NCBI RefSeq assembly: GCF_004917065.1
Contig: NZ_SSYA01000001.1
Span: forward strand, 1,372,161-1,436,160
Length of the DNA stretch: 64,000 nucleotides
Reading direction: 5' to 3'
Source: Geomonas ferrireducens
GTDB lineage: Bacteria > Desulfobacterota > Desulfuromonadia > Geobacterales > Geobacteraceae
Shown: positions 1 to 64,000 of the stretch, one piece after another
Layout: each line of letters starts with the position of its first letter
Position numbering within the stretch: position 1 is the stretch's first letter
Position numbers and translations under genes: made by a program
Notes under the pieces: generated by a model
What the model saw: only the letters and a program-made list of their open reading frames with translations
What the model was told of the DNA's origin: nothing
Databases searched by the model: none

Positions 1-1
1 G

Positions 2-139
2 CTCACCACAAGCCGCTACGAGGAGGCGTCGAAACTGGATCTTCCCGTCGATATTTCCGCCATCGTGCGCGCCAACTACGCCGACGAACAGCGCCATCTC
101 TCCTTCATCCGCGAGGCGCTCCCGACGGTGCGCAAGTAA
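2..139 (+). CDS. C-terminal fragment of a ferritin-like four-helix-bundle protein (PA2169/DUF2383-like)
   Basis: Only the last 45 residues lie in the window, ending at TAA 137-139. The reading is charged and helical, with YEEASKLDLPVDI followed by IVRANYADEQRHLSFIREAL, which resembles the last helix pair of PA2169-family (DUF2383) four-helix-bundle proteins, where a 'YEEAL..DLP..V...V..Q' stretch precedes the final helix. Function in that family is unknown; ferritin-like folds are often linked to stress. The assignment rests on a short fragment; another ferritin-like protein is possible. A strong terminator follows at 198-239. Confidence 0.5.
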   Translation, partial: LTTSRYEEASKLDLPVDISAIVRANYADEQRHLSFIREALPTVRK

Positions 140-197
140 TCCGGGGGAGGTTTCTAACAGCGTCAGTGCGGTTCAAAGCCCGCGCGGTTCACCGATG

Positions 198-239
198 AAA
201 AGGGAGCCCGGGTCCGGCAGGATTCGGGCTCCCTTTGTT
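198..239 (+). terminator. Intrinsic terminator after the partial ferritin-like gene
   Basis: Inverted arms AAAGGGAGCCCG (198-210) and CGGGCTCCCTTT (225-236) enclose a 14-nt loop. The run of A before and T after makes it potentially bidirectional. It separates the upstream gene from the trehalose operon. Confidence 0.8.
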
Positions 240-297
240 AATGAAAAACAAAATGTTAGCGGCCTAACACTCCCTGGAACTGCGTCATTTCGACGTG

Positions 298-325
298 TTG
301 ACACGGGGGGGCTCTCATGTATCGT
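298..325 (+). promoter_or_regulatory. Sigma70-type promoter of the treZ operon
   Basis: TTGACA (298-303), 16-nt spacer, TATCGT (320-325) lies just after the terminator and 65 bp before the chosen treZ start. The -35 is perfect; the -10 has two mismatches. Transcription would begin near 332, so translation starts upstream of that are excluded. Confidence 0.55.
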
Positions 326-389
326 TGATGAGGTTTTGCGCCGATGCGTAAGGCCCATGGCGGGGACGTCACGGGCCGGGAGGTGGCGT

Positions 390-2252
390 ATGGTTGCGAG
401 CGGTTGGCGGATGGAATCAGGTGCCACGGTGTTGGAGGAAGGCGTTCAGTTCCGGCTCTGGGCCCCGAAGTCGAAGGCGGCGAGCGTTCTTATCCTGTCA
501 GGGAAGGCGGCAGGGACGGTGCCGATGCAGCCCGAGGGAAAGGGGTATTACTCGGTGTCCGTTCCGGGCGTGATGGACGGCGACCGCTACCTTTTTCAAC
601 TGGAATCGGGCAAGACCTACCCCGACCCGTTCTCGCGTCACCAGCCCGACGGGGTGCACGAGTCGTCCCAGGTGGTGGACCCGGGGCTCTTCACCTGGAC
701 GGATGAGGGGTGGCAGGGGATCCCACTGGTGGATTACCGGATCTACGAGATCCACGTCGGCACCTTCACCAGGGAGGGGAATTTCGAGGCGGTCATCGAG
801 CACCTCGACTACCTGGTGGAACTGGGGGTCTCGGCAATCGAGATCATGCCGGTTTCTCAGTGCCCCGGAACGCGCAACTGGGGCTATGACGGGGTGTACC
901 ACTTCGCCCCCCAGCACAGCTACGGCGGGCCCGACGGCCTCAGACGCCTCGTGAACGCCTGCCACAGAAAGGGGCTCGCCGTCCTCCTGGACGTGGTCTA
1001 CAACCACTTCGGACCGGAGGGGTGCTACCTGGACGAGTTCGGCCCCTACTTTACCGACAAGTACCGCACTCCCTGGGGGCGTGCCATTAACCTGGATGGC
1101 GCCGACAGCGACCCCGTGCTCGAGTATTTCCTCTCCAACGCGGGTTACTGGATCACCGAGTTCCACTTCGACGGGCTGCGCCTGGACGCGGTGGACTGGA
1201 TCTTCGACCAGACGCCGAAGCCGCTTTTAAGGCGTTTGGCCGACGAGGTGCACCGGCACCGGGAGCGTCTTGGGCGCCGGATCTACCTCTTCGCAGAGAA
1301 CGACACCAACGACGTCCGCCTGATCAACTCCCCCGACAAGTGCGGCTTCGGCCTTGACGCCCAGTGGTGCGACAACTTCCACCACGCCCTGCGCGCCCTG
1401 CTGACCGGAGAAACCACCGGTTACTACGAGGACTTCGGGCAGTTCGCGCAGTTGCAGAAGGCCTTCAGCGAGGCGTTCGTCTACACCGGCGAGTACTCCC
1501 GCTACCGCAGGCGGCGCCACGGCGGCCCGACCGAGCGGCATCCCGGTTTCCAGTTCGTCGTCTTTTCCCAGAACCACGACCAGGTCGGCAACCGCAAGTG
1601 CGGTGACCGGCTGAGCGCCACCCTTCCCCTGAACCAGCTCCTCCTCGCTGCATCGGCCGTCATCCTTTCCCCTTACCTGCCGCTTCTATTCATGGGGGAG
1701 GAATACGGCGAGCGCGCGCCGTTCCACTACTTCATCGACCATAGCGACCCGGAGCTCGTCGACATGGTGCGCAAAGGGAAACACGAGGAGCACGCATCCG
1801 GCGTCTGTGAAGGGGAGATCCCGGACCCGGCGGCGGAGGAGACCTTTCTGGAGTCGAAGGTGAGCGTGGGGACTCCGAAAGAAGGAGAGCAGGCGGTCAT
1901 CCTTGCCTTCTACAAGAAGCTCTTCTCCCTGCGCAGCTCGCTTCCGGCCCTGCGGGTCTTCCAGCGCGACGCCATGGAGGTTTCCGGGCTGCCCGAGCAG
2001 AAGGTGCTCTTTTTGAGGAGATGGACCGACGGGGAGGCAGCCATCTGCCTGTTCAGCTTCAGCAACATCCAGCAGGAGGTCCCGCTTGCCCTTCTCCGGG
2101 GGAGCTGGGAGCGGGTGCTCGATTCCTCGGCCGCGGAGTGGCGCGGCCCGGGTGAGGAAGCACCGGAAAGGATAGAGGCGGGTAACGGAGGACATCAGGA
2201 GACAGTGAGGATCAACCCCTTCAGCGTTGTCGTGTACAGCGCGAAGCTTTGA
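390..2252 (+). CDS. treZ: Malto-oligosyltrehalose trehalohydrolase
   Basis: GH13 enzyme that hydrolyses the terminal alpha-1,1-linked trehalose off maltooligosyl trehalose made by TreY; cytoplasmic. 620 residues, normal for TreZ. An N-terminal beta-sandwich begins at GVQFRLWAP. GH13 signatures follow: YNHFGPEG, the nucleophile region GLRLDAVDW (Asp266), the acid/base FAENDTND (Glu303) and SQNHDQVGN (Asp397). The open frame extends back to 195, but that start lies inside a terminator and upstream of the promoter at 298-325. ATG 390 has GGGAGG seven bases upstream and gives the usual short N-terminus; ATG 411 is the alternative. First gene of a five-enzyme operon; its stop overlaps the ribosome binding site of the next gene. 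Confidence 0.93.
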   Translation: MVASGWRMESGATVLEEGVQFRLWAPKSKAASVLILSGKAAGTVPMQPEGKGYYSVSVPGVMDGDRYLFQLESGKTYPDPFSRHQPDGVHESSQVVDPGLFTWTDEGWQGIPLVDYRIYEIHVGTFTREGNFEAVIEHLDYLVELGVSAIEIMPVSQCPGTRNWGYDGVYHFAPQHSYGGPDGLRRLVNACHRKGLAVLLDVVYNHFGPEGCYLDEFGPYFTDKYRTPWGRAINLDGADSDPVLEYFLSNAGYWITEFHFDGLRLDAVDWIFDQTPKPLLRRLADEVHRHRERLGRRIYLFAENDTNDVRLINSPDKCGFGLDAQWCDNFHHALRALLTGETTGYYEDFGQFAQLQKAFSEAFVYTGEYSRYRRRRHGGPTERHPGFQFVVFSQNHDQVGNRKCGDRLSATLPLNQLLLAASAVILSPYLPLLFMGEEYGERAPFHYFIDHSDPELVDMVRKGKHEEHASGVCEGEIPDPAAEETFLESKVSVGTPKEGEQAVILAFYKKLFSLRSSLPALRVFQRDAMEVSGLPEQKVLFLRRWTDGEAAICLFSFSNIQQEVPLALLRGSWERVLDSSAAEWRGPGEEAPERIEAGNGGHQETVRINPFSVVVYSAKL

Positions 2253-2262
2253 GGAGGAAGTC

Positions 2263-4713
2263 ATGGCGCAGGAGAACGATACCCAGCGTTACGTGTGCAT
2301 TCACGGTCACTTCTACCAGCCTCCCAGGGAGAACCCGTGGCTCGAGGCTGTAGAGATACAAGATTCCGCTTTCCCATATCACGACTGGAACGAGCGCATC
2401 ACCGCCGAGTGTTACGCGTCGAACTCGGCTTCCCGCGTCCTGGATGGCGACAGCCGGGTCATGGACATCTCCAGCAACTACGCGAAGATCAGCTTCAACT
2501 TCGGCCCCACGGTCCTCTCCTGGATGGAGCAGGCGGCCCCCAGGATCTATCAGGCGATCCTCGACGCGGACAAGCAGAGCATAGAGTGGCGCTCCGGTCA
2601 CGGCTCGGCGATCGCTCAGGTCTACAACCACATGATCATGCCGCTGGCCAACGCGCGGGACAAGCGGACCCAGATCGTATGGGGCATTGCCGACTTCGAG
2701 AAGCGCTTCCAGCGCTTCCCGGAAGGGATGTGGCTCGCCGAGACCGCGGTGGACCTCGAGACGCTCGACATCCTCGCCGAACAGGGGATCAAGTACACCA
2801 TCCTCGCGCCGCACCAGGCCGCGGCTTATCGCGCCATCGGCGAGGAGGAGTGGCTCGAGGCGGAGATCGACCCGACCCGCTGCTACCTCTGCAACCTCCC
2901 ATCCGGTCGCTCCATCAACCTCTTCTTCTACGACGGCCCCATTTCCCGTGCCGTAGCCTTCGAAAAACTCCTCGAGAGCGGAGAGGCGCTCGCCGGCAGG
3001 CTGGTCGGTGGTTTCAACGACGAGCGCGGCTGGTCCCAGCTCATGCACATCGCGACGGACGGGGAGACCTACGGTCATCACCAGAAGTTCGGCGACATGG
3101 CGCTTGCCGCCTGCCTGAACCACATCGAGAGCAATAACCTGGCGCGGCTCACCAACTACGGTGAATACCTGGAGCTTTGCCCCCCGGACACCGAGGTGAG
3201 AATCCACGAGCGCACCTCCTGGAGCTGCGCGCACGGGGTGGAACGCTGGAATAGCGATTGCGGTTGCTCCGGCGGCGTACCCGGGTGGAACCAGCAGTGG
3301 CGCCAGCCGCTGCGCGCCTCTCTCGACTGGCTGCGGGACCGGCTGGCGAAGGGCTTCGAACAGAAAGGGCGCGAGCTCTTCAAGAACCCATGGCGGGTGC
3401 GCGACGCGTACGTCGAGGTGATCCTGAATCGCGGCATGGAGGTGGCGGAGCAGTTCCTTTCCCGACACGCCTTACGCGAACTCACGGCGGAGGAGAAGAT
3501 CCGGGCCCTCAAGCTTCTGGAGATGCAGCGGCACGCCATGCTCATGTACACGAGCTGCGGCTGGTTCTTCGACGAACTCTCCGGGCTTGAGACCGTTCAG
3601 GTGATCGACTACGCGAGCCGGGCGTTGCAGCTTTCCGAGGGGGTGGTCGATGGGCCGGTGGAGAAGGGGTTTCTCGAGCGGCTCAAGGAGGCGAAGAGCA
3701 ACATACCGGACTACCAGGACGGACTCTGGATCTACCGCAACTTCGTGCTCCCGATACGGCTCGACCTAGTGAAGGTGGGTGCTCACTACGCGTTCAGCTC
3801 CCTCTATGAGGATTACGAGGAGCATTCCCAGATCTACTGCTACGCCATCGCGAGGGAGGAATACCACAAGGTGGCGAATCCCGATGCGGTCATCGCCATG
3901 GGGCGCATTCACGTCGCGAGCGAGATCACCGAGGAGAAGAGCTGTCTCACCTTCTGCGTCGTGCGCATCGGGAGCCATGACTTCAAGGGTGGGGTGATGG
4001 AGGTCTGCGACCAGGGTGGATACGCCGCCATGCGCGAGGAGATGAGCGCCGCCTTCGACAAGGGGCTGTACTCGGACCTGGTGCTCCTTATGGACAAGCA
4101 CTTCGGCACGCACAGCTTCTCCCTTCTGAACCTCTTCAGTGACGAGCAGCGCAAGATCATCGGTCAGATCATCAAACAGAACCTCGAGGAGAGCATCGCA
4201 AGCTATCAGGAGATGTACGAACATATCCGTCCCCTGATGGAGTTCGTGAAGGAGACCCGCGTGCCGGTGCCGCACGTCTTCATGGCCGTGGCCCAGCCGG
4301 CGCTGAACGAGGCGCTCAAGCACGCCATGAGCGAGGAGGACGTCGACGAGGAGGCCGTGCGGCGCATTGTGGGCCAGATCAGGACCTGGGGGGTAGGGAT
4401 CGAGGAGCCCGAGACCGAATACTACATGCGGCGTCATCTGGAGAAGCTCTCCGCCCAGTTGGTCCAGGACCCGACCGACGTGAAAGTGATCGGAAGGATG
4501 CAGAAGTACATGGATCTGCTGAACGAGATCCCGATCAACCTGGTGCTGTGGCAGATGCAGAACGACTACTACACGCTGGCCAAGACCGTTTATCCCGAGT
4601 TCCTCGAGCGCTCCGGCCAGGGCGAGGAAGGAGCAAGCCAGTGGCTCGAAGCCTTCCAAAGGCTCGGGGACACCTTGCGCTTCAACACAGGAGCGGTGCT
4701 GCCGCAAGGATAG
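2263..4713 (+). CDS. GH57 family glycoside hydrolase with DUF3536 domain
   Basis: 816 residues. The start has HGHFYQPPRENPW, GH57 conserved region 1. GMWLAETAVD carries the probable nucleophile Glu160, and ATDGETYGHH the probable acid/base Asp266, matching GH57 regions 3 and 4. A central Cys motif, SCAHGVERWNSDCGC, precedes a long helical C-terminal half (DUF3536). GH57 contains alpha-amylases, 4-alpha-glucanotransferases and branching enzymes; the substrate of the DUF3536 branch is not established to my knowledge. Placement between treZ and treY points to an alpha-glucan substrate, plausibly trimming or branching the polymer used by TreY and GlgE. Start at ATG 2263 is set by GAGGAGGAAG just upstream. 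Confidence 0.85.
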   Translation: MAQENDTQRYVCIHGHFYQPPRENPWLEAVEIQDSAFPYHDWNERITAECYASNSASRVLDGDSRVMDISSNYAKISFNFGPTVLSWMEQAAPRIYQAILDADKQSIEWRSGHGSAIAQVYNHMIMPLANARDKRTQIVWGIADFEKRFQRFPEGMWLAETAVDLETLDILAEQGIKYTILAPHQAAAYRAIGEEEWLEAEIDPTRCYLCNLPSGRSINLFFYDGPISRAVAFEKLLESGEALAGRLVGGFNDERGWSQLMHIATDGETYGHHQKFGDMALAACLNHIESNNLARLTNYGEYLELCPPDTEVRIHERTSWSCAHGVERWNSDCGCSGGVPGWNQQWRQPLRASLDWLRDRLAKGFEQKGRELFKNPWRVRDAYVEVILNRGMEVAEQFLSRHALRELTAEEKIRALKLLEMQRHAMLMYTSCGWFFDELSGLETVQVIDYASRALQLSEGVVDGPVEKGFLERLKEAKSNIPDYQDGLWIYRNFVLPIRLDLVKVGAHYAFSSLYEDYEEHSQIYCYAIAREEYHKVANPDAVIAMGRIHVASEITEEKSCLTFCVVRIGSHDFKGGVMEVCDQGGYAAMREEMSAAFDKGLYSDLVLLMDKHFGTHSFSLLNLFSDEQRKIIGQIIKQNLEESIASYQEMYEHIRPLMEFVKETRVPVPHVFMAVAQPALNEALKHAMSEEDVDEEAVRRIVGQIRTWGVGIEEPETEYYMRRHLEKLSAQLVQDPTDVKVIGRMQKYMDLLNEIPINLVLWQMQNDYYTLAKTVYPEFLERSGQGEEGASQWLEAFQRLGDTLRFNTGAVLPQG

Positions 4714-4725
4714 ACGGGGGAGAGC

Positions 4726-7701
4726 ATGGACCAGCACCTGCCGCAGGCCCGCATACCAAGTGCCACTTACCGGCTGCAATTCAACGCCGGGTTCACCTTC
4801 GCCGACGCCGAAAGGATCGTCGGCTACCTGCACGACCTAGGCGTCAGCGACGTGTACGCCTCCTCCTACCTAGCCGCGAAGGAGGGGAGCGTACACGGCT
4901 ACGACGTCGTGAACCAGACCATCTTCAATAAGGAGCTCGGCGACGAGGGAAACTACCAGGCCTTTGTCGACGAGCTCTCCCGCCATGACATGGGGCACAT
5001 CCTCGACTTCGTCCCGAACCACATGTGCATCGAAAGCAGCGACAACGTCTGGTGGATGGACGTGCTCGAGAACGGGATGAGTTCGCTCTGCGCCCACTTT
5101 TTCGACATCGACTGGGAGCCGGTGAAAAAGGAGCTGACCGGGAAGGTGCTGCTACCCCTTCTTGGTGACCAGTACGGCCGGGTGCTTGAGGGGGGAGGGC
5201 TGCAGCTTCTCTTCCGCGACGGCGCCTTCTTCGTCCAGTGCAACGCGCTGCAGATCCCGGTGGAACCGCGCAGTTACCTGTTGATCCTGCAGCACCGGCT
5301 GGACGCGCTGAAGGAAAAGCTCCCCCCGGAGGCCGGGCCGCTCCAGGAACTGCTCAGCATCGAGACCGCCCTTCAGCACCTACCCCTTCCCACCGAGCAG
5401 GACCCGGAGAAGATGAACGAGCGGCACCGCGAGAAGGAGATCATCAAGAAGAGGCTCTCCCAGCTCTGTCTGGACTCCCCCGAGGTGGCTGAGTTAATTG
5501 CGGAAAACGTGGGCATCTTCAACGGGATCAAAGGGGACGCCAATTCCTTTGATCTGCTGGACCGGCTGCTGCGGGACCAGGTGTACCGCCTCTCCTACTG
5601 GCGCGTCGCCACCGAGGAGATCAACTACCGGCGCTTTTTCGACATCAACGCCCTCGCCGCGATCCGGATGGAGGACCAGGCCGTCTACGACCTGACCCAC
5701 ACCCTGCTGTTCCGGCTGATCCGGGAGGGGAAGGTTACCGGGGTTAGGATCGATCACGTGGACGGGCTTTACGACCCGGTCGCCTACCTGCAGCACCTGC
5801 AGAAAAGCGCCTGGATGAATCTTAAGGAAAGAAGCGAGGGGGCCCCGCCCGAGGAGGGTGCCGAAGCGATCCGGGAGGAGTGGGCGCGGCAGTACGACGA
5901 GGTGCTGGAGAGGGACCCGGGCTACAAGCCTTTTTACGCCGTGGTGGAAAAGATCCTCATGAAGGGGGAGCTCCTCCCCGAGCAGTGGCCGGTCTGCGGT
6001 ACCACCGGCTACGAGTTCCTGAACAGCGTGAACGGCCTCTTCGTGGCGAGCGACGTCGCGAAGCAGTTCGACTGTATCTACGACCGCTTCGTGAAGCACG
6101 AGTCCGATTTCACCGAGATCGTCTACGAGAAGAAGAAGCTGGTGATGCAGGTCTCCCTCTCCGGCGAGGTGAACATGCTGGCGCACCAGTTGAACAACAT
6201 CGCCGAGGAGGACCGTCTCACCCGCGATTTCACCCTGAACAGCCTGGCCCGCGCCATAAGCGAGGTGATCGCCTGCTTCCCGGTGTACCGCACCTACGCC
6301 AACTCCGCCTCGGTGCGCGACCGCGACGTGCAGTACATCGACGCGGCGGTCTCCAAGGCGAAGCGTCGTAACCCCGCCATCAGCGGGTCGGTCTTCGATT
6401 TCCTGCGCGACGTGCTCCTTTTGAGATCCCCCGAGCGCGCAAGCGAAGAGAGCCGCCGCGACTGGCTTTACTTCGCCATGCGCTTCCAGCAGATCACCGG
6501 GCCGGTGATGGCCAAGGGGCTCGAGGATACCGCCTTCTACGTCTACCACCGTCTCATTTCCCTGAACGACGTCGGCGGCATGCCGGGGCGCTTCGGCACC
6601 ACGCTCGAGGCCTTCCACGGGCAGAACCTGGAGCGGAACAAGAACTTCCCCCACGCCATGATCGCGACGGCGACGCACGATTCCAAGCGCGGCGAGGACG
6701 TGCGCACGAGGATCGACGCGCTCTCCGAGATCCCGGCATTGTGGCAGAAGCAGGTGGCGCGCTGGAGCCGACTCAACAAACGGCGCGGCTCCCTGATCGA
6801 GAACGCCAGGGTCCCGGAGCACAACGAGGAATACCTCCTGTACCAGACCCTGATCGGTGCCTGGCCGGTCGGCGAGGTGGACGACGCCGGATACGAGGCG
6901 TTCCGGGGGCGCATCCGGGAGTACATGATCAAGGCGCTGCGCGAGGCGAAGGTGAACACGAGCTGGGTGAGCCCGAATGGGCCTTACGAGGATGCGGTGG
7001 CAGGTTTCGTCGACGCCATTCTCGCGCGTACTCCAGACAACGAATTCCTGCGCGAGTTCCTGCCGCTGCAAAGGCGGCTCTCCCGCTGCGGCTTCTTCAG
7101 CTCGCTCTCTCAGACCCTCCTGAAGATGACCTCCCCCGGCATTCCCGACTTTTACCAGGGGACCGAGCTTATCGAGTTCACCCTGGTGGACCCGGATAAC
7201 CGGCGCCAGGTGGACTACGGCAGGAGGATCGAGGCGCTAGCCGAACTCAAGCGGCGCGAGCAGGAGGAGGGTGCGCCCCGGCTCTGGAGTGAGCTGCTGG
7301 AACGGGAGGACGAGAGGGCGAAGCTCTTTCTCATCTACCGGGTGCTCAACTACCGCCGGGAGCACAAGGACGTCTTCGACGGCGGCGAGTACCTGCCGCT
7401 GGAGGTGAAAGGGGCGCGTGGCCGACATCTGTGCGCCTTCGCACGCAAAGCGGGAGGGCGGGTGGTGATCGTCGCGGCGGCGCGGCTCGTGGCGACCCTG
7501 ATGCCGGAGGAGGGGAGCAGCCCCTTAGGCGAGGCGGTCTGGCAGGACACGGTGCTGCTTCTTCCTGAAGGGGTGGGGGGGCGCTTCAGAAACGGGGTGA
7601 ACGACGCGACGGTCGAGGCCGTTCCCCATGACGACCAAAGCGCCCTCCCCCTCGCGGCGCTCTTCGCCGAGGTGAGCGTGGCGCTGCTGGAATCTGAGTG
7701 A
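4726..7701 (+). CDS. treY: Maltooligosyl trehalose synthase
   Basis: GH13 intramolecular transglycosidase that converts the reducing-end alpha-1,4 linkage of a maltodextrin to alpha-1,1, making maltooligosyl trehalose for TreZ. 991 residues, at the long end for TreY. The N-terminus IPSATYRLQFNAGFTF is the classic TreY opening, followed by VPNHMCI, the nucleophile region GVRIDHVDGLYDP (Asp about 343), ATATHDSKRGEDVR and, near the C-terminus, SPGIPDFYQGTEL. It starts 13 nt after the GH57 stop with GGGGGAG upstream, so it is in the same operon. Cytoplasmic; no signal peptide. Confidence 0.95.
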   Translation: MDQHLPQARIPSATYRLQFNAGFTFADAERIVGYLHDLGVSDVYASSYLAAKEGSVHGYDVVNQTIFNKELGDEGNYQAFVDELSRHDMGHILDFVPNHMCIESSDNVWWMDVLENGMSSLCAHFFDIDWEPVKKELTGKVLLPLLGDQYGRVLEGGGLQLLFRDGAFFVQCNALQIPVEPRSYLLILQHRLDALKEKLPPEAGPLQELLSIETALQHLPLPTEQDPEKMNERHREKEIIKKRLSQLCLDSPEVAELIAENVGIFNGIKGDANSFDLLDRLLRDQVYRLSYWRVATEEINYRRFFDINALAAIRMEDQAVYDLTHTLLFRLIREGKVTGVRIDHVDGLYDPVAYLQHLQKSAWMNLKERSEGAPPEEGAEAIREEWARQYDEVLERDPGYKPFYAVVEKILMKGELLPEQWPVCGTTGYEFLNSVNGLFVASDVAKQFDCIYDRFVKHESDFTEIVYEKKKLVMQVSLSGEVNMLAHQLNNIAEEDRLTRDFTLNSLARAISEVIACFPVYRTYANSASVRDRDVQYIDAAVSKAKRRNPAISGSVFDFLRDVLLLRSPERASEESRRDWLYFAMRFQQITGPVMAKGLEDTAFYVYHRLISLNDVGGMPGRFGTTLEAFHGQNLERNKNFPHAMIATATHDSKRGEDVRTRIDALSEIPALWQKQVARWSRLNKRRGSLIENARVPEHNEEYLLYQTLIGAWPVGEVDDAGYEAFRGRIREYMIKALREAKVNTSWVSPNGPYEDAVAGFVDAILARTPDNEFLREFLPLQRRLSRCGFFSSLSQTLLKMTSPGIPDFYQGTELIEFTLVDPDNRRQVDYGRRIEALAELKRREQEEGAPRLWSELLEREDERAKLFLIYRVLNYRREHKDVFDGGEYLPLEVKGARGRHLCAFARKAGGRVVIVAAARLVATLMPEEGSSPLGEAVWQDTVLLLPEGVGGRFRNGVNDATVEAVPHDDQSALPLAALFAEVSVALLESE

Positions 7702-7709
7702 GGTGATCT

Positions 7710-9689
<1,980 letters not shown>

Positions 9690-9698
9690 GAGGAAGCC

Positions 9699-12600
9699 AT
9701 GCCGTTTCGCAACGAGAAAAACCCGCTCTGGTTCAAGGATGCCGTGATCTACGAGGTGCACATCCGGAGCTTTTGCGACAGTAACGGCGACGGCATAGGG
9801 GACTTTCGCGGGCTTTTGCAGAAGCTCCCCTACCTGCGCGACCTGGGCGTCACCGCGGTCTGGGTACTCCCCTTCTACCCCTCGCCGCTGAAGGACGACG
9901 GCTACGACATCGCCGACTACCGCACCGTCCACCCCGATTACGGCACGCTGCGCGACTTCCAGGATTTTCTGAAGGGGGCGCACGCCCTCGGCATGAGGGT
10001 CATCACCGAACTCGTCTTGAACCACACCTCGGACCAGCACCCCTGGTTCCAGAAGTCGCGCCGCGCGAAGCCCGGCTCCACCTGGCGCGATTTCTATGTC
10101 TGGAGCGACACCCCTGATAAGTACCTGGACGCCCGCATCATCTTCAAGGACTTCGAGGTCTCCAACTGGACCCGCGACCCGATCGCCAAGAGCTACTACT
10201 GGCACCGCTTCTATTCGCATCAGCCCGATCTCAACTACGACAACCCTCGCGTGCACGAGGCGATGTTCAAGGTGATCGACTTCTGGCTCGGCATGGGGGT
10301 GGACGGCCTGAGGCTCGACGCGGTCCCCTACCTGTACGAGCGGGAGGGGACCAACTGCGAGAATCTCCCTGAGACCTACGAGTTCCTGAAAAAGCTGCGC
10401 GCCTACATTGACGCCAAGTACCCGGACCGGATGCTTCTCGCCGAGGCGAACCAGTGGCCCGAGGACGCCGCCTCCTATTTCGGCGGGGGCGCCGCCTGTC
10501 ACATGGCGTTCCACTTCCCGCTCATGCCCCGCATGTTCATGGCGCTGCAGATGGAGGATTCCTTCCCGATCGTGAACATCATGCAGCAGACCCCCGCCAT
10601 CCCGCCGCACTGCCAGTGGGCCATGTTTCTGAGAAACCACGATGAGCTCACCCTGGAGATGGTGACCGACGAGGAGCGGGACTACATGTACCGCATCTAC
10701 GCCCGCGACCCGCGCGCCCGCATCAACCTCGGCATCCGGCGCCGGCTCGCGCCGCTCATGGGGGATGACAGGCGCAAGATCGAGCTCATGAACGTGCTGC
10801 TCTTCACCATGCCGGGGACCCCCATCGTCTACTACGGCGACGAGATCGGCATGGGTGACAACTACTATCTCGGCGACCGCAACGGCGTTCGTACCCCGAT
10901 GCAATGGAGCCCGGACCGAAACGCCGGCTTCTCGCCCGCGAACCCCCAGAAGCTTTACCTTCCCGCCATCATCGACCCGGAGTACCACTACGAGGCGCGC
11001 AACGTCGAGAACCAGGCGAAGAACCCGTCCTCCCTTCTTTGGTGGATGAAGCGGATGATCGACCTCAGAAAGCGCTTCAAGGCGTTCGGCTGGGGGAGCC
11101 TCGAGTTTGTGCCGCTGGACAATCCGAAGGTGCTCGCCATGCTGCGCCAGTACGAGGACCAGACCATCCTGGTGCTGATCAACCTCTCCCGCGCCACCCA
11201 GTTCGTGCAGGTGAACCAGCCCCGTTTCGTCGGTTTCTACCCGGAGGAGATGTTCAGCCGCAACCGTTTCCCCGCCATCAAGGACTCCCCCTACGGGATC
11301 ATCATGGGGGCGTACGACTACCATCTGCTCCTTTTGACCGACGGGCGCGAGAAGATCAAGCCGCGCGAGGAGGGGGTGCTGGAGGAGGTGGCGGTGCCGG
11401 GAAGCTGGGAGAACGTGCTGAAAGTCGCCTGGCTGCGCCAACTGGAGCAGTCTGTCCTCCCGGACTACCTCAAAAAAGCGCGCTGGTTCCAGGGGAAGAG
11501 CCGCATCATGGTCCGCTTCTCCGTCGTCGACCAACTCCCCGTTCCGATCGATGGCTCCTCGGTGATCCTCACCTTCCTGGAGGTCACCTACAGCGAGGGG
11601 ATCCCCGAGGTGTACCTGCTACCGCTGCACTACGTCCCGATGGACGGAGGCGGGGAAACGCTTCTGGGCGCATCCCCGGAGGCGGTGATCTGCCAGCTCA
11701 AGGTCGGCGACCGACCGGGGCTCCTCTACGACGGTCTCTACAACTCGCACCTGCGCTGGGTGCTCTTCGAGCTCATCTGGCGCAGGAAATCGCTGAAAGG
11801 GGATGGCGGACGCCTGTCGGGCCAGCCCGCCATCTCGATTTCGCCGCTCATGGAAGGGAAGGCGCCCCCCTTCCCGTCGCAAGTGGGTAAGACGGAGCAG
11901 AGCAACAGTTCCGTTCTTTTCGGCAACAACTTCTTCTTTAAGCTCTACCGGCGCATGGAGGAGGGGGCCCATCCTGAACTCGAGATCGGAAGGTTCCTCG
12001 ACCGGGTCCGTTTCCCGCATGTCGCGCCGTTAGGGGGAACCCTGGAGTACCGGCGCAACAGCGGCGAGTTCTTCGCCCTCGGGCTCCTGCAGGGGTTCGT
12101 GCCGAACCAGGGGGACGCCTGGACCTTCACGCTCGGCGAAGTGGGGCAGTTTGTGGACCGCGTCCTCGCTTACCGCGAGGAGGCGAAGAAGTCGGGTTTC
12201 GAGCCCCATCCGGGCAACGAGTCGAGCGGCTATACGCCGGCCCTTCTGGAGCTGATCCAGGGGGTTTATCCCGACATGGTGGCCTTGATCGGCAGGCGGA
12301 CCGCCGAGTTCCACATCGCGATCTCCTCGCGCAGCGACGACCCCGATTTCGCACCGGAGCCGTTCGCGCTCCTGTACCAGCGTTCCGTCTACCAGTCCAT
12401 GCGCACCCGCTGCAGGAAGGTCTTCGAGCTTTTGCGCAGGAACCTGGCCGCCATACCGCAGCATACGGCGAGCGACGCGGAGGGGCTTCTCAGTATGGAG
12501 AACGACCTTTACGCCGTCTTCCAGAAGTTTTTGGTGCGCAAGTTCGGCGCCATGAAAACCCGCATTCACGGCGACTATCACCTGGGGCAGCTCCTCTACA

Positions 12601-13028
12601 CCGGCGACAACTTCCTCATCATCGACCTGGAGGGTGAGCCGATCAAGTCACTGAGCGAACGGAGGATCAAGCAGTCTCCACTGCGTGACGTGGCCGGGAT
12701 GATGCGCTCCTTCCACTATGCGGCGCACGCCGTCATCATGCAGCGGACCCAGGTGCGCGACGAGGACATCGCCTACCTCCTCCCCTGGGTCCATGCCTGG
12801 TACCAATACAACGCGAAGGTCTTTCTCGACGCCTACCGGGAAAGGGCGGCCGGGGCCAACTTCATGCCTGCCGAGGCGGACGAGATCGAGATCATGCTGC
12901 AGGCGTACATGCTGGACAAGGCGATCTACGAGCTGGGTTACGAGCTCAACAACCGCCCGGAGTGGGTCTCTATTCCGCTCTCGGGCATCCTGCAACTGCT
13001 CGCGCAGGAAACGGGCGTGACGAGATGA
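9699..13028 (+). CDS. treS: Trehalose synthase - maltokinase fusion
   Basis: 1109 residues with two modules. Residues 1 to about 550 are a GH13 trehalose synthase interconverting maltose and trehalose: [33 protein letters not shown] (Asp207), [11 protein letters not shown] (Glu249) and [11 protein letters not shown]. After a linker, residues about 570-1105 are a maltokinase (Pep2/Mak): the phosphotransferase core IHGDYHLGQ and [10 protein letters not shown] lies near 955-980. The fused protein can isomerise trehalose to maltose and phosphorylate it to maltose-1-phosphate for GlgE. GGAGGAAGCC precedes the start, 9 nt after glgE. Such fusions are known in bacteria. Confidence 0.94.
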   Translation: [1109 protein letters not shown]

Positions 13029-13095
13029 TCAGCAATCGGGCGCACCACGGAAACTGCAGGACCGGATCACAAAACTGGTAAAAAGGGGGAGCGAC

Positions 13096-13557
13096 ATGAA
13101 AAAACTACTGCTTTCACTTGCTTGCATGCTGACCCTTGCACAGGTCCCAGCGGCCGGCGCGGAACAAAAGATCTTTCGGGCGACGCTTTCCGGGAAGCAG
13201 GAGGTGCCGAGCGTGAAGACCCCGGCCCGGGGGGACCTGAAGATGATCTACAAGGATGGGGAGATGAGCTACGAGCTCAACGTGAGCAGGATCACGAGTC
13301 CCACCGCGGCCCACATTCACCGCGGGAAACCGGGCGAAAACGGATCCCCTCTGGTCGGCCTGTTCGGCGGCCCGACCAAGATGGGGCCCTTCAAGGGGAT
13401 ACTGGACGAGGGGCTCATTACGGACGAGAGCCTGCTTGGCGAGCTGGAAGGTAAAACCGTGGAGGACCTGGTTCGGATCATCGAGGCGGGCGAGGCGTAC
13501 GTGGACGTGCTTACGGTGACCTACCCGCTGGGCGAGATCCGCGGACAGATCAAATAG
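13096..13557 (+). CDS. Exported CHRD-domain protein
   Basis: 153 residues. A cleavable signal peptide (MKKLLLSLACMLTLAQVPAAGA) is followed by a CHRD domain: FRATLSGKQEVPSV at the start, AAHIHRGKPGENG in the middle and YPLGEIRGQIK at the end. CHRD domains occur in chordin and many uncharacterised bacterial exported proteins; the bacterial function is unknown. AAAAGGGGGAGCGAC gives a good ribosome binding site. It sits 67 nt after treS and may be read through from that operon; nothing in its sequence ties it to trehalose metabolism. Confidence 0.85.
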   Translation: MKKLLLSLACMLTLAQVPAAGAEQKIFRATLSGKQEVPSVKTPARGDLKMIYKDGEMSYELNVSRITSPTAAHIHRGKPGENGSPLVGLFGGPTKMGPFKGILDEGLITDESLLGELEGKTVEDLVRIIEAGEAYVDVLTVTYPLGEIRGQIK

Positions 13558-13601
13558 CTGAGCTGCACCCCCTCCTTCTTCATCAAACCTTTCCCCATCC
13601 C

Positions 13602-13626
13602 GACCTCCCCCCCTCGGGGGGAGGAG
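13602..13626. repeat. GC-rich palindromic intergenic repeat, copy 1
   Basis: CCTCCCCCC and GGGGGGAGG arms around a minimal loop, between the convergent CHRD and yihY genes. Copies with the same CCCTCCCC/GGAGGGGG core occur at 17847-17880, 28767-28795 and 40210-40306. There is no T-run, so it is not a classical terminator although it may block convergent transcripts. Confidence 0.55.
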
Positions 13627-13705
13627 TAGACCCTTTCAACCGATGCGTCACGTTTCATGCTAAATCCTGATTCCGGTACAAAATCCCGTTCACTTTTTGC
13701 TTTTG

Positions 13706-14668
13706 CTACGACCTTGCCGCCTCTTCCTTAGCCTTTTGCTGAGACTCCGCTTTGGAATGGGTGCCGCGCTCGGCGGCGTGCTCCCCTTCCACCTTTTCCC
13801 CCGGCTCCTTCCCCTCCTCCGAACTGTGCTCGATCACGGCATTGATTACCGCACCGGCGAGGATGATCAGTCCGCTCAGGTAAAGCCAGAGAAGGAGGAC
13901 GATTACCGCGCCGATGGAACCGTAGGTCTTGTCGTAGGAACCGAAATTGTTGATGTAGAACGAGAAGGCGATGGACATGGCGAGCCAGCAGGGGATGGCG
14001 ACGACGGCGCCGGGGCTGATCCACTTCCATTCGTGCTCAACGTCCGGCGTGAAGTAATAGATGATCGCGACGGCGAGCACCAGCAGGAAGAGGGTGACCG
14101 GCACCAGCGCGATGACAAAAGCGGCCTTGAAGACCATGCCGAAGTTGATGAGGTTGGCGATGAAGTCTCCGATCTTGAGGCCGAACATGAGCAGGACCAT
14201 CGCGCCGAGGAAGAGAAGGGAGAGACCTAGCACCAGGGCGATGGCAATCAGGCGCACCTTCCAGAACGGGCGTCCCTCCTTTACGTCGTAGAGGTTGTTC
14301 ATCGCGTCCATAACCGAGACGATGGCGTTGGAGGAGGCCCAGAGCGCCAGAAGGATGCCGATGGAGAGAAGCCCTTCCTTCTTGTTCATAAAAAGCGCCC
14401 GGATGTTGCTCTCGATCAACGAGAAGGCTTCCGATGGGAGGAAGCGCTGCGCGCTGGAGAGCAGGTACTCCAGGAGGTGCGGGATGGGGAGGTACCCGAT
14501 CAGGGTGGTCAGAAAAAGCAGGAAGGGGAACGATGCGAAGAGGAAGTAGTAGGCCATGGCAGCCGCATGCTCGGGGCAGTCCTCGTCGCTGAACTTGCGG
14601 AAGACCCGTTTCGCCAAATCCTTGTAGCTGGTGTCCCCGAGCTTGAAGTAGGCGCGCATAGATAACAT
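13706..14668 (-). CDS. YihY/BrkB family integral membrane protein
   Basis: 320 residues. After a cytoplasmic start (FRKFSDEDCPEHAAAMAYYFLFASFPFLLFL) there are about six membrane segments, with the family-typical WASSNAIVSVMDAMN and YGSIGAVIVLLLWLYLSG stretches. The C-terminal 45 residues are charged and cytoplasmic. YihY/BrkB proteins were once misnamed ribonuclease BN; their transport role is unresolved. ATG 14668 is preceded by AAGGAG at good spacing; ATG 14659 is an alternative. Last of four minus-strand genes (17591 to 13706) that are closely spaced and likely co-transcribed. Confidence 0.9.
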   Translation of the reverse strand: MLSMRAYFKLGDTSYKDLAKRVFRKFSDEDCPEHAAAMAYYFLFASFPFLLFLTTLIGYLPIPHLLEYLLSSAQRFLPSEAFSLIESNIRALFMNKKEGLLSIGILLALWASSNAIVSVMDAMNNLYDVKEGRPFWKVRLIAIALVLGLSLLFLGAMVLLMFGLKIGDFIANLINFGMVFKAAFVIALVPVTLFLLVLAVAIIYYFTPDVEHEWKWISPGAVVAIPCWLAMSIAFSFYINNFGSYDKTYGSIGAVIVLLLWLYLSGLIILAGAVINAVIEHSSEEGKEPGEKVEGEHAAERGTHSKAESQQKAKEEAARS

Positions 14669-14713
14669 GGTCGCACTCCTTGTGTTGGCGGCGCGGCGCG
14701 CCGGGCTTCTCTC

Positions 14714-15574
14714 TTACCCGCCGACGATGGTGCCGCCGTTTGGATGCAGCACCTGGCCGGTCATGTAGGATCCCCCCTCGGAGGCGAGGAAGACGTAGCT
14801 GTGCGCCACTTCAACCGGCTGACCGGCACGCTTTAGCGGTACCTCGGTGCCGAACTTCTCGGTCTTCTCCTCCGGGAAGGTCCCTGGAATGAGCGGGGTC
14901 CAGATCGGCCCGGGGGCGACCGCGTTCACCAGGATCCCTCTCTCGGCTAGCGAGAGGGCGAGGGAGCGCGTGAAGGCAACGATGGCTCCCTTGGTGGAGG
15001 AGTAGTCGAGCAGCATCGGGCTCCCCTTGAAAGCGGTCACCGAGGTGGTGTTGATGATGCGGGCCCCCTTCTGCAGGTGCTTCAGGGCCGCCTTGGTGAG
15101 GAAGAAATAGGAGAAGATGTTGGTGCGGAAGGTGCGCTCGAGCTGCTCCTCCGAGATTTGCTCCAGCTCCTCTCGGTAGTGCTGCTCGGCCGCGTTGTTG
15201 ACGACGATGTCGAGCCTGCCGAAGGCCGCCACGGTCTTCCCCACGATGTCGGCACAGAACGCTTCCTGCCCCACGTCGCCGCGGAAGGCGAGACAGCGCA
15301 CCCCCTCGCGTTCCACGATGTCGCGGGTCTCCTTCGCATCCTGGTCCTCCTCGAGATAGGCGAAAGCGACACTCGCACCCTCGCGGGCGAAAGCGATGGC
15401 GACGGCGCGGCCGATGCCGCTGTCGCCGCCGGTGATCAGGGCGACCTTCTCCTTCAGCTTCTCGGCTCCCCTGTATTCGAACTCGCCGCTTTGCGGCTTA
15501 GGCGTCATCTCCGCTTCGATGCCAGGCTGCTCCTGGCGTTGGCGCGGGAATGGTTTCTCATCCTGCTGAGCCAT
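14714..15574 (-). CDS. YghA-like short-chain dehydrogenase/reductase
   Basis: 286-residue NAD(P)-dependent SDR oxidoreductase. Rossmann motif ALITGGDSGIGRAVAIAFA, the NNAAEQ motif after strand 4, and the catalytic Tyr/Lys in DYSSTKGAIVAF. The about 40-residue N-terminal extension (FPRQRQEQPGIEAEMTPKP) is typical of the YghA/GsiB-adjacent SDR group found with stress genes. Substrate unknown. A strong ribosome binding site (CAGGAGGTG) precedes ATG 15574. The gene lies 35 nt after the alcohol dehydrogenase gene in the same direction. Confidence 0.9.
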   Translation of the reverse strand: MAQQDEKPFPRQRQEQPGIEAEMTPKPQSGEFEYRGAEKLKEKVALITGGDSGIGRAVAIAFAREGASVAFAYLEEDQDAKETRDIVEREGVRCLAFRGDVGQEAFCADIVGKTVAAFGRLDIVVNNAAEQHYREELEQISEEQLERTFRTNIFSYFFLTKAALKHLQKGARIINTTSVTAFKGSPMLLDYSSTKGAIVAFTRSLALSLAERGILVNAVAPGPIWTPLIPGTFPEEKTEKFGTEVPLKRAGQPVEVAHSYVFLASEGGSYMTGQVLHPNGGTIVGG

Positions 15575-15609
15575 CGGTCACCTCCTGTACGTTGGACGGC
15601 TGCCTTTTT

Positions 15610-16827
15610 TCACGCACCTTCACCTTGCGGCGCCCGCTCCGTACCCGTGGCGCCTGCCTGCGGGTCGAGGACGATCTTGATGCAGGCGTCCTGCTTGTTC
15701 AGGAACATCTTGTACCCCATGGGGGCCTCCTGCAGCGGGAGCCGGTGCGTGATGATGGACGACGGGTTCAACTGCTGCTCCGCGACCAGCTTCACCAGGT
15801 GCGGCAGGTACTTGTGCACGTGTGCCTGGCCGCAGCGCAGGGTAAGTCCCTTGGCGAAGAGCGCGCCCATCGGGAACTTGTCGACGAAGCCTGCGTACAC
15901 CCCGACGATGGAGAGGGTGCCGCCCTTGCGGCAGGCCTTGGCGAGCTGGCGCAGCGCCGAGGCCCGGTCCGTCTCCAGTCTGAGGGCCTGCTTCACCGAG
16001 TCGTAGACCCCCTCGAAGCCGGTTCCCACCGCCTCCATACCGACGGCGTCGATGCAGGAATCGGGGCCGCGCCCACCGGTCATATTCTGCAGCGCCTCAG
16101 CGACATCCACCTCCTCATAGTTGAGGACCTCCGCCTGGCACTGGGCACGCGCCGCCTGCAGCCGGTCCGGGAAGCGGTCGATGCCTATGACGCGCTCCGC
16201 GCCCAGATGCCGTGCGGACATCATCGCCATGAGACCGACCGGGCCGCACCCCCAGACGGCGACGGTATCGCCGGGGTTGATATTGCAGTAGTAGGCGGCC
16301 TGGTAGCCGGTCGGGAGGATGTCGGTCAGGAGCACCACCTGCTCGTAGGGGACGCCGCTCGGGATCCTCTCGAGACCCACGTCGGCGAACGGGACGCGCA
16401 CGTACTCCGCCTGCCCCCCCGCGAAACCGCCGTAGAGGTGGGAGTAGCCGAAGATGCCGCCGCCGGTGTCGCCGTACATATGCTCAAGCATCCAGGCGTT
16501 CGGGTTACTGTTGTCGCAAAGGGACCACAGCTCGTGCTTGCAATACCAGCAGGCGCCGCATGAGATGGGGAACGGGACGATGACGCGGTCGCCGACATGG
16601 AAGCGGGTGACGCGGCTTCCCACCTCGACGATTTCCCCCACGAACTCGTGGCCCAGGATGTCCCCCTTCTTCATGGTAGGGACGTAGCCGTTGTAAAGGT
16701 GCAGGTCGGAGCCGCAGATGCAGGTGAGCGCCACCTTCACGATCGCGTCGTTTTTGCTCAAGATCTGCGGGTCGGCGACCTCGTCCACCCGCACGTCGTG
16801 TCTGCCGTGCCAGCAAACTGCCCTCAT
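15610..16827 (-). CDS. Zinc-dependent alcohol dehydrogenase (FdhA-like MDR)
   Basis: 405 residues, medium-chain dehydrogenase/reductase. Catalytic zinc residues sit in CICGSDLHLY and GHEFVGEIVEVG. The structural zinc loop is CGACWYCKHELWSLCDN (four Cys). The NAD-binding motif VWGCGPVGLMAMM lies near residue 190, followed by the GRGPDSCIDAVGMEA insertion seen in glutathione-independent formaldehyde dehydrogenase-like enzymes. The exact substrate cannot be read from sequence. AAAGGAGGAGAT precedes ATG 16827. It lies between the SRPBCC and SDR genes, with short gaps on both sides. Confidence 0.9.
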   Translation of the reverse strand: MRAVCWHGRHDVRVDEVADPQILSKNDAIVKVALTCICGSDLHLYNGYVPTMKKGDILGHEFVGEIVEVGSRVTRFHVGDRVIVPFPISCGACWYCKHELWSLCDNSNPNAWMLEHMYGDTGGGIFGYSHLYGGFAGGQAEYVRVPFADVGLERIPSGVPYEQVVLLTDILPTGYQAAYYCNINPGDTVAVWGCGPVGLMAMMSARHLGAERVIGIDRFPDRLQAARAQCQAEVLNYEEVDVAEALQNMTGGRGPDSCIDAVGMEAVGTGFEGVYDSVKQALRLETDRASALRQLAKACRKGGTLSIVGVYAGFVDKFPMGALFAKGLTLRCGQAHVHKYLPHLVKLVAEQQLNPSSIITHRLPLQEAPMGYKMFLNKQDACIKIVLDPQAGATGTERAPQGEGA

Positions 16828-16862
16828 ATCTCCTCCTTTCCCCGCCGGGCGGGGAGCCGGGT

Positions 16863-17591
16863 TTAGTCGGCGGTGCGCCGTGCCGTGGTTTCCTCGCCCA
16901 CCTCGAGGATCTGCTTGAGCCGCTTCAGGTCCTCTTCCAACTGCTGGGCGTTGATGCCGTGTGCGATCTTGGCTGCGGCCTTACCTGCGGCGCCGCCCGG
17001 GGGGTAGTAGTCGATGGTGACCCTCACCTCGGTGCCGCGGTTGCCCGGCGCCTCCTTGAACTCGACGCTCCCCTTGTTGGGGATGTCCGCCTCGCCCACC
17101 GAGTGCCAGCTGATCTGCTGTCCCGGGGTGTCCTCCATCATCTCGGCGTCCCATTCCGCGCTGATCCCGCCGGGGCCGGTAGCCTTCCAGTGCGAGGTGC
17201 GCGGGCCGGTGACCTCAACCGCTTCCAGGTGCTTCATGAAGCGAGGCAGGTTTTCCAGGTTGCGCCAGAATTCGTAGACCTCGTCCGGCGGCAGGCCGAT
17301 GGTCACCGCCTTCTCTATCCTGAGACCGCCCGGTTGCGTGTGCATCGTGTCCACCCCCATCGCGTCGTACAGGCCGCAGTAGCCGGTCTGGCCCCGGTAG
17401 AGGAACATCCCGCCCGCGGCAATCATGGCGAGACCGGAGGCGTAGTTTCTCCGGCTAAGATTCCTGAGCCCCGAAAGGGCCAGGGCCGCACCTCCGGCCA
17501 GGGATGCTTTCCGCTCCGCGGGACCGACGTTCATCTTCCGCGGCCTTTGCCACGGTCTGGATTCGCTGCGCTCGCTTTCGCTCTGTTCCAT
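16863..17591 (-). CDS. DUF2892/SRPBCC fusion membrane protein
   Basis: 242 residues. Residues about 15-70 form two short membrane segments with GGAALALSGLRNLSRRNYASG and GGMFLYRGQTGYCGLY, the YgaP-like DUF2892 pattern. Residues about 85-215 form an SRPBCC/polyketide-cyclase fold (IGLPPDEVYEFWRNLENLP, WDAEMMEDTPG). Such fusions are common in stress gene sets; no ligand is known. ATG 17591 is chosen over the longer frame because AAGGAGGA lies directly upstream. It is the first gene of the minus-strand stress operon. Confidence 0.85.
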   Translation of the reverse strand: MEQSESERSESRPWQRPRKMNVGPAERKASLAGGAALALSGLRNLSRRNYASGLAMIAAGGMFLYRGQTGYCGLYDAMGVDTMHTQPGGLRIEKAVTIGLPPDEVYEFWRNLENLPRFMKHLEAVEVTGPRTSHWKATGPGGISAEWDAEMMEDTPGQQISWHSVGEADIPNKGSVEFKEAPGNRGTEVRVTIDYYPPGGAAGKAAAKIAHGINAQQLEEDLKRLKQILEVGEETTARRTAD

Positions 17592-17707
17592 GCTGATTCC
17601 TCCTTGGAAGCTGCGGGGTTTGTTTCTTATTAAGGTGGGGCTGAAAAACAATTAGAGAAAGCTAACAGAGCGGGGCGGGTTTGCAATAGGATGGGGGAAA
17701 TTTGGCA

Positions 17708-17761
17708 GATGGGGCTGATGGGAGTAATGGGAAGAATGTGAGTGATGGGAATCATGGGAAT
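17708..17761. repeat. Six tandem 9-bp repeats
   Basis: Consecutive units GATGGGGCT, GATGGGAGT, AATGGGAAG, AATGTGAGT, GATGGGAAT, CATGGGAAT share the consensus RATGGGADT with a strict 9-bp period. There is no open frame with gene-like features across it, so it is a non-coding minisatellite. Confidence 0.8.
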
Positions 17762-17846
17762 GTTTTGTGGGGTGGGGAGGCGGCGTTGGCCTGGGGGAGT
17801 GGACCGGGGAGCGGGGCTGCGGCTTGGTGGCGTGGGCGGCGTGAGC

Positions 17847-17880
17847 CCCCTCCCCCGGAGGGGGAGGGTTGGGGAGGGGG
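17847..17880. repeat. GC-rich palindromic intergenic repeat, copy 2
   Basis: CCCCCTCCCCC and GGAGGGGGAGGG form a hairpin, followed by the extension TTGGGGAGGGGG. It shares its core with the copies at 13602, 28767 and 40210. Confidence 0.6.
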
Positions 17881-17907
17881 TAGGCGCTGGGGCTGGTCGG
17901 CTGCGGA

Positions 17908-18684
17908 CTACGCCGCTTCCTTGCGCTTTTGCTTCAGGCTTTCCTTCAAAAGCGCCATCATGTCGGCCACCTTGGGCGGAGGCGGCGCCTTGGCAGCGAC
18001 TGGTTGCCGTCCCTGCGCCTTTTCCTCGATCATCCGCTTCAGGTCATCGATGTACTGGTCCTTGTACTTCGCAGCGTCGAACTTCACCGTCAACTGGTCG
18101 ATCAGGGTGAGCGCCAGCGCCACTTCCTGCTCCTTCACGTGCTCGTCGCCGGGAAGCTTAAGCTCCGCGGCGTCGCGCACCTCCTCGGCATACCTTATCT
18201 GGTTCAGCACCAGCAGATCCCCGAGCGGGCGCACAATGCCCAGACTGCCGCGGTTTCTCAACACGTAATAGGCAACGCCCACCTTGCCGGAACGCTTCAG
18301 CGCCTCGCGCAAAAGCGCGTACGCCTTCGGCCCGCTCTTGTCGGGCTCGAGGTAATAGGGCTTCTCGAAGTATCGCGTGTCGATCTCCCTCTCCTCGATG
18401 AAGTCGACGATGTCGATCAGATGGGTCTTCTCAAGGCTCGCGTTCTCAAAGTCCTTGTCGGTGAGCACGATGTACTCGCCGTCGCTGTACTCATACCCCT
18501 TCACGATTTCCTCGTAAGGGACTTCCTTGCTGTCGAACTTGCAGACCCGCAGGTACTTGATCGGGCAGAGGTCGCTCTTGCGCAGCATGTCCAGATCGAG
18601 CGAGTTACTCTGCGACCCGCTGTAAAGCTTGACCGGGATGTTGACCAGCCCGAAACTGATGGAACCTGACCACATCGCTCTCAT
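17908..18684 (-). CDS. ku: Ku protein for non-homologous end joining
   Basis: 258 residues, the usual size of bacterial Ku. It opens MRAMWSGSISFGLVNIPVKLY, the hallmark Ku start, and contains KFDSKEVPYEEIVKGYEY, FIEEREIDTRYFEKPYYLEP and the core beta-barrel ring region. Ku homodimers bind double-strand ends and recruit LigD. A short C-terminal tail (about residues 215-258) is Lys/Pro rich. The frame opens at GTG 18690, but GAGGAG six bases before ATG 18684 favours that start. No ligD is visible in the window; it must be elsewhere if NHEJ is complete. Confidence 0.93.
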   Translation of the reverse strand: MRAMWSGSISFGLVNIPVKLYSGSQSNSLDLDMLRKSDLCPIKYLRVCKFDSKEVPYEEIVKGYEYSDGEYIVLTDKDFENASLEKTHLIDIVDFIEEREIDTRYFEKPYYLEPDKSGPKAYALLREALKRSGKVGVAYYVLRNRGSLGIVRPLGDLLVLNQIRYAEEVRDAAELKLPGDEHVKEQEVALALTLIDQLTVKFDAAKYKDQYIDDLKRMIEEKAQGRQPVAAKAPPPPKVADMMALLKESLKQKRKEAA

Positions 18685-18860
18685 ATCCACCTCCTCTAGG
18701 CACCGAAACCGGCCGCCGTTCTAGCCGGTTCAGCGCACCCCCGGCACAGCACGAATTCTACCATGTCTGAGCCTGCTCGCCCGAATTCCCCTGCTCCGGC
18801 GCCGCCTGACGCCGGGGAGGCCGGCGGTGCATCCTCTTTGCGCTAAACAGCTCCCGGCGA

Positions 18861-18888
18861 TTGACAAAACAACCACGGTGCATACATT
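18861..18888 (+). promoter_or_regulatory. Sigma70-type promoter of the DUF748 stress operon
   Basis: Perfect TTGACA (18861-18866), 16-nt spacer, TACATT (18883-18888), 57 bp before the DUF748 start and divergent from ku. Confidence 0.6.
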
Positions 18889-18944
18889 TATTAACGTGTT
18901 TTTATCGCGCAAGGCGCGCGCAGCGGTAACCTGCGGAGATCATT

Positions 18945-20564
18945 ATGGTTGAAGACAAAGAGTTGCAGGGGCGAACCTGCGGGGGCGTCGTGCCGAAGGT
19001 GCTGCTCTGGGTGGTCGGGGTGCTGATCGCCCTGGTCCTCATCGTGTTCATCGCCAGTTTCTTCATCGACGAACCGCTAAGGCGCACCACGGAAAAAAGG
19101 ATGAACCAGAGCCTCAAGGGGTATTCGGTTCGTCTCCCAAAGCTGCACTTCAGCCTCATCGGCCTCTCCATTACGCTGAAAGGTCTCACCATATCCCAGC
19201 AGGCCCACCCGCAGCCTCCCGTGGCCGAGTTCCCGTATCTGCGTGCCAGCGTGCAGTGGCGCGAGATCCTCTCCGGGAAGCTCGTCGGGGACATGAGGCT
19301 AGACGGACCGAAGATCCACGTCAACCTGCAACAGCTCCGCACCGAGGCGGCGAGCAAGGTCCCCATGAAGCAGAAGGGGTGGCAGCAGGCCTTCGAGGCG
19401 ATCTATCCGCTGAAGATCAACCTGTTGAAGATCACCAACGCCGGCATCACCTACATCGACGCGGACGACAAGCGCCCCCTCAGGCTGACCAACTTGTCGC
19501 TGGAGGCGGACAACATCCGCAACATCCACCTCCCGGACAAGGTCTACCCATCAAACTTCCACTTGGAGACGGACATCTTCGGCAGCGGTCACGGCACCGT
19601 GGACGGTCGGGCGAACTTCCTTGCCGAGCCGACCCCGGCGGTGAAGGCGGCTATCGAACTCGCCAAGGTTCCGCTCGGCTACTTCGCGCCGATGCTCGCC
19701 CGCACGAACATGAAGATCGAAGGTGGTGTGCTGAGCGCGGACGGTAACGTTGAGTACGGGCGGAAGGTCCAGACGGCGCGGCTCAAAAAGCTCACCATCC
19801 ATGGGGTGCGTCTCGACTACATCCATGCGCCGGAGACGGCGCAGGCCGAGAAAAGGCGCACGGAGAAGGTCAAGAAGGCGGCGAAGGAGGTGAGCAACAA
19901 GCCGAACCTGATCCTCACCGTGGAACACTTCAGCCTGACCGATTCGAACATTGGTTTTGTGAACGATTACGGCGGGAAAAAGGTCCGCCTCTTTCTTTCC
20001 GACGCCAACCTCTACCTGGACAACTTCTCGAACCAGTTCTCGAAAGGGCCGGCGCGGGCGAAGCTTTCCGGACGTTTCATGGGAAGCGGCGTTACCGAGG
20101 CGACCGCCGCTTTCCGCCCCGAGGATAAGGGGCCCGACCTCGACCTCTACGTAAAGGTCACCGGGACGCAGCTCGTGTCGCTGAACGACCTGCTTCGCAG
20201 CTACGGCGATTTCGACGTAACCGCGGGGACCTTCTCCCTGGTGACCGAGCTCCATGTGAAGAACAACCGCGTCAACGGTTATATCAAGCCGTTTTTCAAG
20301 GACATGAAGGTCTACGACCGGCGCCAGGACAAGAACAAGGGGTTCTTCCACCGCGTCTACGAGATGCTGGTGGGAGGGATCGCAAAGCTCCTGGAAAACA
20401 AGCAGCGCGACCAGGTCGCGACCAAGGCCGATATCTCCGGCCCGCTGCAGAGTCCGAAAACCAGTACCTGGCAGGTCGTCGTGGAACTGGTGCGAAACGC
20501 GTTCTTTAAGGCGATACTCCCCACCTTCGAGAAGGAGGTGACGGCACTGGGGAGAAAGCGCTGA
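18945..20564 (+). CDS. DUF748/AsmA-like membrane-anchored protein
   Basis: 539 residues. A single N-terminal membrane helix (VLLWVVGVLIALVLIVFIAS, about 17-38) anchors a large beta-rich extracytoplasmic region with the DUF748 patterns LRASVQWREILSGKLVGDMRLDGPKI, LTVEHFSLTDSNIGFVND and VTAGTFSLVTELHVKNNRVNGYIKPFFKDM. DUF748 belongs to the AsmA-like family of periplasmic lipid-transport bridge proteins; this member's role is unknown. It is the first gene of a five-gene operon running to the terminator at 22179. Confidence 0.85.
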   Translation: MVEDKELQGRTCGGVVPKVLLWVVGVLIALVLIVFIASFFIDEPLRRTTEKRMNQSLKGYSVRLPKLHFSLIGLSITLKGLTISQQAHPQPPVAEFPYLRASVQWREILSGKLVGDMRLDGPKIHVNLQQLRTEAASKVPMKQKGWQQAFEAIYPLKINLLKITNAGITYIDADDKRPLRLTNLSLEADNIRNIHLPDKVYPSNFHLETDIFGSGHGTVDGRANFLAEPTPAVKAAIELAKVPLGYFAPMLARTNMKIEGGVLSADGNVEYGRKVQTARLKKLTIHGVRLDYIHAPETAQAEKRRTEKVKKAAKEVSNKPNLILTVEHFSLTDSNIGFVNDYGGKKVRLFLSDANLYLDNFSNQFSKGPARAKLSGRFMGSGVTEATAAFRPEDKGPDLDLYVKVTGTQLVSLNDLLRSYGDFDVTAGTFSLVTELHVKNNRVNGYIKPFFKDMKVYDRRQDKNKGFFHRVYEMLVGGIAKLLENKQRDQVATKADISGPLQSPKTSTWQVVVELVRNAFFKAILPTFEKEVTALGRKR

Positions 20565-20604
20565 CTTCCGGCGGCAAAACAACCAGACGCAAAAGGAGGA
20601 AGCC

Positions 20605-20757
20605 ATGAGGTTGATACTGCTGATCATCCTGATCCTGTTGTTGCTCGGTTCGCTCCCCACGTGGCCGTACAGTTCCGGGTGGGGCTACTATCCCAGCGGC
20701 GGTCTGGGGCTCATCCTTTTGATCCTGTTGATCCTGATGCTGATGGGTCGCATCTAG
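20605..20757 (+). CDS. Small DUF3309-family membrane protein
   Basis: A 50-residue protein made of two hydrophobic segments: LILLIILILLLLGSLPTWPY at the start and GLGLILLILLILMLMGRI at the end, joined by the Trp/Tyr/Gly-rich loop SSGWGYYPSG. The pattern LP.WP.S..WGY.PSG is diagnostic of DUF3309. AAAAGGAGGAAGCC precedes the ATG. Function unknown; family members are often found near stress genes. It is 40 nt after the DUF748 gene and 35 nt before the next. Confidence 0.85.
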   Translation: MRLILLIILILLLLGSLPTWPYSSGWGYYPSGGLGLILLILLILMLMGRI

Positions 20758-20792
20758 CGGCAGGTACAGGGGAGGAAAAGGGAGGAAGATGC

Positions 20793-20978
20793 ATGGCCAA
20801 GTACGGAAAGAAGGCGCAGGAAACGGTGCATGAGGTGATGGACAAGTTCAAGAAAGGGGAACTAAAGAGCGGTGGCAGCGGAAAGAAGGTAACCGACCGC
20901 AAGCAGGCAGTTGCCATCGGACTTTCGGAGGCGCGCGAGAAGGGAGCCAAGGTGCCTGAGCCTCCGAAGAAGAAGTGA
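20793..20978 (+). CDS. Small basic DUF6496-like protein
   Basis: 61 residues, strongly basic: MAKYGKKAQETVHEVMDKFK, then KGELKSGGSGKKVTDRKQAV and IGLSEAREKG near the C-terminus. The KV.d.kQAiAIgLsEAr.kG pattern marks the DUF6496 group of small proteins. Basic charge suggests nucleic acid contact, but this is not established. ATG 20793 is selected by GGGAGGAAGATGC; the upstream extension in the same frame overlaps the DUF3309 gene and is not family-like. Confidence 0.8.
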   Translation: MAKYGKKAQETVHEVMDKFKKGELKSGGSGKKVTDRKQAVAIGLSEAREKGAKVPEPPKKK

Positions 20979-21017
20979 CGGGCACCGCAAACCTGTAGAA
21001 AGGAAAAGGAGGCTGTC

Positions 21018-21581
21018 ATGGCAAAGAACACCGCAGTTTTCGGGATCTACCGCAGCCGCGAGAGCGTCGAGCAGGCCGTCGATTCTCTGCGTGCCGCGGA
21101 CTTTCGCAACACGGACATCTCGGTGCTGTTCTCCGAGAACGTAGGCACCAAGGACTTCGCCCACGAAAAGCACACCAAGGTCCCTGAAGGCTCCGCTACC
21201 GGCGCAGGGACCGGTGCGGTAATCGGCGGCGCTCTCGGCTGGCTCTCGGGCATCGGTGCCCTCGCCATCCCCGGTGTCGGTCCGTTTATCGCGGCAGGCC
21301 CCATCGTGGCGGCCCTGGCTGGTCTCGGTGCGGGCGGGGTGATCGGCGGGATCGCCGGCGCCCTGGTCGGCATGGGGATTCCCGAGTACGAGGCGAAGCG
21401 TTATGAAGGGAGGGTGAAGGAAGGGGGTATCCTCCTCTCGGTACACTGCGACAATGCGGACTGGAAAAAGCGCGCCATGGAGATCCTGAGGGAGACCGGA
21501 GCGCAGGACATCGGGTCCGAAGGCGAGGCGAAGGCTGATTTCGCGTCCTCCGACAAACCTAAACCGAGGGGAATGGCGTAA
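21018..21581 (+). CDS. Glycine-zipper general stress protein
   Basis: 187 residues. Residues 1-50 (TAVFGIYRSRESVEQAVDSL) resemble the N-terminal domain of the general stress protein 17M/YflT group. Residues about 60-130 are a glycine-zipper segment (GTGAVIGGALGWLSGIGAL and GGVIGGIAGALVGMGIPEYEA) that could insert in or line a membrane. The end has GILLSVHCDNADWKKRAMEIL, a repeat of the first fold. Low-temperature or osmotic induction is reported for relatives. No enzymatic residues are apparent. It is preceded by AAAAGGAGG and placed inside the stress operon. Confidence 0.75.
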   Translation: MAKNTAVFGIYRSRESVEQAVDSLRAADFRNTDISVLFSENVGTKDFAHEKHTKVPEGSATGAGTGAVIGGALGWLSGIGALAIPGVGPFIAAGPIVAALAGLGAGGVIGGIAGALVGMGIPEYEAKRYEGRVKEGGILLSVHCDNADWKKRAMEILRETGAQDIGSEGEAKADFASSDKPKPRGMA

Positions 21582-21646
21582 GCTCGACCGTGGGGGCGGC
21601 GCAAGCCGCCTCCACCTGCCGGGGTAACGGCGCAGGAGGAGACGAG

Positions 21647-22159
21647 ATGCCAACGGGTCAGAAGACGAGCGAGTCGCACGGCAAGGCGGAGATGACCATC
21701 TTCGACGTGCTGAAACAGGACCACGAAAAGGCGCGTTATCTCTTCGATAAGGCGCAGAAGGCGGGGAAAAAGGAGATCGCCTCGCTGCAGAAGCTCTTCG
21801 CCCAGATAGAGGAGGAGCTGGAACTGCACATGGAAGGGGAAGAGCGCTTTTTCTACAGTGCCCTCGAACAGGACGAGGAGATGCGCGACCACGTCCTGCA
21901 GTCCTACGAGGAGCACCAGGTTGCCAAGACCATGCTCGGCACATTTAAATCGCTGGCGGTCGATGACGAGCGCTGGGTGGCGAAGCTCAAAGTGCTTGGT
22001 GAGATCGTCGAGCACCACATGCAGGAGGAAGAGCGCGAAATCTTCAAGATGGCAAGAAAGGCTCTGGGCAAGGAGCAGCAGCACGAGATCGCCTTGTCGT
22101 TCCAGAAGAGCAAGCGGGAAGGGCACCGGCCTTCACGGGGGGCACCCGTGGAAGGTTAG
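21647..22159 (+). CDS. Hemerythrin HHE-domain protein
   Basis: 170 residues of four-helix type. Candidate di-iron ligands are seen in LKQDHEKARYLF, EEELELHMEGEERFFY, YEEHQVAKTML and EIVEHHMQEEEREIF, the H...HxxxE...HxxxE pattern of hemerythrin cation-binding proteins. Relatives sense or store oxygen, iron or nitric oxide. The chosen ATG has CAGGAGGA upstream; the longer frame from 21590 lacks one. It is the last gene of the stress operon; the terminator begins 20 nt after its stop. Confidence 0.85.
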   Translation: MPTGQKTSESHGKAEMTIFDVLKQDHEKARYLFDKAQKAGKKEIASLQKLFAQIEEELELHMEGEERFFYSALEQDEEMRDHVLQSYEEHQVAKTMLGTFKSLAVDDERWVAKLKVLGEIVEHHMQEEEREIFKMARKALGKEQQHEIALSFQKSKREGHRPSRGAPVEG

Positions 22160-22178
22160 CGGTATGACGGCACGCGGG

Positions 22179-22224
22179 AAAAAGGCGCCGCACCGGCTTG
22201 ACTGGCCGGGCGGCGTTTTTTTGT
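22179..22224 (+). terminator. Intrinsic terminator of the stress operon
   Basis: AAAAAGGCGCCG (22179-22190) with downstream CGGCGTTTTTTT (22212-22223) forms a GC stem followed by seven T. Confidence 0.75.
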
Positions 22225-22308
22225 CTTACTGTTTGAAAAAGAATGCTTGTGTGTAGCTTAATGTATGTTATAAAATAATTTTCAGCTCACAGGGGCTGCG
22301 GTACAATG

Positions 22309-22422
22309 TCATAGCGATACTCACAACTTTCGTAACCGTTCGTATCTCTGAAAATAATGCCGCTATTTCAGCGGCATGAGTGGAATCGTGAGGCGGCGGC
22401 GTTGCCTGTGTCATCGCTATGA
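22309..22422 (+). ncRNA. Candidate structured leader upstream of a response regulator
   Basis: A perfect 10-bp outer pairing, TCATAGCGAT (22309-22318) with ATCGCTATGA (22413-22422), encloses a perfect inner hairpin ATGCCGCT/AGCGGCAT (22357-22377). The nested arrangement resembles a folded RNA domain and sits 140 nt before the start of the downstream regulator gene. I do not recognise a known riboswitch core. It could instead be a DNA-level operator. Confidence 0.35.
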
Positions 22423-22562
22423 GAACCATGCCAGGCCCAGCTCAGGTGGATATCGAGTCAATGCAAGGTTTGAATGTGCTTAATAATTATCGCCAAGCTT
22501 TAAACCTGGAACCCCAGTATGCCGGTCTGACCGGCCCCCGGAACGCAGTTTGTGGAGGCGTT

Positions 22563-22940
22563 ATGCAAGACGCTGAGATTTTGCTGGTCGAAGATAACAG
22601 CAATTGCGAAGAACTCGCCTTGCGGGCCTTGAGAAAGGCGGGCTACAGCAATGTTGCGGTCGCGCGCGACGGTGCGGAAGCTTTGGGGATGCTCTTGGGC
22701 GGGGAGGTCGGCGGTGAGCACCACCCCCATTTCGTGCTCCTGGACATGAAACTGCCCAAGATAGACGGCGTGGGGGTGCTGCAAAAGCTGCGCAGTAACG
22801 AGCGCACCAGGAAGCTGAAGGTCTTTGCCCTCTCCTCGTCCGAGGACCCGGAGGACCTGGAGCAATGCCGCAACCTGGGCGTGGTGGCGGTGCTGCCCAA
22901 ACCGCTCGACGCGGAGCAGCTCAAGCGCTGGCTGCACTGA
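22563..22940 (+). CDS. Rcp1-like single-domain response regulator
   Basis: 125 residues, one receiver domain only. The acidic pocket is in ILLVEDN, the phospho-acceptor Asp in VLLDMKLPKIDG, the Thr/Ser position in FALSSSEDPED and the Lys in AVLPKPLD. The spacing and the NSNCEELALRAL helix match the Rcp1 type that follows phytochrome-like kinases. The frame runs back to 22419, but GTGGAGG just before ATG 22563 and the receiver-domain boundary set the start. No kinase gene is adjacent. A possible structured leader lies upstream. Confidence 0.85.
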   Translation: MQDAEILLVEDNSNCEELALRALRKAGYSNVAVARDGAEALGMLLGGEVGGEHHPHFVLLDMKLPKIDGVGVLQKLRSNERTRKLKVFALSSSEDPEDLEQCRNLGVVAVLPKPLDAEQLKRWLH

Positions 22941-22955
22941 CCGCTGCGGTTGCCC

Positions 22956-23807
22956 TCAGGAGGATAGCACCGGGGTCTTGGCGTTATCCTCGATGATGAT
23001 TTCCAACTCGGCAAGGGCCGTTTCCTTAAGCCCCAGCACCTGGGCCTCGCTCGAGGCGAACAGGAGCACGGACGGGTCGCGGTTGAGGCCCACGCCGATT
23101 TTCCTGCAGGTAAGATTCGAGAGCCGCACCATGGCGAGCAGCACGTTCGCCTGATCCCAGCGCTCCTGCTGGTGCCCGGCGACGATGTCGCAGTAGATCT
23201 GCGGCAGCTGCCACTGCACCATCAACTGGTGCCCCTGCTCCACGTGCAGGGTGGCCAGGACCTCCCTTAGTACCGGCTGAATCACCCCTCCCTTGAAGCG
23301 CTCCTCACGCGACACTTCCTCCAGACACTTCAAAAGAAAGAGCTTGCCCAGGTCGTGCAGGAGCCCGCCGAGGAAAGCCTCCTGCGCCTGCGCGCCGAAA
23401 CCCACCTTTTGCGCCAGCCAGCGGCTTCCCACGGCGCAGCAGAACGCGTGCTTCCAGAGCGTCTGCATGATGGCGTTGAACCTGATGTCGTCGGACTTGT
23501 ACAGGTCGCGCTGCGTGGTGACCATGGCGAGGTTCGCGACCTCCTTCGAGCCGAGGCGTATGATCGCCTCCCGGATGGTGCTTACCTTGCTGAGCCCGGC
23601 ATAGAAGGAGGAGTTGGCGGCCCTGAGCACGCGGGTGGCGACCCCCGGGTCGGCATTGAGGAGCTGGTGCACCTCCTTTATGTCGAAGTCGGGGCGGGCC
23701 AGCGCCTGTTGCAGCTTCACCGCCACGGCATGAAAGACCGGGACGCTGAGCGTGCCGGCGGCGAGCCGTTCCTTGATCACCTCTACGATAGAGGCCTGTT
23801 CGTTCAT
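22956..23807 (-). CDS. HDOD-domain signalling protein
   Basis: 283 residues with an HDOD domain (about 20-220): LPVFHAVAVKLQQALARPDF-like start, INADPGVATRVLRAANSSFY-type helix, REAIIRLGSKEVANLAM and FLGGLLHDLGKLFLL. HDOD proteins lack a complete HD-phosphohydrolase site and act in signalling, often with cyclic-di-GMP pathways. The gene begins 27 nt after the stop of the GspE-type ATPase gene on the same strand, so the two are probably one transcript, linking this regulator to the MshEN-bearing ATPase. Confidence 0.88.
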   Translation of the reverse strand: MNEQASIVEVIKERLAAGTLSVPVFHAVAVKLQQALARPDFDIKEVHQLLNADPGVATRVLRAANSSFYAGLSKVSTIREAIIRLGSKEVANLAMVTTQRDLYKSDDIRFNAIMQTLWKHAFCCAVGSRWLAQKVGFGAQAQEAFLGGLLHDLGKLFLLKCLEEVSREERFKGGVIQPVLREVLATLHVEQGHQLMVQWQLPQIYCDIVAGHQQERWDQANVLLAMVRLSNLTCRKIGVGLNRDPSVLLFASSEAQVLGLKETALAELEIIIEDNAKTPVLSS

Positions 23808-23834
23808 TTCGCAGTATCTCCTTGCCGCTTTCCG

Positions 23835-25712
23835 TCAGCTTCCCAGGATGCGCCTCAATTCACGCAGCGGGCGGGGGCTCCCTATGCGCGGCAGGTCGCG
23901 CAGCGCTTCCTGGATCGAGATCTTCCCGTCGGCGGCCTTCACCAGTCCGTCCTCGAAAAGGGTCACCATCCCGGAGGTCTCGATACTGAGCCGCCGGATC
24001 TCCGCCGAAGACTTGCTCTGCAGGATGGCCTCCTTCACCGGCTCGTTCATGATCAAAAGCTCGAAGATGGCGGTCCTGCCCCGGAACCCGGTAAAGCGGC
24101 ACTGGGGGCAGCCGCGCCCGGTGCGGAAGGTGGCGCCGGCCAGGTCCTTCGCGGAGTACCCCATCCTGCCGTACTCGGCCGGTGTGGGAACGTAGGTCTC
24201 AGCGCAGTCGTTGCAGACCAGGCGCAGCAGCCGCTGGGCCACGACGCAGACCACGGTGGACGATATCAAAAAGGACTCGATCTGCATGTTCATCAGCCGC
24301 AAAAGACCGCCGATACTGTCCTCGGTGTGGAAGGTGGTGAGCACCTTGTGCCCGGTGAGCGCCGCCTGGATAGCGGTCTCGGCGGAAAAGGTGTCGCGGA
24401 TCTCCCCCAGCACGATGACGTCCGGGTCCTGGCGCACCATGTGGCGCAGGGTCTCCTCGAAGGTGACGCCGATCTTCTGGTTGATCGAGCACTGCGACAC
24501 ACCCTCGATGACGAACTCGACCGGGTCCTCGGCGGTGATGATGCTGGTGTTGATGTTGTTCAGGTGGCTTACGCACCCATAGAGGGTCGAGGTCTTCCCG
24601 CTGCCGGTGGGTCCGGTTATGATCATGACCCCGGAAGGGGTCTCCAGGGCGTCCTCCACGAACTGTTTGAGCATGCGCGGCGCCATCCCGATGTCGGAGA
24701 TGGCGAGGATGGCCTCTTTCTTGTTGAGCAGGCGCAGGACGATCTTCTCACCGAAGAGGGTGATGTAAAAGGAGACCCTCATGTCGAGGTTGAAGCCGTG
24801 CTGCCTGCTTTCGTAGAGTATGCGGCCGTCCTGGTGGCGCCTTTTCTCGGCGATGTCCGCCTGTGACATGACCTTGATTCTGGAGGAGATCTGCGGCGCG
24901 AGCTCCAGGTGCGGCATCATGACGCCGTCATGGCGCATCCGGATACGGAGGCGGTCCCTGAGCGGCTCTATGTGGATGTCGCTGGCGCCGAGGGTCATGG
25001 CTTCGTCGAAGAGCTTGTTGATCATGCCGACGACGGTGCTCTCGTCGGGGGCGGCGCTTTCGCTCCCCGCCGATTTTTGCGCGGAGGCGATCGCGGCGAG
25101 TATGGCGTTCCGTGTGGCTATCGCGGGTTTCACGGTCCTGCCGAAGATGCGCTCGGCGCTCAGCCGCGAATAGGTTTCGAGCGGATTGGCGAAGGCGACC
25201 AGGACGGCACCTTCGTCGTCGGTCGCGTACGGTACGAACAGCTCGTCACGGAACACCTCGAAGGGTGCCTTGGCGAAGAGCTTGCGGTCCAGCTTGCGGA
25301 ACTCGAGTTCGGCGACCGGAAAGCCCAGCTGGAACGAGAGCACCTCGACCAGCCTGCGCTCCTCGATGAACCCCTTCTCGATGATGATGTCGCCCAGCAT
25401 CTTGCGCCGTGCCCCTTCCTGTTTCTGCAGGTTCAAGGCGGTGAGGAGCTCGCTCTGTTTCAGGTAACCGAGTTCCACGAGGAGGTCGCCGATCCTTATC
25501 GAGAGGCTGTTCTCACGCAGGATGCGCGCCACGTCCTCGCGTTTGAGAAACTCGAGTTCCTGGAGGACGTCGATGAGCGTCTTCGCGGACTGCAACTTGC
25601 CGTGCACGCGCTGGGCGTAGAGGAGCTGGTCGTGGCTGATCACACCGGTGCTGACGAGAAGCTCGACGATCTGGCCGGCGCCCTGGGACGCGTGCGAATC
25701 CTTCTTTTTCAT
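23835..25712 (-). CDS. GspE/PulE/PilB-type secretion or pilus ATPase with MshEN repeats
   Basis: 625 residues. Residues 1-130 contain tandem MshEN-like helices (RIGDLLVELGYLKQSELLTA and MLGDIIIEKGFIEERRLVEV), a fold that binds cyclic-di-GMP in relatives. The ATPase domain has Walker A GPTGSGKTST, the Asp box ITAEDPVE, Walker B region DVIVLGEIRD and the His box LTTFHTED. A zinc motif is formed by CNDC and CPQC near 520-560. It belongs to type II secretion or type IV pilus assembly, but no pilus or Gsp partner is in the window. Downstream is the HDOD gene; upstream lies the tatA terminator. Confidence 0.9.
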   Translation of the reverse strand: MKKKDSHASQGAGQIVELLVSTGVISHDQLLYAQRVHGKLQSAKTLIDVLQELEFLKREDVARILRENSLSIRIGDLLVELGYLKQSELLTALNLQKQEGARRKMLGDIIIEKGFIEERRLVEVLSFQLGFPVAELEFRKLDRKLFAKAPFEVFRDELFVPYATDDEGAVLVAFANPLETYSRLSAERIFGRTVKPAIATRNAILAAIASAQKSAGSESAAPDESTVVGMINKLFDEAMTLGASDIHIEPLRDRLRIRMRHDGVMMPHLELAPQISSRIKVMSQADIAEKRRHQDGRILYESRQHGFNLDMRVSFYITLFGEKIVLRLLNKKEAILAISDIGMAPRMLKQFVEDALETPSGVMIITGPTGSGKTSTLYGCVSHLNNINTSIITAEDPVEFVIEGVSQCSINQKIGVTFEETLRHMVRQDPDVIVLGEIRDTFSAETAIQAALTGHKVLTTFHTEDSIGGLLRLMNMQIESFLISSTVVCVVAQRLLRLVCNDCAETYVPTPAEYGRMGYSAKDLAGATFRTGRGCPQCRFTGFRGRTAIFELLIMNEPVKEAILQSKSSAEIRRLSIETSGMVTLFEDGLVKAADGKISIQEALRDLPRIGSPRPLRELRRILGS

Positions 25713-25749
25713 GATCCCCTCGGTGTCCCGTGCGGCGTCTTTATCGACT

Positions 25750-25802
25750 GCCCAAAAAACAAAGAGGCCCCCACAAGCTGCAGCGGGGACCTCTGTTTCG
25801 AC
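25750..25802 (-). terminator. Intrinsic terminator downstream of tatA
   Basis: On the minus strand AGAGGTCCCC and GGGGGCCTCT flank a 12-base loop and are followed by a T-rich run (TTGTTTTTTGG). It would end the tatA transcript before the GspE-type gene. Confidence 0.75.
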
Positions 25803-25826
25803 GGGACGGAAACTAATGAGCTGGAG

Positions 25827-26018
25827 CTAGCTCCCTTTCTTATCGTCATCCGGGCGGGTTGCTTTAATCTCGATTTCGTCCTTGCCGCTGGAGGCCTTCT
25901 TGAAGTTCCTGATGCTTTTGCCAAGCGCACCGCCGATCTCGGGAAGCCGGCCTGCGCCGAACACCACGAGTACTATGACGAGAATTATGATGAGCTCCGG
26001 CATTCCGAATCCGAACAT
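25827..26018 (-). CDS. tatA: TatA-type Sec-independent translocase subunit
   Basis: 63 residues: a short N-terminal membrane helix ([20 protein letters not shown]) followed by the amphipathic helix [14 protein letters not shown] and an acidic/basic tail, the TatA/TatE pattern. It forms the pore of the twin-arginine pathway, which this window needs for NapA and NapG with their RR signals. ATG 26018 follows GGGAGGG; the longer frame adds a non-family extension. No tatC or tatB is adjacent, so this is an orphan tatA locus. Confidence 0.92.
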
Positions 26019-26126
26019 GTGACCCTCCCTTTGTGAGTTCTCTAAGCGCGTGCAGTATGGCACATGGCCATCGAAAAAAGCAACATCTGGATTAAACGCC
26101 AGTTTAGAGGAAAATTATTAAAAATA

Positions 26127-26155
26127 TTGCATCATGCCGCAGGAATTGTTATACA
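26127..26155 (+). promoter_or_regulatory. Candidate sigma70 promoter of the second response regulator
   Basis: TTGCAT (26127-26132), 17-nt spacer, TATACA (26150-26155), 39 bp before the GTG start; both boxes have two mismatches. Confidence 0.4.
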
Positions 26156-26193
26156 GCTGCAGTCTCGCCATCTCTAGGCCAAGGAGAACAAAG

Positions 26194-26643
26194 GTGAACA
26201 AAACTATCCTGTTGGTCGAGGACAACCCTGACGATGAGGCCCTGACGCTGAGGGCGATCAGAAAGCACATGCCGTACGGCATCGTGGTGGCTCGCGACGG
26301 CGCCGAGGCGCTGGAGCACCTGTTCGGCGGGGGGCAAGGTGCGGGCAGGCACGAGGTGCCGGTCCCCATTCTCGTGCTGCTCGACCTGAAGCTCCCCAAG
26401 GTGAACGGCCTGGAGGTGCTCCGGCGCATGCGGGAGGAGGCACGCACCCGCTCCATCCCCGTCATCGTGTTCACCTCCTCCACCGAGGAACAGGACATCC
26501 TCGACAGCTACCGCCTGGGCGCCAACAGCTACATCAGGAAGCCGGTGGATTACGGCCAGTTCTGCGACAACATGAAGCAGGTGATGAACTACTGGCTCAG
26601 CGTGAACCAGCTCCCCCCCACCCGAGGCTGCGCCACGGCCTGA
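26194..26643 (+). CDS. Rcp1-like single-domain response regulator
   Basis: 149 residues, receiver domain only: [18 protein letters not shown], phospho-Asp in [12 protein letters not shown], Thr/Ser in [10 protein letters not shown] and Lys in [12 protein letters not shown]. It closely resembles the regulator at 22563, so the two are paralogues. The start is GTG 26194, not the ATG 60 bases upstream: AAGGAG lies 8-9 bases before GTG and the receiver domain begins directly. No histidine kinase is adjacent. Rcp1-type regulators receive phosphate from bacteriophytochrome-like or hybrid kinases elsewhere. Confidence 0.88.
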
Positions 26644-26687
26644 TCCCCTGTTGCCAAGGCGCACCCCCTCCTGCTAGTATCGTCGCC

Positions 26688-28667
<1,980 letters not shown>

Positions 28668-28668
28668 G

Positions 28669-28696
28669 CAATTGACGACGGACAATTGACGATTGA
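28669..28696. repeat. One-armed array of four heptamers after uvrB
   Basis: Units CAATTGA, CGACGGA, CAATTGA, CGATTGA run with a strict 7-bp period, beginning 2 nt after the uvrB stop codon. No inverted partner arm is found downstream. Length (28 bp, four units) equals one arm of the GTTCTAN cassettes at 30651, 36378 and 56464, but the unit sequence differs. Confidence 0.65.
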
Positions 28697-28701
28697 CAAC
28701 G

Positions 28702-28743
28702 AAAAGCCCCTCGTCCCGTTGCGGGAGAGGGGCTTTCTTTTTT
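28702..28743 (+). terminator. Intrinsic terminator of uvrB
   Basis: AAAGCCCCTC and GAGGGGCTTT arms around a GTCCCGTTGCGGGA loop that is itself paired, followed by CTTTTTT. Confidence 0.85.
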
Positions 28744-28766
28744 CTGTACCAGGTGGTTCCTGCTCC

Positions 28767-28795
28767 CTCCCCAGGAGGGGGAGAGGGGGAAGAGT
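28767..28795. repeat. GC-rich palindromic intergenic repeat, copy 3
   Basis: CTCCCTCCCC, AGGAGGGGGAG arms, between convergent uvrB and pcnB; same core as the copies at 13602, 17847 and 40210. Confidence 0.5.
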
Positions 28796-28800
28796 GGGCT

Positions 28801-30237
28801 TTATTCCGGCGCCGGCCCCGGCTTCTTACGCCGCTTTCTCCGCCTGCGTTTCTTCTTCGGTGCCTCGACGGCCGCCTCGCTCCCGGCGGCTTCGACGGGC
28901 GCTCCCTGCGCCTCGAGCTGCTGCGCGACGTAGCGCTCCCACCACTCCGCAAGCGAGCGCTTGGGAGGGGTGAGCCGCTCCACGAAGCGCAGGTACTGCA
29001 GCGCGTCGCCGAACGAGGGGCGCGCGATCACGCCGCGGCCGTTTCTCCCAGGTGTCTTGTGGAAACGCTGCTGCAGGTTGAGGATGTCCCGTACCGTTAC
29101 GAGCACGCGGTTAGGAACCGCCACGGTCGGCGAAAGCTCGCCGGCAAAGGCGGCCACCGCCGCGTCGGTCGCCTGCTGGGGCGGCAGCCCCGCCTCGCGG
29201 AACGTAGTGACCTTCTCCTCCAGGTATTCGCCGAACATGAGGGCGATGAGGAGCGGCGCCGACACCGGGACCCCCTGGGCCAACTGGTCGTCGACCCATT
29301 CCAGCGCCTTGCTCACGCGAACGTGCGGGTACCCGTCCGATTCGCGGGAGAGCCAGGCGTCGAAGTGCGGGAAGAGCGGCTCGAACAGGCCGTTGTGACG
29401 CATCATCTGGTAAGTGCGTTCCCCGGCTCCCATGAGGAGCAGCTTCAGCACCTCCTCGTAGAGGCGCGGGGGCGTCGCCTTGTTGATGGTGCCGCAGAGC
29501 GCCTCGATGGCGGCCTCGGTGCGGGGCTCGATGTTGAAGCCGAGCATGGAGGCAAAACGAATGGCGCGGATCATGCGCACCGGGTCCTCGGTGAAGCGGA
29601 CCAAGGGATCGCCGATGGTGCGGATGAGGCCGTTTTTCAGGTCCTCCATGCCGCCCACGTGGTCGATGATGGAGAAGTCGGAGATGTTGTAGAAGAGCGC
29701 GTTCACGGTGAAGTCGCGCCGTATGGCGTCCTCCTCCGGGGTGCCGAAGACGTTGTCCCTGAGGACCATGCCGTCCTCGCTCTTCAGGATGGGAGGCCCA
29801 TGGTGCTGGCGGCGCCTTCTCCTGCCGCGCTCGTCTTCGAGTTGCTCGGCTTCGGAAACGGCCTCGGTCGGCTCTTCCGGCGGCGCCTCGGCGGCCTCCT
29901 CAAGGGCGGCCTCGGCCGCATCGACCGTGGAGCGGAAGGTGGCAACCTCTATGATTTCATCGTGGAAGTGGACGTGGGCCAGGCGGAAGCGGCGGCCGAT
30001 CAGGCGGCAGTTACGGAACAGCTTCTTCAGCTGATTGGGAGTGGCGTCTGTGACGACGTCGAAGTCTTTGGGTTCGCGACCAAGGAGCAGGTCGCGGACT
30101 CCGCCGCCGACAAGGTAGGCGATGAAACCGTGCTCCCTGAGTTTGTACAGTACCTTCACGCCGTTCGGGCTAAGCAGTGCGCGCGAGATAGAGTGCTCCG
30201 CCCGCGGGATGATGACTTTTTCCATGTTAGTGTTCAT
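28801..30237 (-). CDS. pcnB: Poly(A) polymerase / CCA-type nucleotidyltransferase
   Basis: 478 residues. Class II nucleotidyltransferase core: GGGVRDLLLGREPKDFDVVT (two catalytic Asp in DFD), ATPNQLKKLF, third carboxylate region RRDFTVNALFYN and the RMIRAIRFAS motif of bacterial PcnB. It adds poly(A) to RNA 3' ends. Two oddities: an Ala/Glu-rich insertion (about 115-155) ending in a five-Arg run between core motifs, and a very basic C-terminal tail (KKKRRRRKRRKK) likely to bind RNA. ATG 30237 is chosen; ATG 30225 is the alternative, with neither having a strong ribosome binding site. Confidence 0.88.
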   Translation of the reverse strand: MNTNMEKVIIPRAEHSISRALLSPNGVKVLYKLREHGFIAYLVGGGVRDLLLGREPKDFDVVTDATPNQLKKLFRNCRLIGRRFRLAHVHFHDEIIEVATFRSTVDAAEAALEEAAEAPPEEPTEAVSEAEQLEDERGRRRRRQHHGPPILKSEDGMVLRDNVFGTPEEDAIRRDFTVNALFYNISDFSIIDHVGGMEDLKNGLIRTIGDPLVRFTEDPVRMIRAIRFASMLGFNIEPRTEAAIEALCGTINKATPPRLYEEVLKLLLMGAGERTYQMMRHNGLFEPLFPHFDAWLSRESDGYPHVRVSKALEWVDDQLAQGVPVSAPLLIALMFGEYLEEKVTTFREAGLPPQQATDAAVAAFAGELSPTVAVPNRVLVTVRDILNLQQRFHKTPGRNGRGVIARPSFGDALQYLRFVERLTPPKRSLAEWWERYVAQQLEAQGAPVEAAGSEAAVEAPKKKRRRRKRRKKPGPAPE

Positions 30238-30293
30238 TCGCGGGAAAATAGCACAGTTTACGTGCAAAGGCAAAGGATGCGTACTTGATTTTG

Positions 30294-30335
30294 TTGACTT
30301 AAGTCATGAAGATGTGGGATTTCTTCTGCTATGGT
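30294..30335 (+). promoter_or_regulatory. FNR/CRP-superfamily-like operator and -10 box before the YgbA gene
   Basis: TTGACTTAAGTCAT (30294-30307) contains the perfect 12-bp palindrome TGACTTAAGTCA, of the TTGAY-N4-RTCAA class bound by FNR-superfamily regulators. TATGGT (30330-30335) is a fair -10. Transcription would start near 30342, about 41.5 bp from the palindrome centre, the class II FNR geometry. Which regulator binds is not known. Confidence 0.5.
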
Positions 30336-30342
30336 TGCCAGC

Positions 30343-30645
30343 ATGGAAAAGAAAGAAAAACAGGAAAAGGACATCAGGGTCCTGGAGACCTTCATCGGCT
30401 TTTACTGCCGCAGCAAGCACGAAAGCCCGAAGGGCGTGCTTTGCGAAGAGTGCAAGGGGCTTCTCGATTACGCGAAGATGAAGCGGGAGAAGTGCCCGCT
30501 CGACCCGAAGCCGACCTGCAAAAACTGCCACGTCCACTGCTATGGTAAGCTCCAGCGCGCCAAGATCCGCGAGGTGATGGCCTATTCCGGCAAGCACCTT
30601 ATGCTGCGCGGCAGGCTTGACCTTCTCTGGCACTACTTTTTTTAA
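30343..30645 (+). CDS. YgbA-type nitrous-oxide-stimulated promoter family protein
   Basis: 100 residues from ATG 30343. It is Cys-rich: FYCRSKH, LCEECKGLLDYAKMKREKCP and PTCKNCHVHCYG, then KIREVMAYSGKHLMLR, the pattern of the YgbA_NO family. E. coli YgbA belongs to the NsrR regulon and supports recovery from nitrosative stress. The many Cys suggest iron or zinc binding. ATG 30331 is in frame too, but it falls inside the predicted -10 box, and there is no Shine-Dalgarno sequence before either ATG; the predicted transcript would begin almost at 30343. Nap genes in the window would give it physiological context. Confidence 0.85.
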   Translation: MEKKEKQEKDIRVLETFIGFYCRSKHESPKGVLCEECKGLLDYAKMKREKCPLDPKPTCKNCHVHCYGKLQRAKIREVMAYSGKHLMLRGRLDLLWHYFF

Positions 30646-30650
30646 CGGAC

Positions 30651-30774
30651 GTTCTACGTTCCGCGTTCTACGTTCTACGCTAGAACCGGAAGTCAGGAAA
30701 GTGGCGGCAGGCAACATAGGCTCTGTGGGTTTTCAGGCTTTTTAACGTAGAACATAGAACGTAGAACATAGAAC
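30651..30774. repeat. Heptamer inverted cassette A (four + four units)
   Basis: Left arm 30651-30678: GTTCTAC, GTTCCGC, GTTCTAC, GTTCTAC. Right arm 30747-30774: GTAGAAC, ATAGAAC, GTAGAAC, ATAGAAC. The arms are inverted relative to each other around a 68-bp spacer. It fills the space between the YgbA gene (stop 30645) and the ferredoxin gene (start 30792). There is no coding reading. Confidence 0.9.
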
Positions 30775-30791
30775 ATGTTTAGGGGGTACGG

Positions 30792-31532
30792 ATGATCAGG
30801 AAAATAGTAAATATCGACCAGAAAAAGTGTGACGGCTGCGGACTCTGTGTTCCGTCTTGTGCCGAGGGGGCGATCAAAATAGTCAACGGCAAGGCCGAGA
30901 TCGCCGCGGACAACCTGTGCGACGGGCTGGGGGCGTGCCTGGGCGAGTGCCCGCAGGACGCCATCACCATCATCGAGCGTGAGGCGGACGAGTTCGACGA
31001 GGTCGCCGTCGAGAAACACCTCCAGGCCGAGGGAGCACCTGCCGATGGTCACGGTCACGGTCACGGTCACGGCGGCGGTCACGGCGGCGGTTGCCCCGGT
31101 TCGCGCGTCCAGAGCTTCGCCCCGGCCCCGGCGGCGCCGGCCCAGCCCGCGGGCGCGGCGCAGAGCCAGCTCGCGCAGTGGCCGGTTCAGTTGCACCTGG
31201 TGCCGGTGACGGCGCCGTATTTCAAGGGTGCCGAACTGCTCATCACGGCTGACTGCGTCCCCTTCGCCTACGGCAACTACCACCAGGACTTCCTCGCCGG
31301 GAAGGCGGTGGTGGTCGGCTGCCCGAAGCTGGACGACAACAACGCCTACCTGCAAAAGCTGACCGAACTGTTCCGGGTCTCCGGCATCACGGGGATTACC
31401 GTGCTCAGGATGGAGGTCCCCTGCTGCGGCGGCATCGTGATGGCGGCTCGTCAGGCCTTGGCCGCCTCTGGGATGGAAATCCCCTTCCGCGAGGTAACCA
31501 TCAGCATTCGCGGCGAAATTATCGAACGCTAG
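30792..31532 (+). CDS. Ferredoxin-like 2x[4Fe-4S] protein with His-rich linker
   Basis: 246 residues. Residues 1-65 form a dicluster ferredoxin: CDGCGLCVPSC and CDGLGACLGECP, with one widened spacing. Then GHGHGHGHGGGHGGG, a His/Gly metal-binding-like stretch, and an Ala/Pro linker (about 100-130). The C-terminal 115 residues (VQLHLVPVTAPYFKGAELLI, DCVPFAYGNYH and EVPCCGGIVMAARQAL) are a conserved domain seen in iron-sulfur proteins of anaerobes. No enzyme partner is adjacent, so the electron donor and acceptor are unknown. Cytoplasmic by lack of a signal. Cassette A occupies its whole leader. Confidence 0.8.
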   Translation: MIRKIVNIDQKKCDGCGLCVPSCAEGAIKIVNGKAEIAADNLCDGLGACLGECPQDAITIIEREADEFDEVAVEKHLQAEGAPADGHGHGHGHGGGHGGGCPGSRVQSFAPAPAAPAQPAGAAQSQLAQWPVQLHLVPVTAPYFKGAELLITADCVPFAYGNYHQDFLAGKAVVVGCPKLDDNNAYLQKLTELFRVSGITGITVLRMEVPCCGGIVMAARQALAASGMEIPFREVTISIRGEIIER

Positions 31533-31606
31533 GCATGCAGGGTAGGAGGAAATCTGACGGCGCGACAGGGTAAAAGGACAAATAGGACGCTTTTGATCTT
31601 TTTTGA

Positions 31607-31635
31607 TTGACAGAGGATTAGGAGGCTGGTACAGT
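31607..31635 (+). promoter_or_regulatory. Sigma70-type promoter of the peroxiredoxin gene
   Basis: Perfect TTGACA (31607-31612), 17-nt spacer, TACAGT (31630-31635), 45 bp before the start codon. Confidence 0.7.
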
Positions 31636-31680
31636 TGCCTCCATTAGAAATCCCAATCAGCTGAAAGGAGAACAGCACTT

Positions 31681-32286
31681 ATGAGTCTCACTACCTTGGT
31701 TACTAAGGAAGCCCCCGATTTCACGGCGCAGGCGGTAATGCCCGACAACTCCTTCGCAGAGCTCACTCTGTCCAAATACCGCGGCAAGTACGTCGTGCTC
31801 TTTTTCTACCCGCTCGACTTCACCTTCGTCTGCCCCTCCGAGATCCTCGCGTTCAACAAGAGGGTTGCAGAGTTCAAGGAGAAGAACTGCGAGGTGATCG
31901 GTGTTTCCGTCGACTCAAGGTTCACGCACCTGGCCTGGAAGAACACCACCGTCGAGAACGGCGGTATCGGCAACGTCCAGTACCCGCTGGTGGAGGACCT
32001 CGACAAGTCCATCGCCAAGGCCTACGGGATCCTCTTCAACGAGTCGGTGGCACTGCGCGGGCTCTTCCTGATCGACACCAAGGGTGTTGTTCGTCACACC
32101 GTCATCAACGACCTGCCGCTTGGGCGCAGCGTCGGCGAGGCCCTCAGGATGCTGGATGCGCTCCAGTTCGTCGAGACCCACGGCGGCGAAGTCTGCCCGG
32201 CCAACTGGCAGGAAGGCGAGGATTCCATGAAGGCTTCCACCGCAGGCGTTGCCGAGTATCTCGCCAAAAAGCACGGTAACAAGTAA
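31681..32286 (+). CDS. 2-Cys peroxiredoxin (AhpC/Prx1 type)
   Basis: 201 residues. It reduces peroxides with a peroxidatic Cys in DFTFVCPSE (about residue 50) and a resolving Cys in GGEVCPANW (about 170), the typical 2-Cys pattern. Conserved VEDLDKSIAKAYGI and RGLFLIDTKGVVRH are present. It is monocistronic, with its own promoter and a strong terminator. No AhpF is adjacent, so thioredoxin or another reductase is likely the partner. GAAAGGAG precedes the ATG. Confidence 0.93.
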   Translation: MSLTTLVTKEAPDFTAQAVMPDNSFAELTLSKYRGKYVVLFFYPLDFTFVCPSEILAFNKRVAEFKEKNCEVIGVSVDSRFTHLAWKNTTVENGGIGNVQYPLVEDLDKSIAKAYGILFNESVALRGLFLIDTKGVVRHTVINDLPLGRSVGEALRMLDALQFVETHGGEVCPANWQEGEDSMKASTAGVAEYLAKKHGNK

Positions 32287-32314
32287 CCCGGATAAAACAG
32301 TAACAGAGTGACGA

Positions 32315-32349
32315 GGGCGCGGTTCGAGAGAACCGCGCCCTTTTCTTTT
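32315..32349 (+). terminator. Intrinsic terminator of the peroxiredoxin gene
   Basis: GGGCGCGGTTC (32315-32325) and GAACCGCGCCC (32330-32340) with a GAGA loop, followed by TTTTCTTTT. Confidence 0.9.
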
Positions 32350-32381
32350 GCCACTGAAAGAATGGCAGAAACAGTGTCGTC

Positions 32382-32410
32382 TTGCCAATGAAAGACATCT
32401 ATGCTAAAAG
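32382..32410 (+). promoter_or_regulatory. Candidate promoter of the TIGR04073 gene pair
   Basis: TTGCCA (32382-32387), 17-nt spacer, TAAAAG (32405-32410), 40 bp before the first gene. Confidence 0.35.
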
Positions 32411-32450
32411 AACAGAGCATTTACCGATATGTAGCTCAAAAGGAGTCAAA

Positions 32451-32861
32451 ATGCGCACCAAGGCGACTTTGTTTTCCCTGTTGCTGCTCATGGTTTTTGC
32501 CACCTCATCTTTCGCCCTGGAGGGACAGCAGCCGGAGGCGATCGCCGAGAAGATGGCATTCAAGCTGGTGCGCGGCGTGACGAACACGGCCACCTCCATC
32601 GTGGAAATACCCAAGCAATCCTACCTGACGGTGCGCGACCGTGGGGCCATCGGGTACGCGGTGGGGCCGCTTAAGGGCGTAGGGATGGCTTTCTACCGAC
32701 TGCTGACCGGTCTGACCGAAACCGTCTTTTTTGCGGTACCCCAGCCAGGCTATTACGATCCCATGATCACCCCGGAGTTCGTCTGGGAGGGGTGGGAGGA
32801 AAAACGCGTTGAACCGAGAGGGCAGAGCGAGGCCCAGCCGGTCGAAGCCAAGGGAGAATAG
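32451..32861 (+). CDS. Exosortase-associated TIGR04073-family exported protein (first of a pair)
   Basis: 136 residues. A signal peptide (LFSLLLLMVFATSSFA) is followed by FKLVRGVTNTATSIVEIPKQ, GYAVGPLKGVGMAFYRLLTGLTETVFF and PGYYDPMITPEFVWEGW, the TIGR04073 layout: amphipathic 'RG..N..T...EIPKQ' segment, Gly-rich hydrophobic stretch and a terminal 'P-Y-PMI-PEFVW'. The family is linked to exosortase systems by co-occurrence, but no exosortase is in the window. ATG 32451 is chosen because AGGAG precedes it. The next gene is a paralogue starting directly after the stop. Confidence 0.82.
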   Translation: MRTKATLFSLLLLMVFATSSFALEGQQPEAIAEKMAFKLVRGVTNTATSIVEIPKQSYLTVRDRGAIGYAVGPLKGVGMAFYRLLTGLTETVFFAVPQPGYYDPMITPEFVWEGWEEKRVEPRGQSEAQPVEAKGE

Positions 32862-33236
32862 ATGATGTCCAAGCGGTTTATCTTTGTCGCCATGCTGACG
32901 CTTGCCTTTGCCTTGGCAACGGGAGGGAAGGCGCATGCTGAAGGCCGTGACCTCGAGTCTGCTTCACCGCAGGAGGTTGTTGACGGCATGGCCAACAAGC
33001 TGGTCCGCGGTGTCGCCAACGTCGCGACCGGTTGGATCGAGTTTCCCAAGCAGATCTATCTGACCTGCCGGAACGACGGAGCCGCCAAGTGCGTCACCGT
33101 GGGGCCCTTGAAGGGGGTCGGCATGACGCTGGTGCGCACCGTGGCGGGGGTAGGCGAGGCCGCTACCTTCTTCCTTGCCTACCCGGGCTTCTACGATCCC
33201 TACCTGGACCCCGGCTACGCCTGGCAAAAAGAGTAG
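32862..33236 (+). CDS. TIGR04073-family exported protein (second of a pair)
   Basis: 124 residues, paralogue of the preceding protein. Signal peptide FIFVAMLTLAFALATGGKAHA, then NKLVRGVANVATGWIEFPKQ, VTVGPLKGVGMTLVRTVAGV and FFLAYPGFYDPYLDPGYAW. The gene begins immediately after the upstream stop, so it is translationally coupled (the AGGGAGA ribosome binding site lies in the upstream 3' end). Both proteins are predicted periplasmic or outer-membrane associated. An intrinsic terminator follows at 33256. Confidence 0.82.
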   Translation: MMSKRFIFVAMLTLAFALATGGKAHAEGRDLESASPQEVVDGMANKLVRGVANVATGWIEFPKQIYLTCRNDGAAKCVTVGPLKGVGMTLVRTVAGVGEAATFFLAYPGFYDPYLDPGYAWQKE

Positions 33237-33255
33237 ATTGCAAAGACATAAAGGT

Positions 33256-33293
33256 AAAAAAAGATCCAAGGCAGATGCCCCGGATCTTTTTTT
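33256..33293 (+). terminator. Intrinsic terminator of the TIGR04073 pair
   Basis: AAAAAAAGATCC and GGATCTTTTTTT arms around AAGGCAGATGCCCC, which is itself partly paired, plus a T-run. Confidence 0.85.
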
Positions 33294-33310
33294 GTGTCTG
33301 CTTTCGGGAA

Positions 33311-33345
33311 TAAAAAAAGGCCGCATCGTGAGATGCGGCCTTTCG
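33311..33345 (-). terminator. Intrinsic terminator of the small Ala/Lys-rich gene
   Basis: AAAGGCCGCATC and GATGCGGCCTTT arms with a short loop; read on the minus strand the stem is followed by TTTTTTT. It may also act as a second terminator on the plus strand. Confidence 0.85.
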
Positions 33346-33366
33346 CAATTACCCGTTAAGGGGAAA

Positions 33367-33606
33367 TTACTTTGCAGCCGGAGCAGCTTCAGCAGCCGGA
33401 GCTTTCTCGTCTTTCTTCTCGGCTTTCTTAGCAGCTTTCTTAGCAGCTTTTTTCTTCTTCGGAGCAGCTTTCTTAGCCGGAGCTTTTTCTTCTTTTTTTG
33501 CTTCCGGAGCAGCCGGAGCAGCCGGAGCAGCGTCAGCAGCGAAAACAACACCAGCGAAAGCAACAGCAACGAGAGCAGCAACTACGGAAGATACGATCTT
33601 TTTCAT
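33367..33606 (-). CDS. Small exported Ala/Lys-rich protein
   Basis: 79 residues. Signal peptide MKKIVSSVVAALVAVAFAGV ending near AADA, then a low-complexity chain of Ala, Lys, Pro and Glu (APAAPAAPEAKKEEKAPAKK, AAPKKKKAAKKAAKKAEKKD), like a histone H1 tail but exported. No family function known. Possible roles include binding polyanions at the cell surface. It has AAAGGAGAT before the ATG, a consensus -10 upstream and a strong terminator downstream, so it is a real and probably well-expressed gene. Confidence 0.8.
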   Translation of the reverse strand: MKKIVSSVVAALVAVAFAGVVFAADAAPAAPAAPEAKKEEKAPAKKAAPKKKKAAKKAAKKAEKKDEKAPAAEAAPAAK

Positions 33607-33671
33607 GGTAAATCTCCTTTACTGAAATGGATTGGTATTGCGGATATTAGCAGGTAGCGTGCCAGCGTCTC

Positions 33672-33677
33672 ATTATA
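33672..33677 (-). promoter_or_regulatory. -10 box upstream of the Ala/Lys-rich gene
   Basis: The minus strand reads a perfect TATAAT here, 66 bp before the start codon. A matching -35 is not clear. Confidence 0.45.
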
Positions 33678-33756
33678 ACCGTAAACACTTGATTAACCGC
33701 GTTAGGTAGAGGGGGAAGGGGCGTTGCCTCATGAAAACCACGCCCCATATGCTCCA

Positions 33757-33782
33757 GTCGATACCTCAAATGGGGTATCGAC
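33757..33782. promoter_or_regulatory. 9-bp inverted repeat between divergent promoters
   Basis: GTCGATACC (33757-33765) and GGTATCGAC (33774-33782) with an 8-base loop, without a T-run. It lies between the small exported-protein gene (minus) and the TIGR03960 promoter (plus), and could be an operator. Confidence 0.4.
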
Positions 33783-33817
33783 TTCCCCTGCAGACCATCC
33801 CGCGGCGGGTATTTGCC

Positions 33818-33857
33818 TTGCCAGGTATCAGGATAGTTTGTTATTATGACCGGTCAT
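33818..33857 (+). promoter_or_regulatory. Promoter with overlapping palindrome before the TIGR03960 gene
   Basis: TTGCCA (33818-33823), 18-nt spacer, TATTAT (33842-33847); each box has one mismatch. The perfect palindrome ATGACCGGTCAT (33846-33857) covers the -10 end and the predicted start site, a location suited to repression. Confidence 0.6.
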
Positions 33858-33884
33858 GGCTTGACCGAGCTGTCTGGGGGATTT

Positions 33885-36374
33885 TTGAGCAATAACATAC
33901 TTTTGTCAGTAGAAAAGCCGGCCCGTTACATGGGCGGCGAGATGGGAACCGTTGCCGACCGGGAAGGGGCGCTCCGCTTCGTCCTTGCCTTTCCGGACGT
34001 ATATGAAATAGGGATGAGCCATCTCGGGTTGCAGGTGCTCTACGGCGTGCTGAAAGAGCAGGCCTGGATCATGCCCGAGCGCGCCTATGCCCCGTGGCCT
34101 GATCTGGAAGCGTCGCTGCGCGCCGAGGGAAAATCTCTGGCGACCCTGGAAGCCGGCACCCCGCTGGCAAAGGCCGATATCCTCGGCTTTACTCTGCAGT
34201 ACGAGCTTTCCTACACCAACATCCTGAACATGATGGACCTCTCCGGGATCCCTCTTTTGGCCGCCGAGCGGCCGGACGGATATCCGCTCGTCATCGGAGG
34301 CGGTCCCTGTGCCTATAACCCCGAGCCCCTGGCCGACTTCTTCGACGCCTTCCTGATCGGCGACGGCGAGGAGGCCGTGATCGAGCTGGCCGCGTGCGTC
34401 CGGGCCGCCAAGGAAGAAGGACTCACCAAGGGTGAGCTCCTCGAGCGTCTGGCGCGGATAGAGGGGGTGTATATCCCCTCCTTCTTCGAGGTGAGCTATT
34501 TCCCGGACGGCCGGGTGGAGCGCATCGCCCCCGTGCATGAGAACTACCGCAGCGTGCGCCGTCGTTTCGTCGCCGACCTGGAAACCGCCTATTACCCGAC
34601 CTCTCCCATCGTGCCGTTCCTGAAGACGGTGCACGATCGGGTGAGCGTCGAGATATCCCGAGGCTGCACCAGGGGGTGCCGTTTCTGCCAGGCCGGTTAC
34701 ATCTATCGTCCCGTGCGCGAGCGCAGCCCCGAGCGTGTCTTCGAGATCATGGAGGAGGCGCTCGAGAACACTGGGTACGACGAGATCTCCCTCCTCTCCC
34801 TCTCCACCGGCGACTACGGCTGCCTAACCCCGCTTTTGAAGGGGCTCATGGACCGCTACTCGGCCCGGAAGAAGGCGGTATCCCTGCCGTCGATGCGCGT
34901 CGGGAGCCTGAGCGACGAGATGGCCGAGGAGATACGCCGCGTGCGCAAGACCGGCTTCACCCTTGCCCCCGAGGCGGGTAGCGAGCGGCTGCGCAGCGTC
35001 ATCAACAAGGGGATCACCGAGGAGGCGCTGCTTGATAACGCGCGCTCGGTGTACGGCAACGGCTGGCGCCTGATCAAGCTCTACTTCATGATCGGCCTTC
35101 CGACCGAGACCATGGAGGACGTCGACGGCATCGTGGAACTTTCCCGCGAGGTGAAACGGCAGGGGAAGCTCGCCGGCAACGGCGGCGACGTCAACGTGTC
35201 GGTGTCGAGCTTTGTACCTAAGCCGCACACCCCGTTCCAGTGGGAGCCGCAGATAACCGAGGCCGAGATCGTCGAGAAGCAGCGTCACCTGCGCGACGCC
35301 CTCAAGAAAAAGAAGCTGATCATGAAGTGGCAGGATGCCTCCCTCTCCGGCATGGAAGGGGTCTTCGCCCGCGGCGACCGGCGCCTGTCGCGCCTTCTCA
35401 TCGAGGCGCACCGGCTCGGGTGCCGCTTCGACGGCTGGTGGGAGCATTTCGACCGCAGCAAGTGGGCGCAGGCCTTCGAGAATTGCGGGATCGATCCCTC
35501 CTTTTATCTGAGAAGACGCGAAGTCGACGAGGTGCTCCCCTGGGATCACATCGACTGCGGCGTGACCAAGGAATTCCACCTGAAGGAGCGCGAGGCGGCG
35601 CTCATCGGGGCGGCGACGCCCGACTGCCGTTTCGACCGCTGCACCGGGTGCGGCGTCTGCGACTTCAAGGAAGTTAAACTGAGACTGAACGATCCCGTCC
35701 CCTTCGGCACCTACGCCTGCGAGGCCGCGCAGCAGGAGCAGACCGAAGAGGGGACCAGGATCCGCATCCGATTCGAGAAGGTGGGGCGCATGCGTTTCCT
35801 GAGCCACCTCGAGATGCTGACCCTCTTCACCAGGGCGGTCGGCCGCTCCGGCATCCCGATCCGCTACTCCCAGGGATTCCATCCGCACCCGAAGTTCTCC
35901 TTCGCCACCGCGCTGTCGGTCGGCATCGAGTCCTACGCGGAGTACATGGACTTCGAGGTGAACACAGGCTACACGGCGGACGAGCTGAAGGAAGCGTTGA
36001 ACGCGACCCTTCCCGGAGGGGTCCGGGTGCTGGAGTCGAGCGAGATCCCGCTGCGGGCCCCGGCGCTTTCCGTCATCATGGACAAGGTGCGCTACCGCGT
36101 CACCCTCCCCGGCGAGCTTGCCGTATCGCTCCCGGAGAAGGTAGCCGCGTTTCTTGCCCTGGAGTCCGTGCCGCTCAGGCGCGAGAAGAAGGGGAAGGTG
36201 ATCGAGTTCGACCTGCGTCACGAGCTGGTGGAACTGAAGGCTGAAGGTAACGCACTGGAGATGGTGGTCGGGCGCGGCAAGCCCGTCGAGTTTGCCTCCG
36301 CCATCCTGGACGTGCCCGCCGAGGCCCTCAAGGATGCCAGGCTGGAGAAGCTTGAAGTCCTCTTTACTGCGTAA
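33885..36374 (+). CDS. TIGR03960-family radical SAM protein with C-terminal DUF2344 domain
   Basis: 829 residues from TTG 33885. The N-terminus (VEKPARYMGGEMGTV) and B12-binding-like region lead to the radical SAM cluster CTRGCRFCQAG (three Cys near residue 260). The C-terminal about 200 residues are a TIGR03936/DUF2344 domain (GRMRFLSHLEMLTLFTRAVG, YSQGFHPHPKFSFATALSVG). The frame opens at ATG 33846, but that codon overlaps the -10 box; TTG 33885 has GGGGGA upstream and family-like length. The function is not established; this family sits next to ribonuclease G in many genomes, as here, which suggests RNA or ribosome modification. CTGCGVC near residue 590 may bind a second cluster. Confidence 0.85.
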   Translation: MSNNILLSVEKPARYMGGEMGTVADREGALRFVLAFPDVYEIGMSHLGLQVLYGVLKEQAWIMPERAYAPWPDLEASLRAEGKSLATLEAGTPLAKADILGFTLQYELSYTNILNMMDLSGIPLLAAERPDGYPLVIGGGPCAYNPEPLADFFDAFLIGDGEEAVIELAACVRAAKEEGLTKGELLERLARIEGVYIPSFFEVSYFPDGRVERIAPVHENYRSVRRRFVADLETAYYPTSPIVPFLKTVHDRVSVEISRGCTRGCRFCQAGYIYRPVRERSPERVFEIMEEALENTGYDEISLLSLSTGDYGCLTPLLKGLMDRYSARKKAVSLPSMRVGSLSDEMAEEIRRVRKTGFTLAPEAGSERLRSVINKGITEEALLDNARSVYGNGWRLIKLYFMIGLPTETMEDVDGIVELSREVKRQGKLAGNGGDVNVSVSSFVPKPHTPFQWEPQITEAEIVEKQRHLRDALKKKKLIMKWQDASLSGMEGVFARGDRRLSRLLIEAHRLGCRFDGWWEHFDRSKWAQAFENCGIDPSFYLRRREVDEVLPWDHIDCGVTKEFHLKEREAALIGAATPDCRFDRCTGCGVCDFKEVKLRLNDPVPFGTYACEAAQQEQTEEGTRIRIRFEKVGRMRFLSHLEMLTLFTRAVGRSGIPIRYSQGFHPHPKFSFATALSVGIESYAEYMDFEVNTGYTADELKEALNATLPGGVRVLESSEIPLRAPALSVIMDKVRYRVTLPGELAVSLPEKVAAFLALESVPLRREKKGKVIEFDLRHELVELKAEGNALEMVVGRGKPVEFASAILDVPAEALKDARLEKLEVLFTA

Positions 36375-36377
36375 AGC

Positions 36378-36529
36378 GTTCTATGTTCTACGTTCTAGGT
36401 TCTACGTTAACGTCGCTAACAGCGTCCCGACCGCGAGCCTAATGCCGTGTAGTGCCTGAGCGTTATAGCGTTTTATAGCGCCCCACGGGCCATGCATTCA
36501 CGTAGAACGTAGAACATAGAACTTAGAAC
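36378..36529. repeat. Heptamer inverted cassette B (four + four units)
   Basis: Left arm 36378-36405: GTTCTAT, GTTCTAC, GTTCTAG, GTTCTAC. Right arm 36502-36529: GTAGAAC, GTAGAAC, ATAGAAC, TTAGAAC. The spacer is 96 bp and holds no gene. The first unit begins 4 bp after the stop of the radical SAM gene, and the cassette ends 38 bp before rng. Confidence 0.9.
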
Positions 36530-36567
36530 TGTTTTGTTTTTGAATTTATATACAGGAAGGGGTTCAC

Positions 36568-38058
36568 ATGGGAAACGAGCTGGTTATCAACACCACCTCC
36601 CACGAGACCCGCATCGCGCTCATCGAAAACGGCACCATCGCGGAGCTGTACGTCGAGAGGAGCAGGGTGAAGGGGATCATCGGCAACATCTACAAGGGTA
36701 GGGTGGTCCGGGTGCTGCCGGGCATGCAGGCGGCGTTCGTGGACATCGGGCTGGAAAAGGCGGCCTTTCTCTACGTGGCGGACGTCTTCGACGCCATGGA
36801 CGAGTACGACAGTTACATCGAGCCGGAGCAGGGTGAGGAGCCGGTGCCGCATCCGCTGCACCCGATCGAGGATCTCCTCCAGGAAGGACAGGAACTCTTG
36901 GTGCAGATCTCGAAGGAACCGATCGGAACCAAGGGGGCGCGCATCACGGCGCACATCTCTCTCCCCGGGCGTCACCTGGTCTACATGCCGACCGTAGACC
37001 ACGTCGGCATCTCCCGGCGCATCGAGGACGAGGTGGAGCGTGAGCGCCTCAAAGAGATCGTCGACCGCATCAAGCCGGTCGGCGGCGGCTTCATCGTCCG
37101 CACCGTCTCGGAGGGAAAGAGCGAGGAAGACCTGGTCGCCGACCTCCACTACCTCACCAAACTCTGGGACGAGATAGCCAAGAAGAAGGACAAGGGAGGT
37201 GCGCCGAGCCTGATCCATTCGGACCTCGACGTCACCCAGAAGGTGGTGCGCGACATCCTCACCGAGTCGGTTGAACGCATCGTCGTCGACTCGAAGCCCG
37301 AGCACGACAAGATCGTCCAGTTCATCAGCACCTTCATGCCGAAGATGAAGTACTCCATCGAGCTTTACGACGAGGAGGAGCCGATTTTCGACCACTTCGG
37401 CCTCGAGGTGGAGATCAGTCGCGCCCTCGGCCGCAAGGTCTGGCTGAAATCGGGCGGCTACATCATCATCGAGCAGACCGAGGCGCTCACCGCCATCGAT
37501 GTCAACACCGGGCGCTACGTCGGCAAGCACAACCTCGAAGACACCATCCTGAAGACCAACCTCGAGGCGGTCAAGGAGATCGCCTACCAGCTGCGCTTGA
37601 GAAACCTGGGCGGCATCATCATCATCGACTTCATCGACATGGAGAAGGAGGTGAACCGGGAGAAGGTCTACGGCGCGCTCGAGGAGGCGCTCAAGAGCGA
37701 CAAGTCGAAGACCAACATCCTCAAGATCTCGGAACTGGGCCTCGTGGAGATGACCCGGAAGCGCGTGCGCGAGAGCCTCGGGCGCATGATGTGCGAGCCC
37801 TGCCCTTACTGCGAGGGACGCGGCTACGTGAAGTCCAAGATCACCGTATGCCACGAGATCTTCCGCGAACTGCGCCGCGAGATGCTGGACATCCGGGGGA
37901 CCAAGGTGATGCTCACCGTGCACCCGCAGGTGGCCGACCTCCTCTACGACGAGGAGCGCCGCGGTCTTGAGGAGCTGGAGAAGAACTTCAAGAAGCGGAT
38001 CACGGTCCGCGCGAAGCCCGGTTTCCACCAGGAACAGTTCGAAGTAGCCGTAACCTAA
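36568..38058 (+). CDS. rng: Ribonuclease E/G family endoribonuclease
   Basis: 496 residues, ribonuclease G-like length without the long RNase E scaffold tail. The S1 RNA-binding domain (about 38-125) follows [19 protein letters not shown]. The DNase I-like catalytic region has [11 protein letters not shown] and IIIDFIDM with the metal-binding Asp residues. The zinc-link [12 protein letters not shown] near residue 412 holds the tetramer together in relatives. It processes 16S rRNA 5' ends and decays mRNA. Co-directional with the radical SAM gene and followed 19 nt later by purT; a heptamer cassette fills its leader. Confidence 0.95.
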
Positions 38059-38077
38059 TACACAGTCAGGAGAGAAG

Positions 38078-39256
38078 ATGATCGGTACGCCGCTGAAGAC
38101 AGGTGCGACGAGGATGATGCTTTTGGGCTCGGGGGAGCTCGGCAAGGAAGTGGCCATCGAGGCCCAGAGGTTCGGGATCGAGGTGGTGGCGGTGGACCGC
38201 TACGCGAACGCGCCGGCGATGCAGATCGCTCATAGAAGCCACGTGATCGACATGCTGAGCCGTGAGGAGCTGGACCGGGTGGTGCGCCTGGAAAACCCCG
38301 CCTACATCGTCCCGGAGATCGAGGCGATCAACACCGAATACCTCCTGGAGCTCGAAAAGGAAGGTTTCAACGTCATCCCGACCGCGCGTGCCGCGAACCT
38401 CACCATGAACCGGGAGGGGATCCGCAGGCTCGCAGCCGAGGAGCTAGGCCTCCCGACCGCGGCGTACCGTTTCGCCACCAGCATGGAGGAGTTCGCCGAG
38501 GCCGTAGCCGCCATCGGACTTCCCTGCGTGGTGAAGCCGATCATGAGCTCTTCGGGCAAGGGGCAGAGCGTCCTGCGCGACGCGGCTGACATGGAGCGCT
38601 CCTTCCGCTACGCCATCGAGGGGGCGCGCGGCGCCTCCAACAAGGTGATCGTCGAAGAGTTCATCCCGTTCGATTACGAGATCACCCTCCTCACCGTGCG
38701 CCACGTGGGCGGCACTAACTTCTGCCCCCCGATTGGCCACCGCCAGATCGACGGCGACTACCACGAGTCGTGGCAGCCGACCCCCATGGTTCCCGCCGTG
38801 CTTGCCGAGGCGCAGCGCCAGGCCGAGGCGGTGACCGCGGCCCTTGGCGGACGCGGCATCTTCGGCGTCGAATTCTTCGTGACCGGCAAAAAGGTCTGGT
38901 TCTCAGAGGTCTCCCCCCGTCCCCACGACACCGGGATGGTCACCATGGTCTCCCAGAACCTCTCCGAATTCGAGTTGCACGTACGCGCCATCCTGGGGCT
39001 TCCTGTCCCTGAGGTGGAGAGCCTTGGCTGCGCTGCGTCGCACGTCATTTTGGCGGAGGATGTTGCCGTTGAGGTTGCTTTCGAAGGGGTTGCCGAGGCG
39101 CTCGCCATGCCGGCGAGCAAGCTGCGACTTTTCGGCAAGCCGGACACCAGGAAGGGGCGTCGCATGGGCGTGGCCCTGGTCCTCGGCAAGGATTGTGACG
39201 ATGCGAGGGCGAAGGCCGAGCAGGCGGCGCACTGCGTGAGGATCGTGAAGCGCTAG
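38078..39256 (+). CDS. purT: Formate-dependent phosphoribosylglycinamide formyltransferase
   Basis: 392 residues, ATP-grasp enzyme that formylates GAR with formate and ATP in purine synthesis. The start [20 protein letters not shown] is diagnostic; ATP-grasp motifs include [37 protein letters not shown] and [13 protein letters not shown]. The length matches PurT. Formate use suits an anaerobe. AGGAGAGAAG precedes the ATG; it is the last gene of the radical SAM - rng - purT group. Confidence 0.97.
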
Positions 39257-39280
39257 GCCGAAGATCAGACTGTTTCTACG

Positions 39281-39313
39281 GGGGGCGAACTACAAAGTTC
39301 GCCCCCTTTTTTT
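39281..39313 (+). terminator. Intrinsic terminator of purT
   Basis: GGGGGCGAAC (39281-39290) and GTTCGCCCCC (39297-39306) with a six-base loop, then seven T. Confidence 0.92.
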
Positions 39314-39390
39314 ATATATTGGGGAGTTTTGGGGTTCGTTTGGAAATTGCTGGAAAGGCGGGCACAGCTCTTCTGAAGCGCGACACGAGC

Positions 39391-39430
39391 CCTGACGTTC
39401 CCCCCTTTGCGAAGGGGGGGACGTCAGGGG
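39391..39430. repeat. Long palindromic intergenic element between purT and ycdX
   Basis: CCCTGACGT TCCCCCC TTTG and the reverse arm AAGGGGGGG ACGTCAGGG form an almost perfect inverted repeat with a minimal loop, in the 150-bp space between convergent genes. It has no T-run and looks like a dispersed REP- or MITE-like element, but only one copy is present here. Confidence 0.6.
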
Positions 39431-39462
39431 GGATTTGCATCGCTTCCTTTCCCCTTTTCCGT

Positions 39463-40179
39463 CTATTCCTTGATCCCGAGGAAATCAAGCAGCCGCTCCC
39501 ACGAGGCGTTCACCACCTGTCCCTCGGCAATGCCCGCAGCAGTCGCCAGCTTCAGCGCCTCGTCAAACACCCCGACACCCTGGCAGATGTGCGCGTCGCT
39601 TCCTATCATTACCCGCGCCCCGATCCGTGCGCAGAGACGAGCGATCTCGGTGCAGTTCCCTTCGCTCCCCTTGCGGCTCACCGCCGAGAGCGAAGAGTTG
39701 TTCAGCTCGAGCGCCGTGTCGGTCGCGAGCGCACCCATCACGATCTCCTCGTAGTCGAGCGGGAAGACGGGATTGCCCGGGTGGGAGATGCATTTTACCA
39801 GCGGGTTTTCCATCACGGCGAGGAGGGTCTTCGTGTTGCGTGCGCGGTCCTGGCCGCAGATGCCGCAGTCCTCGTGGAAGCCGGCCATGACGTAGTCGAG
39901 CGTCTCCAGGACGTCCGGCTCGAGGTCGAGTCTACCGGTGTGATCGAGGATGTTCGCCTCGATGCCGCGGAAGATACGGACGCCGGAGATGGTGGCCGGG
40001 ACGAAGCGCATGGCGCAGAAATGGAAGCGGTGCGGCCCGCCGGGGAGCCCCGGACCGTGGTCGGTCACAGCGAGGCCGCGCAGCCCCGCCTGTGCGGCGG
40101 CATTAGCCAGTTCGTTGATGGTGGAGTAAGCGTGCCCTGAAGCGAGCGTGTGAGTGTGCATGTCGGCTATGATTTTCAT
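39463..40179 (-). CDS. YcdX-family PHP-domain phosphatase
   Basis: 238 residues, PHP domain with the metal-binding motifs DMHTHTLASGHAYST, VTDHGPG, FRGIEAN and FHED, and KCISHPGNP plus IGSDAHICQG near the C-terminus. YcdX-type proteins bind three zinc ions and hydrolyse phosphoesters; the physiological substrate is uncertain. It is monocistronic, convergent with purT, and separated from it by a terminator and a palindromic element. Confidence 0.88.
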   Translation of the reverse strand: MKIIADMHTHTLASGHAYSTINELANAAAQAGLRGLAVTDHGPGLPGGPHRFHFCAMRFVPATISGVRIFRGIEANILDHTGRLDLEPDVLETLDYVMAGFHEDCGICGQDRARNTKTLLAVMENPLVKCISHPGNPVFPLDYEEIVMGALATDTALELNNSSLSAVSRKGSEGNCTEIARLCARIGARVMIGSDAHICQGVGVFDEALKLATAAGIAEGQVVNASWERLLDFLGIKE

Positions 40180-40209
40180 GGCCGGACTATTTCATAGCGG
40201 GTGTGAAAT

Positions 40210-40306
40210 GTCAAGGGACCCCCATCCCCTCCCCACCGGGAGAGGGTGCCCGAAGGGCGGGCCTGCCCCCCGTAGCGGTGGTCCTGCGGAGGGGGGTGAG
40301 GGCGTT
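40210..40306. repeat. GC-rich palindromic intergenic repeat, copy 4 (extended)
   Basis: CCCCATCCCCTCCCC, CCGGGAGAGGG and the downstream pairing CCCCCC/GGAGGGGGG form a long, imperfect GC-rich hairpin region between ycdX and atpE. Core resembles copies at 13602, 17847 and 28767. No gene is visible in 40180-40435. Confidence 0.5.
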
Positions 40307-40379
40307 ACTGCGAAGTGATGTCGCCGGTCGAATGAATGAGAAACAGGTGCCGTCCGGGGACAAGTTACGCAGCGGAAAT

Positions 40380-40418
40380 GAAAAAAGGGCACACCTTGCG
40401 GTGTGCCCTTTTTCAAGC
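40380..40418 (-). terminator. Intrinsic terminator of the atpZIBE operon
   Basis: AAAAAGGGCACACC and GGTGTGCCCTTTTT arms around a short loop, 18 bp beyond the atpE stop on the minus strand. Confidence 0.9.
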
Positions 40419-40435
40419 TTCGTGTCGGTAACGAA

Positions 40436-40711
40436 TTACTTCGCGACAGCTTTAGCCAGCTCGAGAGCAACTTCTTTGTACGGGTTGGCGAAGAGGATGA
40501 TGAGGCAGACGACCAGGGCGTAGATCGCCAGGGACTCGATCATTGCCAGACCGATCATCATGGTGGTGAGGATTTTGCCGGAAGCGCCCGGGTTACGGGA
40601 AACGCCTTCAACAGCGCTCTTAACTGCGAGACCCTGGCCGATGCCGGTGCCGAGGGTGCCGAGAGCCATGCCGATGCCTGCTGCGAGTACACACATAGTA
40701 AAGAATTCCAT
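40436..40711 (-). CDS. atpE: ATP synthase Fo subunit c
   Basis: 91 residues, two membrane helices joined by the polar loop GVSRNPGASGK. The ion-binding carboxylate is Glu in GLAMIESLAIYA on helix 2. Helix 1 has GTGIGQGLAV with a Gln at the position that contributes to Na+ binding in Ilyobacter, and the Glu-Ser pair is also shared, but the Thr after it is Leu. Coupling ion (H+ or Na+) therefore cannot be decided from sequence. It is last in the Fo operon, with the heptamer cassette variant between it and atpB. Confidence 0.95.
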   Translation of the reverse strand: MEFFTMCVLAAGIGMALGTLGTGIGQGLAVKSAVEGVSRNPGASGKILTTMMIGLAMIESLAIYALVVCLIILFANPYKEVALELAKAVAK

Positions 40712-40763
40712 TTGTTTCTCCTTTGCTGCGTATTTTTCCTAAATAGTATAGGAAGTAAAGTCC

Positions 40764-40821
40764 GTTCAACGTTCAACGTTCCAGCGTCCTCGGTTTTAAC
40801 CTTGAACGTTGAACGCTGAAC
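40764..40821. repeat. Heptamer inverted cassette D (three + three units, GTTCAAC type)
   Basis: Left arm 40764-40784: GTTCAAC, GTTCAAC, GTTCCAG. Right arm 40801-40821: CTTGAAC, GTTGAAC, GCTGAAC. Spacer 16 bp. It lies in the atpB-atpE gap (both minus). The unit differs from the GTTCTAN copies by the fifth base, and there are three units per arm, not four. Confidence 0.85.
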
Positions 40822-40832
40822 GTCTTTTGGTT

Positions 40833-41522
40833 TTAGTGCGCGTGCTCCAGCGAGCCCTGGATGTAGATCATCGCCAGGAGCATGAAGACGAAGGCCTGGA
40901 TGAAGGAGACCAGGACGCCCATCAGCATCATCGGCAGCGGTACCAGGAACGGAGCCAGACCGAAGAAGATGATCAGGACGAGCTCGTGGCCGTTCATGTT
41001 ACCGAAGAGACGCAGGGTGAGCGAGATAACGCGGCTCAGGTGACCGATCACCTCGATGAAGAACATCATCGGTGCCAGCCAGGCGATGGGGCCCAGGAAG
41101 TGCTTGATGTAAGCGGCACCGTGGTGCTTCACGCCCACGATGTGGGTGGTGACGAACACGACGACCGCGCAGGCCGCGGTGGTGTTGATGTTGGCGGTCG
41201 GCGGGAAGAAGCCCGGGATGAGGCCCATCAGGTTGGACACCAGGATGAAAAGGGCCAGGGTGGCCACCAGCGGGAAGAACGGGCGGCCGTGCTCGCCCAT
41301 AGTCTCCACCAGCATGTTCTCGATGCCGCCCACGATCACTTCCATGAAGTTCTGGAGGCCGGAGGGAACCGCCTGCAGCCTCTTGGTTGCCGCGATGGAC
41401 AGAAGCACCAGGCCGAGCATGAGCAGCCAGGTGTAGACTACGGCGTCCGCACCTGCCTCGGAAAAGCCGAGGGGGTGGAGCAACTCGCGGAAGAACTGAA
41501 GGAATAAAAACGGATGAACCAT
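40833..41522 (-). CDS. atpB: ATP synthase Fo subunit a
   Basis: 229 residues with five or six membrane helices. The family core is present: [18 protein letters not shown] with the essential Arg facing the c-ring, and [17 protein letters not shown] near the C-terminus. Forms the ion half-channels of the F-type ATP synthase. GGAGG precedes the ATG at 41522. The alpha/beta/gamma F1 genes and atpF/atpH are not adjacent, so the operon is split. Confidence 0.95.
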
Positions 41523-41526
41523 GAAG

Positions 41527-41916
41527 CTAGCCTCCTTTACGGGTCGACAAATATATCGAAAAAGCGATTATGTTGATCACGAGGACCGAAAGTCCGATCA
41601 AAAGGCCGAAGATGTCTGCCTTGAGGACCACGATCGCCAGGTACAAAAGCGCCGCCATGATGGCCAGTCGCAGGATGTAACGCAGCACGGCGAAACGCGA
41701 GGCGTTGCGTGGCTGCAGGCGGAGCGCCGCTTCCAGGCCGTTGCGGATCCAGAAGAAGTTCGCGATGGCGAGCATGCCGCCGGCGAAGAGCGAAACTCCG
41801 AACCTCGGTGAGACCAGCAAGGCACCGGCGGCTCCGAAAACCCCGCTCAGAAGGAGGCTCCCACGCACCAGCCAGGAGAAGATGTTACTCTCGTTTATCC
41901 TTGTCGGACCCGTCAT
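41527..41916 (-). CDS. atpI: ATP synthase subunit I
   Basis: 129 residues, four membrane helices ([59 protein letters not shown] and [20 protein letters not shown]), the layout of the AtpI/ATP synthase I family that assists c-ring assembly and may carry Mg2+. The start codon overlaps the upstream atpZ gene by 32 bp, and atpB begins 4 bp after its stop. Confidence 0.85.
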
Positions 41917-42130
41917 CGCGCAGCTCTTTTCCCGCTAATATGAATATGTTGCGGAAACCTGCCGCAATGCCGAAGAACATGAATATGAAGAAAAACCACG
42001 GATCGGTGCCGAGCCAATGGTCCAGTTTCAACCCCACGAAGACGCCGATGGCGATGGCCACCGCGAACGCGATCCCCATGGTGGAGATCATGCCCAGGGT
42101 CCTGAGCAGGTTCTTCTTTTCTTGTTCCAT
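41885..42130 (-). CDS. atpZ: AtpZ-type F0F1 assembly protein
   Basis: 81 residues with two membrane helices: LGMISTMGIAFAVAIAIGVFVG and WFFFIFMFFGIAAGFRNIFI, separated by the short LKLDHWLGTDP loop typical of AtpZ/AtpQ-like subunits. ATG 42130 is chosen; the longer frame begins with a non-family extension. First gene of the operon, transcribed away from the ModE-like gene. The 32-bp overlap with atpI indicates translational coupling. Confidence 0.85.
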   Translation of the reverse strand: MEQEKKNLLRTLGMISTMGIAFAVAIAIGVFVGLKLDHWLGTDPWFFFIFMFFGIAAGFRNIFILAGKELRDDGSDKDKRE

Positions 42131-42388
42131 AACTGTGCGTCCTCTGTCCCGTATACAAATCACGGGTAGAAAACCAAGGCTAAATAGCACGTCGACGGTA
42201 CTAATGTCAATTAATTTCCAAGACGCGCCTCAACAAAAATAGCGATTTATCGCGGCGTCTTGCCTTCTATGTTACCTCAGGACGGCATGGCGCGGTGGGA
42301 AAAGGTTGCCCGTTGCGGGAAAGGTGGTACCATCTGTTGCGTTGTGCGCTTTTGGTATAACGGATGAGTTCCAGGGGAAGGAGCTGCA
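42131..42388. other. Divergent intergenic region between atpZ and the ModE-like gene
   Basis: No gene is visible. It contains inverted arms AAGACGC (42220-42226) and GCGTCTT (42255-42261), and an extended -10 box TGGTATAAC (42353-42361) before the ModE-like gene. Confidence 0.45.
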
Positions 42389-42802
42389 ATGACGGACCAC
42401 AGCCGCGATGAGAGCTGCGGACAGGATGGAGCAGGGGAGAGCCGGACCGGCGCCGCTCGTCCGCGACTCTGCGTCCGTTCCAAGATCTGGATCGAACTGG
42501 ATGGGGAGCCGGTGCTGGGTCAGGGGCGGCTCGAGCTGCTGCGACTGGTGGGGAAAAGCGGTTCCATAAACGCCGCCGCGAAGGAGATGGGGATCCCCTA
42601 CCGCAAGGCATGGACCTACATCGACTCCATGGAGAAACGGCTCGGCTTTCCGCTTGTGCTTCGCTCCAAGGGGGGGAGCGGCGGTGGAGTGTCGACGCTC
42701 ACAGCCGAGGCGGAAAGCCTGCTCCAGAAGTTCGAAGCGCTGCAAAAGGGGTTCGCAGAGCTCGTGAACGGCAAGTTCGCCGACCTGGGGTTCGCCCTAT
42801 GA
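42389..42802 (+). CDS. ModE-like winged helix regulator (no molybdate-binding domain)
   Basis: 137 residues. After a polar 25-residue start, residues about 30-110 form the ModE/LysR-type winged helix: GQGRLELLRLVGKSGSINAA, AKEMGIPYRKAWTYIDSM and SKGGSGGGVSTLTAEAESLL. There is no C-terminal Mop/TOBE domain, so ligand sensing, if any, is not through the classical molybdate site. Its stop overlaps the start of the TauE/SafE gene (ATGA), so the two are coupled. AAGGAG precedes the ATG. Confidence 0.85.
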   Translation: MTDHSRDESCGQDGAGESRTGAARPRLCVRSKIWIELDGEPVLGQGRLELLRLVGKSGSINAAAKEMGIPYRKAWTYIDSMEKRLGFPLVLRSKGGSGGGVSTLTAEAESLLQKFEALQKGFAELVNGKFADLGFAL

Positions 42803-43536
42803 CGCTCACCCTGCTGGCAGCGCTCTTCGTCTGCATCCTGGTGGTCGCCGTCCTCTACTCGAGCGTGGGGCACGGCGGGGCATCCGGCTACATCGCCCTC
42901 ATGGCCCTTTTCGCCCTGCCGACCGCCTCCATAAAGCCGACCGCCCTGGTCCTCAACATCCTTGTCGCCGGTATCGCCACCTGCACCTATCGGCGCGCCG
43001 GGCAGTTCCGCTGGTCCGTCTTCTGGCCTTTTGCGGTGACCTCCATCCCGATGAGTTTCGTGGGAGGGGCGCTGCAACTCCCCGCGATCTACTTCAAGCC
43101 CCTGCTCGGGGCGGTGCTTCTTTTTGCCGCCTTCCGTCTGGTTTACCGAGAGGTAGGAAATCCGGTTCCCCCCTCGTCTCCACCCCAGGCGGTCGCGGCG
43201 GCGATCGGCATGGTCTTAGGTTTCGTCTCCGGGCTCATCGGCGTCGGGGGAGGGATCTTCCTGAGCCCGCTCCTGCTTTTATTCGGCTGGGCCACTCCCC
43301 GTCAGACCGCCGGCATTTCCGCGCTCTTCATCCTGGTCAATTCCATCGCCGGGCTGCTCGGTCATGTGAGCTCCTTGGGTAACGTCATGCCCGGTTCCGC
43401 CTGGCTCGCCGCGGCGGCCGTCCTGGGCGGCCTCTTGGGCTCGGCGCTCGGCAGCCGGCTCTTACCCGTGCCGGCCATCCTGAGGACCCTTTCCCTGGTC
43501 ACCTTTTCGGCGGCTCTGAAGCTGATTCTGACCTAG
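42799..43536 (+). CDS. TauE/SafE-family membrane transporter
   Basis: 245 residues with about eight membrane helices, in two repeated halves: SVGHGGASGYIALMALFALP in the first and GLIGVGGGIFLSPLLLLFGW in the second, the TauE/SafE hallmark Gly-rich motifs. The family exports or imports sulfite, sulfonates or related anions. Start ATG 42799 overlaps the regulator gene by 4 bp (the longer frame to 42610 is a shadow). Coupling with a ModE-type regulator hints at an oxyanion substrate, but this is inference. Its 3' end overlaps the convergent ferredoxin gene by 38 bp. Confidence 0.85.
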   Translation: MTLTLLAALFVCILVVAVLYSSVGHGGASGYIALMALFALPTASIKPTALVLNILVAGIATCTYRRAGQFRWSVFWPFAVTSIPMSFVGGALQLPAIYFKPLLGAVLLFAAFRLVYREVGNPVPPSSPPQAVAAAIGMVLGFVSGLIGVGGGIFLSPLLLLFGWATPRQTAGISALFILVNSIAGLLGHVSSLGNVMPGSAWLAAAAVLGGLLGSALGSRLLPVPAILRTLSLVTFSAALKLILT

Positions 43537-43891
43537 CCGGCACCAGGCGGAGCGCAAGGCCGGCGAGCGGGCAGCAGGAGACGCACGCGCCGCACCCGGT
43601 GCAGAGCCCCTCGTCGATGACGATGCCGACTCCCGCGGCGAAGGAGAGGGCCCCTGCCTCACACCTGTCGAGGCAGGTAAAGCAGCCGCAGCTTCCGGCC
43701 GGGCAGTGCCCCGGGTCGACCCGCGCCACCCTGGCCAGCCCAGACTCCACCACTTCTGCCGGAGAGGCCGACTGGCCCGGTTCACGGTCCCGCATCTCCA
43801 CTGTATCCGCCGGGACCCCGCCGGAGTTCAGCAGAAACTCCCCCACCGCGTACAAGCTGCCGCGAAAAAAATCCTTCCGGCTCAGGGTCAT
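43499..43891 (-). CDS. NapF-like ferredoxin of the nap cluster
   Basis: 130 residues. The N-terminus (LSRKDFFRGSLYAVGEFL) resembles NapF/NapG starts. Two Cys groups, CGCFTCLDRC and CTGCGACVSCCP, indicate iron-sulfur clusters (probably two [4Fe-4S]). The pairing S-R-K is not a full twin-arginine, so it is likely cytoplasmic like NapF, which helps load the NapA cluster. It starts at the stop codon of the NapB-like gene (ATGA overlap), marking the end of the operon. Confidence 0.75.
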   Translation of the reverse strand: MTLSRKDFFRGSLYAVGEFLLNSGGVPADTVEMRDREPGQSASPAEVVESGLARVARVDPGHCPAGSCGCFTCLDRCEAGALSFAAGVGIVIDEGLCTGCGACVSCCPLAGLALRLVPARSESASEPPKR

Positions 43892-44199
43892 TTCTTGCCG
43901 CGCTTTCCTTTCTTCAAGCTCTCCTTACCCCCCTGCACATGGCACTGGGTACAGTTGAGCCGCTCGGGGTGACTCGTGGCGGGCGCCCCCTTAACTCCGT
44001 CGCGATGGCAGACGTTGCACTCCTCGCCGTCCTGGTTCGCCTTCACGGCGTGCGGAATCACCGGGGGATCGCCGGGAGACTGCTGCGCATCCGCAGCAAG
44101 GTCGGGTGCAGACTCTTCCGCCTCGTCTCCCCATGCCGGGGCCTGTAGCGCCAGCGCCAGCAAGGCGCAAAGGATGAGTGGGAGCACGTTTTTCTTCAT
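43888..44199 (-). CDS. Short NapB-like periplasmic diheme cytochrome c
   Basis: 103 residues. Signal peptide MKKNVLPLILCALLALALQA ending near PAWG, then PPVIPHAVKANQDGEECNVCH and ATSHPERLNCTQCHVQGG, with two CxxCH haem sites near residues 64 and 84. The 'PPVIPH', 'SHP' and 'CxQCHV' elements match NapB, the electron donor to NapA, but the protein is shorter than usual (NapB is about 130-150 residues) and the haem sites are close together. The tail is Lys-rich. It lies between napH and the ferredoxin. Confidence 0.8.
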   Translation of the reverse strand: MKKNVLPLILCALLALALQAPAWGDEAEESAPDLAADAQQSPGDPPVIPHAVKANQDGEECNVCHRDGVKGAPATSHPERLNCTQCHVQGGKESLKKGKRGKK

Positions 44200-44209
44200 A
44201 TAAGACCTC

Positions 44210-45037
44210 CTATGGGGCGGACTTCTCGATAGGTCTCCCCACGTCCGTTACGGAGTGGGGCTCTTTCTTGAAACGGAACCCGACGCTCAGGGCGCGCTCG
44301 GGACAGCTGTCGAGGCAGGCAAGGCAGCGGGTGCACTCTCCGGCGCGCACACGGCACGCCCCCTGGTCCCAAAGCGGCTCGAGCACTTCCGGGACCGGGC
44401 AGACCGCAACGCAGTCGCCGCACCCCGTGCAGCGCTCCCTGCGGAAGCCGACCTTCAGCGGACTGCAGCGGGCGATGAGCGCGTAGAAGGCCCCCAGCGG
44501 GCAGAGCGAGCGGCACCAGACCCGCGGCGCAGCAACGCCTTCCACCAAGAGGATCGCCGCCGGGAGCAAAAGCGGAACGAGGGAAGCGAAGGCGATGGCG
44601 CGCCCCATGATGCCGATGGGGGACAGCACCTCGAAAAGGGGGACCCCGGTCGCCGCCACAATCACCAGCACGGCCGCCAGGACGTAGCGTCCGGTGGCAA
44701 GCGGCAGGAGCCGTCCCCCCCGCCTCATCCTGCGCGAGAACTTTTCCCCCAACTCGGTGAGAAAGCCGACCGGACAGACCCACCCGCAGAAACTGCGCCC
44801 CCCAAGGATGAAGTACCCGGAAGTCACCAGGAGCGCCCCGAAGAGGAAGGAGGGGATAAGGACGCCGGAGCCGATCACCGCCTGCAGGCAGGCGAGCGGG
44901 TCCGAAAGGCGCACCCCGCCAAGTTCCGCTGAGGCGAGGTTGCCGCTGAAAAAGGTGAACCCCGCCACCGGAGAGGCGAGCAGCAAAATGGTGCCGGTCT
45001 GCACCGCCCGGCGCGGCAGCCACCACCTAGAAGTCAT
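44210..45037 (-). CDS. napH: NapH-type quinol dehydrogenase membrane ferredoxin
   Basis: 275 residues, four membrane helices in the first two thirds, with the conserved FCGWVCPVGFLTELG and WCRSLCPLGAFYALI Cys-Pro motifs. Two [4Fe-4S] clusters follow near the C-terminus (CTGCGDCVAVCPVPEV and CTRCLACLDSCPERAL). With NapG it passes electrons from menaquinol toward NapB/NapA. ATG 45037 overlaps napG by 11 bp and follows GAGGGA. Confidence 0.9.
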   Translation of the reverse strand: MTSRWWLPRRAVQTGTILLLASPVAGFTFFSGNLASAELGGVRLSDPLACLQAVIGSGVLIPSFLFGALLVTSGYFILGGRSFCGWVCPVGFLTELGEKFSRRMRRGGRLLPLATGRYVLAAVLVIVAATGVPLFEVLSPIGIMGRAIAFASLVPLLLPAAILLVEGVAAPRVWCRSLCPLGAFYALIARCSPLKVGFRRERCTGCGDCVAVCPVPEVLEPLWDQGACRVRAGECTRCLACLDSCPERALSVGFRFKKEPHSVTDVGRPIEKSAP

Positions 45038-45683
45038 AGCCGTCCCTCTGGACCTCAACCCTCTCCCGCACCACGATCACCGGCTTTGGGAGCACGCAGG
45101 CGTTCTCGCAGACCCCGCAGCCGACGCACTTCTCCCGGTGCACCACCGGCTCCATGATGGTGTGCTCGCCGGTCCTGGGGTTGTGCCGCGGCTCCAGGGT
45201 GATGGCCTGGTCGATGAGCGGGCACTGGCGGTAACAGACCTCGCAACGCAGCCCGCGTATCGAGAGACACCCCTCCCGGTCCACGATCTGCGCGGTTCCC
45301 ATGCGCACCTTTTCCACCTCGGTGGTCTTCGGGTCGAGCGCGCCGGACGGGCAGGCCTTGACGCAGGGGAGATCGGGGCAGAGGTAGCAGGGGATCTGTC
45401 GCGCCGCGATGTACGGCGTCCCGATCCCGACGCCACGGTCCTGGAGCCTGATCGAGTGATACGGGCAGGCCTGGGCGCACTTGCCGCAGCGCACGCAGGC
45501 GGCCAGGAAGCGACGCGCCGCGATGGCGCCTGGGGGCCTGAGCACGAAGCCGTGCGCCTCCCCCGGCCGCAGGTAGACCGAGGCCCCCCCGGCGGCCGCG
45601 AGCGCGAGTGCTAAGGGTGCCAGCGCTCCCCCCTTCAGGAACCGGCGCCGCGAGATGCCGCTATCGTCCCGCTCTTTCGGCAC
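45027..45683 (-). CDS. napG: NapG-type periplasmic ferredoxin
   Basis: 218 residues. Tat signal SRRRFLKGGALAPLALALAA, then four [4Fe-4S]-type Cys groups, including CVRCGKCAQACP, CYLCPDLPCVKACP, CEVCYRQCPL and CVGCGVCENAC. Exported folded by the Tat system and associated with NapH at the outer face of the membrane. Overlaps napH and begins 5 bp after the napA stop. tatA at 25827 could serve its export. Confidence 0.92.
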   Translation of the reverse strand: MPKERDDSGISRRRFLKGGALAPLALALAAAGGASVYLRPGEAHGFVLRPPGAIAARRFLAACVRCGKCAQACPYHSIRLQDRGVGIGTPYIAARQIPCYLCPDLPCVKACPSGALDPKTTEVEKVRMGTAQIVDREGCLSIRGLRCEVCYRQCPLIDQAITLEPRHNPRTGEHTIMEPVVHREKCVGCGVCENACVLPKPVIVVRERVEVQRDGYDF

Positions 45684-45687
45684 CTCC

Positions 45688-48006
45688 CTACGCCTTTTGC
45701 ACCTTGACCGCGCACTTCTTGAAATCCGGTTCCTTGGAGAGCGGGTCGAAGGCGTCGATGCAGATCTCGTTCACCAGCTTCTTCTCGTCGAAGAAGGTGG
45801 TGAAAACGGAGCCTCGCTCCGGGGTTCCCCTGCCGCCGATCTCGGCGGTCAGCACGATCGAGCCGCGCCGCGAGGTGATGCGCACCTGGTCGCGGTTTCT
45901 GATGCCGAGCCGCTTGGCATCCTCCGGGTGCAGCTCCACCGTCGCCTGGGAGACCGCCCTCCTGAGCTCGGGGACGCGCCCGGTCATGGTGCCGGTGTGC
46001 CAGTGCTCGAGGAGCCTCCCGGTGCAGAACCAGAACGGGTAGTTGCGGTCCGGGACCTCGGCGGGCGGCTCGTAGGGACGGAACCAGACCGACACCTTGT
46101 TGTTGGGCGCCTTGTAGAACTTGATCCCCTCCCCTTTGGCGACGTGCTCGTCGTCCGCCTCGGTGTAGCGCCACCTGGTCTCCGTGCCGTTCGCTTTCAC
46201 GGGCCAGCGCAGCCCGCGCACCTTGGCGTAGGTGCCGTAGGGGGCAAGGTCCTTGCCGGTCCCCAAGGTGAACTTGCGGTACTCCTCGAAGATCGCCCGG
46301 TGCATCCCTTTCTCGGGGTAGGGGAAGAGCGCGCCGTGCCCCATCCTTTTCGCGAACTCGATCAGCTGCCAGACGTCCTCTCTCGACTTGCCCGGGGCGT
46401 TCACCATCTTGAACCACTGCTGGGTGCGCCTTTCCGTGTTGCCGAAGACCCCCTCCTTCTCCACCCAGGATGCCGAGGGGAGCACCACGTCGGCGAGCTC
46501 GGTGCTGCGGGTCGGGTAGATGTCCGAGACGACGATGAAGGCCTTTCTCGATTGGGCCGCCTTGCGCACCCGGTTCAGGTTCGGGAGCGACTGGAAGGGG
46601 TTCGTGCACTGGATCCAGACGCACTTAAGCTCGCCGCGGTCGATGGCGCGGAACATCTCGACGGTATGCAGCCCCACCTTGGCCGGTATCTTCTCCGCCG
46701 GGACCCCCCAGATCCCCGCCGCCTTTTTGCGGTGCGCCTCGTTCATCACCACCATGTCCGCCGGGAGACGGTGCGCGAAGGTGCCGACCTCGCGGGCCGT
46801 GCCGCACGCCGAGGGCTGGCCGGTGAGGGAGAGCGGGTTCTCACCGGGCCTGCAGATCTTACCGGTCAAAAGGTGCAGGTTGTAGATCAGGTTGTTCACC
46901 CATACCCCGCGGGAGTGCTGGTTCACCCCCATGGTCCAGAGCGAGTTCACCTTCCGGGACTTGTCCCCGTAGACCCTGGCGAGCTCCTCGATCTTCGCGG
47001 CCGGGATGCCGGAGACCTTCTGCGCCCACTGTGGGGTGTAAGGTTTCATGAGCGCCTTGTACTCCTCGAAGGAGAGGTTCTTCACGTCGGCCGGGGTCTC
47101 GTTGAACGCCTCCTTGTCCTTCAGACCGTAAGGGGCGTTCTCCTTCCCCCTCTTGAAGGAGACGTGCTTGGCAACGAACGCCTCGTCGTAGAGCTTGTCG
47201 CGCAGGATGACGTGGATGATGCCGTTCAGGGCGGCCAGGTCGCCGTGGGGCTTGATGGCGATATACTCGTCCGCCATCTTCGTGGTGCGCGTGCGCCTCG
47301 TCGCGATGTCGATCAGCTTCACTTTCGGGTGCTTCAGCTTGTTGTCGATGAGACGCGAGAAGAGGACCGGATGCGCCTCGGCCATGTTGGCGCCCCAAAG
47401 GACGTAGGTGTCGCCGAGGTCGAGATCGTCGTAGCACCCCATCGGCTCGTCCGAGCCGAAGGTGTTCATGAAGGCCACCACGGCGCTCGCCATGCAGAGC
47501 CTCGCGTTCGGTTCCAGGTTATTGGTGCCGATCCCCCCCTTCATCAGTTTCGAGGCGACGTAACCCTCCTGGATGGTCCACTGCCCAGAGCCGTAGAGGG
47601 CGACCGAATCGGGCCCGTGCTCGGCGATCGCCTTCTTGTACTGCGTGGCGATCAGGTCGAGCGCCTCGTCCCAGCTCGCCTCGACCATCCTGTTCCCCTT
47701 GCGGATCAGAGGCGTGGTGAGACGGTCCTTGCCGTAGAGCGCCTTCGAGAGGAAGTACCCCTTGATACAGTTGAGCCCCTTGTTCACCGGCCCGGCCGGG
47801 TCCCCCTTGGTGCTCACGATGCGCCCCCCCTTCACCCCCACCAGGACCGAGCAGCCGACGCCGCAGTACCGGCAGGGAGCCTTGCCCCAGGTGATGCCGT
47901 CCTCCGCCGCTTCCGCCCACTCGGGTCGTGCCACCGAAGCGCCTGCCGCGGCAAATGCGGCCGCAGCGGCACAGGCCTTGATGAAGTCTCGTCTGGAAAG
48001 TCCCAT
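45688..48006 (-). CDS. napA: Periplasmic nitrate reductase catalytic subunit
   Basis: 772 residues, molybdopterin enzyme reducing nitrate to nitrite. Tat signal MGLSRRDFIKACAAAAAFAA, [4Fe-4S] ligands CRYCGVGC plus GLNCIKGYFLSK, Mo-ligand Cys in NARLCMASAVVAF, and the final MopB domain with SRRGSIVLTAEI. The length is slightly under that of E. coli NapA (about 828) and close to the monomeric Desulfovibrio enzyme, so it may not need tight NapB binding. First major gene after napD. Confidence 0.95.
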   Translation of the reverse strand: MGLSRRDFIKACAAAAAFAAAGASVARPEWAEAAEDGITWGKAPCRYCGVGCSVLVGVKGGRIVSTKGDPAGPVNKGLNCIKGYFLSKALYGKDRLTTPLIRKGNRMVEASWDEALDLIATQYKKAIAEHGPDSVALYGSGQWTIQEGYVASKLMKGGIGTNNLEPNARLCMASAVVAFMNTFGSDEPMGCYDDLDLGDTYVLWGANMAEAHPVLFSRLIDNKLKHPKVKLIDIATRRTRTTKMADEYIAIKPHGDLAALNGIIHVILRDKLYDEAFVAKHVSFKRGKENAPYGLKDKEAFNETPADVKNLSFEEYKALMKPYTPQWAQKVSGIPAAKIEELARVYGDKSRKVNSLWTMGVNQHSRGVWVNNLIYNLHLLTGKICRPGENPLSLTGQPSACGTAREVGTFAHRLPADMVVMNEAHRKKAAGIWGVPAEKIPAKVGLHTVEMFRAIDRGELKCVWIQCTNPFQSLPNLNRVRKAAQSRKAFIVVSDIYPTRSTELADVVLPSASWVEKEGVFGNTERRTQQWFKMVNAPGKSREDVWQLIEFAKRMGHGALFPYPEKGMHRAIFEEYRKFTLGTGKDLAPYGTYAKVRGLRWPVKANGTETRWRYTEADDEHVAKGEGIKFYKAPNNKVSVWFRPYEPPAEVPDRNYPFWFCTGRLLEHWHTGTMTGRVPELRRAVSQATVELHPEDAKRLGIRNRDQVRITSRRGSIVLTAEIGGRGTPERGSVFTTFFDEKKLVNEICIDAFDPLSKEPDFKKCAVKVQKA

Positions 48007-48051
48007 CGCGTCCTCCTTGAGGTTGAATTGAATGCGTTAAAAACCGGCCGG

Positions 48052-48300
48052 TTATGCCCCCTCGGGAGCCGCATCTTCGAAGTTGTGGTAGGCAAGCTGC
48101 ACCGAGATCACCCCCTCCACTTGCTGCAGCCCGTTCACCAGGGCGACCTCCGCGTCGATGGTGTCGGCCTCGATGACGGCCACGATCTTGCCGTCGGCAA
48201 GCACGCCGTGCACCTCCACCCCCTGGTTGGCGGCGAGTTTTTCGGCGACGCCGCCGGCCTCCTCGGGCCTGCATGACACAACGATTCCTGAAATAGGCAT
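48052..48300 (-). CDS. napD: NapD maturation chaperone
   Basis: 82 residues: MPISGIVVSCRPEEAGGVAE, GVEVHGVLADGKIVAVIEAD and NGLQQVEGVISVQLAYHNFE, the ferredoxin-fold NapD pattern. NapD binds the NapA Tat signal until the cofactor is inserted. ATG 48300 is chosen because GGAGGGGAT precedes it; the longer frame starts in the divergent promoter region. First gene of the nap operon. Confidence 0.9.
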   Translation of the reverse strand: MPISGIVVSCRPEEAGGVAEKLAANQGVEVHGVLADGKIVAVIEADTIDAEVALVNGLQQVEGVISVQLAYHNFEDAAPEGA

Positions 48301-48664
48301 ATCCCCTCCGGGTGAGTACGGATTACTTGCATAGCAGGATGCAAAACGAAGAAATACTACCATGCTCGCTGAATTTCGCAGGTCAGGCACAAAAAACATT
48401 ACATTAGGGTAAATCCAGACAGTCATAGGCGTTGTGGCCAATCTGTCACTGCGAGCATGCCGTATCTCTAGTAAGCTTAAGGATACCTAGCGGTGCTTTC
48501 GGTGGCGGGTCAGGTAGCGCAACCCGGCCGGCAGACAGGTAATGCGACAGGCGGGGAGCAGAACTTTATTGCGTCATAAGACACTATTAAGTAGAATGTG
48601 CCAACTTTGAGGTTGCGGCAGTACCGTTTGTAGAAATCGGCGCAAGAAAACCAGGAGGTAACGG
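48301..48664. other. Divergent intergenic region between napD and the MshEN protein gene
   Basis: No gene is visible in these 364 bases. I could not find a clear promoter or a symmetric FNR-like site. A GC-rich segment (48490-48560) with GGTAGCGCAACC resembles part of a cyclic-di-GMP riboswitch stem, but the conserved core is missing. Confidence 0.4.
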
Positions 48665-49717
48665 ATGTCGGCTAAGCTTGGCGAGATGCTGCTCAAGGTG
48701 GGGGCCCTGACGAAAGGCCAGCTGGAACAGGTGCTGAAGGCGCAGATGATCTACGGGGGGAGGATAGGGACCAACCTCGTGGAGATGGGGCTCGTGTCTG
48801 AAGAGGAGCTCGCCCATGTTCTGAGTGAACAGTCCGGTGCGCCCTGCGTCGAGCCTTTCGAGCTCGGCGAGATCCCGAAAGGGGTTCTTCAATTGGTTCC
48901 GGTGGAACTGGTGCGCAAGTATCGCGTGATGCCCCTGGCGCTCGATGGCAAGCGGCTCTCCCTCGCCATGGCCGATCCCCATGACTTCGATGCCGTGGAG
49001 GAGATCGGGTTCGTCACCGGGTACGTCGTGAAACCTAGGATCTGCACCGAACTCAGGCTGAACGCGGCGCTCGAGAGGTACTACCGCATCGCCCGTCCCA
49101 CCCGCTTCATAAAGGTCGAAGGGGGGATGAGAAGCTCCTTTGAGGCTGGCGCGGCAAGCGCCGCTTCGACGCCGCTCACCGTGGGAACGCACTGGGTGAG
49201 CATGGCCGAGGAAAAGGCGCCGGCGGAACAGTTCACCGTGAAAGACGTCGCCGAGATGTTGGCGGCTGCGGCGACCGAAATGGAGGTGGTGCAGGCCTTG
49301 GTCTCCTACATGGGAGGCGAGTTCGATCGCGGCGGCTTTTTACGCCTGAAATCCGGCAAGGTTTCCGGCGTGCAGGCGGTCGCCGATGGGGAGGCCGTGG
49401 AAGGGTTTGTCCGCTTCGAGGCGGACCTGGAGCAGTTGCCGCAGATGGCGCGCATGGTGGAGGAAAAGGGGCTCGTCATGTGCGAGCTTGCCAAGGGAGA
49501 CGCCGACGGCCTGTTGGTGCGCTCACTGGGGGGTACGCTGCCCGCTTCCGCCCTACTGCTCCCCGTTTCCATGGGAGGGCACGTGGTGGCTGCGATCTGC
49601 GCGAGCGACGGCAAGGGCCGGTTAGGCGGGGGCGCATTCGAGCTGCAGCGGGTAGGCGTCATGGCCGAGCTGAGCCTCGAGATGCTCTCCCTGCGCAGGA
49701 AGATAAAATCGTCGTAG
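48665..49717 (+). CDS. Stand-alone MshEN (GspE N-terminal) domain protein
   Basis: 350 residues. Residues 1-60 hold two MshEN helix pairs: KLGEMLLKVGALTKGQLEQV and RIGTNLVEMGLVSEEELAHV, followed by the second half domain with LVPVELVRKYRVMPLALDGK and LSLAMADPHDFDAVEEIGFV. There is no ATPase domain; the rest (about 165-350) is an uncharacterised domain with an internal regulatory look (VKDVAEMLAAAATEMEVVQA). MshEN domains bind cyclic-di-GMP in relatives. CAGGAGG precedes the ATG. Monocistronic, with a strong terminator downstream. Confidence 0.78.
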   Translation: MSAKLGEMLLKVGALTKGQLEQVLKAQMIYGGRIGTNLVEMGLVSEEELAHVLSEQSGAPCVEPFELGEIPKGVLQLVPVELVRKYRVMPLALDGKRLSLAMADPHDFDAVEEIGFVTGYVVKPRICTELRLNAALERYYRIARPTRFIKVEGGMRSSFEAGAASAASTPLTVGTHWVSMAEEKAPAEQFTVKDVAEMLAAAATEMEVVQALVSYMGGEFDRGGFLRLKSGKVSGVQAVADGEAVEGFVRFEADLEQLPQMARMVEEKGLVMCELAKGDADGLLVRSLGGTLPASALLLPVSMGGHVVAAICASDGKGRLGGGAFELQRVGVMAELSLEMLSLRRKIKSS

Positions 49718-49744
49718 GCGCCTTTCCGGTCACCTAACGACGGC

Positions 49745-49788
49745 AAAAAAAAGAGGCGCCCGCGTTTGCGGGCGCCTCTTTTTTTGCG
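49745..49788. terminator. Bidirectional intrinsic terminator between the MshEN gene and hemL
   Basis: AAAAAAAAGAGGCGCCCGC and GCGGGCGCCTCTTTTTTT arms around a TTT loop, with A- and T-runs on both sides; the two genes converge on it. Confidence 0.93.
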
Positions 49789-49806
49789 CAATGGGAAAAG
49801 CTCGGC

Positions 49807-51090
49807 CTAGAGCGCCTTGAAGCACTTCGCGGCGGCGGCGATGGTCTTCTCGAGGTCCTTCTCGGTGTGGGAAGCGCCCACGAAGGCGGTCTCGAACTGG
49901 GAGCAGGCGAGGTAGACACCCTCTTCCAGCATGCCGCGGAAGTAGGTGGCGAACGCCTTCGTGTCGCACTTGGCGGCGCTGTCCCAGTTGTACACCGGCT
50001 CTTTCGAGAAGAAGCCGCAGAACATGGAGCCGACGCGGGTCGAGTAGAGCGGGTAGCCGGCGTCCTTGGCCGCCTTCGCGATCCCCTCGGCGACGAACTT
50101 GCTCTTCTCCTCGAGCTTCTCGTAGAAGCCGGGCTCCTGCAGGAGTTTCAGGGTCTCGATCCCGGCGGTCATGGCGAGCGGGTTCCCGGAAAGGGTGCCC
50201 GCCTGGTAAACCCCGCCTGCCGGCGAGAGCTGGGACATGATCTCTTTCTTCCCGCCGAAGGCGCCTACCGGGAGCCCTCCGCCGATGATCTTCCCGAGGG
50301 TGGTGAGGTCCGGGGTGATGCCGAAGCGCTCCTGGGCCCCGCCGTAGGCGACGCGGAAGCCGGACATGACCTCGTCGAAGATGAGCACGATCCCTTCCTC
50401 GGTGCAGATCTCGCGCAGCCCCTCCAGGAACCCTTCCTGCGGCGGAACGGTACCCATGTTCCCCGCCACCGGCTCGACGATGACGCAGGCGATGGTCCCC
50501 TTGTTGGCGGCCACCAGCGCGCGTACCGAGTCGAGGTCGTTGTAGGTCGCGGTCAGGGTGTGCTTTGCGAGGTCGGCAGGAACGCCCGGGGAGTCGGGCA
50601 CCCCGAAGGTGGCGAGACCGGAGCCCGCTTTCACCAGCAGGGAGTCGGAGTGGCCGTGGTAGCAGCCGGAGAACTTCAGTATGTTGTCACGCCCGGTGTA
50701 GCCGCGGGAGAGCCTGATGGCGCTCATTGTCGCCTCGGTCCCGGAGCTCACCATGCGCACCATCTCGATGGAGGGGACCGCCGCGATCACCATCTCGGCC
50801 AGGGTGATCTCGAGCTCGGTCGGCGCGCCGAAAGAGGCGCCGCTATCGACGGCCTTCTTGATCGCCTCGACCACCTTCGGGTGGCAGTGCCCGACGATCA
50901 TCGGACCCCAGGAGCCCACGTAGTCGATGTAGCCGTTGCCGTCTTCGTCGAAAATCATGGGGCCGGCAGCGCTCTTTATGAACAGCGGATCGGAGCCCAC
51001 CGAACGGAAGGCACGCACGGGGGAGTTGACCCCGCCGGGGATGGATTTGAGCGCCTGCTGAAAGAGTTGCGACGAACGGCTGTTTTGCAT
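49807..51090 (-). CDS. hemL: Glutamate-1-semialdehyde 2,1-aminomutase
   Basis: 427 residues, PLP enzyme making 5-aminolevulinate in the C5 tetrapyrrole pathway. Conserved [29 protein letters not shown], the PLP Asp in [13 protein letters not shown], the Schiff-base Lys in [18 protein letters not shown] and [11 protein letters not shown]. Length matches HemL. It is divergent from nuoA; the shared intergenic region carries a cluster of GTATAC palindromes. Confidence 0.96.
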
Positions 51091-51491
51091 GACGGGGTTC
51101 TCCTAAATGGCTGGAAATTATTAACTATCGGGCTCTCTGGTAGCATAGGGGCGGATATTCTGTCAAGAATTAAAAACTTTTCTCGTATACGGCCGGAGGG
51201 GTGAAAGAGGCGCAGGCGGGGGGGAGGCCTAAGGGTGTAATACAATTTGAGAAAAGTATACGCCGTTCTGTAAACGGTTCGTGGCTAACTGCATAATTTC
51301 TGCTTGACAAAGATGGTGAAATGAAATAATTTTCGGTCGCAATGTTGTATACAGTATACTTTTTCGAAGGCGCAGCGCTTGCTAACTATCGGAAGCGGCG
51401 GGCTTGTTGGTCGAGAAGCGTGCAGTATACGGCATTTCCGCGTGCTTGAAAAGAAAATCAACAACAACCTGGTAGTACGGGAGGATAAGGG
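51091..51491. promoter_or_regulatory. Divergent hemL/nuo regulatory region
   Basis: No gene is visible. GTATAC palindromes lie at 51185, 51256, 51347, 51354 and 51425, and a strong nuo promoter at 51304-51332. AT content is higher than in the neighbouring genes. Confidence 0.7.
51304..51332 (+). promoter_or_regulatory. Sigma70-type promoter of the nuo operon
   Basis: Perfect TTGACA (51304-51309), 17-nt spacer, TAATTT (51327-51332). The transcript would carry a leader of about 155 nt before nuoA and include two or three of the GTATAC sites. Confidence 0.65.
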
Positions 51492-51848
51492 ATGCTTGGT
51501 GCATATCTGCCAATCTTGGTGCTGGTGGTCATAGCGGTCTTGTTCGGTCTTGGGTCGGTGGTCTTCTCATCGCTCATAGGCCAGAAGAAGCCGTCTCAGG
51601 TGAAGCTCGCACCTTACGAGTGCGGTTGCGAGCCGGTGGGCAGCGCACGCGAGCGCTTCTCGATCAAGTTCTACCTGATCGCGATGCTCTTCATCCTGTT
51701 CGATATCGAGGCAGTCTTCATGTACCCCTGGGCGGTTCTCTTCAAGCGCCTGGGCATGTTCGGCCTGGCCGAGATGGGTCTCTTCATCGTCATACTCTTC
51801 GTAGGCTACATCTACGTTTGGAAAAAAGGAGCACTGGAATGGGAGTAA
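51492..51848 (+). CDS. nuoA: NADH-quinone oxidoreductase subunit A
   Basis: 118 residues, three membrane helices with the polar loop [20 protein letters not shown], the conserved Cys-loop of NuoA, and [16 protein letters not shown]. Part of the membrane arm near the quinone site of complex I. GGAGGATAAGGG precedes the ATG. Its last codons overlap nuoB. Confidence 0.96.
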
Positions 51849-52351
51849 ATCAGCCGCTGGGCGACAACATCATCACGACTTCCCTGGACAGCCTGGTTAA
51901 CTGGGCCAGGAAGTCCTCCATCTGGCCGATGACCTTTGGTCTTGCCTGCTGCGCGATCGAGATGATGGCGACCGGCGCGGCCAAGCATGACCTTGACCGT
52001 TTCGGTATCATCTTCCGCGCCTCCCCGCGTCAGTCGGACTGCATCATCATCGCCGGCACGGTAACGAAGAAGATGCTCCCGGTCATTCAGACCGTGTACG
52101 AGCAGATGCCGGAACCGAAGTGGGTGGTTGCCATGGGCGCCTGCGCCTGCTCGGGCGGGATCTTCGACACCTACTCCGTCGTGCAGGGCATCGACGAGGC
52201 GCTCCCGGTCGACGTCTACATCCCGGGGTGCCCGCCGCGTCCTGAGGCCCTTCTCTATGGCCTGATGAAGCTTCAGGACAAGATCGCCAACGAGAAGAAC
52301 TCCTTCGGCTCTTCCATCGGCTTGGGCGAAAGACTCGAACCCGCCGCATAA
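51839..52351 (+). CDS. nuoB: NADH-quinone oxidoreductase subunit B
   Basis: 170 residues. It binds cluster N2, the last iron-sulfur centre before quinone: [30 protein letters not shown] and [11 protein letters not shown] hold the ligands. The chosen ATG overlaps nuoA by 10 bp; a longer frame upstream is a shadow inside nuoA. Confidence 0.96.
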
Positions 52352-52384
52352 TCCAAAACGACCAAAGGGAAAGGTAAGGCTGAC

Positions 52385-52870
52385 ATGGCAGAAAATAATC
52401 GCGCTGTAGTGAAGCTGAAGGAGCGTTACGCGGATGCCCTTCTCGAGTACAAGGAGCATCGCGGCGAGGTGACGGTGATCGTCAAGAAGGAGAGCGTTCT
52501 CGAGGTACTGAAGTTCCTCAGGGACGACCTGCGTTACAACTTCCTCTCCGACCTTACCGCGGTCGACTACCTGGGCCAGGAGCCGCGTTTCATGGTGGTC
52601 TACAACCTCCTCTCCATCCCCAACAAGGACCGGATCAGGATTAAGGCGCCGGTGACCGAGGCGGACTGCTCCATCGAATCCGCAACAGCCCTCTGGAACT
52701 CCGCCAACTGGCTGGAGCGCGAGGTGTTTGACCTTTTCGGCATCGACTTCAAGAACCACCCGAACATGGTGCGCATCCTGATGACCGATGACTGGGTCGG
52801 GCACCCGCTCAGGAAGGACTACCCGGTCCAGGGCCCCGACCGCGAGCCGTACAAGGGACGTGTGTCGTAA
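52385..52870 (+). CDS. nuoC: NADH-quinone oxidoreductase subunit C
   Basis: 161 residues. Contains LRYNFLSDLTAVDYLG and WLEREVFDLFGIDFKNHPN, with DDWVGHPLRKDYP near the C-terminus, the hallmark of the 30-kDa subunit. It is separate from nuoD, unlike the fused NuoCD of E. coli. Peripheral arm, structural. Confidence 0.95.
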   Translation: MAENNRAVVKLKERYADALLEYKEHRGEVTVIVKKESVLEVLKFLRDDLRYNFLSDLTAVDYLGQEPRFMVVYNLLSIPNKDRIRIKAPVTEADCSIESATALWNSANWLEREVFDLFGIDFKNHPNMVRILMTDDWVGHPLRKDYPVQGPDREPYKGRVS

Positions 52871-52928
52871 GACTGAGCAAGTTCGAAACCAGGGACGATT
52901 TCCATTTCCAAGAAAATAGAGGCGATCA

Positions 52929-54098
52929 ATGGCTAGTGAAATAATGACTTTGAACATGGGGCCCCAGCACCCCAGTACCCACGGCGTTCTGAGGCTCGTA
53001 GTAGAGCTCGACGGCGAGGTGATACAGAAGATCACCCCTCACATCGGCTACCTGCACCGGGGCGTCGAGAAGCTCGCCGAGCACCGCACCTTCCACCAGG
53101 CCCTCCCCCTCACGGACCGCATGGACTACCTGGCCCCGATGCACAACAACCTGGGCTACGTCCTGGCCGTCGAGAAGCTCCTGGGCCTCGATGTCCCGGA
53201 GCGCGCGAAGCTCGTGCGCGTCATCATGGCGGAGCTCACCCGTCTGAAGAGCCACCTGGTCTGGATCGCCTGCCACGCCCTCGACATCGGCGCGATGACC
53301 GTGTTCCTCTACGCCTTCCGCGAGCGTGAGATGGTGATGGACCTCTACGAGATGGTCTCCGGCGCCAGGATGACCTCCAACTACTTCCGCGTGGGCGGCC
53401 TGTCCCGTGAGCTCCCCGCCGGCTTCGAGCAGAAGGTGCAGGAGATCGTGGACACCTTCCCGGGTCACTTCGACACCTACGAGGGGCTTCTCACCAAGAA
53501 CACCATCTGGCTGCAAAGGACCATCGGCAACGGCGTCATCTCCGCCGAGGACGCCATCGACTACGGCATCTCCGGCCCGGCCCTCAGGGGCTCCGGCGTC
53601 GACTTCGACCTCAGGCGCGACCTGCCGTACTCCGGCTACGAGGACTTCGATTTCAAGGTCCCGGTCGGCGAGAACTGCGACACCTTCGACCGCTACAAGG
53701 TACGTCTCGTAGAGATGCGCGAAGCGGTCAAGATCATCGACCAGGCCCTGAAGCGGCTGAAGCCCGGACCGATCCTGGCCGACGCGCCGCAGGTCTGCTA
53801 CCCGCCGAAGGAGAGCGTGTACAACTCCATCGAGGGTCTTATCCACCACTTCAAGATCGCTTCCGAGGGCTTCCCCGTCCCCGAGGGCGAGGTATACATG
53901 GCCGTCGAGAACCCGAAAGGGGAGCTCGGCTACTACATCGTGTCGGACGGCGGCAACAGGCCGTACCGCATGAGGGTCCGCCCGCCGTCATTCGTGAACC
54001 TCTCCGCCATCGAGAAGATGGCCAAGGGTTCCATGCTGGCCGACCTGGTTGCCGTCATCGGAACGCTAGACATCGTACTTGGCGAAATTGACCGTTAG
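52929..54098 (+). CDS. nuoD: NADH-quinone oxidoreductase subunit D
   Basis: 389 residues, 49-kDa subunit that with NuoB forms the quinone pocket. Contains NMGPQHPSTHGVLRL, IGYLHRGVEKLAE with the conserved His, YLAPMHNNLGYVLAVEKLL and SFVNLSAIEKMAKG. GGCGATCA upstream and the family start decide ATG 52929; the preceding 58 nt are non-coding. Confidence 0.96.
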   Translation: MASEIMTLNMGPQHPSTHGVLRLVVELDGEVIQKITPHIGYLHRGVEKLAEHRTFHQALPLTDRMDYLAPMHNNLGYVLAVEKLLGLDVPERAKLVRVIMAELTRLKSHLVWIACHALDIGAMTVFLYAFREREMVMDLYEMVSGARMTSNYFRVGGLSRELPAGFEQKVQEIVDTFPGHFDTYEGLLTKNTIWLQRTIGNGVISAEDAIDYGISGPALRGSGVDFDLRRDLPYSGYEDFDFKVPVGENCDTFDRYKVRLVEMREAVKIIDQALKRLKPGPILADAPQVCYPPKESVYNSIEGLIHHFKIASEGFPVPEGEVYMAVENPKGELGYYIVSDGGNRPYRMRVRPPSFVNLSAIEKMAKGSMLADLVAVIGTLDIVLGEIDR

Positions 54099-54129
54099 TT
54101 TTAATCAACAAGTAAAGGAGATGGGGTAA

Positions 54130-54636
54130 ATGTCTAACGCTCCAGCCGAAGAAATTCCGGCCGAAGAAATCGATCTGACCGAGGCCAACGAAGTCATCGA
54201 CAAGTACCTGACACTGCCGGGCAACCTCATGCCGGTCCTGCAGGGGATCCAGGAAGCTTACGGGTACGTACCGAAGCCGACCATCGACCTGGTCGCCGAG
54301 CGGCTGAACGTCTACCCGAGCCAGATCTACGGCGTGCTCACCTTCTACGCCCAGTTCCACCTGAAGCCGCGCGGCAGGTTCATCATCAGGGTCTGCGTCG
54401 GCACCGCCTGCCACGTACAGGGGGCGGAGCGCATCACCGAGACCTTCTTCGGGCGCCTGGGGATCGGGCACGCGGAAACCACAGCCGACCTGCGCTACAC
54501 CTTCGAGAAGGTGGCCTGCCTCGGCGCCTGCGGCATGGCGCCTCTGGCCATGGTGAACGACGACACCTTCGGCAAGATGACGGTCCAGAAAGTGGACGAG
54601 ATCATTGAAACCTACAACGCACGGCCGATGAAGTAA
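54130..54636 (+). CDS. nuoE: NADH-quinone oxidoreductase subunit E
   Basis: 168 residues, thioredoxin-fold [2Fe-2S] subunit. Ligands are in VCVGTACHVQGAE and KVACLGACGMAPL (four Cys), as in other NuoE. The N-terminus has a duplicated PAEEI, and the helical region LPGNLMPVLQGIQEAYGYVP is typical. AAGGAGATGGGG precedes the start. Confidence 0.95.
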   Translation: MSNAPAEEIPAEEIDLTEANEVIDKYLTLPGNLMPVLQGIQEAYGYVPKPTIDLVAERLNVYPSQIYGVLTFYAQFHLKPRGRFIIRVCVGTACHVQGAERITETFFGRLGIGHAETTADLRYTFEKVACLGACGMAPLAMVNDDTFGKMTVQKVDEIIETYNARPMK

Positions 54637-54673
54637 GCCGAGACGTCAATTTCTCAGCAGGGGACCTTTTGTC

Positions 54674-56455
54674 ATGAGCGATAACGCAGGAATCAAAATA
54701 CTTATCTGTCAGGGCACCGGCGGCATCTCGGCCGGCGCCAAGCAGGTCGAGGCCGAGTTCACCAGGCTGATAGCGGAGAAGGGGATCGTGGCCCAGGTCG
54801 GCAAGCGTTGCGACGTGGTCAAGACCGGCTGCCGCGGCCTGTGCGCCAACGACGTTCTGGTTGACGTCATCACCCCCGAACTGGGCAGGGTCACCTACGA
54901 CTTCGTCGTGCCCGAGGACGTCGCGGCGATCCTCGACCAGCACATCGTCAACAACGAAGTCATCGAGAAGAAAAAGGCCAAGGCCTACTACAACACCTTC
55001 GTCGACCAGCAGATGCGCGTGGTCATGACCGGCTGCGGCCAGATCGACCCCGAGCGTCTGGACGCCTTCCTCGAAGAGGACGGCTTCAAGGCGATCGAGA
55101 AGTGCGTCAAAGAGATGAAGCCTTCCGAAGTCATCGACGAAGTGAAGAAATCCGGGCTTCGTGGCCGTGGGGGCGGCGGCTTCCCGACCGGCATGAAGTG
55201 GAGCTTCTGCGCCGCTTCGCCGGGCAACCACAAGTACCTCATCTGCAACGCCGACGAAGGTGACCCGGGCGCGTTCATGGACCGCTCCATCCTCGAAGGT
55301 GACCCGTACTGCGTCATCGAGGGTATGATGATCGCGGCTTACGCCATCGGTTGCGACGCAGGCTACGTCTACGTCCGTGCCGAGTACCCGCTCGCCATCG
55401 ACCGTCTCCAGAAGGCGCTCGATACCTGCTACGAGAAAGGGTACCTGGGCAAGAACATTCAGGGTTGGGGTTTCGACTTCGACATGAGGATCAAGAAGGG
55501 CGCCGGCGCGTTCGTCTGCGGCGAGGAAACCGCCCTCATGGCCTCCATCGAAGGCGAGCGCGGCATGCCGCGTCCCCGTCCGCCGTTCCCGGCGGTCAAG
55601 GGCCTCTGGGGCTTCCCGACCAACATCAACAACGTTGAGACCTTCGCCAACGTGCGCCACATCATCAACAAGGGCTCCGATTGGTACTCATCGCTCGGCA
55701 CCGATACCACCAAGGGTACCAAGATCTTCGCGGTCACCGGCAAGGTAAAGCACACCGGTCTCGTCGAGGTTCCGGCCGGTATGTCGGTACGTGACGTTAT
55801 CTACCAGGTCTGCGGCGGCATCGCCAACAACCGCAAGTTCAAGGCGGTTCAGGCCGGCGGTCCTTCCGGCGGCTGCATCCCGGCCGAGGTGCTCGACACC
55901 CCGGTCGACTACGACTCGCTGATCAAGGCGGGCGCCATGATGGGTTCCGGCGGTCTGGTCGTCATGGACGAGACCACCTGCATGGTCGACGTGGCCCGCT
56001 TCTTCCTCTCCTTCACCAAGATGGAGTCCTGCGGCAAGTGCGTTCCCTGCCGTATCGGCCTGAAGGCCATGCTCGACATCCTGGAGAGGATCACCGAAGG
56101 TCGGGGCGAGATGGAAGACATCGACACCCTCCTGGAGATGGGCGCCACCATCAAGAAGGCATCCCTTTGCGGTCTGGGGCAGACGGCTCCGAACCCGATT
56201 CTCTCCACCGTCAAGTATTTCAGGCATGAGTACGAAGCGCACATCCTGGAGAAGCGCTGCCCCTCCAACTCCTGCAAGGAACTCCTCCTGTGGCAGGTGG
56301 TCCCCGAGAAGTGCGTCAAGTGTGGCGCGTGCCTCAGGGCCTGCCCGTCCAACGCCATCAAGTGGGAAAAGGGCGAGGTGGCGTTCCTGGTCAAGGAGAA
56401 CTGCACCAAGTGCAAGTCCTGCTACGACGCCTGCCGCTTCATGGCAATTGAGTAA
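54674..56455 (+). CDS. nuoF: NADH-quinone oxidoreductase subunit F with extra terminal domains
   Basis: 593 residues, longer than E. coli NuoF (about 445). Residues 1-125 are a thioredoxin-like [2Fe-2S]-type domain as in HndC/HydB, but one of its four Cys is replaced: Cys12, Gly17, Cys53, Cys57. The FMN/NADH core has GLRGRGGGGFPTG and NADEGDPGAFMDR. The [4Fe-4S] ligands are in ESCGKCVPCRIG. A C-terminal dicluster ferredoxin (CVKCGACLRACP, CTKCKSCYDACR) ends the protein. Such an architecture is shared with bifurcating or soluble hydrogenase/formate subunits, so the electron route may differ from standard complex I. Cassette C separates it from nuoG. Confidence 0.93.
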   Translation: MSDNAGIKILICQGTGGISAGAKQVEAEFTRLIAEKGIVAQVGKRCDVVKTGCRGLCANDVLVDVITPELGRVTYDFVVPEDVAAILDQHIVNNEVIEKKKAKAYYNTFVDQQMRVVMTGCGQIDPERLDAFLEEDGFKAIEKCVKEMKPSEVIDEVKKSGLRGRGGGGFPTGMKWSFCAASPGNHKYLICNADEGDPGAFMDRSILEGDPYCVIEGMMIAAYAIGCDAGYVYVRAEYPLAIDRLQKALDTCYEKGYLGKNIQGWGFDFDMRIKKGAGAFVCGEETALMASIEGERGMPRPRPPFPAVKGLWGFPTNINNVETFANVRHIINKGSDWYSSLGTDTTKGTKIFAVTGKVKHTGLVEVPAGMSVRDVIYQVCGGIANNRKFKAVQAGGPSGGCIPAEVLDTPVDYDSLIKAGAMMGSGGLVVMDETTCMVDVARFFLSFTKMESCGKCVPCRIGLKAMLDILERITEGRGEMEDIDTLLEMGATIKKASLCGLGQTAPNPILSTVKYFRHEYEAHILEKRCPSNSCKELLLWQVVPEKCVKCGACLRACPSNAIKWEKGEVAFLVKENCTKCKSCYDACRFMAIE

Positions 56456-56463
56456 TAACGACA

Positions 56464-56534
56464 GTTCTAGGTTCTACGTTCCAGGTTCTAAGTTAAAAGC
56501 CTGAACGTAGAACGTAGAACATAGAACGTAGAAC
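56464..56534. repeat. Heptamer inverted cassette C (four + four units) inside the nuo operon
   Basis: Left arm 56464-56491: GTTCTAG, GTTCTAC, GTTCCAG, GTTCTAA. Right arm 56507-56534: GTAGAAC, GTAGAAC, ATAGAAC, GTAGAAC. The spacer is only 15 bp, so the transcript can form a stem of about 28 bp. It starts 9 bp after the nuoF stop and ends 33 bp before nuoG. Confidence 0.92.
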
Positions 56535-56567
56535 CAGATTTATGACTCCGGGGAGACAGAGGTCGAG

Positions 56568-59033
56568 ATGGTAAATCTTACGATAAACGGAAAACAGGTT
56601 GCGGTAGAAAAGGACGCCACCATTTACGACGCCGCCAAGGCGTGTGGTATCAAGATACCGATCCTTTGCCATGACAAAAAGCTGCACCCGTTCGGCGGCT
56701 GCCGCATGTGCCTCGTTGAGGTGGAGCAGATGAAGGGACGTCTCATCCCCGCCTGCACCACCCCGGTCACCGAGGGTATGATCGTGCAGACCACCACCGA
56801 CGAGATCGTGAAGGCGAGGAAGCTGGTCCTTGAGCTCCTGCTCCTCAAGCACCCGATCGACTGCCCGGTCTGCGACGCCGCAGGCGACTGCGATCTGCAG
56901 AACCTCACCTACGAGTACAAGGTGAACATGAACCGGTTCGTGGACGAGAAGTTCAACCACGAGATCGACTACGAAAACCCGCTCATCGAGCGCGACATGA
57001 ACCGCTGCATCCACTGCGGCAAGTGCGCGAGGATCTGCGACGAGATCGTTTCCTACGGCGCCTACACCTTCATCAACCGCGGCATCGAGGCGAAGATGGG
57101 GACCGAGTTCGACGGCCCCCTGAACTGCGAGTTCTGCGGCTCCTGCGTCTCGGTCTGTCCGGTGGGCGCGCTGAACTCCCGCCCCTTCAAGTTCAAGGCC
57201 CGCTGGTGGGCGCTGCAGAAGACCAAGAGCGTATGCTCCTACTGCGGCACCGGCTGCCAGCTCACCCTGGGGAGCAAGGACGGCAAGGTCCTCACCACCA
57301 TCTACGACGAGAACCAGGGCTTCCATAACGGCCAGCTCTGCACCCGCGGCCGCTTCGGCTACCAGTTCGTCAACTCCGACAAGCGCCTCACCACTCCGCT
57401 TGTGAGGAAAAACGGCAAGCTCCAGGAAGCGACCTGGGAAGAGGCCCTCGCCGAGGTGACCTCCAGGCTTTCCGCCGGCAAGAGCGATCCCGCTTCCGTG
57501 GCTGCGCTTGCCACCCCGAGGCTTACCAACGAAGAACTCTTCCTCCTTGAGAAGGTCTTCCGCGGCACCATCGGCACCGACAACATCGACCACTCGGCGG
57601 GCTTCGCCCACGAGGCGCTCACCAAGGGGGCCGTCGCTTCCTTCGGCGTCGCCGCCTCCCCCTCCGAGATCGCCGACATCCAGAAGTCGAACCTGCTCCT
57701 CGTCGTGAAATCCGACGCCTACGAGACCCACCCGGTCATCGGCTTCGAGATCAACCTCGGCGTGAAGAGAAAAGGGGTCGCCATCAGGATCGTCTCCGAC
57801 AAGAAAGGCAAACTCACCCGTCTGCCGGGCGCCAAGACCACGGTCCACACCCCGGGTAGCGAGGTTGCCCTCTTCAACGCGCTCTGCAAGTCGGTCATCG
57901 ACCAGGGTCTCGTCGCTGAAGGCGTTGCCGGTCTGGATGCCCTGAAGGCCGCAGTCGCCGATGCCACCGCCGAGAAGGCCGGTGTCACCGCCGAGGAGAT
58001 CGCGGCAGTCGCAAAAGACTACGCCACCGCCGAGAAGGCACTCATCATCCTCCCGATCGGCCTCGGCTACCCCGGCCACAACGCTGCCCTTGCCTCCGCA
58101 GCAGCGAACCTCGCCATCCTCACCGGCAAGATCGGCAAGGAAGGCTCGGGTCTCCTCATCATGGGCGAGAAGAACAACAGCCAGGGCGCGGTCGACATGG
58201 GTATCTACCCGAAAGGGACCGGGCTTGCCGCTTCCGCCATCATCGACGGCTGCGCGAACGGCAACGTGAAGACACTGTTCGTCGCCGGCGAGAACCCGGT
58301 GGTTTCCTACCCGAACCGCAAGAAGGTCGAGAAGGCGCTCGAGAACGTCGAGTTCATGGTGGTTGCCGACCTCTTCCTCACCGAGACCGCGGCCCTTGCC
58401 GACGTGGTGCTCCCGGCCTGCTCCTTCGCGGAGAAGAACGGTACCTTCACCTCGCTCGGGCGCCGCGTCCAAAACGTGAGAAAGGCGATTCCGGCGGTGG
58501 GCCTTGCGAAGACCGACTTCGAGATCCTGAACGCGCTCTCCCAGGCTCTCGGCGGGGCCCGCTACAACAATCAGGGCGAGGTCTTCACCGAGATCGCAGC
58601 AACCGTCCCGGCCTACAAGGGTCTCAGCCAGGCGGGTCTCAAGGACGAAGGGGCCGTTTACCCGGTCGCCGTCGCCGCCAAACTGGTTCCGGTTCAGGCA
58701 AAAACGGCAGCACCTGCTGCCGGCAAGCTCGCCATGGTCACCGGCAGCGCCCTTTACCACTGCGGCACCATGAGCCGCTTCGGCGAAGGCCCGATGTACG
58801 TCTGCCCGGATGCCTACGCGGAACTGAACGTGGCCGACGCATCGGCACTGAAGATCGCCGAGGGTGACCAGGTCACCGTAACGAGCGCCACCGGCGCGGT
58901 GCAGGTTGCCGCCAAGGTCGGCAAGAGGGTGCCCCAGGGCGTCGTCTTCTCCCCCTACCACTTCGGTGAGGGGAGCGTCAACACCATCACTGACGGCGCC
59001 GAGGTCACCTACGTCACCGTCGCCAAGAAATAG
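56568..59033 (+). CDS. nuoG: NADH-quinone oxidoreductase subunit G
   Basis: 821 residues. N-terminal [2Fe-2S] (CHDKKLHPFGGCRMCLVE), the His-Cys3 cluster (HPIDCPVCDAAGDC), then CIHCGKCARIC and CEFCGSCVSVCP for two [4Fe-4S] clusters, and the N7-type site CSYCGTGC. The rest is a MopB-fold region (about 220-821) without a clear molybdenum ligand, as usual in NuoG. Compositionally biased Ala-rich stretches occur in the C-terminal third. Confidence 0.95.
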   Translation: MVNLTINGKQVAVEKDATIYDAAKACGIKIPILCHDKKLHPFGGCRMCLVEVEQMKGRLIPACTTPVTEGMIVQTTTDEIVKARKLVLELLLLKHPIDCPVCDAAGDCDLQNLTYEYKVNMNRFVDEKFNHEIDYENPLIERDMNRCIHCGKCARICDEIVSYGAYTFINRGIEAKMGTEFDGPLNCEFCGSCVSVCPVGALNSRPFKFKARWWALQKTKSVCSYCGTGCQLTLGSKDGKVLTTIYDENQGFHNGQLCTRGRFGYQFVNSDKRLTTPLVRKNGKLQEATWEEALAEVTSRLSAGKSDPASVAALATPRLTNEELFLLEKVFRGTIGTDNIDHSAGFAHEALTKGAVASFGVAASPSEIADIQKSNLLLVVKSDAYETHPVIGFEINLGVKRKGVAIRIVSDKKGKLTRLPGAKTTVHTPGSEVALFNALCKSVIDQGLVAEGVAGLDALKAAVADATAEKAGVTAEEIAAVAKDYATAEKALIILPIGLGYPGHNAALASAAANLAILTGKIGKEGSGLLIMGEKNNSQGAVDMGIYPKGTGLAASAIIDGCANGNVKTLFVAGENPVVSYPNRKKVEKALENVEFMVVADLFLTETAALADVVLPACSFAEKNGTFTSLGRRVQNVRKAIPAVGLAKTDFEILNALSQALGGARYNNQGEVFTEIAATVPAYKGLSQAGLKDEGAVYPVAVAAKLVPVQAKTAAPAAGKLAMVTGSALYHCGTMSRFGEGPMYVCPDAYAELNVADASALKIAEGDQVTVTSATGAVQVAAKVGKRVPQGVVFSPYHFGEGSVNTITDGAEVTYVTVAKK

Positions 59034-59074
59034 CTGACAGCTAGAAAATCTATACAAGAGGGGAAGACTATCAG

Positions 59075-60124
59075 ATGGATACGCTAATCTTAGGACTGCC
59101 GGTCGCGTACTACATAGCCATGGTTGCCAAAGTGCTCGTAGCCTTTGTCTTCGTACTGCTTACCGTGGCTTACGCCACCTACGCAGAGCGCAAGATCATC
59201 GGGCACATGCAGGTGCGTCTGGGTCCCATGAGGACCGGCTGGCACGGCCTGCTCCAGCCGATCGCGGACGGCGTTAAGCTGTTCTTCAAAGAGGAGATCG
59301 TCCCGTCCCAGGCGAGCAAGTTCGCTTTCCTGATAGCTCCCCTCGTCGCACTGATTCCGGCATTCATCTCCTTCGCCGTTATCCCCTTCGGCGACAGCGT
59401 GACCATCGGCGGGTACACCGTACCGCTGCAGATCGCCGCCTACTACGATGAAGCCGGCAAGCAGGTCTTCGACATCAACGTCGGCGTCCTCTACATCCTG
59501 GCCATGGCTTCCCTGGGCGTCTACGGCATCGTGCTCGCGGGTTGGGCCTCCAACTCGAAGTACTCCCTGCTCGGCGGGCTTCGCTCCGCGGCGCAGATGA
59601 TCTCCTACGAGCTTGCCGCCGGCCTCGCCATCATCTCGGTCTTCATGCTCTCCGAGAGCCTCAGCCTGCATAAGATCGTAGCCGATCAGGCGGGCGGCGC
59701 ATGGTACGCCTTCAAGCAGCCCTTCGCTTTCATCATCTTCTTCATCTGCTCGCTGGCGGAGATCAACAGGACCCCGTTCGACCTTCCCGAGGCCGAGACG
59801 GAGCTGGTTTCCGGTTTCTGCACCGAGTACTCCTCCATGAAGTACGCGATGTTCTTCATGGCTGAATACGCCAACATGATCACCGTCTGCGCCGTCACCA
59901 CCACCCTGTTCCTGGGCGGCTGGCACGGTCCGGCCTTCCTTCCCGGCTGGTTCTGGTTCATCGCCAAGGTGTACTTCCTGATCTTCGTCTGCATGTGGGT
60001 CAGGGCCACCTACCCGCGTTACCGTTACGACCAGCTGATGCGTCTGGGCTGGAAGGTGTTCCTGCCGCTCACCCTGGTCAACGTAATGGCGACCGGCCTG
60101 TGGGTCATGTTCATCAGCAAGTAG
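59075..60124 (+). CDS. nuoH: NADH-quinone oxidoreductase subunit H
   Basis: 349 residues, eight membrane helices. Conserved AYATYAERKIIGHMQVRLGP, the DGVKLFFKEEIVP loop and EINRTPFDLPEAETELVSG with the acidic residues at the quinone-site entrance. AGAGGGGAAG precedes the ATG. Connects the peripheral arm to the ion pumps. Confidence 0.97.
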   Translation: MDTLILGLPVAYYIAMVAKVLVAFVFVLLTVAYATYAERKIIGHMQVRLGPMRTGWHGLLQPIADGVKLFFKEEIVPSQASKFAFLIAPLVALIPAFISFAVIPFGDSVTIGGYTVPLQIAAYYDEAGKQVFDINVGVLYILAMASLGVYGIVLAGWASNSKYSLLGGLRSAAQMISYELAAGLAIISVFMLSESLSLHKIVADQAGGAWYAFKQPFAFIIFFICSLAEINRTPFDLPEAETELVSGFCTEYSSMKYAMFFMAEYANMITVCAVTTTLFLGGWHGPAFLPGWFWFIAKVYFLIFVCMWVRATYPRYRYDQLMRLGWKVFLPLTLVNVMATGLWVMFISK

Positions 60125-60165
60125 TCAGAATTTAAGATACACAACTTCTAGGCGAGGTGCCGCAA

Positions 60166-60564
60166 ATGATAATGCCGCTCATAAAAGGTCTTCAGATCAC
60201 CATTTCACATATGTTCAAGAAGCCGGTCACGCTGCAGTACCCGACCGAGCGTCCGGAGATCAAACCCGGCTTCCGCGGACTGCACGCGCTGAACGTCTCC
60301 CACGACAAGGCGAAGTGTGTAGCCTGCTACCTCTGCCCCACCGTCTGCCCGGCCAAGTGCATCACGGTCGAGGCGGGCGAGGACGCAAACCACGACAAGT
60401 ACGCTGCGAAATACGAAATCGATATGCTGCGCTGCATCTTCTGCGGCTACTGTGTGGAAGCGTGCCCGGTTGACGCGATTCGGATGACGGAACAGTTCGA
60501 ACTCGCCAACTACTCGCGCGCTGACTTCACCTACACCAAAGACAGACTCTTAGAAAAGAAATAA
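60166..60564 (+). CDS. nuoI: NADH-quinone oxidoreductase subunit I
   Basis: 132 residues with two [4Fe-4S] clusters (CVACYLCPTVCP and CIFCGYCVEACP), linking NuoG clusters to N2. ATG 60166 is preferred over the in-frame GTG 60157, since GAGGTG is six bases upstream. The N-terminal ITISHMFKKPVTLQYP is typical of NuoI. Confidence 0.94.
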   Translation: MIMPLIKGLQITISHMFKKPVTLQYPTERPEIKPGFRGLHALNVSHDKAKCVACYLCPTVCPAKCITVEAGEDANHDKYAAKYEIDMLRCIFCGYCVEACPVDAIRMTEQFELANYSRADFTYTKDRLLEKK

Positions 60565-60574
60565 AGGAGCAGCA

Positions 60575-61078
60575 ATGGAATCGTTATTCTTTCTCGTCGT
60601 GGCTGCGGTGGCCATCATTTCCAGCATCCTAGTTGTCACCTGCAAAAACCCGATCAACAGCGCGCTGTCGCTGGTGATGACCTTCTTCTGCCTGGCTACC
60701 TTCTACGTCATGCTGGACGCTCCCTTCATGGCGGCCACCCAGGTGATCGTCTACGCGGGTGCCATCATGGTCCTGATCATCTTCGTGATCATGCTCCTGA
60801 ACGTGAGGGTCGAGACCGTCAAGCGCGGCACCCACGCGGTGATCGCCGGCTCCGCCATCGGGCTCTTCGTTCTCTTCCAGACCGTCTGGTTCCTGATGAA
60901 GGGTTCCATGACCGGCCAGGTCGGGACCATGACCAAGGAACAGATCGTAAGCGTCGGGCACGTCGAACTGATCGGCAAGGCGCTCTTCACCGATTTCCTG
61001 CTGCCGTTCGAGGTCACCTCGGTGCTCCTCCTGGCTGCGATCGTTGGCGCAGTCGTTCTCGCCAAGAAGAAAATTTAA
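60575..61078 (+). CDS. nuoJ: NADH-quinone oxidoreductase subunit J
   Basis: 167 residues, five membrane helices with the conserved [20 protein letters not shown], the pi-bulge helix that changes during catalysis in complex I. Starts 10 bp after nuoI with AAAGGAGCAGCA upstream. Confidence 0.95.
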
Positions 61079-61097
61079 CGCTACAAGGGGAACTGAC

Positions 61098-61400
61098 ATG
61101 CTAGCGATCGAAAATTACCTGATAGTTTCGGCCATCCTCTTCTCCATCGGGACCATCGGCGTCCTGACCAAGAGAAATGCCATCGTCATCTTCATGTGCG
61201 TCGAGATGATGCTCAACGCGGTGAACCTGACCTTCATCGCCTTCTCCAGGCACCTGGGCAACATCGACGGGCAGGTCTTCGTGTTCTTCGTCATGACCGT
61301 CGCCGCGGCCGAGGCCGCAGTAGGCCTCGCGCTCATGATCGCCTTCTTCAAGAACCGCGAGTCCATCGACGTCGAGGACATCAACCTGCTGAAACTCTAG
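61098..61400 (+). CDS. nuoK: NADH-quinone oxidoreductase subunit K
   Basis: 100 residues, three membrane helices. Conserved Glu residues in [13 protein letters not shown] and [14 protein letters not shown], part of the ion-translocation axis. ATG 61098 is the family start; the upstream extension is a shadow of nuoJ. A 137-bp non-coding gap without recognised signals follows before nuoL. Confidence 0.95.
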
Positions 61401-61537
61401 AAGCGGGGCTTCACGCCGCCGCCACTGGACGCGCTCAGCTGCGGGCGGAGAAATCCGCGACAGTCACAAGCGAATGGGCGGCGACGTGCCGCTTGCCAAG
61501 ATACGACTTATAAGAATACAGAACAAAGGAGTCAGGG

Positions 61538-63541
61538 ATGTTTGATTTAGTATGGTTGATCCCACTGTGCCCTCTCATCGGCTCGGTCATCAACGGCCTA
61601 CTCGGCAAGAAGATCAAAAACGAGACCGTCATCGGCGGTATCGCGGCCGGTAGCGTGTTCGCCTCCTTCATGGTCGCCTGCGGGATCCTGTTCCAGCTCC
61701 TGAGTCTGCCGGGCGAGGAGCGGGTGATCCAAAAGACGATCTTCACCTGGATCCAGTCGGGGAACTTCAAGGCCGACATCGGCTTCCTGATCGACCCGCT
61801 TTCGGCAACCATGCTGATGATCGTAACGGGGGTCGGCTTCCTGATCCACCTCTACTCCATCGGTTACATGCACGGCGAGGAAGGGTTCTACCGCTACTTC
61901 TGCTACCTGAACCTCTTCACCTTTTCCATGCTCTGCCTCGTGTCGGGCAACAACCTGCTCCTCATGTTCATCGGCTGGGAGGGCGTCGGTCTCTGCTCTT
62001 ACCTCCTGATCGGCTACTACTTCCACAAGAAGAGCGCAGGCGACGCAGGCAAGAAAGCCTTCGTGATGAACAGGGTCGGCGACTTCGGTTTCCTCCTCGG
62101 CACTTTCACCCTCTTCTGGTACCTGGGGCACAACAACAACGTCTGGACCATCAACTTCGTCGAGCTCGCGAAAAACGCCGACCTCTTCGTCCCGGGCGCT
62201 GTGGTAACCACCATCTGTCTCTGCTTCTTCCTGGGCGCAACAGGTAAGTCCGCCCAGATACCGCTGTACACCTGGCTTCCTGACGCGATGGAAGGCCCGA
62301 CTCCGGTCTCCGCCCTCATCCACGCCGCCACCATGGTCACCGCCGGCGTCTACATGATCGCCCGCATGAACTTCATCTACATCAAGAGCCCGACCGCTCT
62401 GCTCGTCGTCGCCTGCGTCGGCGCCGCCACCGCCCTCTTCGCGGCGACCATCGGCACCGCACAGAACGACATCAAGCGTGTCCTCGCATACTCCACGGTT
62501 TCCCAGCTGGGCTACATGTTCCTGGCCATGGGCGTCGGCGCCTTCACCGCCGGCGTGTTCCACCTGATGACCCACGCCTTCTTCAAGGCCTGCCTGTTCC
62601 TTGGTTCCGGCTCCGTCATCCACGCCATGCACCACGCGCTGCACCACGAGCACTCCGAGGCCGACCCGCAGGACATGAGAAACATGGGCGGGCTGTACAA
62701 GAAGATGCCGGTCACCTTCGGTACCTTCTTCATCGCCACCCTCGCCATCGCAGGCGTTCCGGGCCTTGCCGGCTTCTTCTCCAAGGACGAGATCCTCTGG
62801 CAGGCGTTCGCCAACCCGCATCACCATGACGTCAACTACGCCCTCTGGGCAGCCGGTGCCATCGCGGCCGGTCTGACCGCCTTCTACATGTTCCGCCTGG
62901 TCTGCATGACCTTCTTCGGCAAGACCCGTCTCTCCGAGAAGGCATGGCACCACCTGCACGAGTCCCCGTGGGTCATCACCGTGCCGCTCGTCTGCCTCGC
63001 CTTCCTCTCCCTGGTCGGCGGCTGGGTCGGCGTGCCGAAGCTCCTCGGCGAACTCTTCGGCGACATGCCGAACTACTTCGAGCACTGGCTTGAGCCGGTA
63101 TTCGCCTACTCGACCCAGTACTCGATCGCCCACGGCGCTCACGGCGTCCACTCCGTAGCACTCGAGTGGGGTCTCATGGGCACCTCCGTCGTGATCGCCT
63201 TCGCCGGCATCGGCCTCGCTTTCGCCCTGTACGTCATCGCCCCGAGCATCCCCGAGAAGTTCACCGCGACCTTCCCGGCGCTGCACCGCGCGGTCTACAA
63301 CAAGTGGTACATCGACGAGATCTACGACTTCGTGTTCGTCAACCCCTGCAAGGCACTCGGCAACTTCCTCTGGAAAGGGTTCGACGTGGTGGTGGTCGAC
63401 GGCATCGTGAACGGCGTCGCTGCCGTGGTCCGTGGTTTCTCCGGCATCCTGCGCTACGTGCAGACCGGCTTCGTTCACAACTACGCCTTCTCCATGGTTC
63501 TGGGCGTGGTGCTGATCGTCGCGGTATACCTCTTCCGTTAA
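61538..63541 (+). CDS. nuoL: NADH-quinone oxidoreductase subunit L
   Basis: 667 residues, Mrp-antiporter-like subunit with about 16 membrane helices and a long horizontal helix at the C-terminus. Contains FIGWEGVGLCSYLLIGYY with the key Glu, LPDAMEGPTPVSALIHAATMVTAGVY and the discontinuous-helix segment STVSQLGYMFLAMG. AAAGGAGTCAGGG precedes the ATG. Confidence 0.96.
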   Translation: MFDLVWLIPLCPLIGSVINGLLGKKIKNETVIGGIAAGSVFASFMVACGILFQLLSLPGEERVIQKTIFTWIQSGNFKADIGFLIDPLSATMLMIVTGVGFLIHLYSIGYMHGEEGFYRYFCYLNLFTFSMLCLVSGNNLLLMFIGWEGVGLCSYLLIGYYFHKKSAGDAGKKAFVMNRVGDFGFLLGTFTLFWYLGHNNNVWTINFVELAKNADLFVPGAVVTTICLCFFLGATGKSAQIPLYTWLPDAMEGPTPVSALIHAATMVTAGVYMIARMNFIYIKSPTALLVVACVGAATALFAATIGTAQNDIKRVLAYSTVSQLGYMFLAMGVGAFTAGVFHLMTHAFFKACLFLGSGSVIHAMHHALHHEHSEADPQDMRNMGGLYKKMPVTFGTFFIATLAIAGVPGLAGFFSKDEILWQAFANPHHHDVNYALWAAGAIAAGLTAFYMFRLVCMTFFGKTRLSEKAWHHLHESPWVITVPLVCLAFLSLVGGWVGVPKLLGELFGDMPNYFEHWLEPVFAYSTQYSIAHGAHGVHSVALEWGLMGTSVVIAFAGIGLAFALYVIAPSIPEKFTATFPALHRAVYNKWYIDEIYDFVFVNPCKALGNFLWKGFDVVVVDGIVNGVAAVVRGFSGILRYVQTGFVHNYAFSMVLGVVLIVAVYLFR

Positions 63542-63592
63542 GACTTGAAGACTTTCAGATAATTTTGACCTGAAGTAAAAGGAGCAGAGTAA

Positions 63593-64000
63593 ATGAGCCA
63601 GCTACCGTTACTGAGCATATTAACCTTCACACCGCTGATCGGGGCGATACTGCTCCTCTTTGTGAACAAGAACAGCCACGGCGTGCTCCGTACCATCGCC
63701 ATGGCGGTGACGGTGGTGACGTTTATCCTCTCGCTGCCCCTGATCACCGGGTACAACGCGCCGGGCACCGACATCGGCGGGTTCCAGTTCCTCGAGAACA
63801 TCCCCTGGATCGCGGCCGGCCCTTTCCAGATGAGCTACCACCTGGGCATCGACGGTATCAGCCTCTGGCTCGTCATCCTGACCACCTTCATCATGCCGAT
63901 CGCCATCCTCTCCACCTACACGGCGGTTGAGGAGAAGGTGAAGGAATACATGATCTGCCTGCTGCTTCTCGAAGTCGGCATGGTCGGCACCTTTATCTCG
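63593..64000 (+). CDS. nuoM: NADH-quinone oxidoreductase subunit M (cut by window end)
   Basis: First 136 residues only; the gene continues past the window. It opens MSQLPLLSILTFTPLIGAIL, with the antiporter-family FQMSYHLGIDGISLWLVILT and, near the window edge, VKEYMICLLLLEVGMVGTFI carrying the conserved Glu. AAAGGAGCAGAGTAA precedes the ATG, 51 bp after nuoL. Confidence 0.95.
   Translation, partial: MSQLPLLSILTFTPLIGAILLLFVNKNSHGVLRTIAMAVTVVTFILSLPLITGYNAPGTDIGGFQFLENIPWIAAGPFQMSYHLGIDGISLWLVILTTFIMPIAILSTYTAVEEKVKEYMICLLLLEVGMVGTFIS

Follow-up and report, generated by a model that had tools for sequence, protein, structure and literature searches.

The promoter of the complex I (nuo) operon of Geomonas ferrireducens carries a 13-bp palindrome whose conservation, together with the coherence of the genes that share it, strongly supports its reading as a putative operator for a transcription factor. 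With a probability of about 0.75, this site is the operator of a Geobacterales GntR/FCD repressor that would be autoregulated and would also repress genes of the TCA cycle and of acetate activation. Positions are given in the 64,000-nucleotide stretch of DNA that was analysed (the window), unless another source is named.

The core site at the nuo promoter and at other genes

The features of the nuo promoter region were as follows.

51304 to 51332, plus strand: nuo promoter, read from the sequence (TTGACA at 51304-51309, 17 bp, TAATTT at 51327-51332)
51347 to 51359, unstranded: putative core operator O1, GTATACAGTATAC, a 13-bp palindrome with two GTATAC copies 7 bp apart
51492 to 51848, plus strand: nuoA, which opens the complex I operon (NCBIfam NADH-quinone oxidoreductase subunit A, at 7e-43, a match just below the curated cut-off)

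The next gene of the operon, nuoD, lies at 52929. The nuo promoter was found where an earlier sequence-only reading of this DNA had placed it, and its -35 and -10 hexamers are both invariant in 15 relatives. O1 is located 14 bp 3' of the -10 hexamer, at about +8 to +20 of a transcription start predicted near 51339. Conservation of the site was scored in 80 nuoA loci, nearly all of them from Geobacterales by title; the best nuoA matches place this genome close to Geomonas. Of the 80 loci, 76 carry the exact 13-mer (with A or T at its centre) no more than 160 bp from the nuoA start; two of the remaining four carry it with one mismatch (L035, L070) and two lack it (L082, L090). Where a TTGACA-type nuo promoter was recognisable, the operator usually started ~9–15 bp past the -10. 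GTATAC density in the 80 loci was 5.3/kb upstream of nuoA versus 0.14/kb elsewhere. Both hexamers of O1 (51347 and 51354) were intact in 15 of 15 close relatives, including the seven outside core Geomonas. The sequence-only reading had made its operator proposal depend on conservation in related nuo promoters, and for the core site that conservation was found. A 13-bp motif was built from 85 distinct sites with Geomonas-type nuo loci excluded from training, and O1 was its top match in the window (25.6 bits). No Rfam family was found within window positions 40000-58000.

The exact 13-mer occurs three times in this genome, upstream of nuoA, monomeric isocitrate dehydrogenase (icd) and citrate synthase (gltA), and copies with one mismatch occur six times, at sdhC/tgt, an sfrB-like oxidoreductase, succinyl:acetate CoA-transferase, the GntR gene, acnB and alcohol dehydrogenase/moaA. 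Eight of the nine sites are thus at nuo, icd, gltA, sdhC, the sfrB-like gene, the CoA-transferase gene, acnB and gntR; the ninth, GGATACCGTATAC between an iron-type alcohol dehydrogenase gene and moaA (1501-1513 of locus L009), has no place in the acetate-oxidation set and is possibly background. The site at gltA lies at about +8 of a TTGAAA-17-TATACA promoter, and that at acnB overlaps the -10. In the genomes of three relatives (G009, G029 and G033) the same gene classes carry the site, which is found in addition at class I fumarase and at an ATP synthase subunit of F0 b type (identified from its translation, with no NCBIfam match); a few one-mismatch sites in these genomes have no obvious link to the gene set and may be background. 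A reversed-pattern control nearly always gave 0 matches. Patterns with two mismatches were at background level only (40 versus 41 in the control), and weak sites were therefore not called genome-wide.

One further candidate lies within the window.

42144 to 42156, minus strand: possible weak operator across the apparent -10 of the operon leading to atpB, third-best motif match in the window

The GTATAC of this site (42151-42156), upstream of atpB (the gene for ATP synthase F0 a), is kept in the first nine Geomonas loci examined. In a relative (L186), GTATACTGTATTC was seen further upstream of the atpB operon. A literature text search for GTATAC with Geobacter returned no match, and the palindrome is absent from the passages on other repeat families in the papers on the genomes of G. 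metallireducens and G. bemidjiensis.

The candidate GntR/FCD regulator

The candidate owner of the operator is encoded elsewhere in the genome.

G000:C1:1573385-1574071, minus strand: GntR/FCD regulator gene

The product belongs to the FCD subfamily of the GntR family, with an N-terminal GntR winged helix (PF00392, 68.9 bits) and a C-terminal FCD domain (PF07729, 95.6 bits), both above cut-off. Many FCD proteins, though not all, have an Asp-His-His-His metal site. At the four positions that we take to be these ligands, the residues of the regulator group are His, His, His and Asn, without variation among the orthologs inspected, so its ligand chemistry may be unusual. The same two-domain architecture of HTH and FCD is found in the GntR/FCD structures 7xp0, 3c7j, 4p9f (McbR) and 3fms (TM0439-type), all of low similarity to this regulator.

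In the promoter of the regulator gene itself, GGATACTGTATAC lies between TTGACA (-35) and TACAAT (-10), and an exact or near-exact site was found in the gntR promoter of 29 of 30 orthologs. The regulator is single copy in every genome but one. Across 141 genomes, regulator and site largely co-occur: at the order level at least one site was present in 113 of 117 genomes with the regulator versus 11 of 24 without it, and at the family level the 37 genomes (of 48) with the regulator all have 3–9 exact sites and the 11 without it have no site (eight), one (two) or four (one, 78% complete), all these counts coming from related genomes and hence not being independent events. Four well-assembled genomes of one genus (G081, G093, G108 and G112) have no close relative of the regulator, yet hold one or two exact sites; another regulator may have taken over there, or the gene may be missing from the assembly. 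The nuoA of two genera without the regulator (g2 and g13) is distant (about 40% identity), and these genera therefore give no clean test of loss.

A passage of PMC10599522, citing Ueki and Lovley 2010, has the gltA promoter of G. sulfurreducens bound by GSU3370, a GntR-family protein. The gene order here is GntR, selA, ispD, ispF, glnS, cysS (named from recognisable translations), and the gene count from GntR onward matches the numbering from GSU3370 down to GSU3364 (HgtR); from this fit of order and count, the GntR gene is probably the ortholog of GSU3370. The site to be expected at the gltA promoter for a GSU3370 regulon is present, as the exact 13-mer upstream of citrate synthase. The likeness to GSU3370 consists of family, gltA target and gene count via selA, ispD, ispF, glnS and cysS toward GSU3364, whereas here a conserved 13-bp site is defined and the target set reaches nuo, icd, acnB, sdhC, CoA-transferase, fumarase and the regulator's own gene. 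GSU0514, the regulator of sucCD, was dropped as a candidate as it is of the IclR family.

HgtR (GSU3364), a hydrogen-induced repressor, has to be weighed as an alternative owner, or as a regulator sharing the palindrome with the GntR protein. It down-regulates gltA, atpG and nuoA in G. sulfurreducens according to a passage of PMC7726332, and all three of these classes have the site, either in this genome or in relatives; this comparison with the GntR protein, the product of a different gene, is by reported targets only. Because these targets overlap the present gene set HgtR stays a rival, although an unlikely one: the palindrome sits in the gntR promoter of nearly all orthologs and co-occurs with the gntR gene across genomes, and both the autoregulatory site and this co-occurrence favour the GntR protein, if indirectly.

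Outer GTATAC copies and the spacing of the cluster

Upstream and downstream of O1, the region between hemL and nuoA holds the following features.

49807 to 51090, minus strand: hemL, the divergent neighbour (NCBIfam TIGR00713 hemL, above cut-off)
51138 to 51166, minus strand: putative hemL promoter (TTGACA at 51166-51161; -10 near 51143-51138, a poor match)
51185 to 51190, unstranded: outermost GTATAC, nearest hemL, of doubtful function
51249 to 51261, unstranded: possible half-site O3, GAGAAAAGTATAC, containing the GTATAC at 51256 (16th motif match in the window)
51418 to 51430, unstranded: putative weak second operator O2, GCGTGCAGTATAC, containing the GTATAC at 51425

With the two hexamers of O1, GTATAC occurs at 51185, 51256, 51347, 51354 and 51425, five times in 246 bp of the hemL-nuoA intergenic region, at successive intervals of 71, 91, 7 and 71 bp. 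These positions and intervals, and the extended form GTATACGSC at three sites, agree with the sequence-only reading. Fifteen close relatives were aligned to count retention of the outer copies; for the seven non-core sequences the background mean was 0.48. The 51425 hexamer was intact in 13 of 15 relatives (5 of 7 outside core Geomonas), that at 51256 in 10 of 15 (2 of 7), being restricted to core Geomonas plus two nearby loci, and that at 51185 in 8 of 15, namely the eight core Geomonas sequences (0 of 7). O2 ranked second in the 64 kb (1.3 bits) under a motif from whose training these nuo loci had been left out. At 51185 the 13-bp motif matched in neither register, and the likeness of this copy to an operator ends at the hexamer. 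The arrangement is best read as a putative core operator accompanied by a weak operator that is conserved and by a possible half-site. In two Geomonas species (L021 and L023) the 51256 and 51185 sites are absent and a GTATAC lies elsewhere, nearer hemL, at about -274 upstream of nuoA; its form in L023 is CTGTATACAGTT. Satellite sites seem to come and go between species.

From the same five copies, the sequence-only reading had proposed a symmetric operator array that could loop DNA and co-regulate hemL and nuo. Of this proposal, a transcription-factor operator at nuo is strongly supported; the five-site symmetric array is not, and looping of this kind is improbable. The density of the copies, the conservation of O2 and the constant 91-bp distance from O3 to O1 (51256 to 51347) wherever species have both sites, which is a shallow observation, speak for such an array. 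Against it, O1 alone is near-universal and is the sole site in most relatives. The symmetry consists of two 71-bp intervals whose equality is peculiar to this strain; relatives have 71–74 bp in the downstream interval and 71–73 bp in the outer upstream one, and since both vary between species the equal spacings look coincidental. Phased symmetric looping was rejected on this drift of up to 3 bp and on the lack of conservation of 51185 outside core Geomonas. Co-regulation of hemL is likewise a weak claim, as it depends only on 51185, a copy confined to core Geomonas and separated by ~19 bp from the -35 of the putative hemL promoter, on its upstream side. The stretches 51138-51145 and 51160-51167 of this putative promoter are conserved in 13 of 15 relatives.

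The cluster lies far above chance expectation. GTATAC was counted 8 times in the window versus 2.1 expected and 239 times in the whole genome (4.81 Mb), a density at which ~2e-7 clusters with five copies inside 246 bp would be expected genome-wide, rising to ~1e-4 if intergenic GTATAC density were five times higher. A chance or compositional origin of the cluster can be given practically no weight, since composition predicts 0.07 copies in the 401-bp intergenic stretch even though this DNA is AT-richer (47% GC), and near-universal conservation refutes chance for the core site, although 51185 taken singly could be chance.

Elsewhere in the window, a NapA-like molybdopterin oxidoreductase gene (45688-48441, minus strand) was observed; next to it, at 44210-45683, lie ferredoxin-type genes and a small NapD-like gene, and by appearance these genes form a periplasmic nitrate reductase cluster.

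Proposed mechanism and its bearing on acetate respiration

Under the preferred reading, in which the GntR/FCD protein owns the site, a GntR dimer would bind O1 just 3' of the nuo start and would block initiation or promoter escape; repression is suggested by position alone, as the sites overlap the -10 or early transcribed DNA. Binding may be stabilised by 51418-51430 and possibly by the half-site at 51249-51261. The same protein would repress its own gene in negative autoregulation, as well as gltA, acnB, icd, sdhC, the CoA-transferase gene and the sfrB-like gene and, in relatives, fumarase and ATP synthase genes. The FCD domain would presumably sense a metabolite of acetate oxidation. With one repressor for nuo and for the TCA-cycle and acetate genes, complex I would rise and fall with acetate oxidation.

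A broader version is offered tentatively, with the odds somewhat against it: a single autoregulated GntR/FCD protein, responsive to a metabolite of acetate oxidation, may act throughout the order Geobacterales as the master switch of acetate respiration, with the TCA cycle, complex I, ATP synthase and acetate activation under its joint control. The weak satellite operators added at nuo in Geomonas would then give tighter or cooperative repression of that operon.

Geobacterales are major acetate-oxidising metal reducers and colonisers of electrodes. To our knowledge, little has been established of how the rates of the TCA cycle and the respiratory chain are set jointly in this order. The comparisons made here probably extend the reported gltA regulator to complex I and to most of the acetate-oxidation pathway. 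A defined putative operator, a target list and a candidate repressor make joint control of the TCA cycle and respiration directly testable, and the operator and target list could separate the roles of the GntR protein and HgtR at the promoters that both are reported to share.
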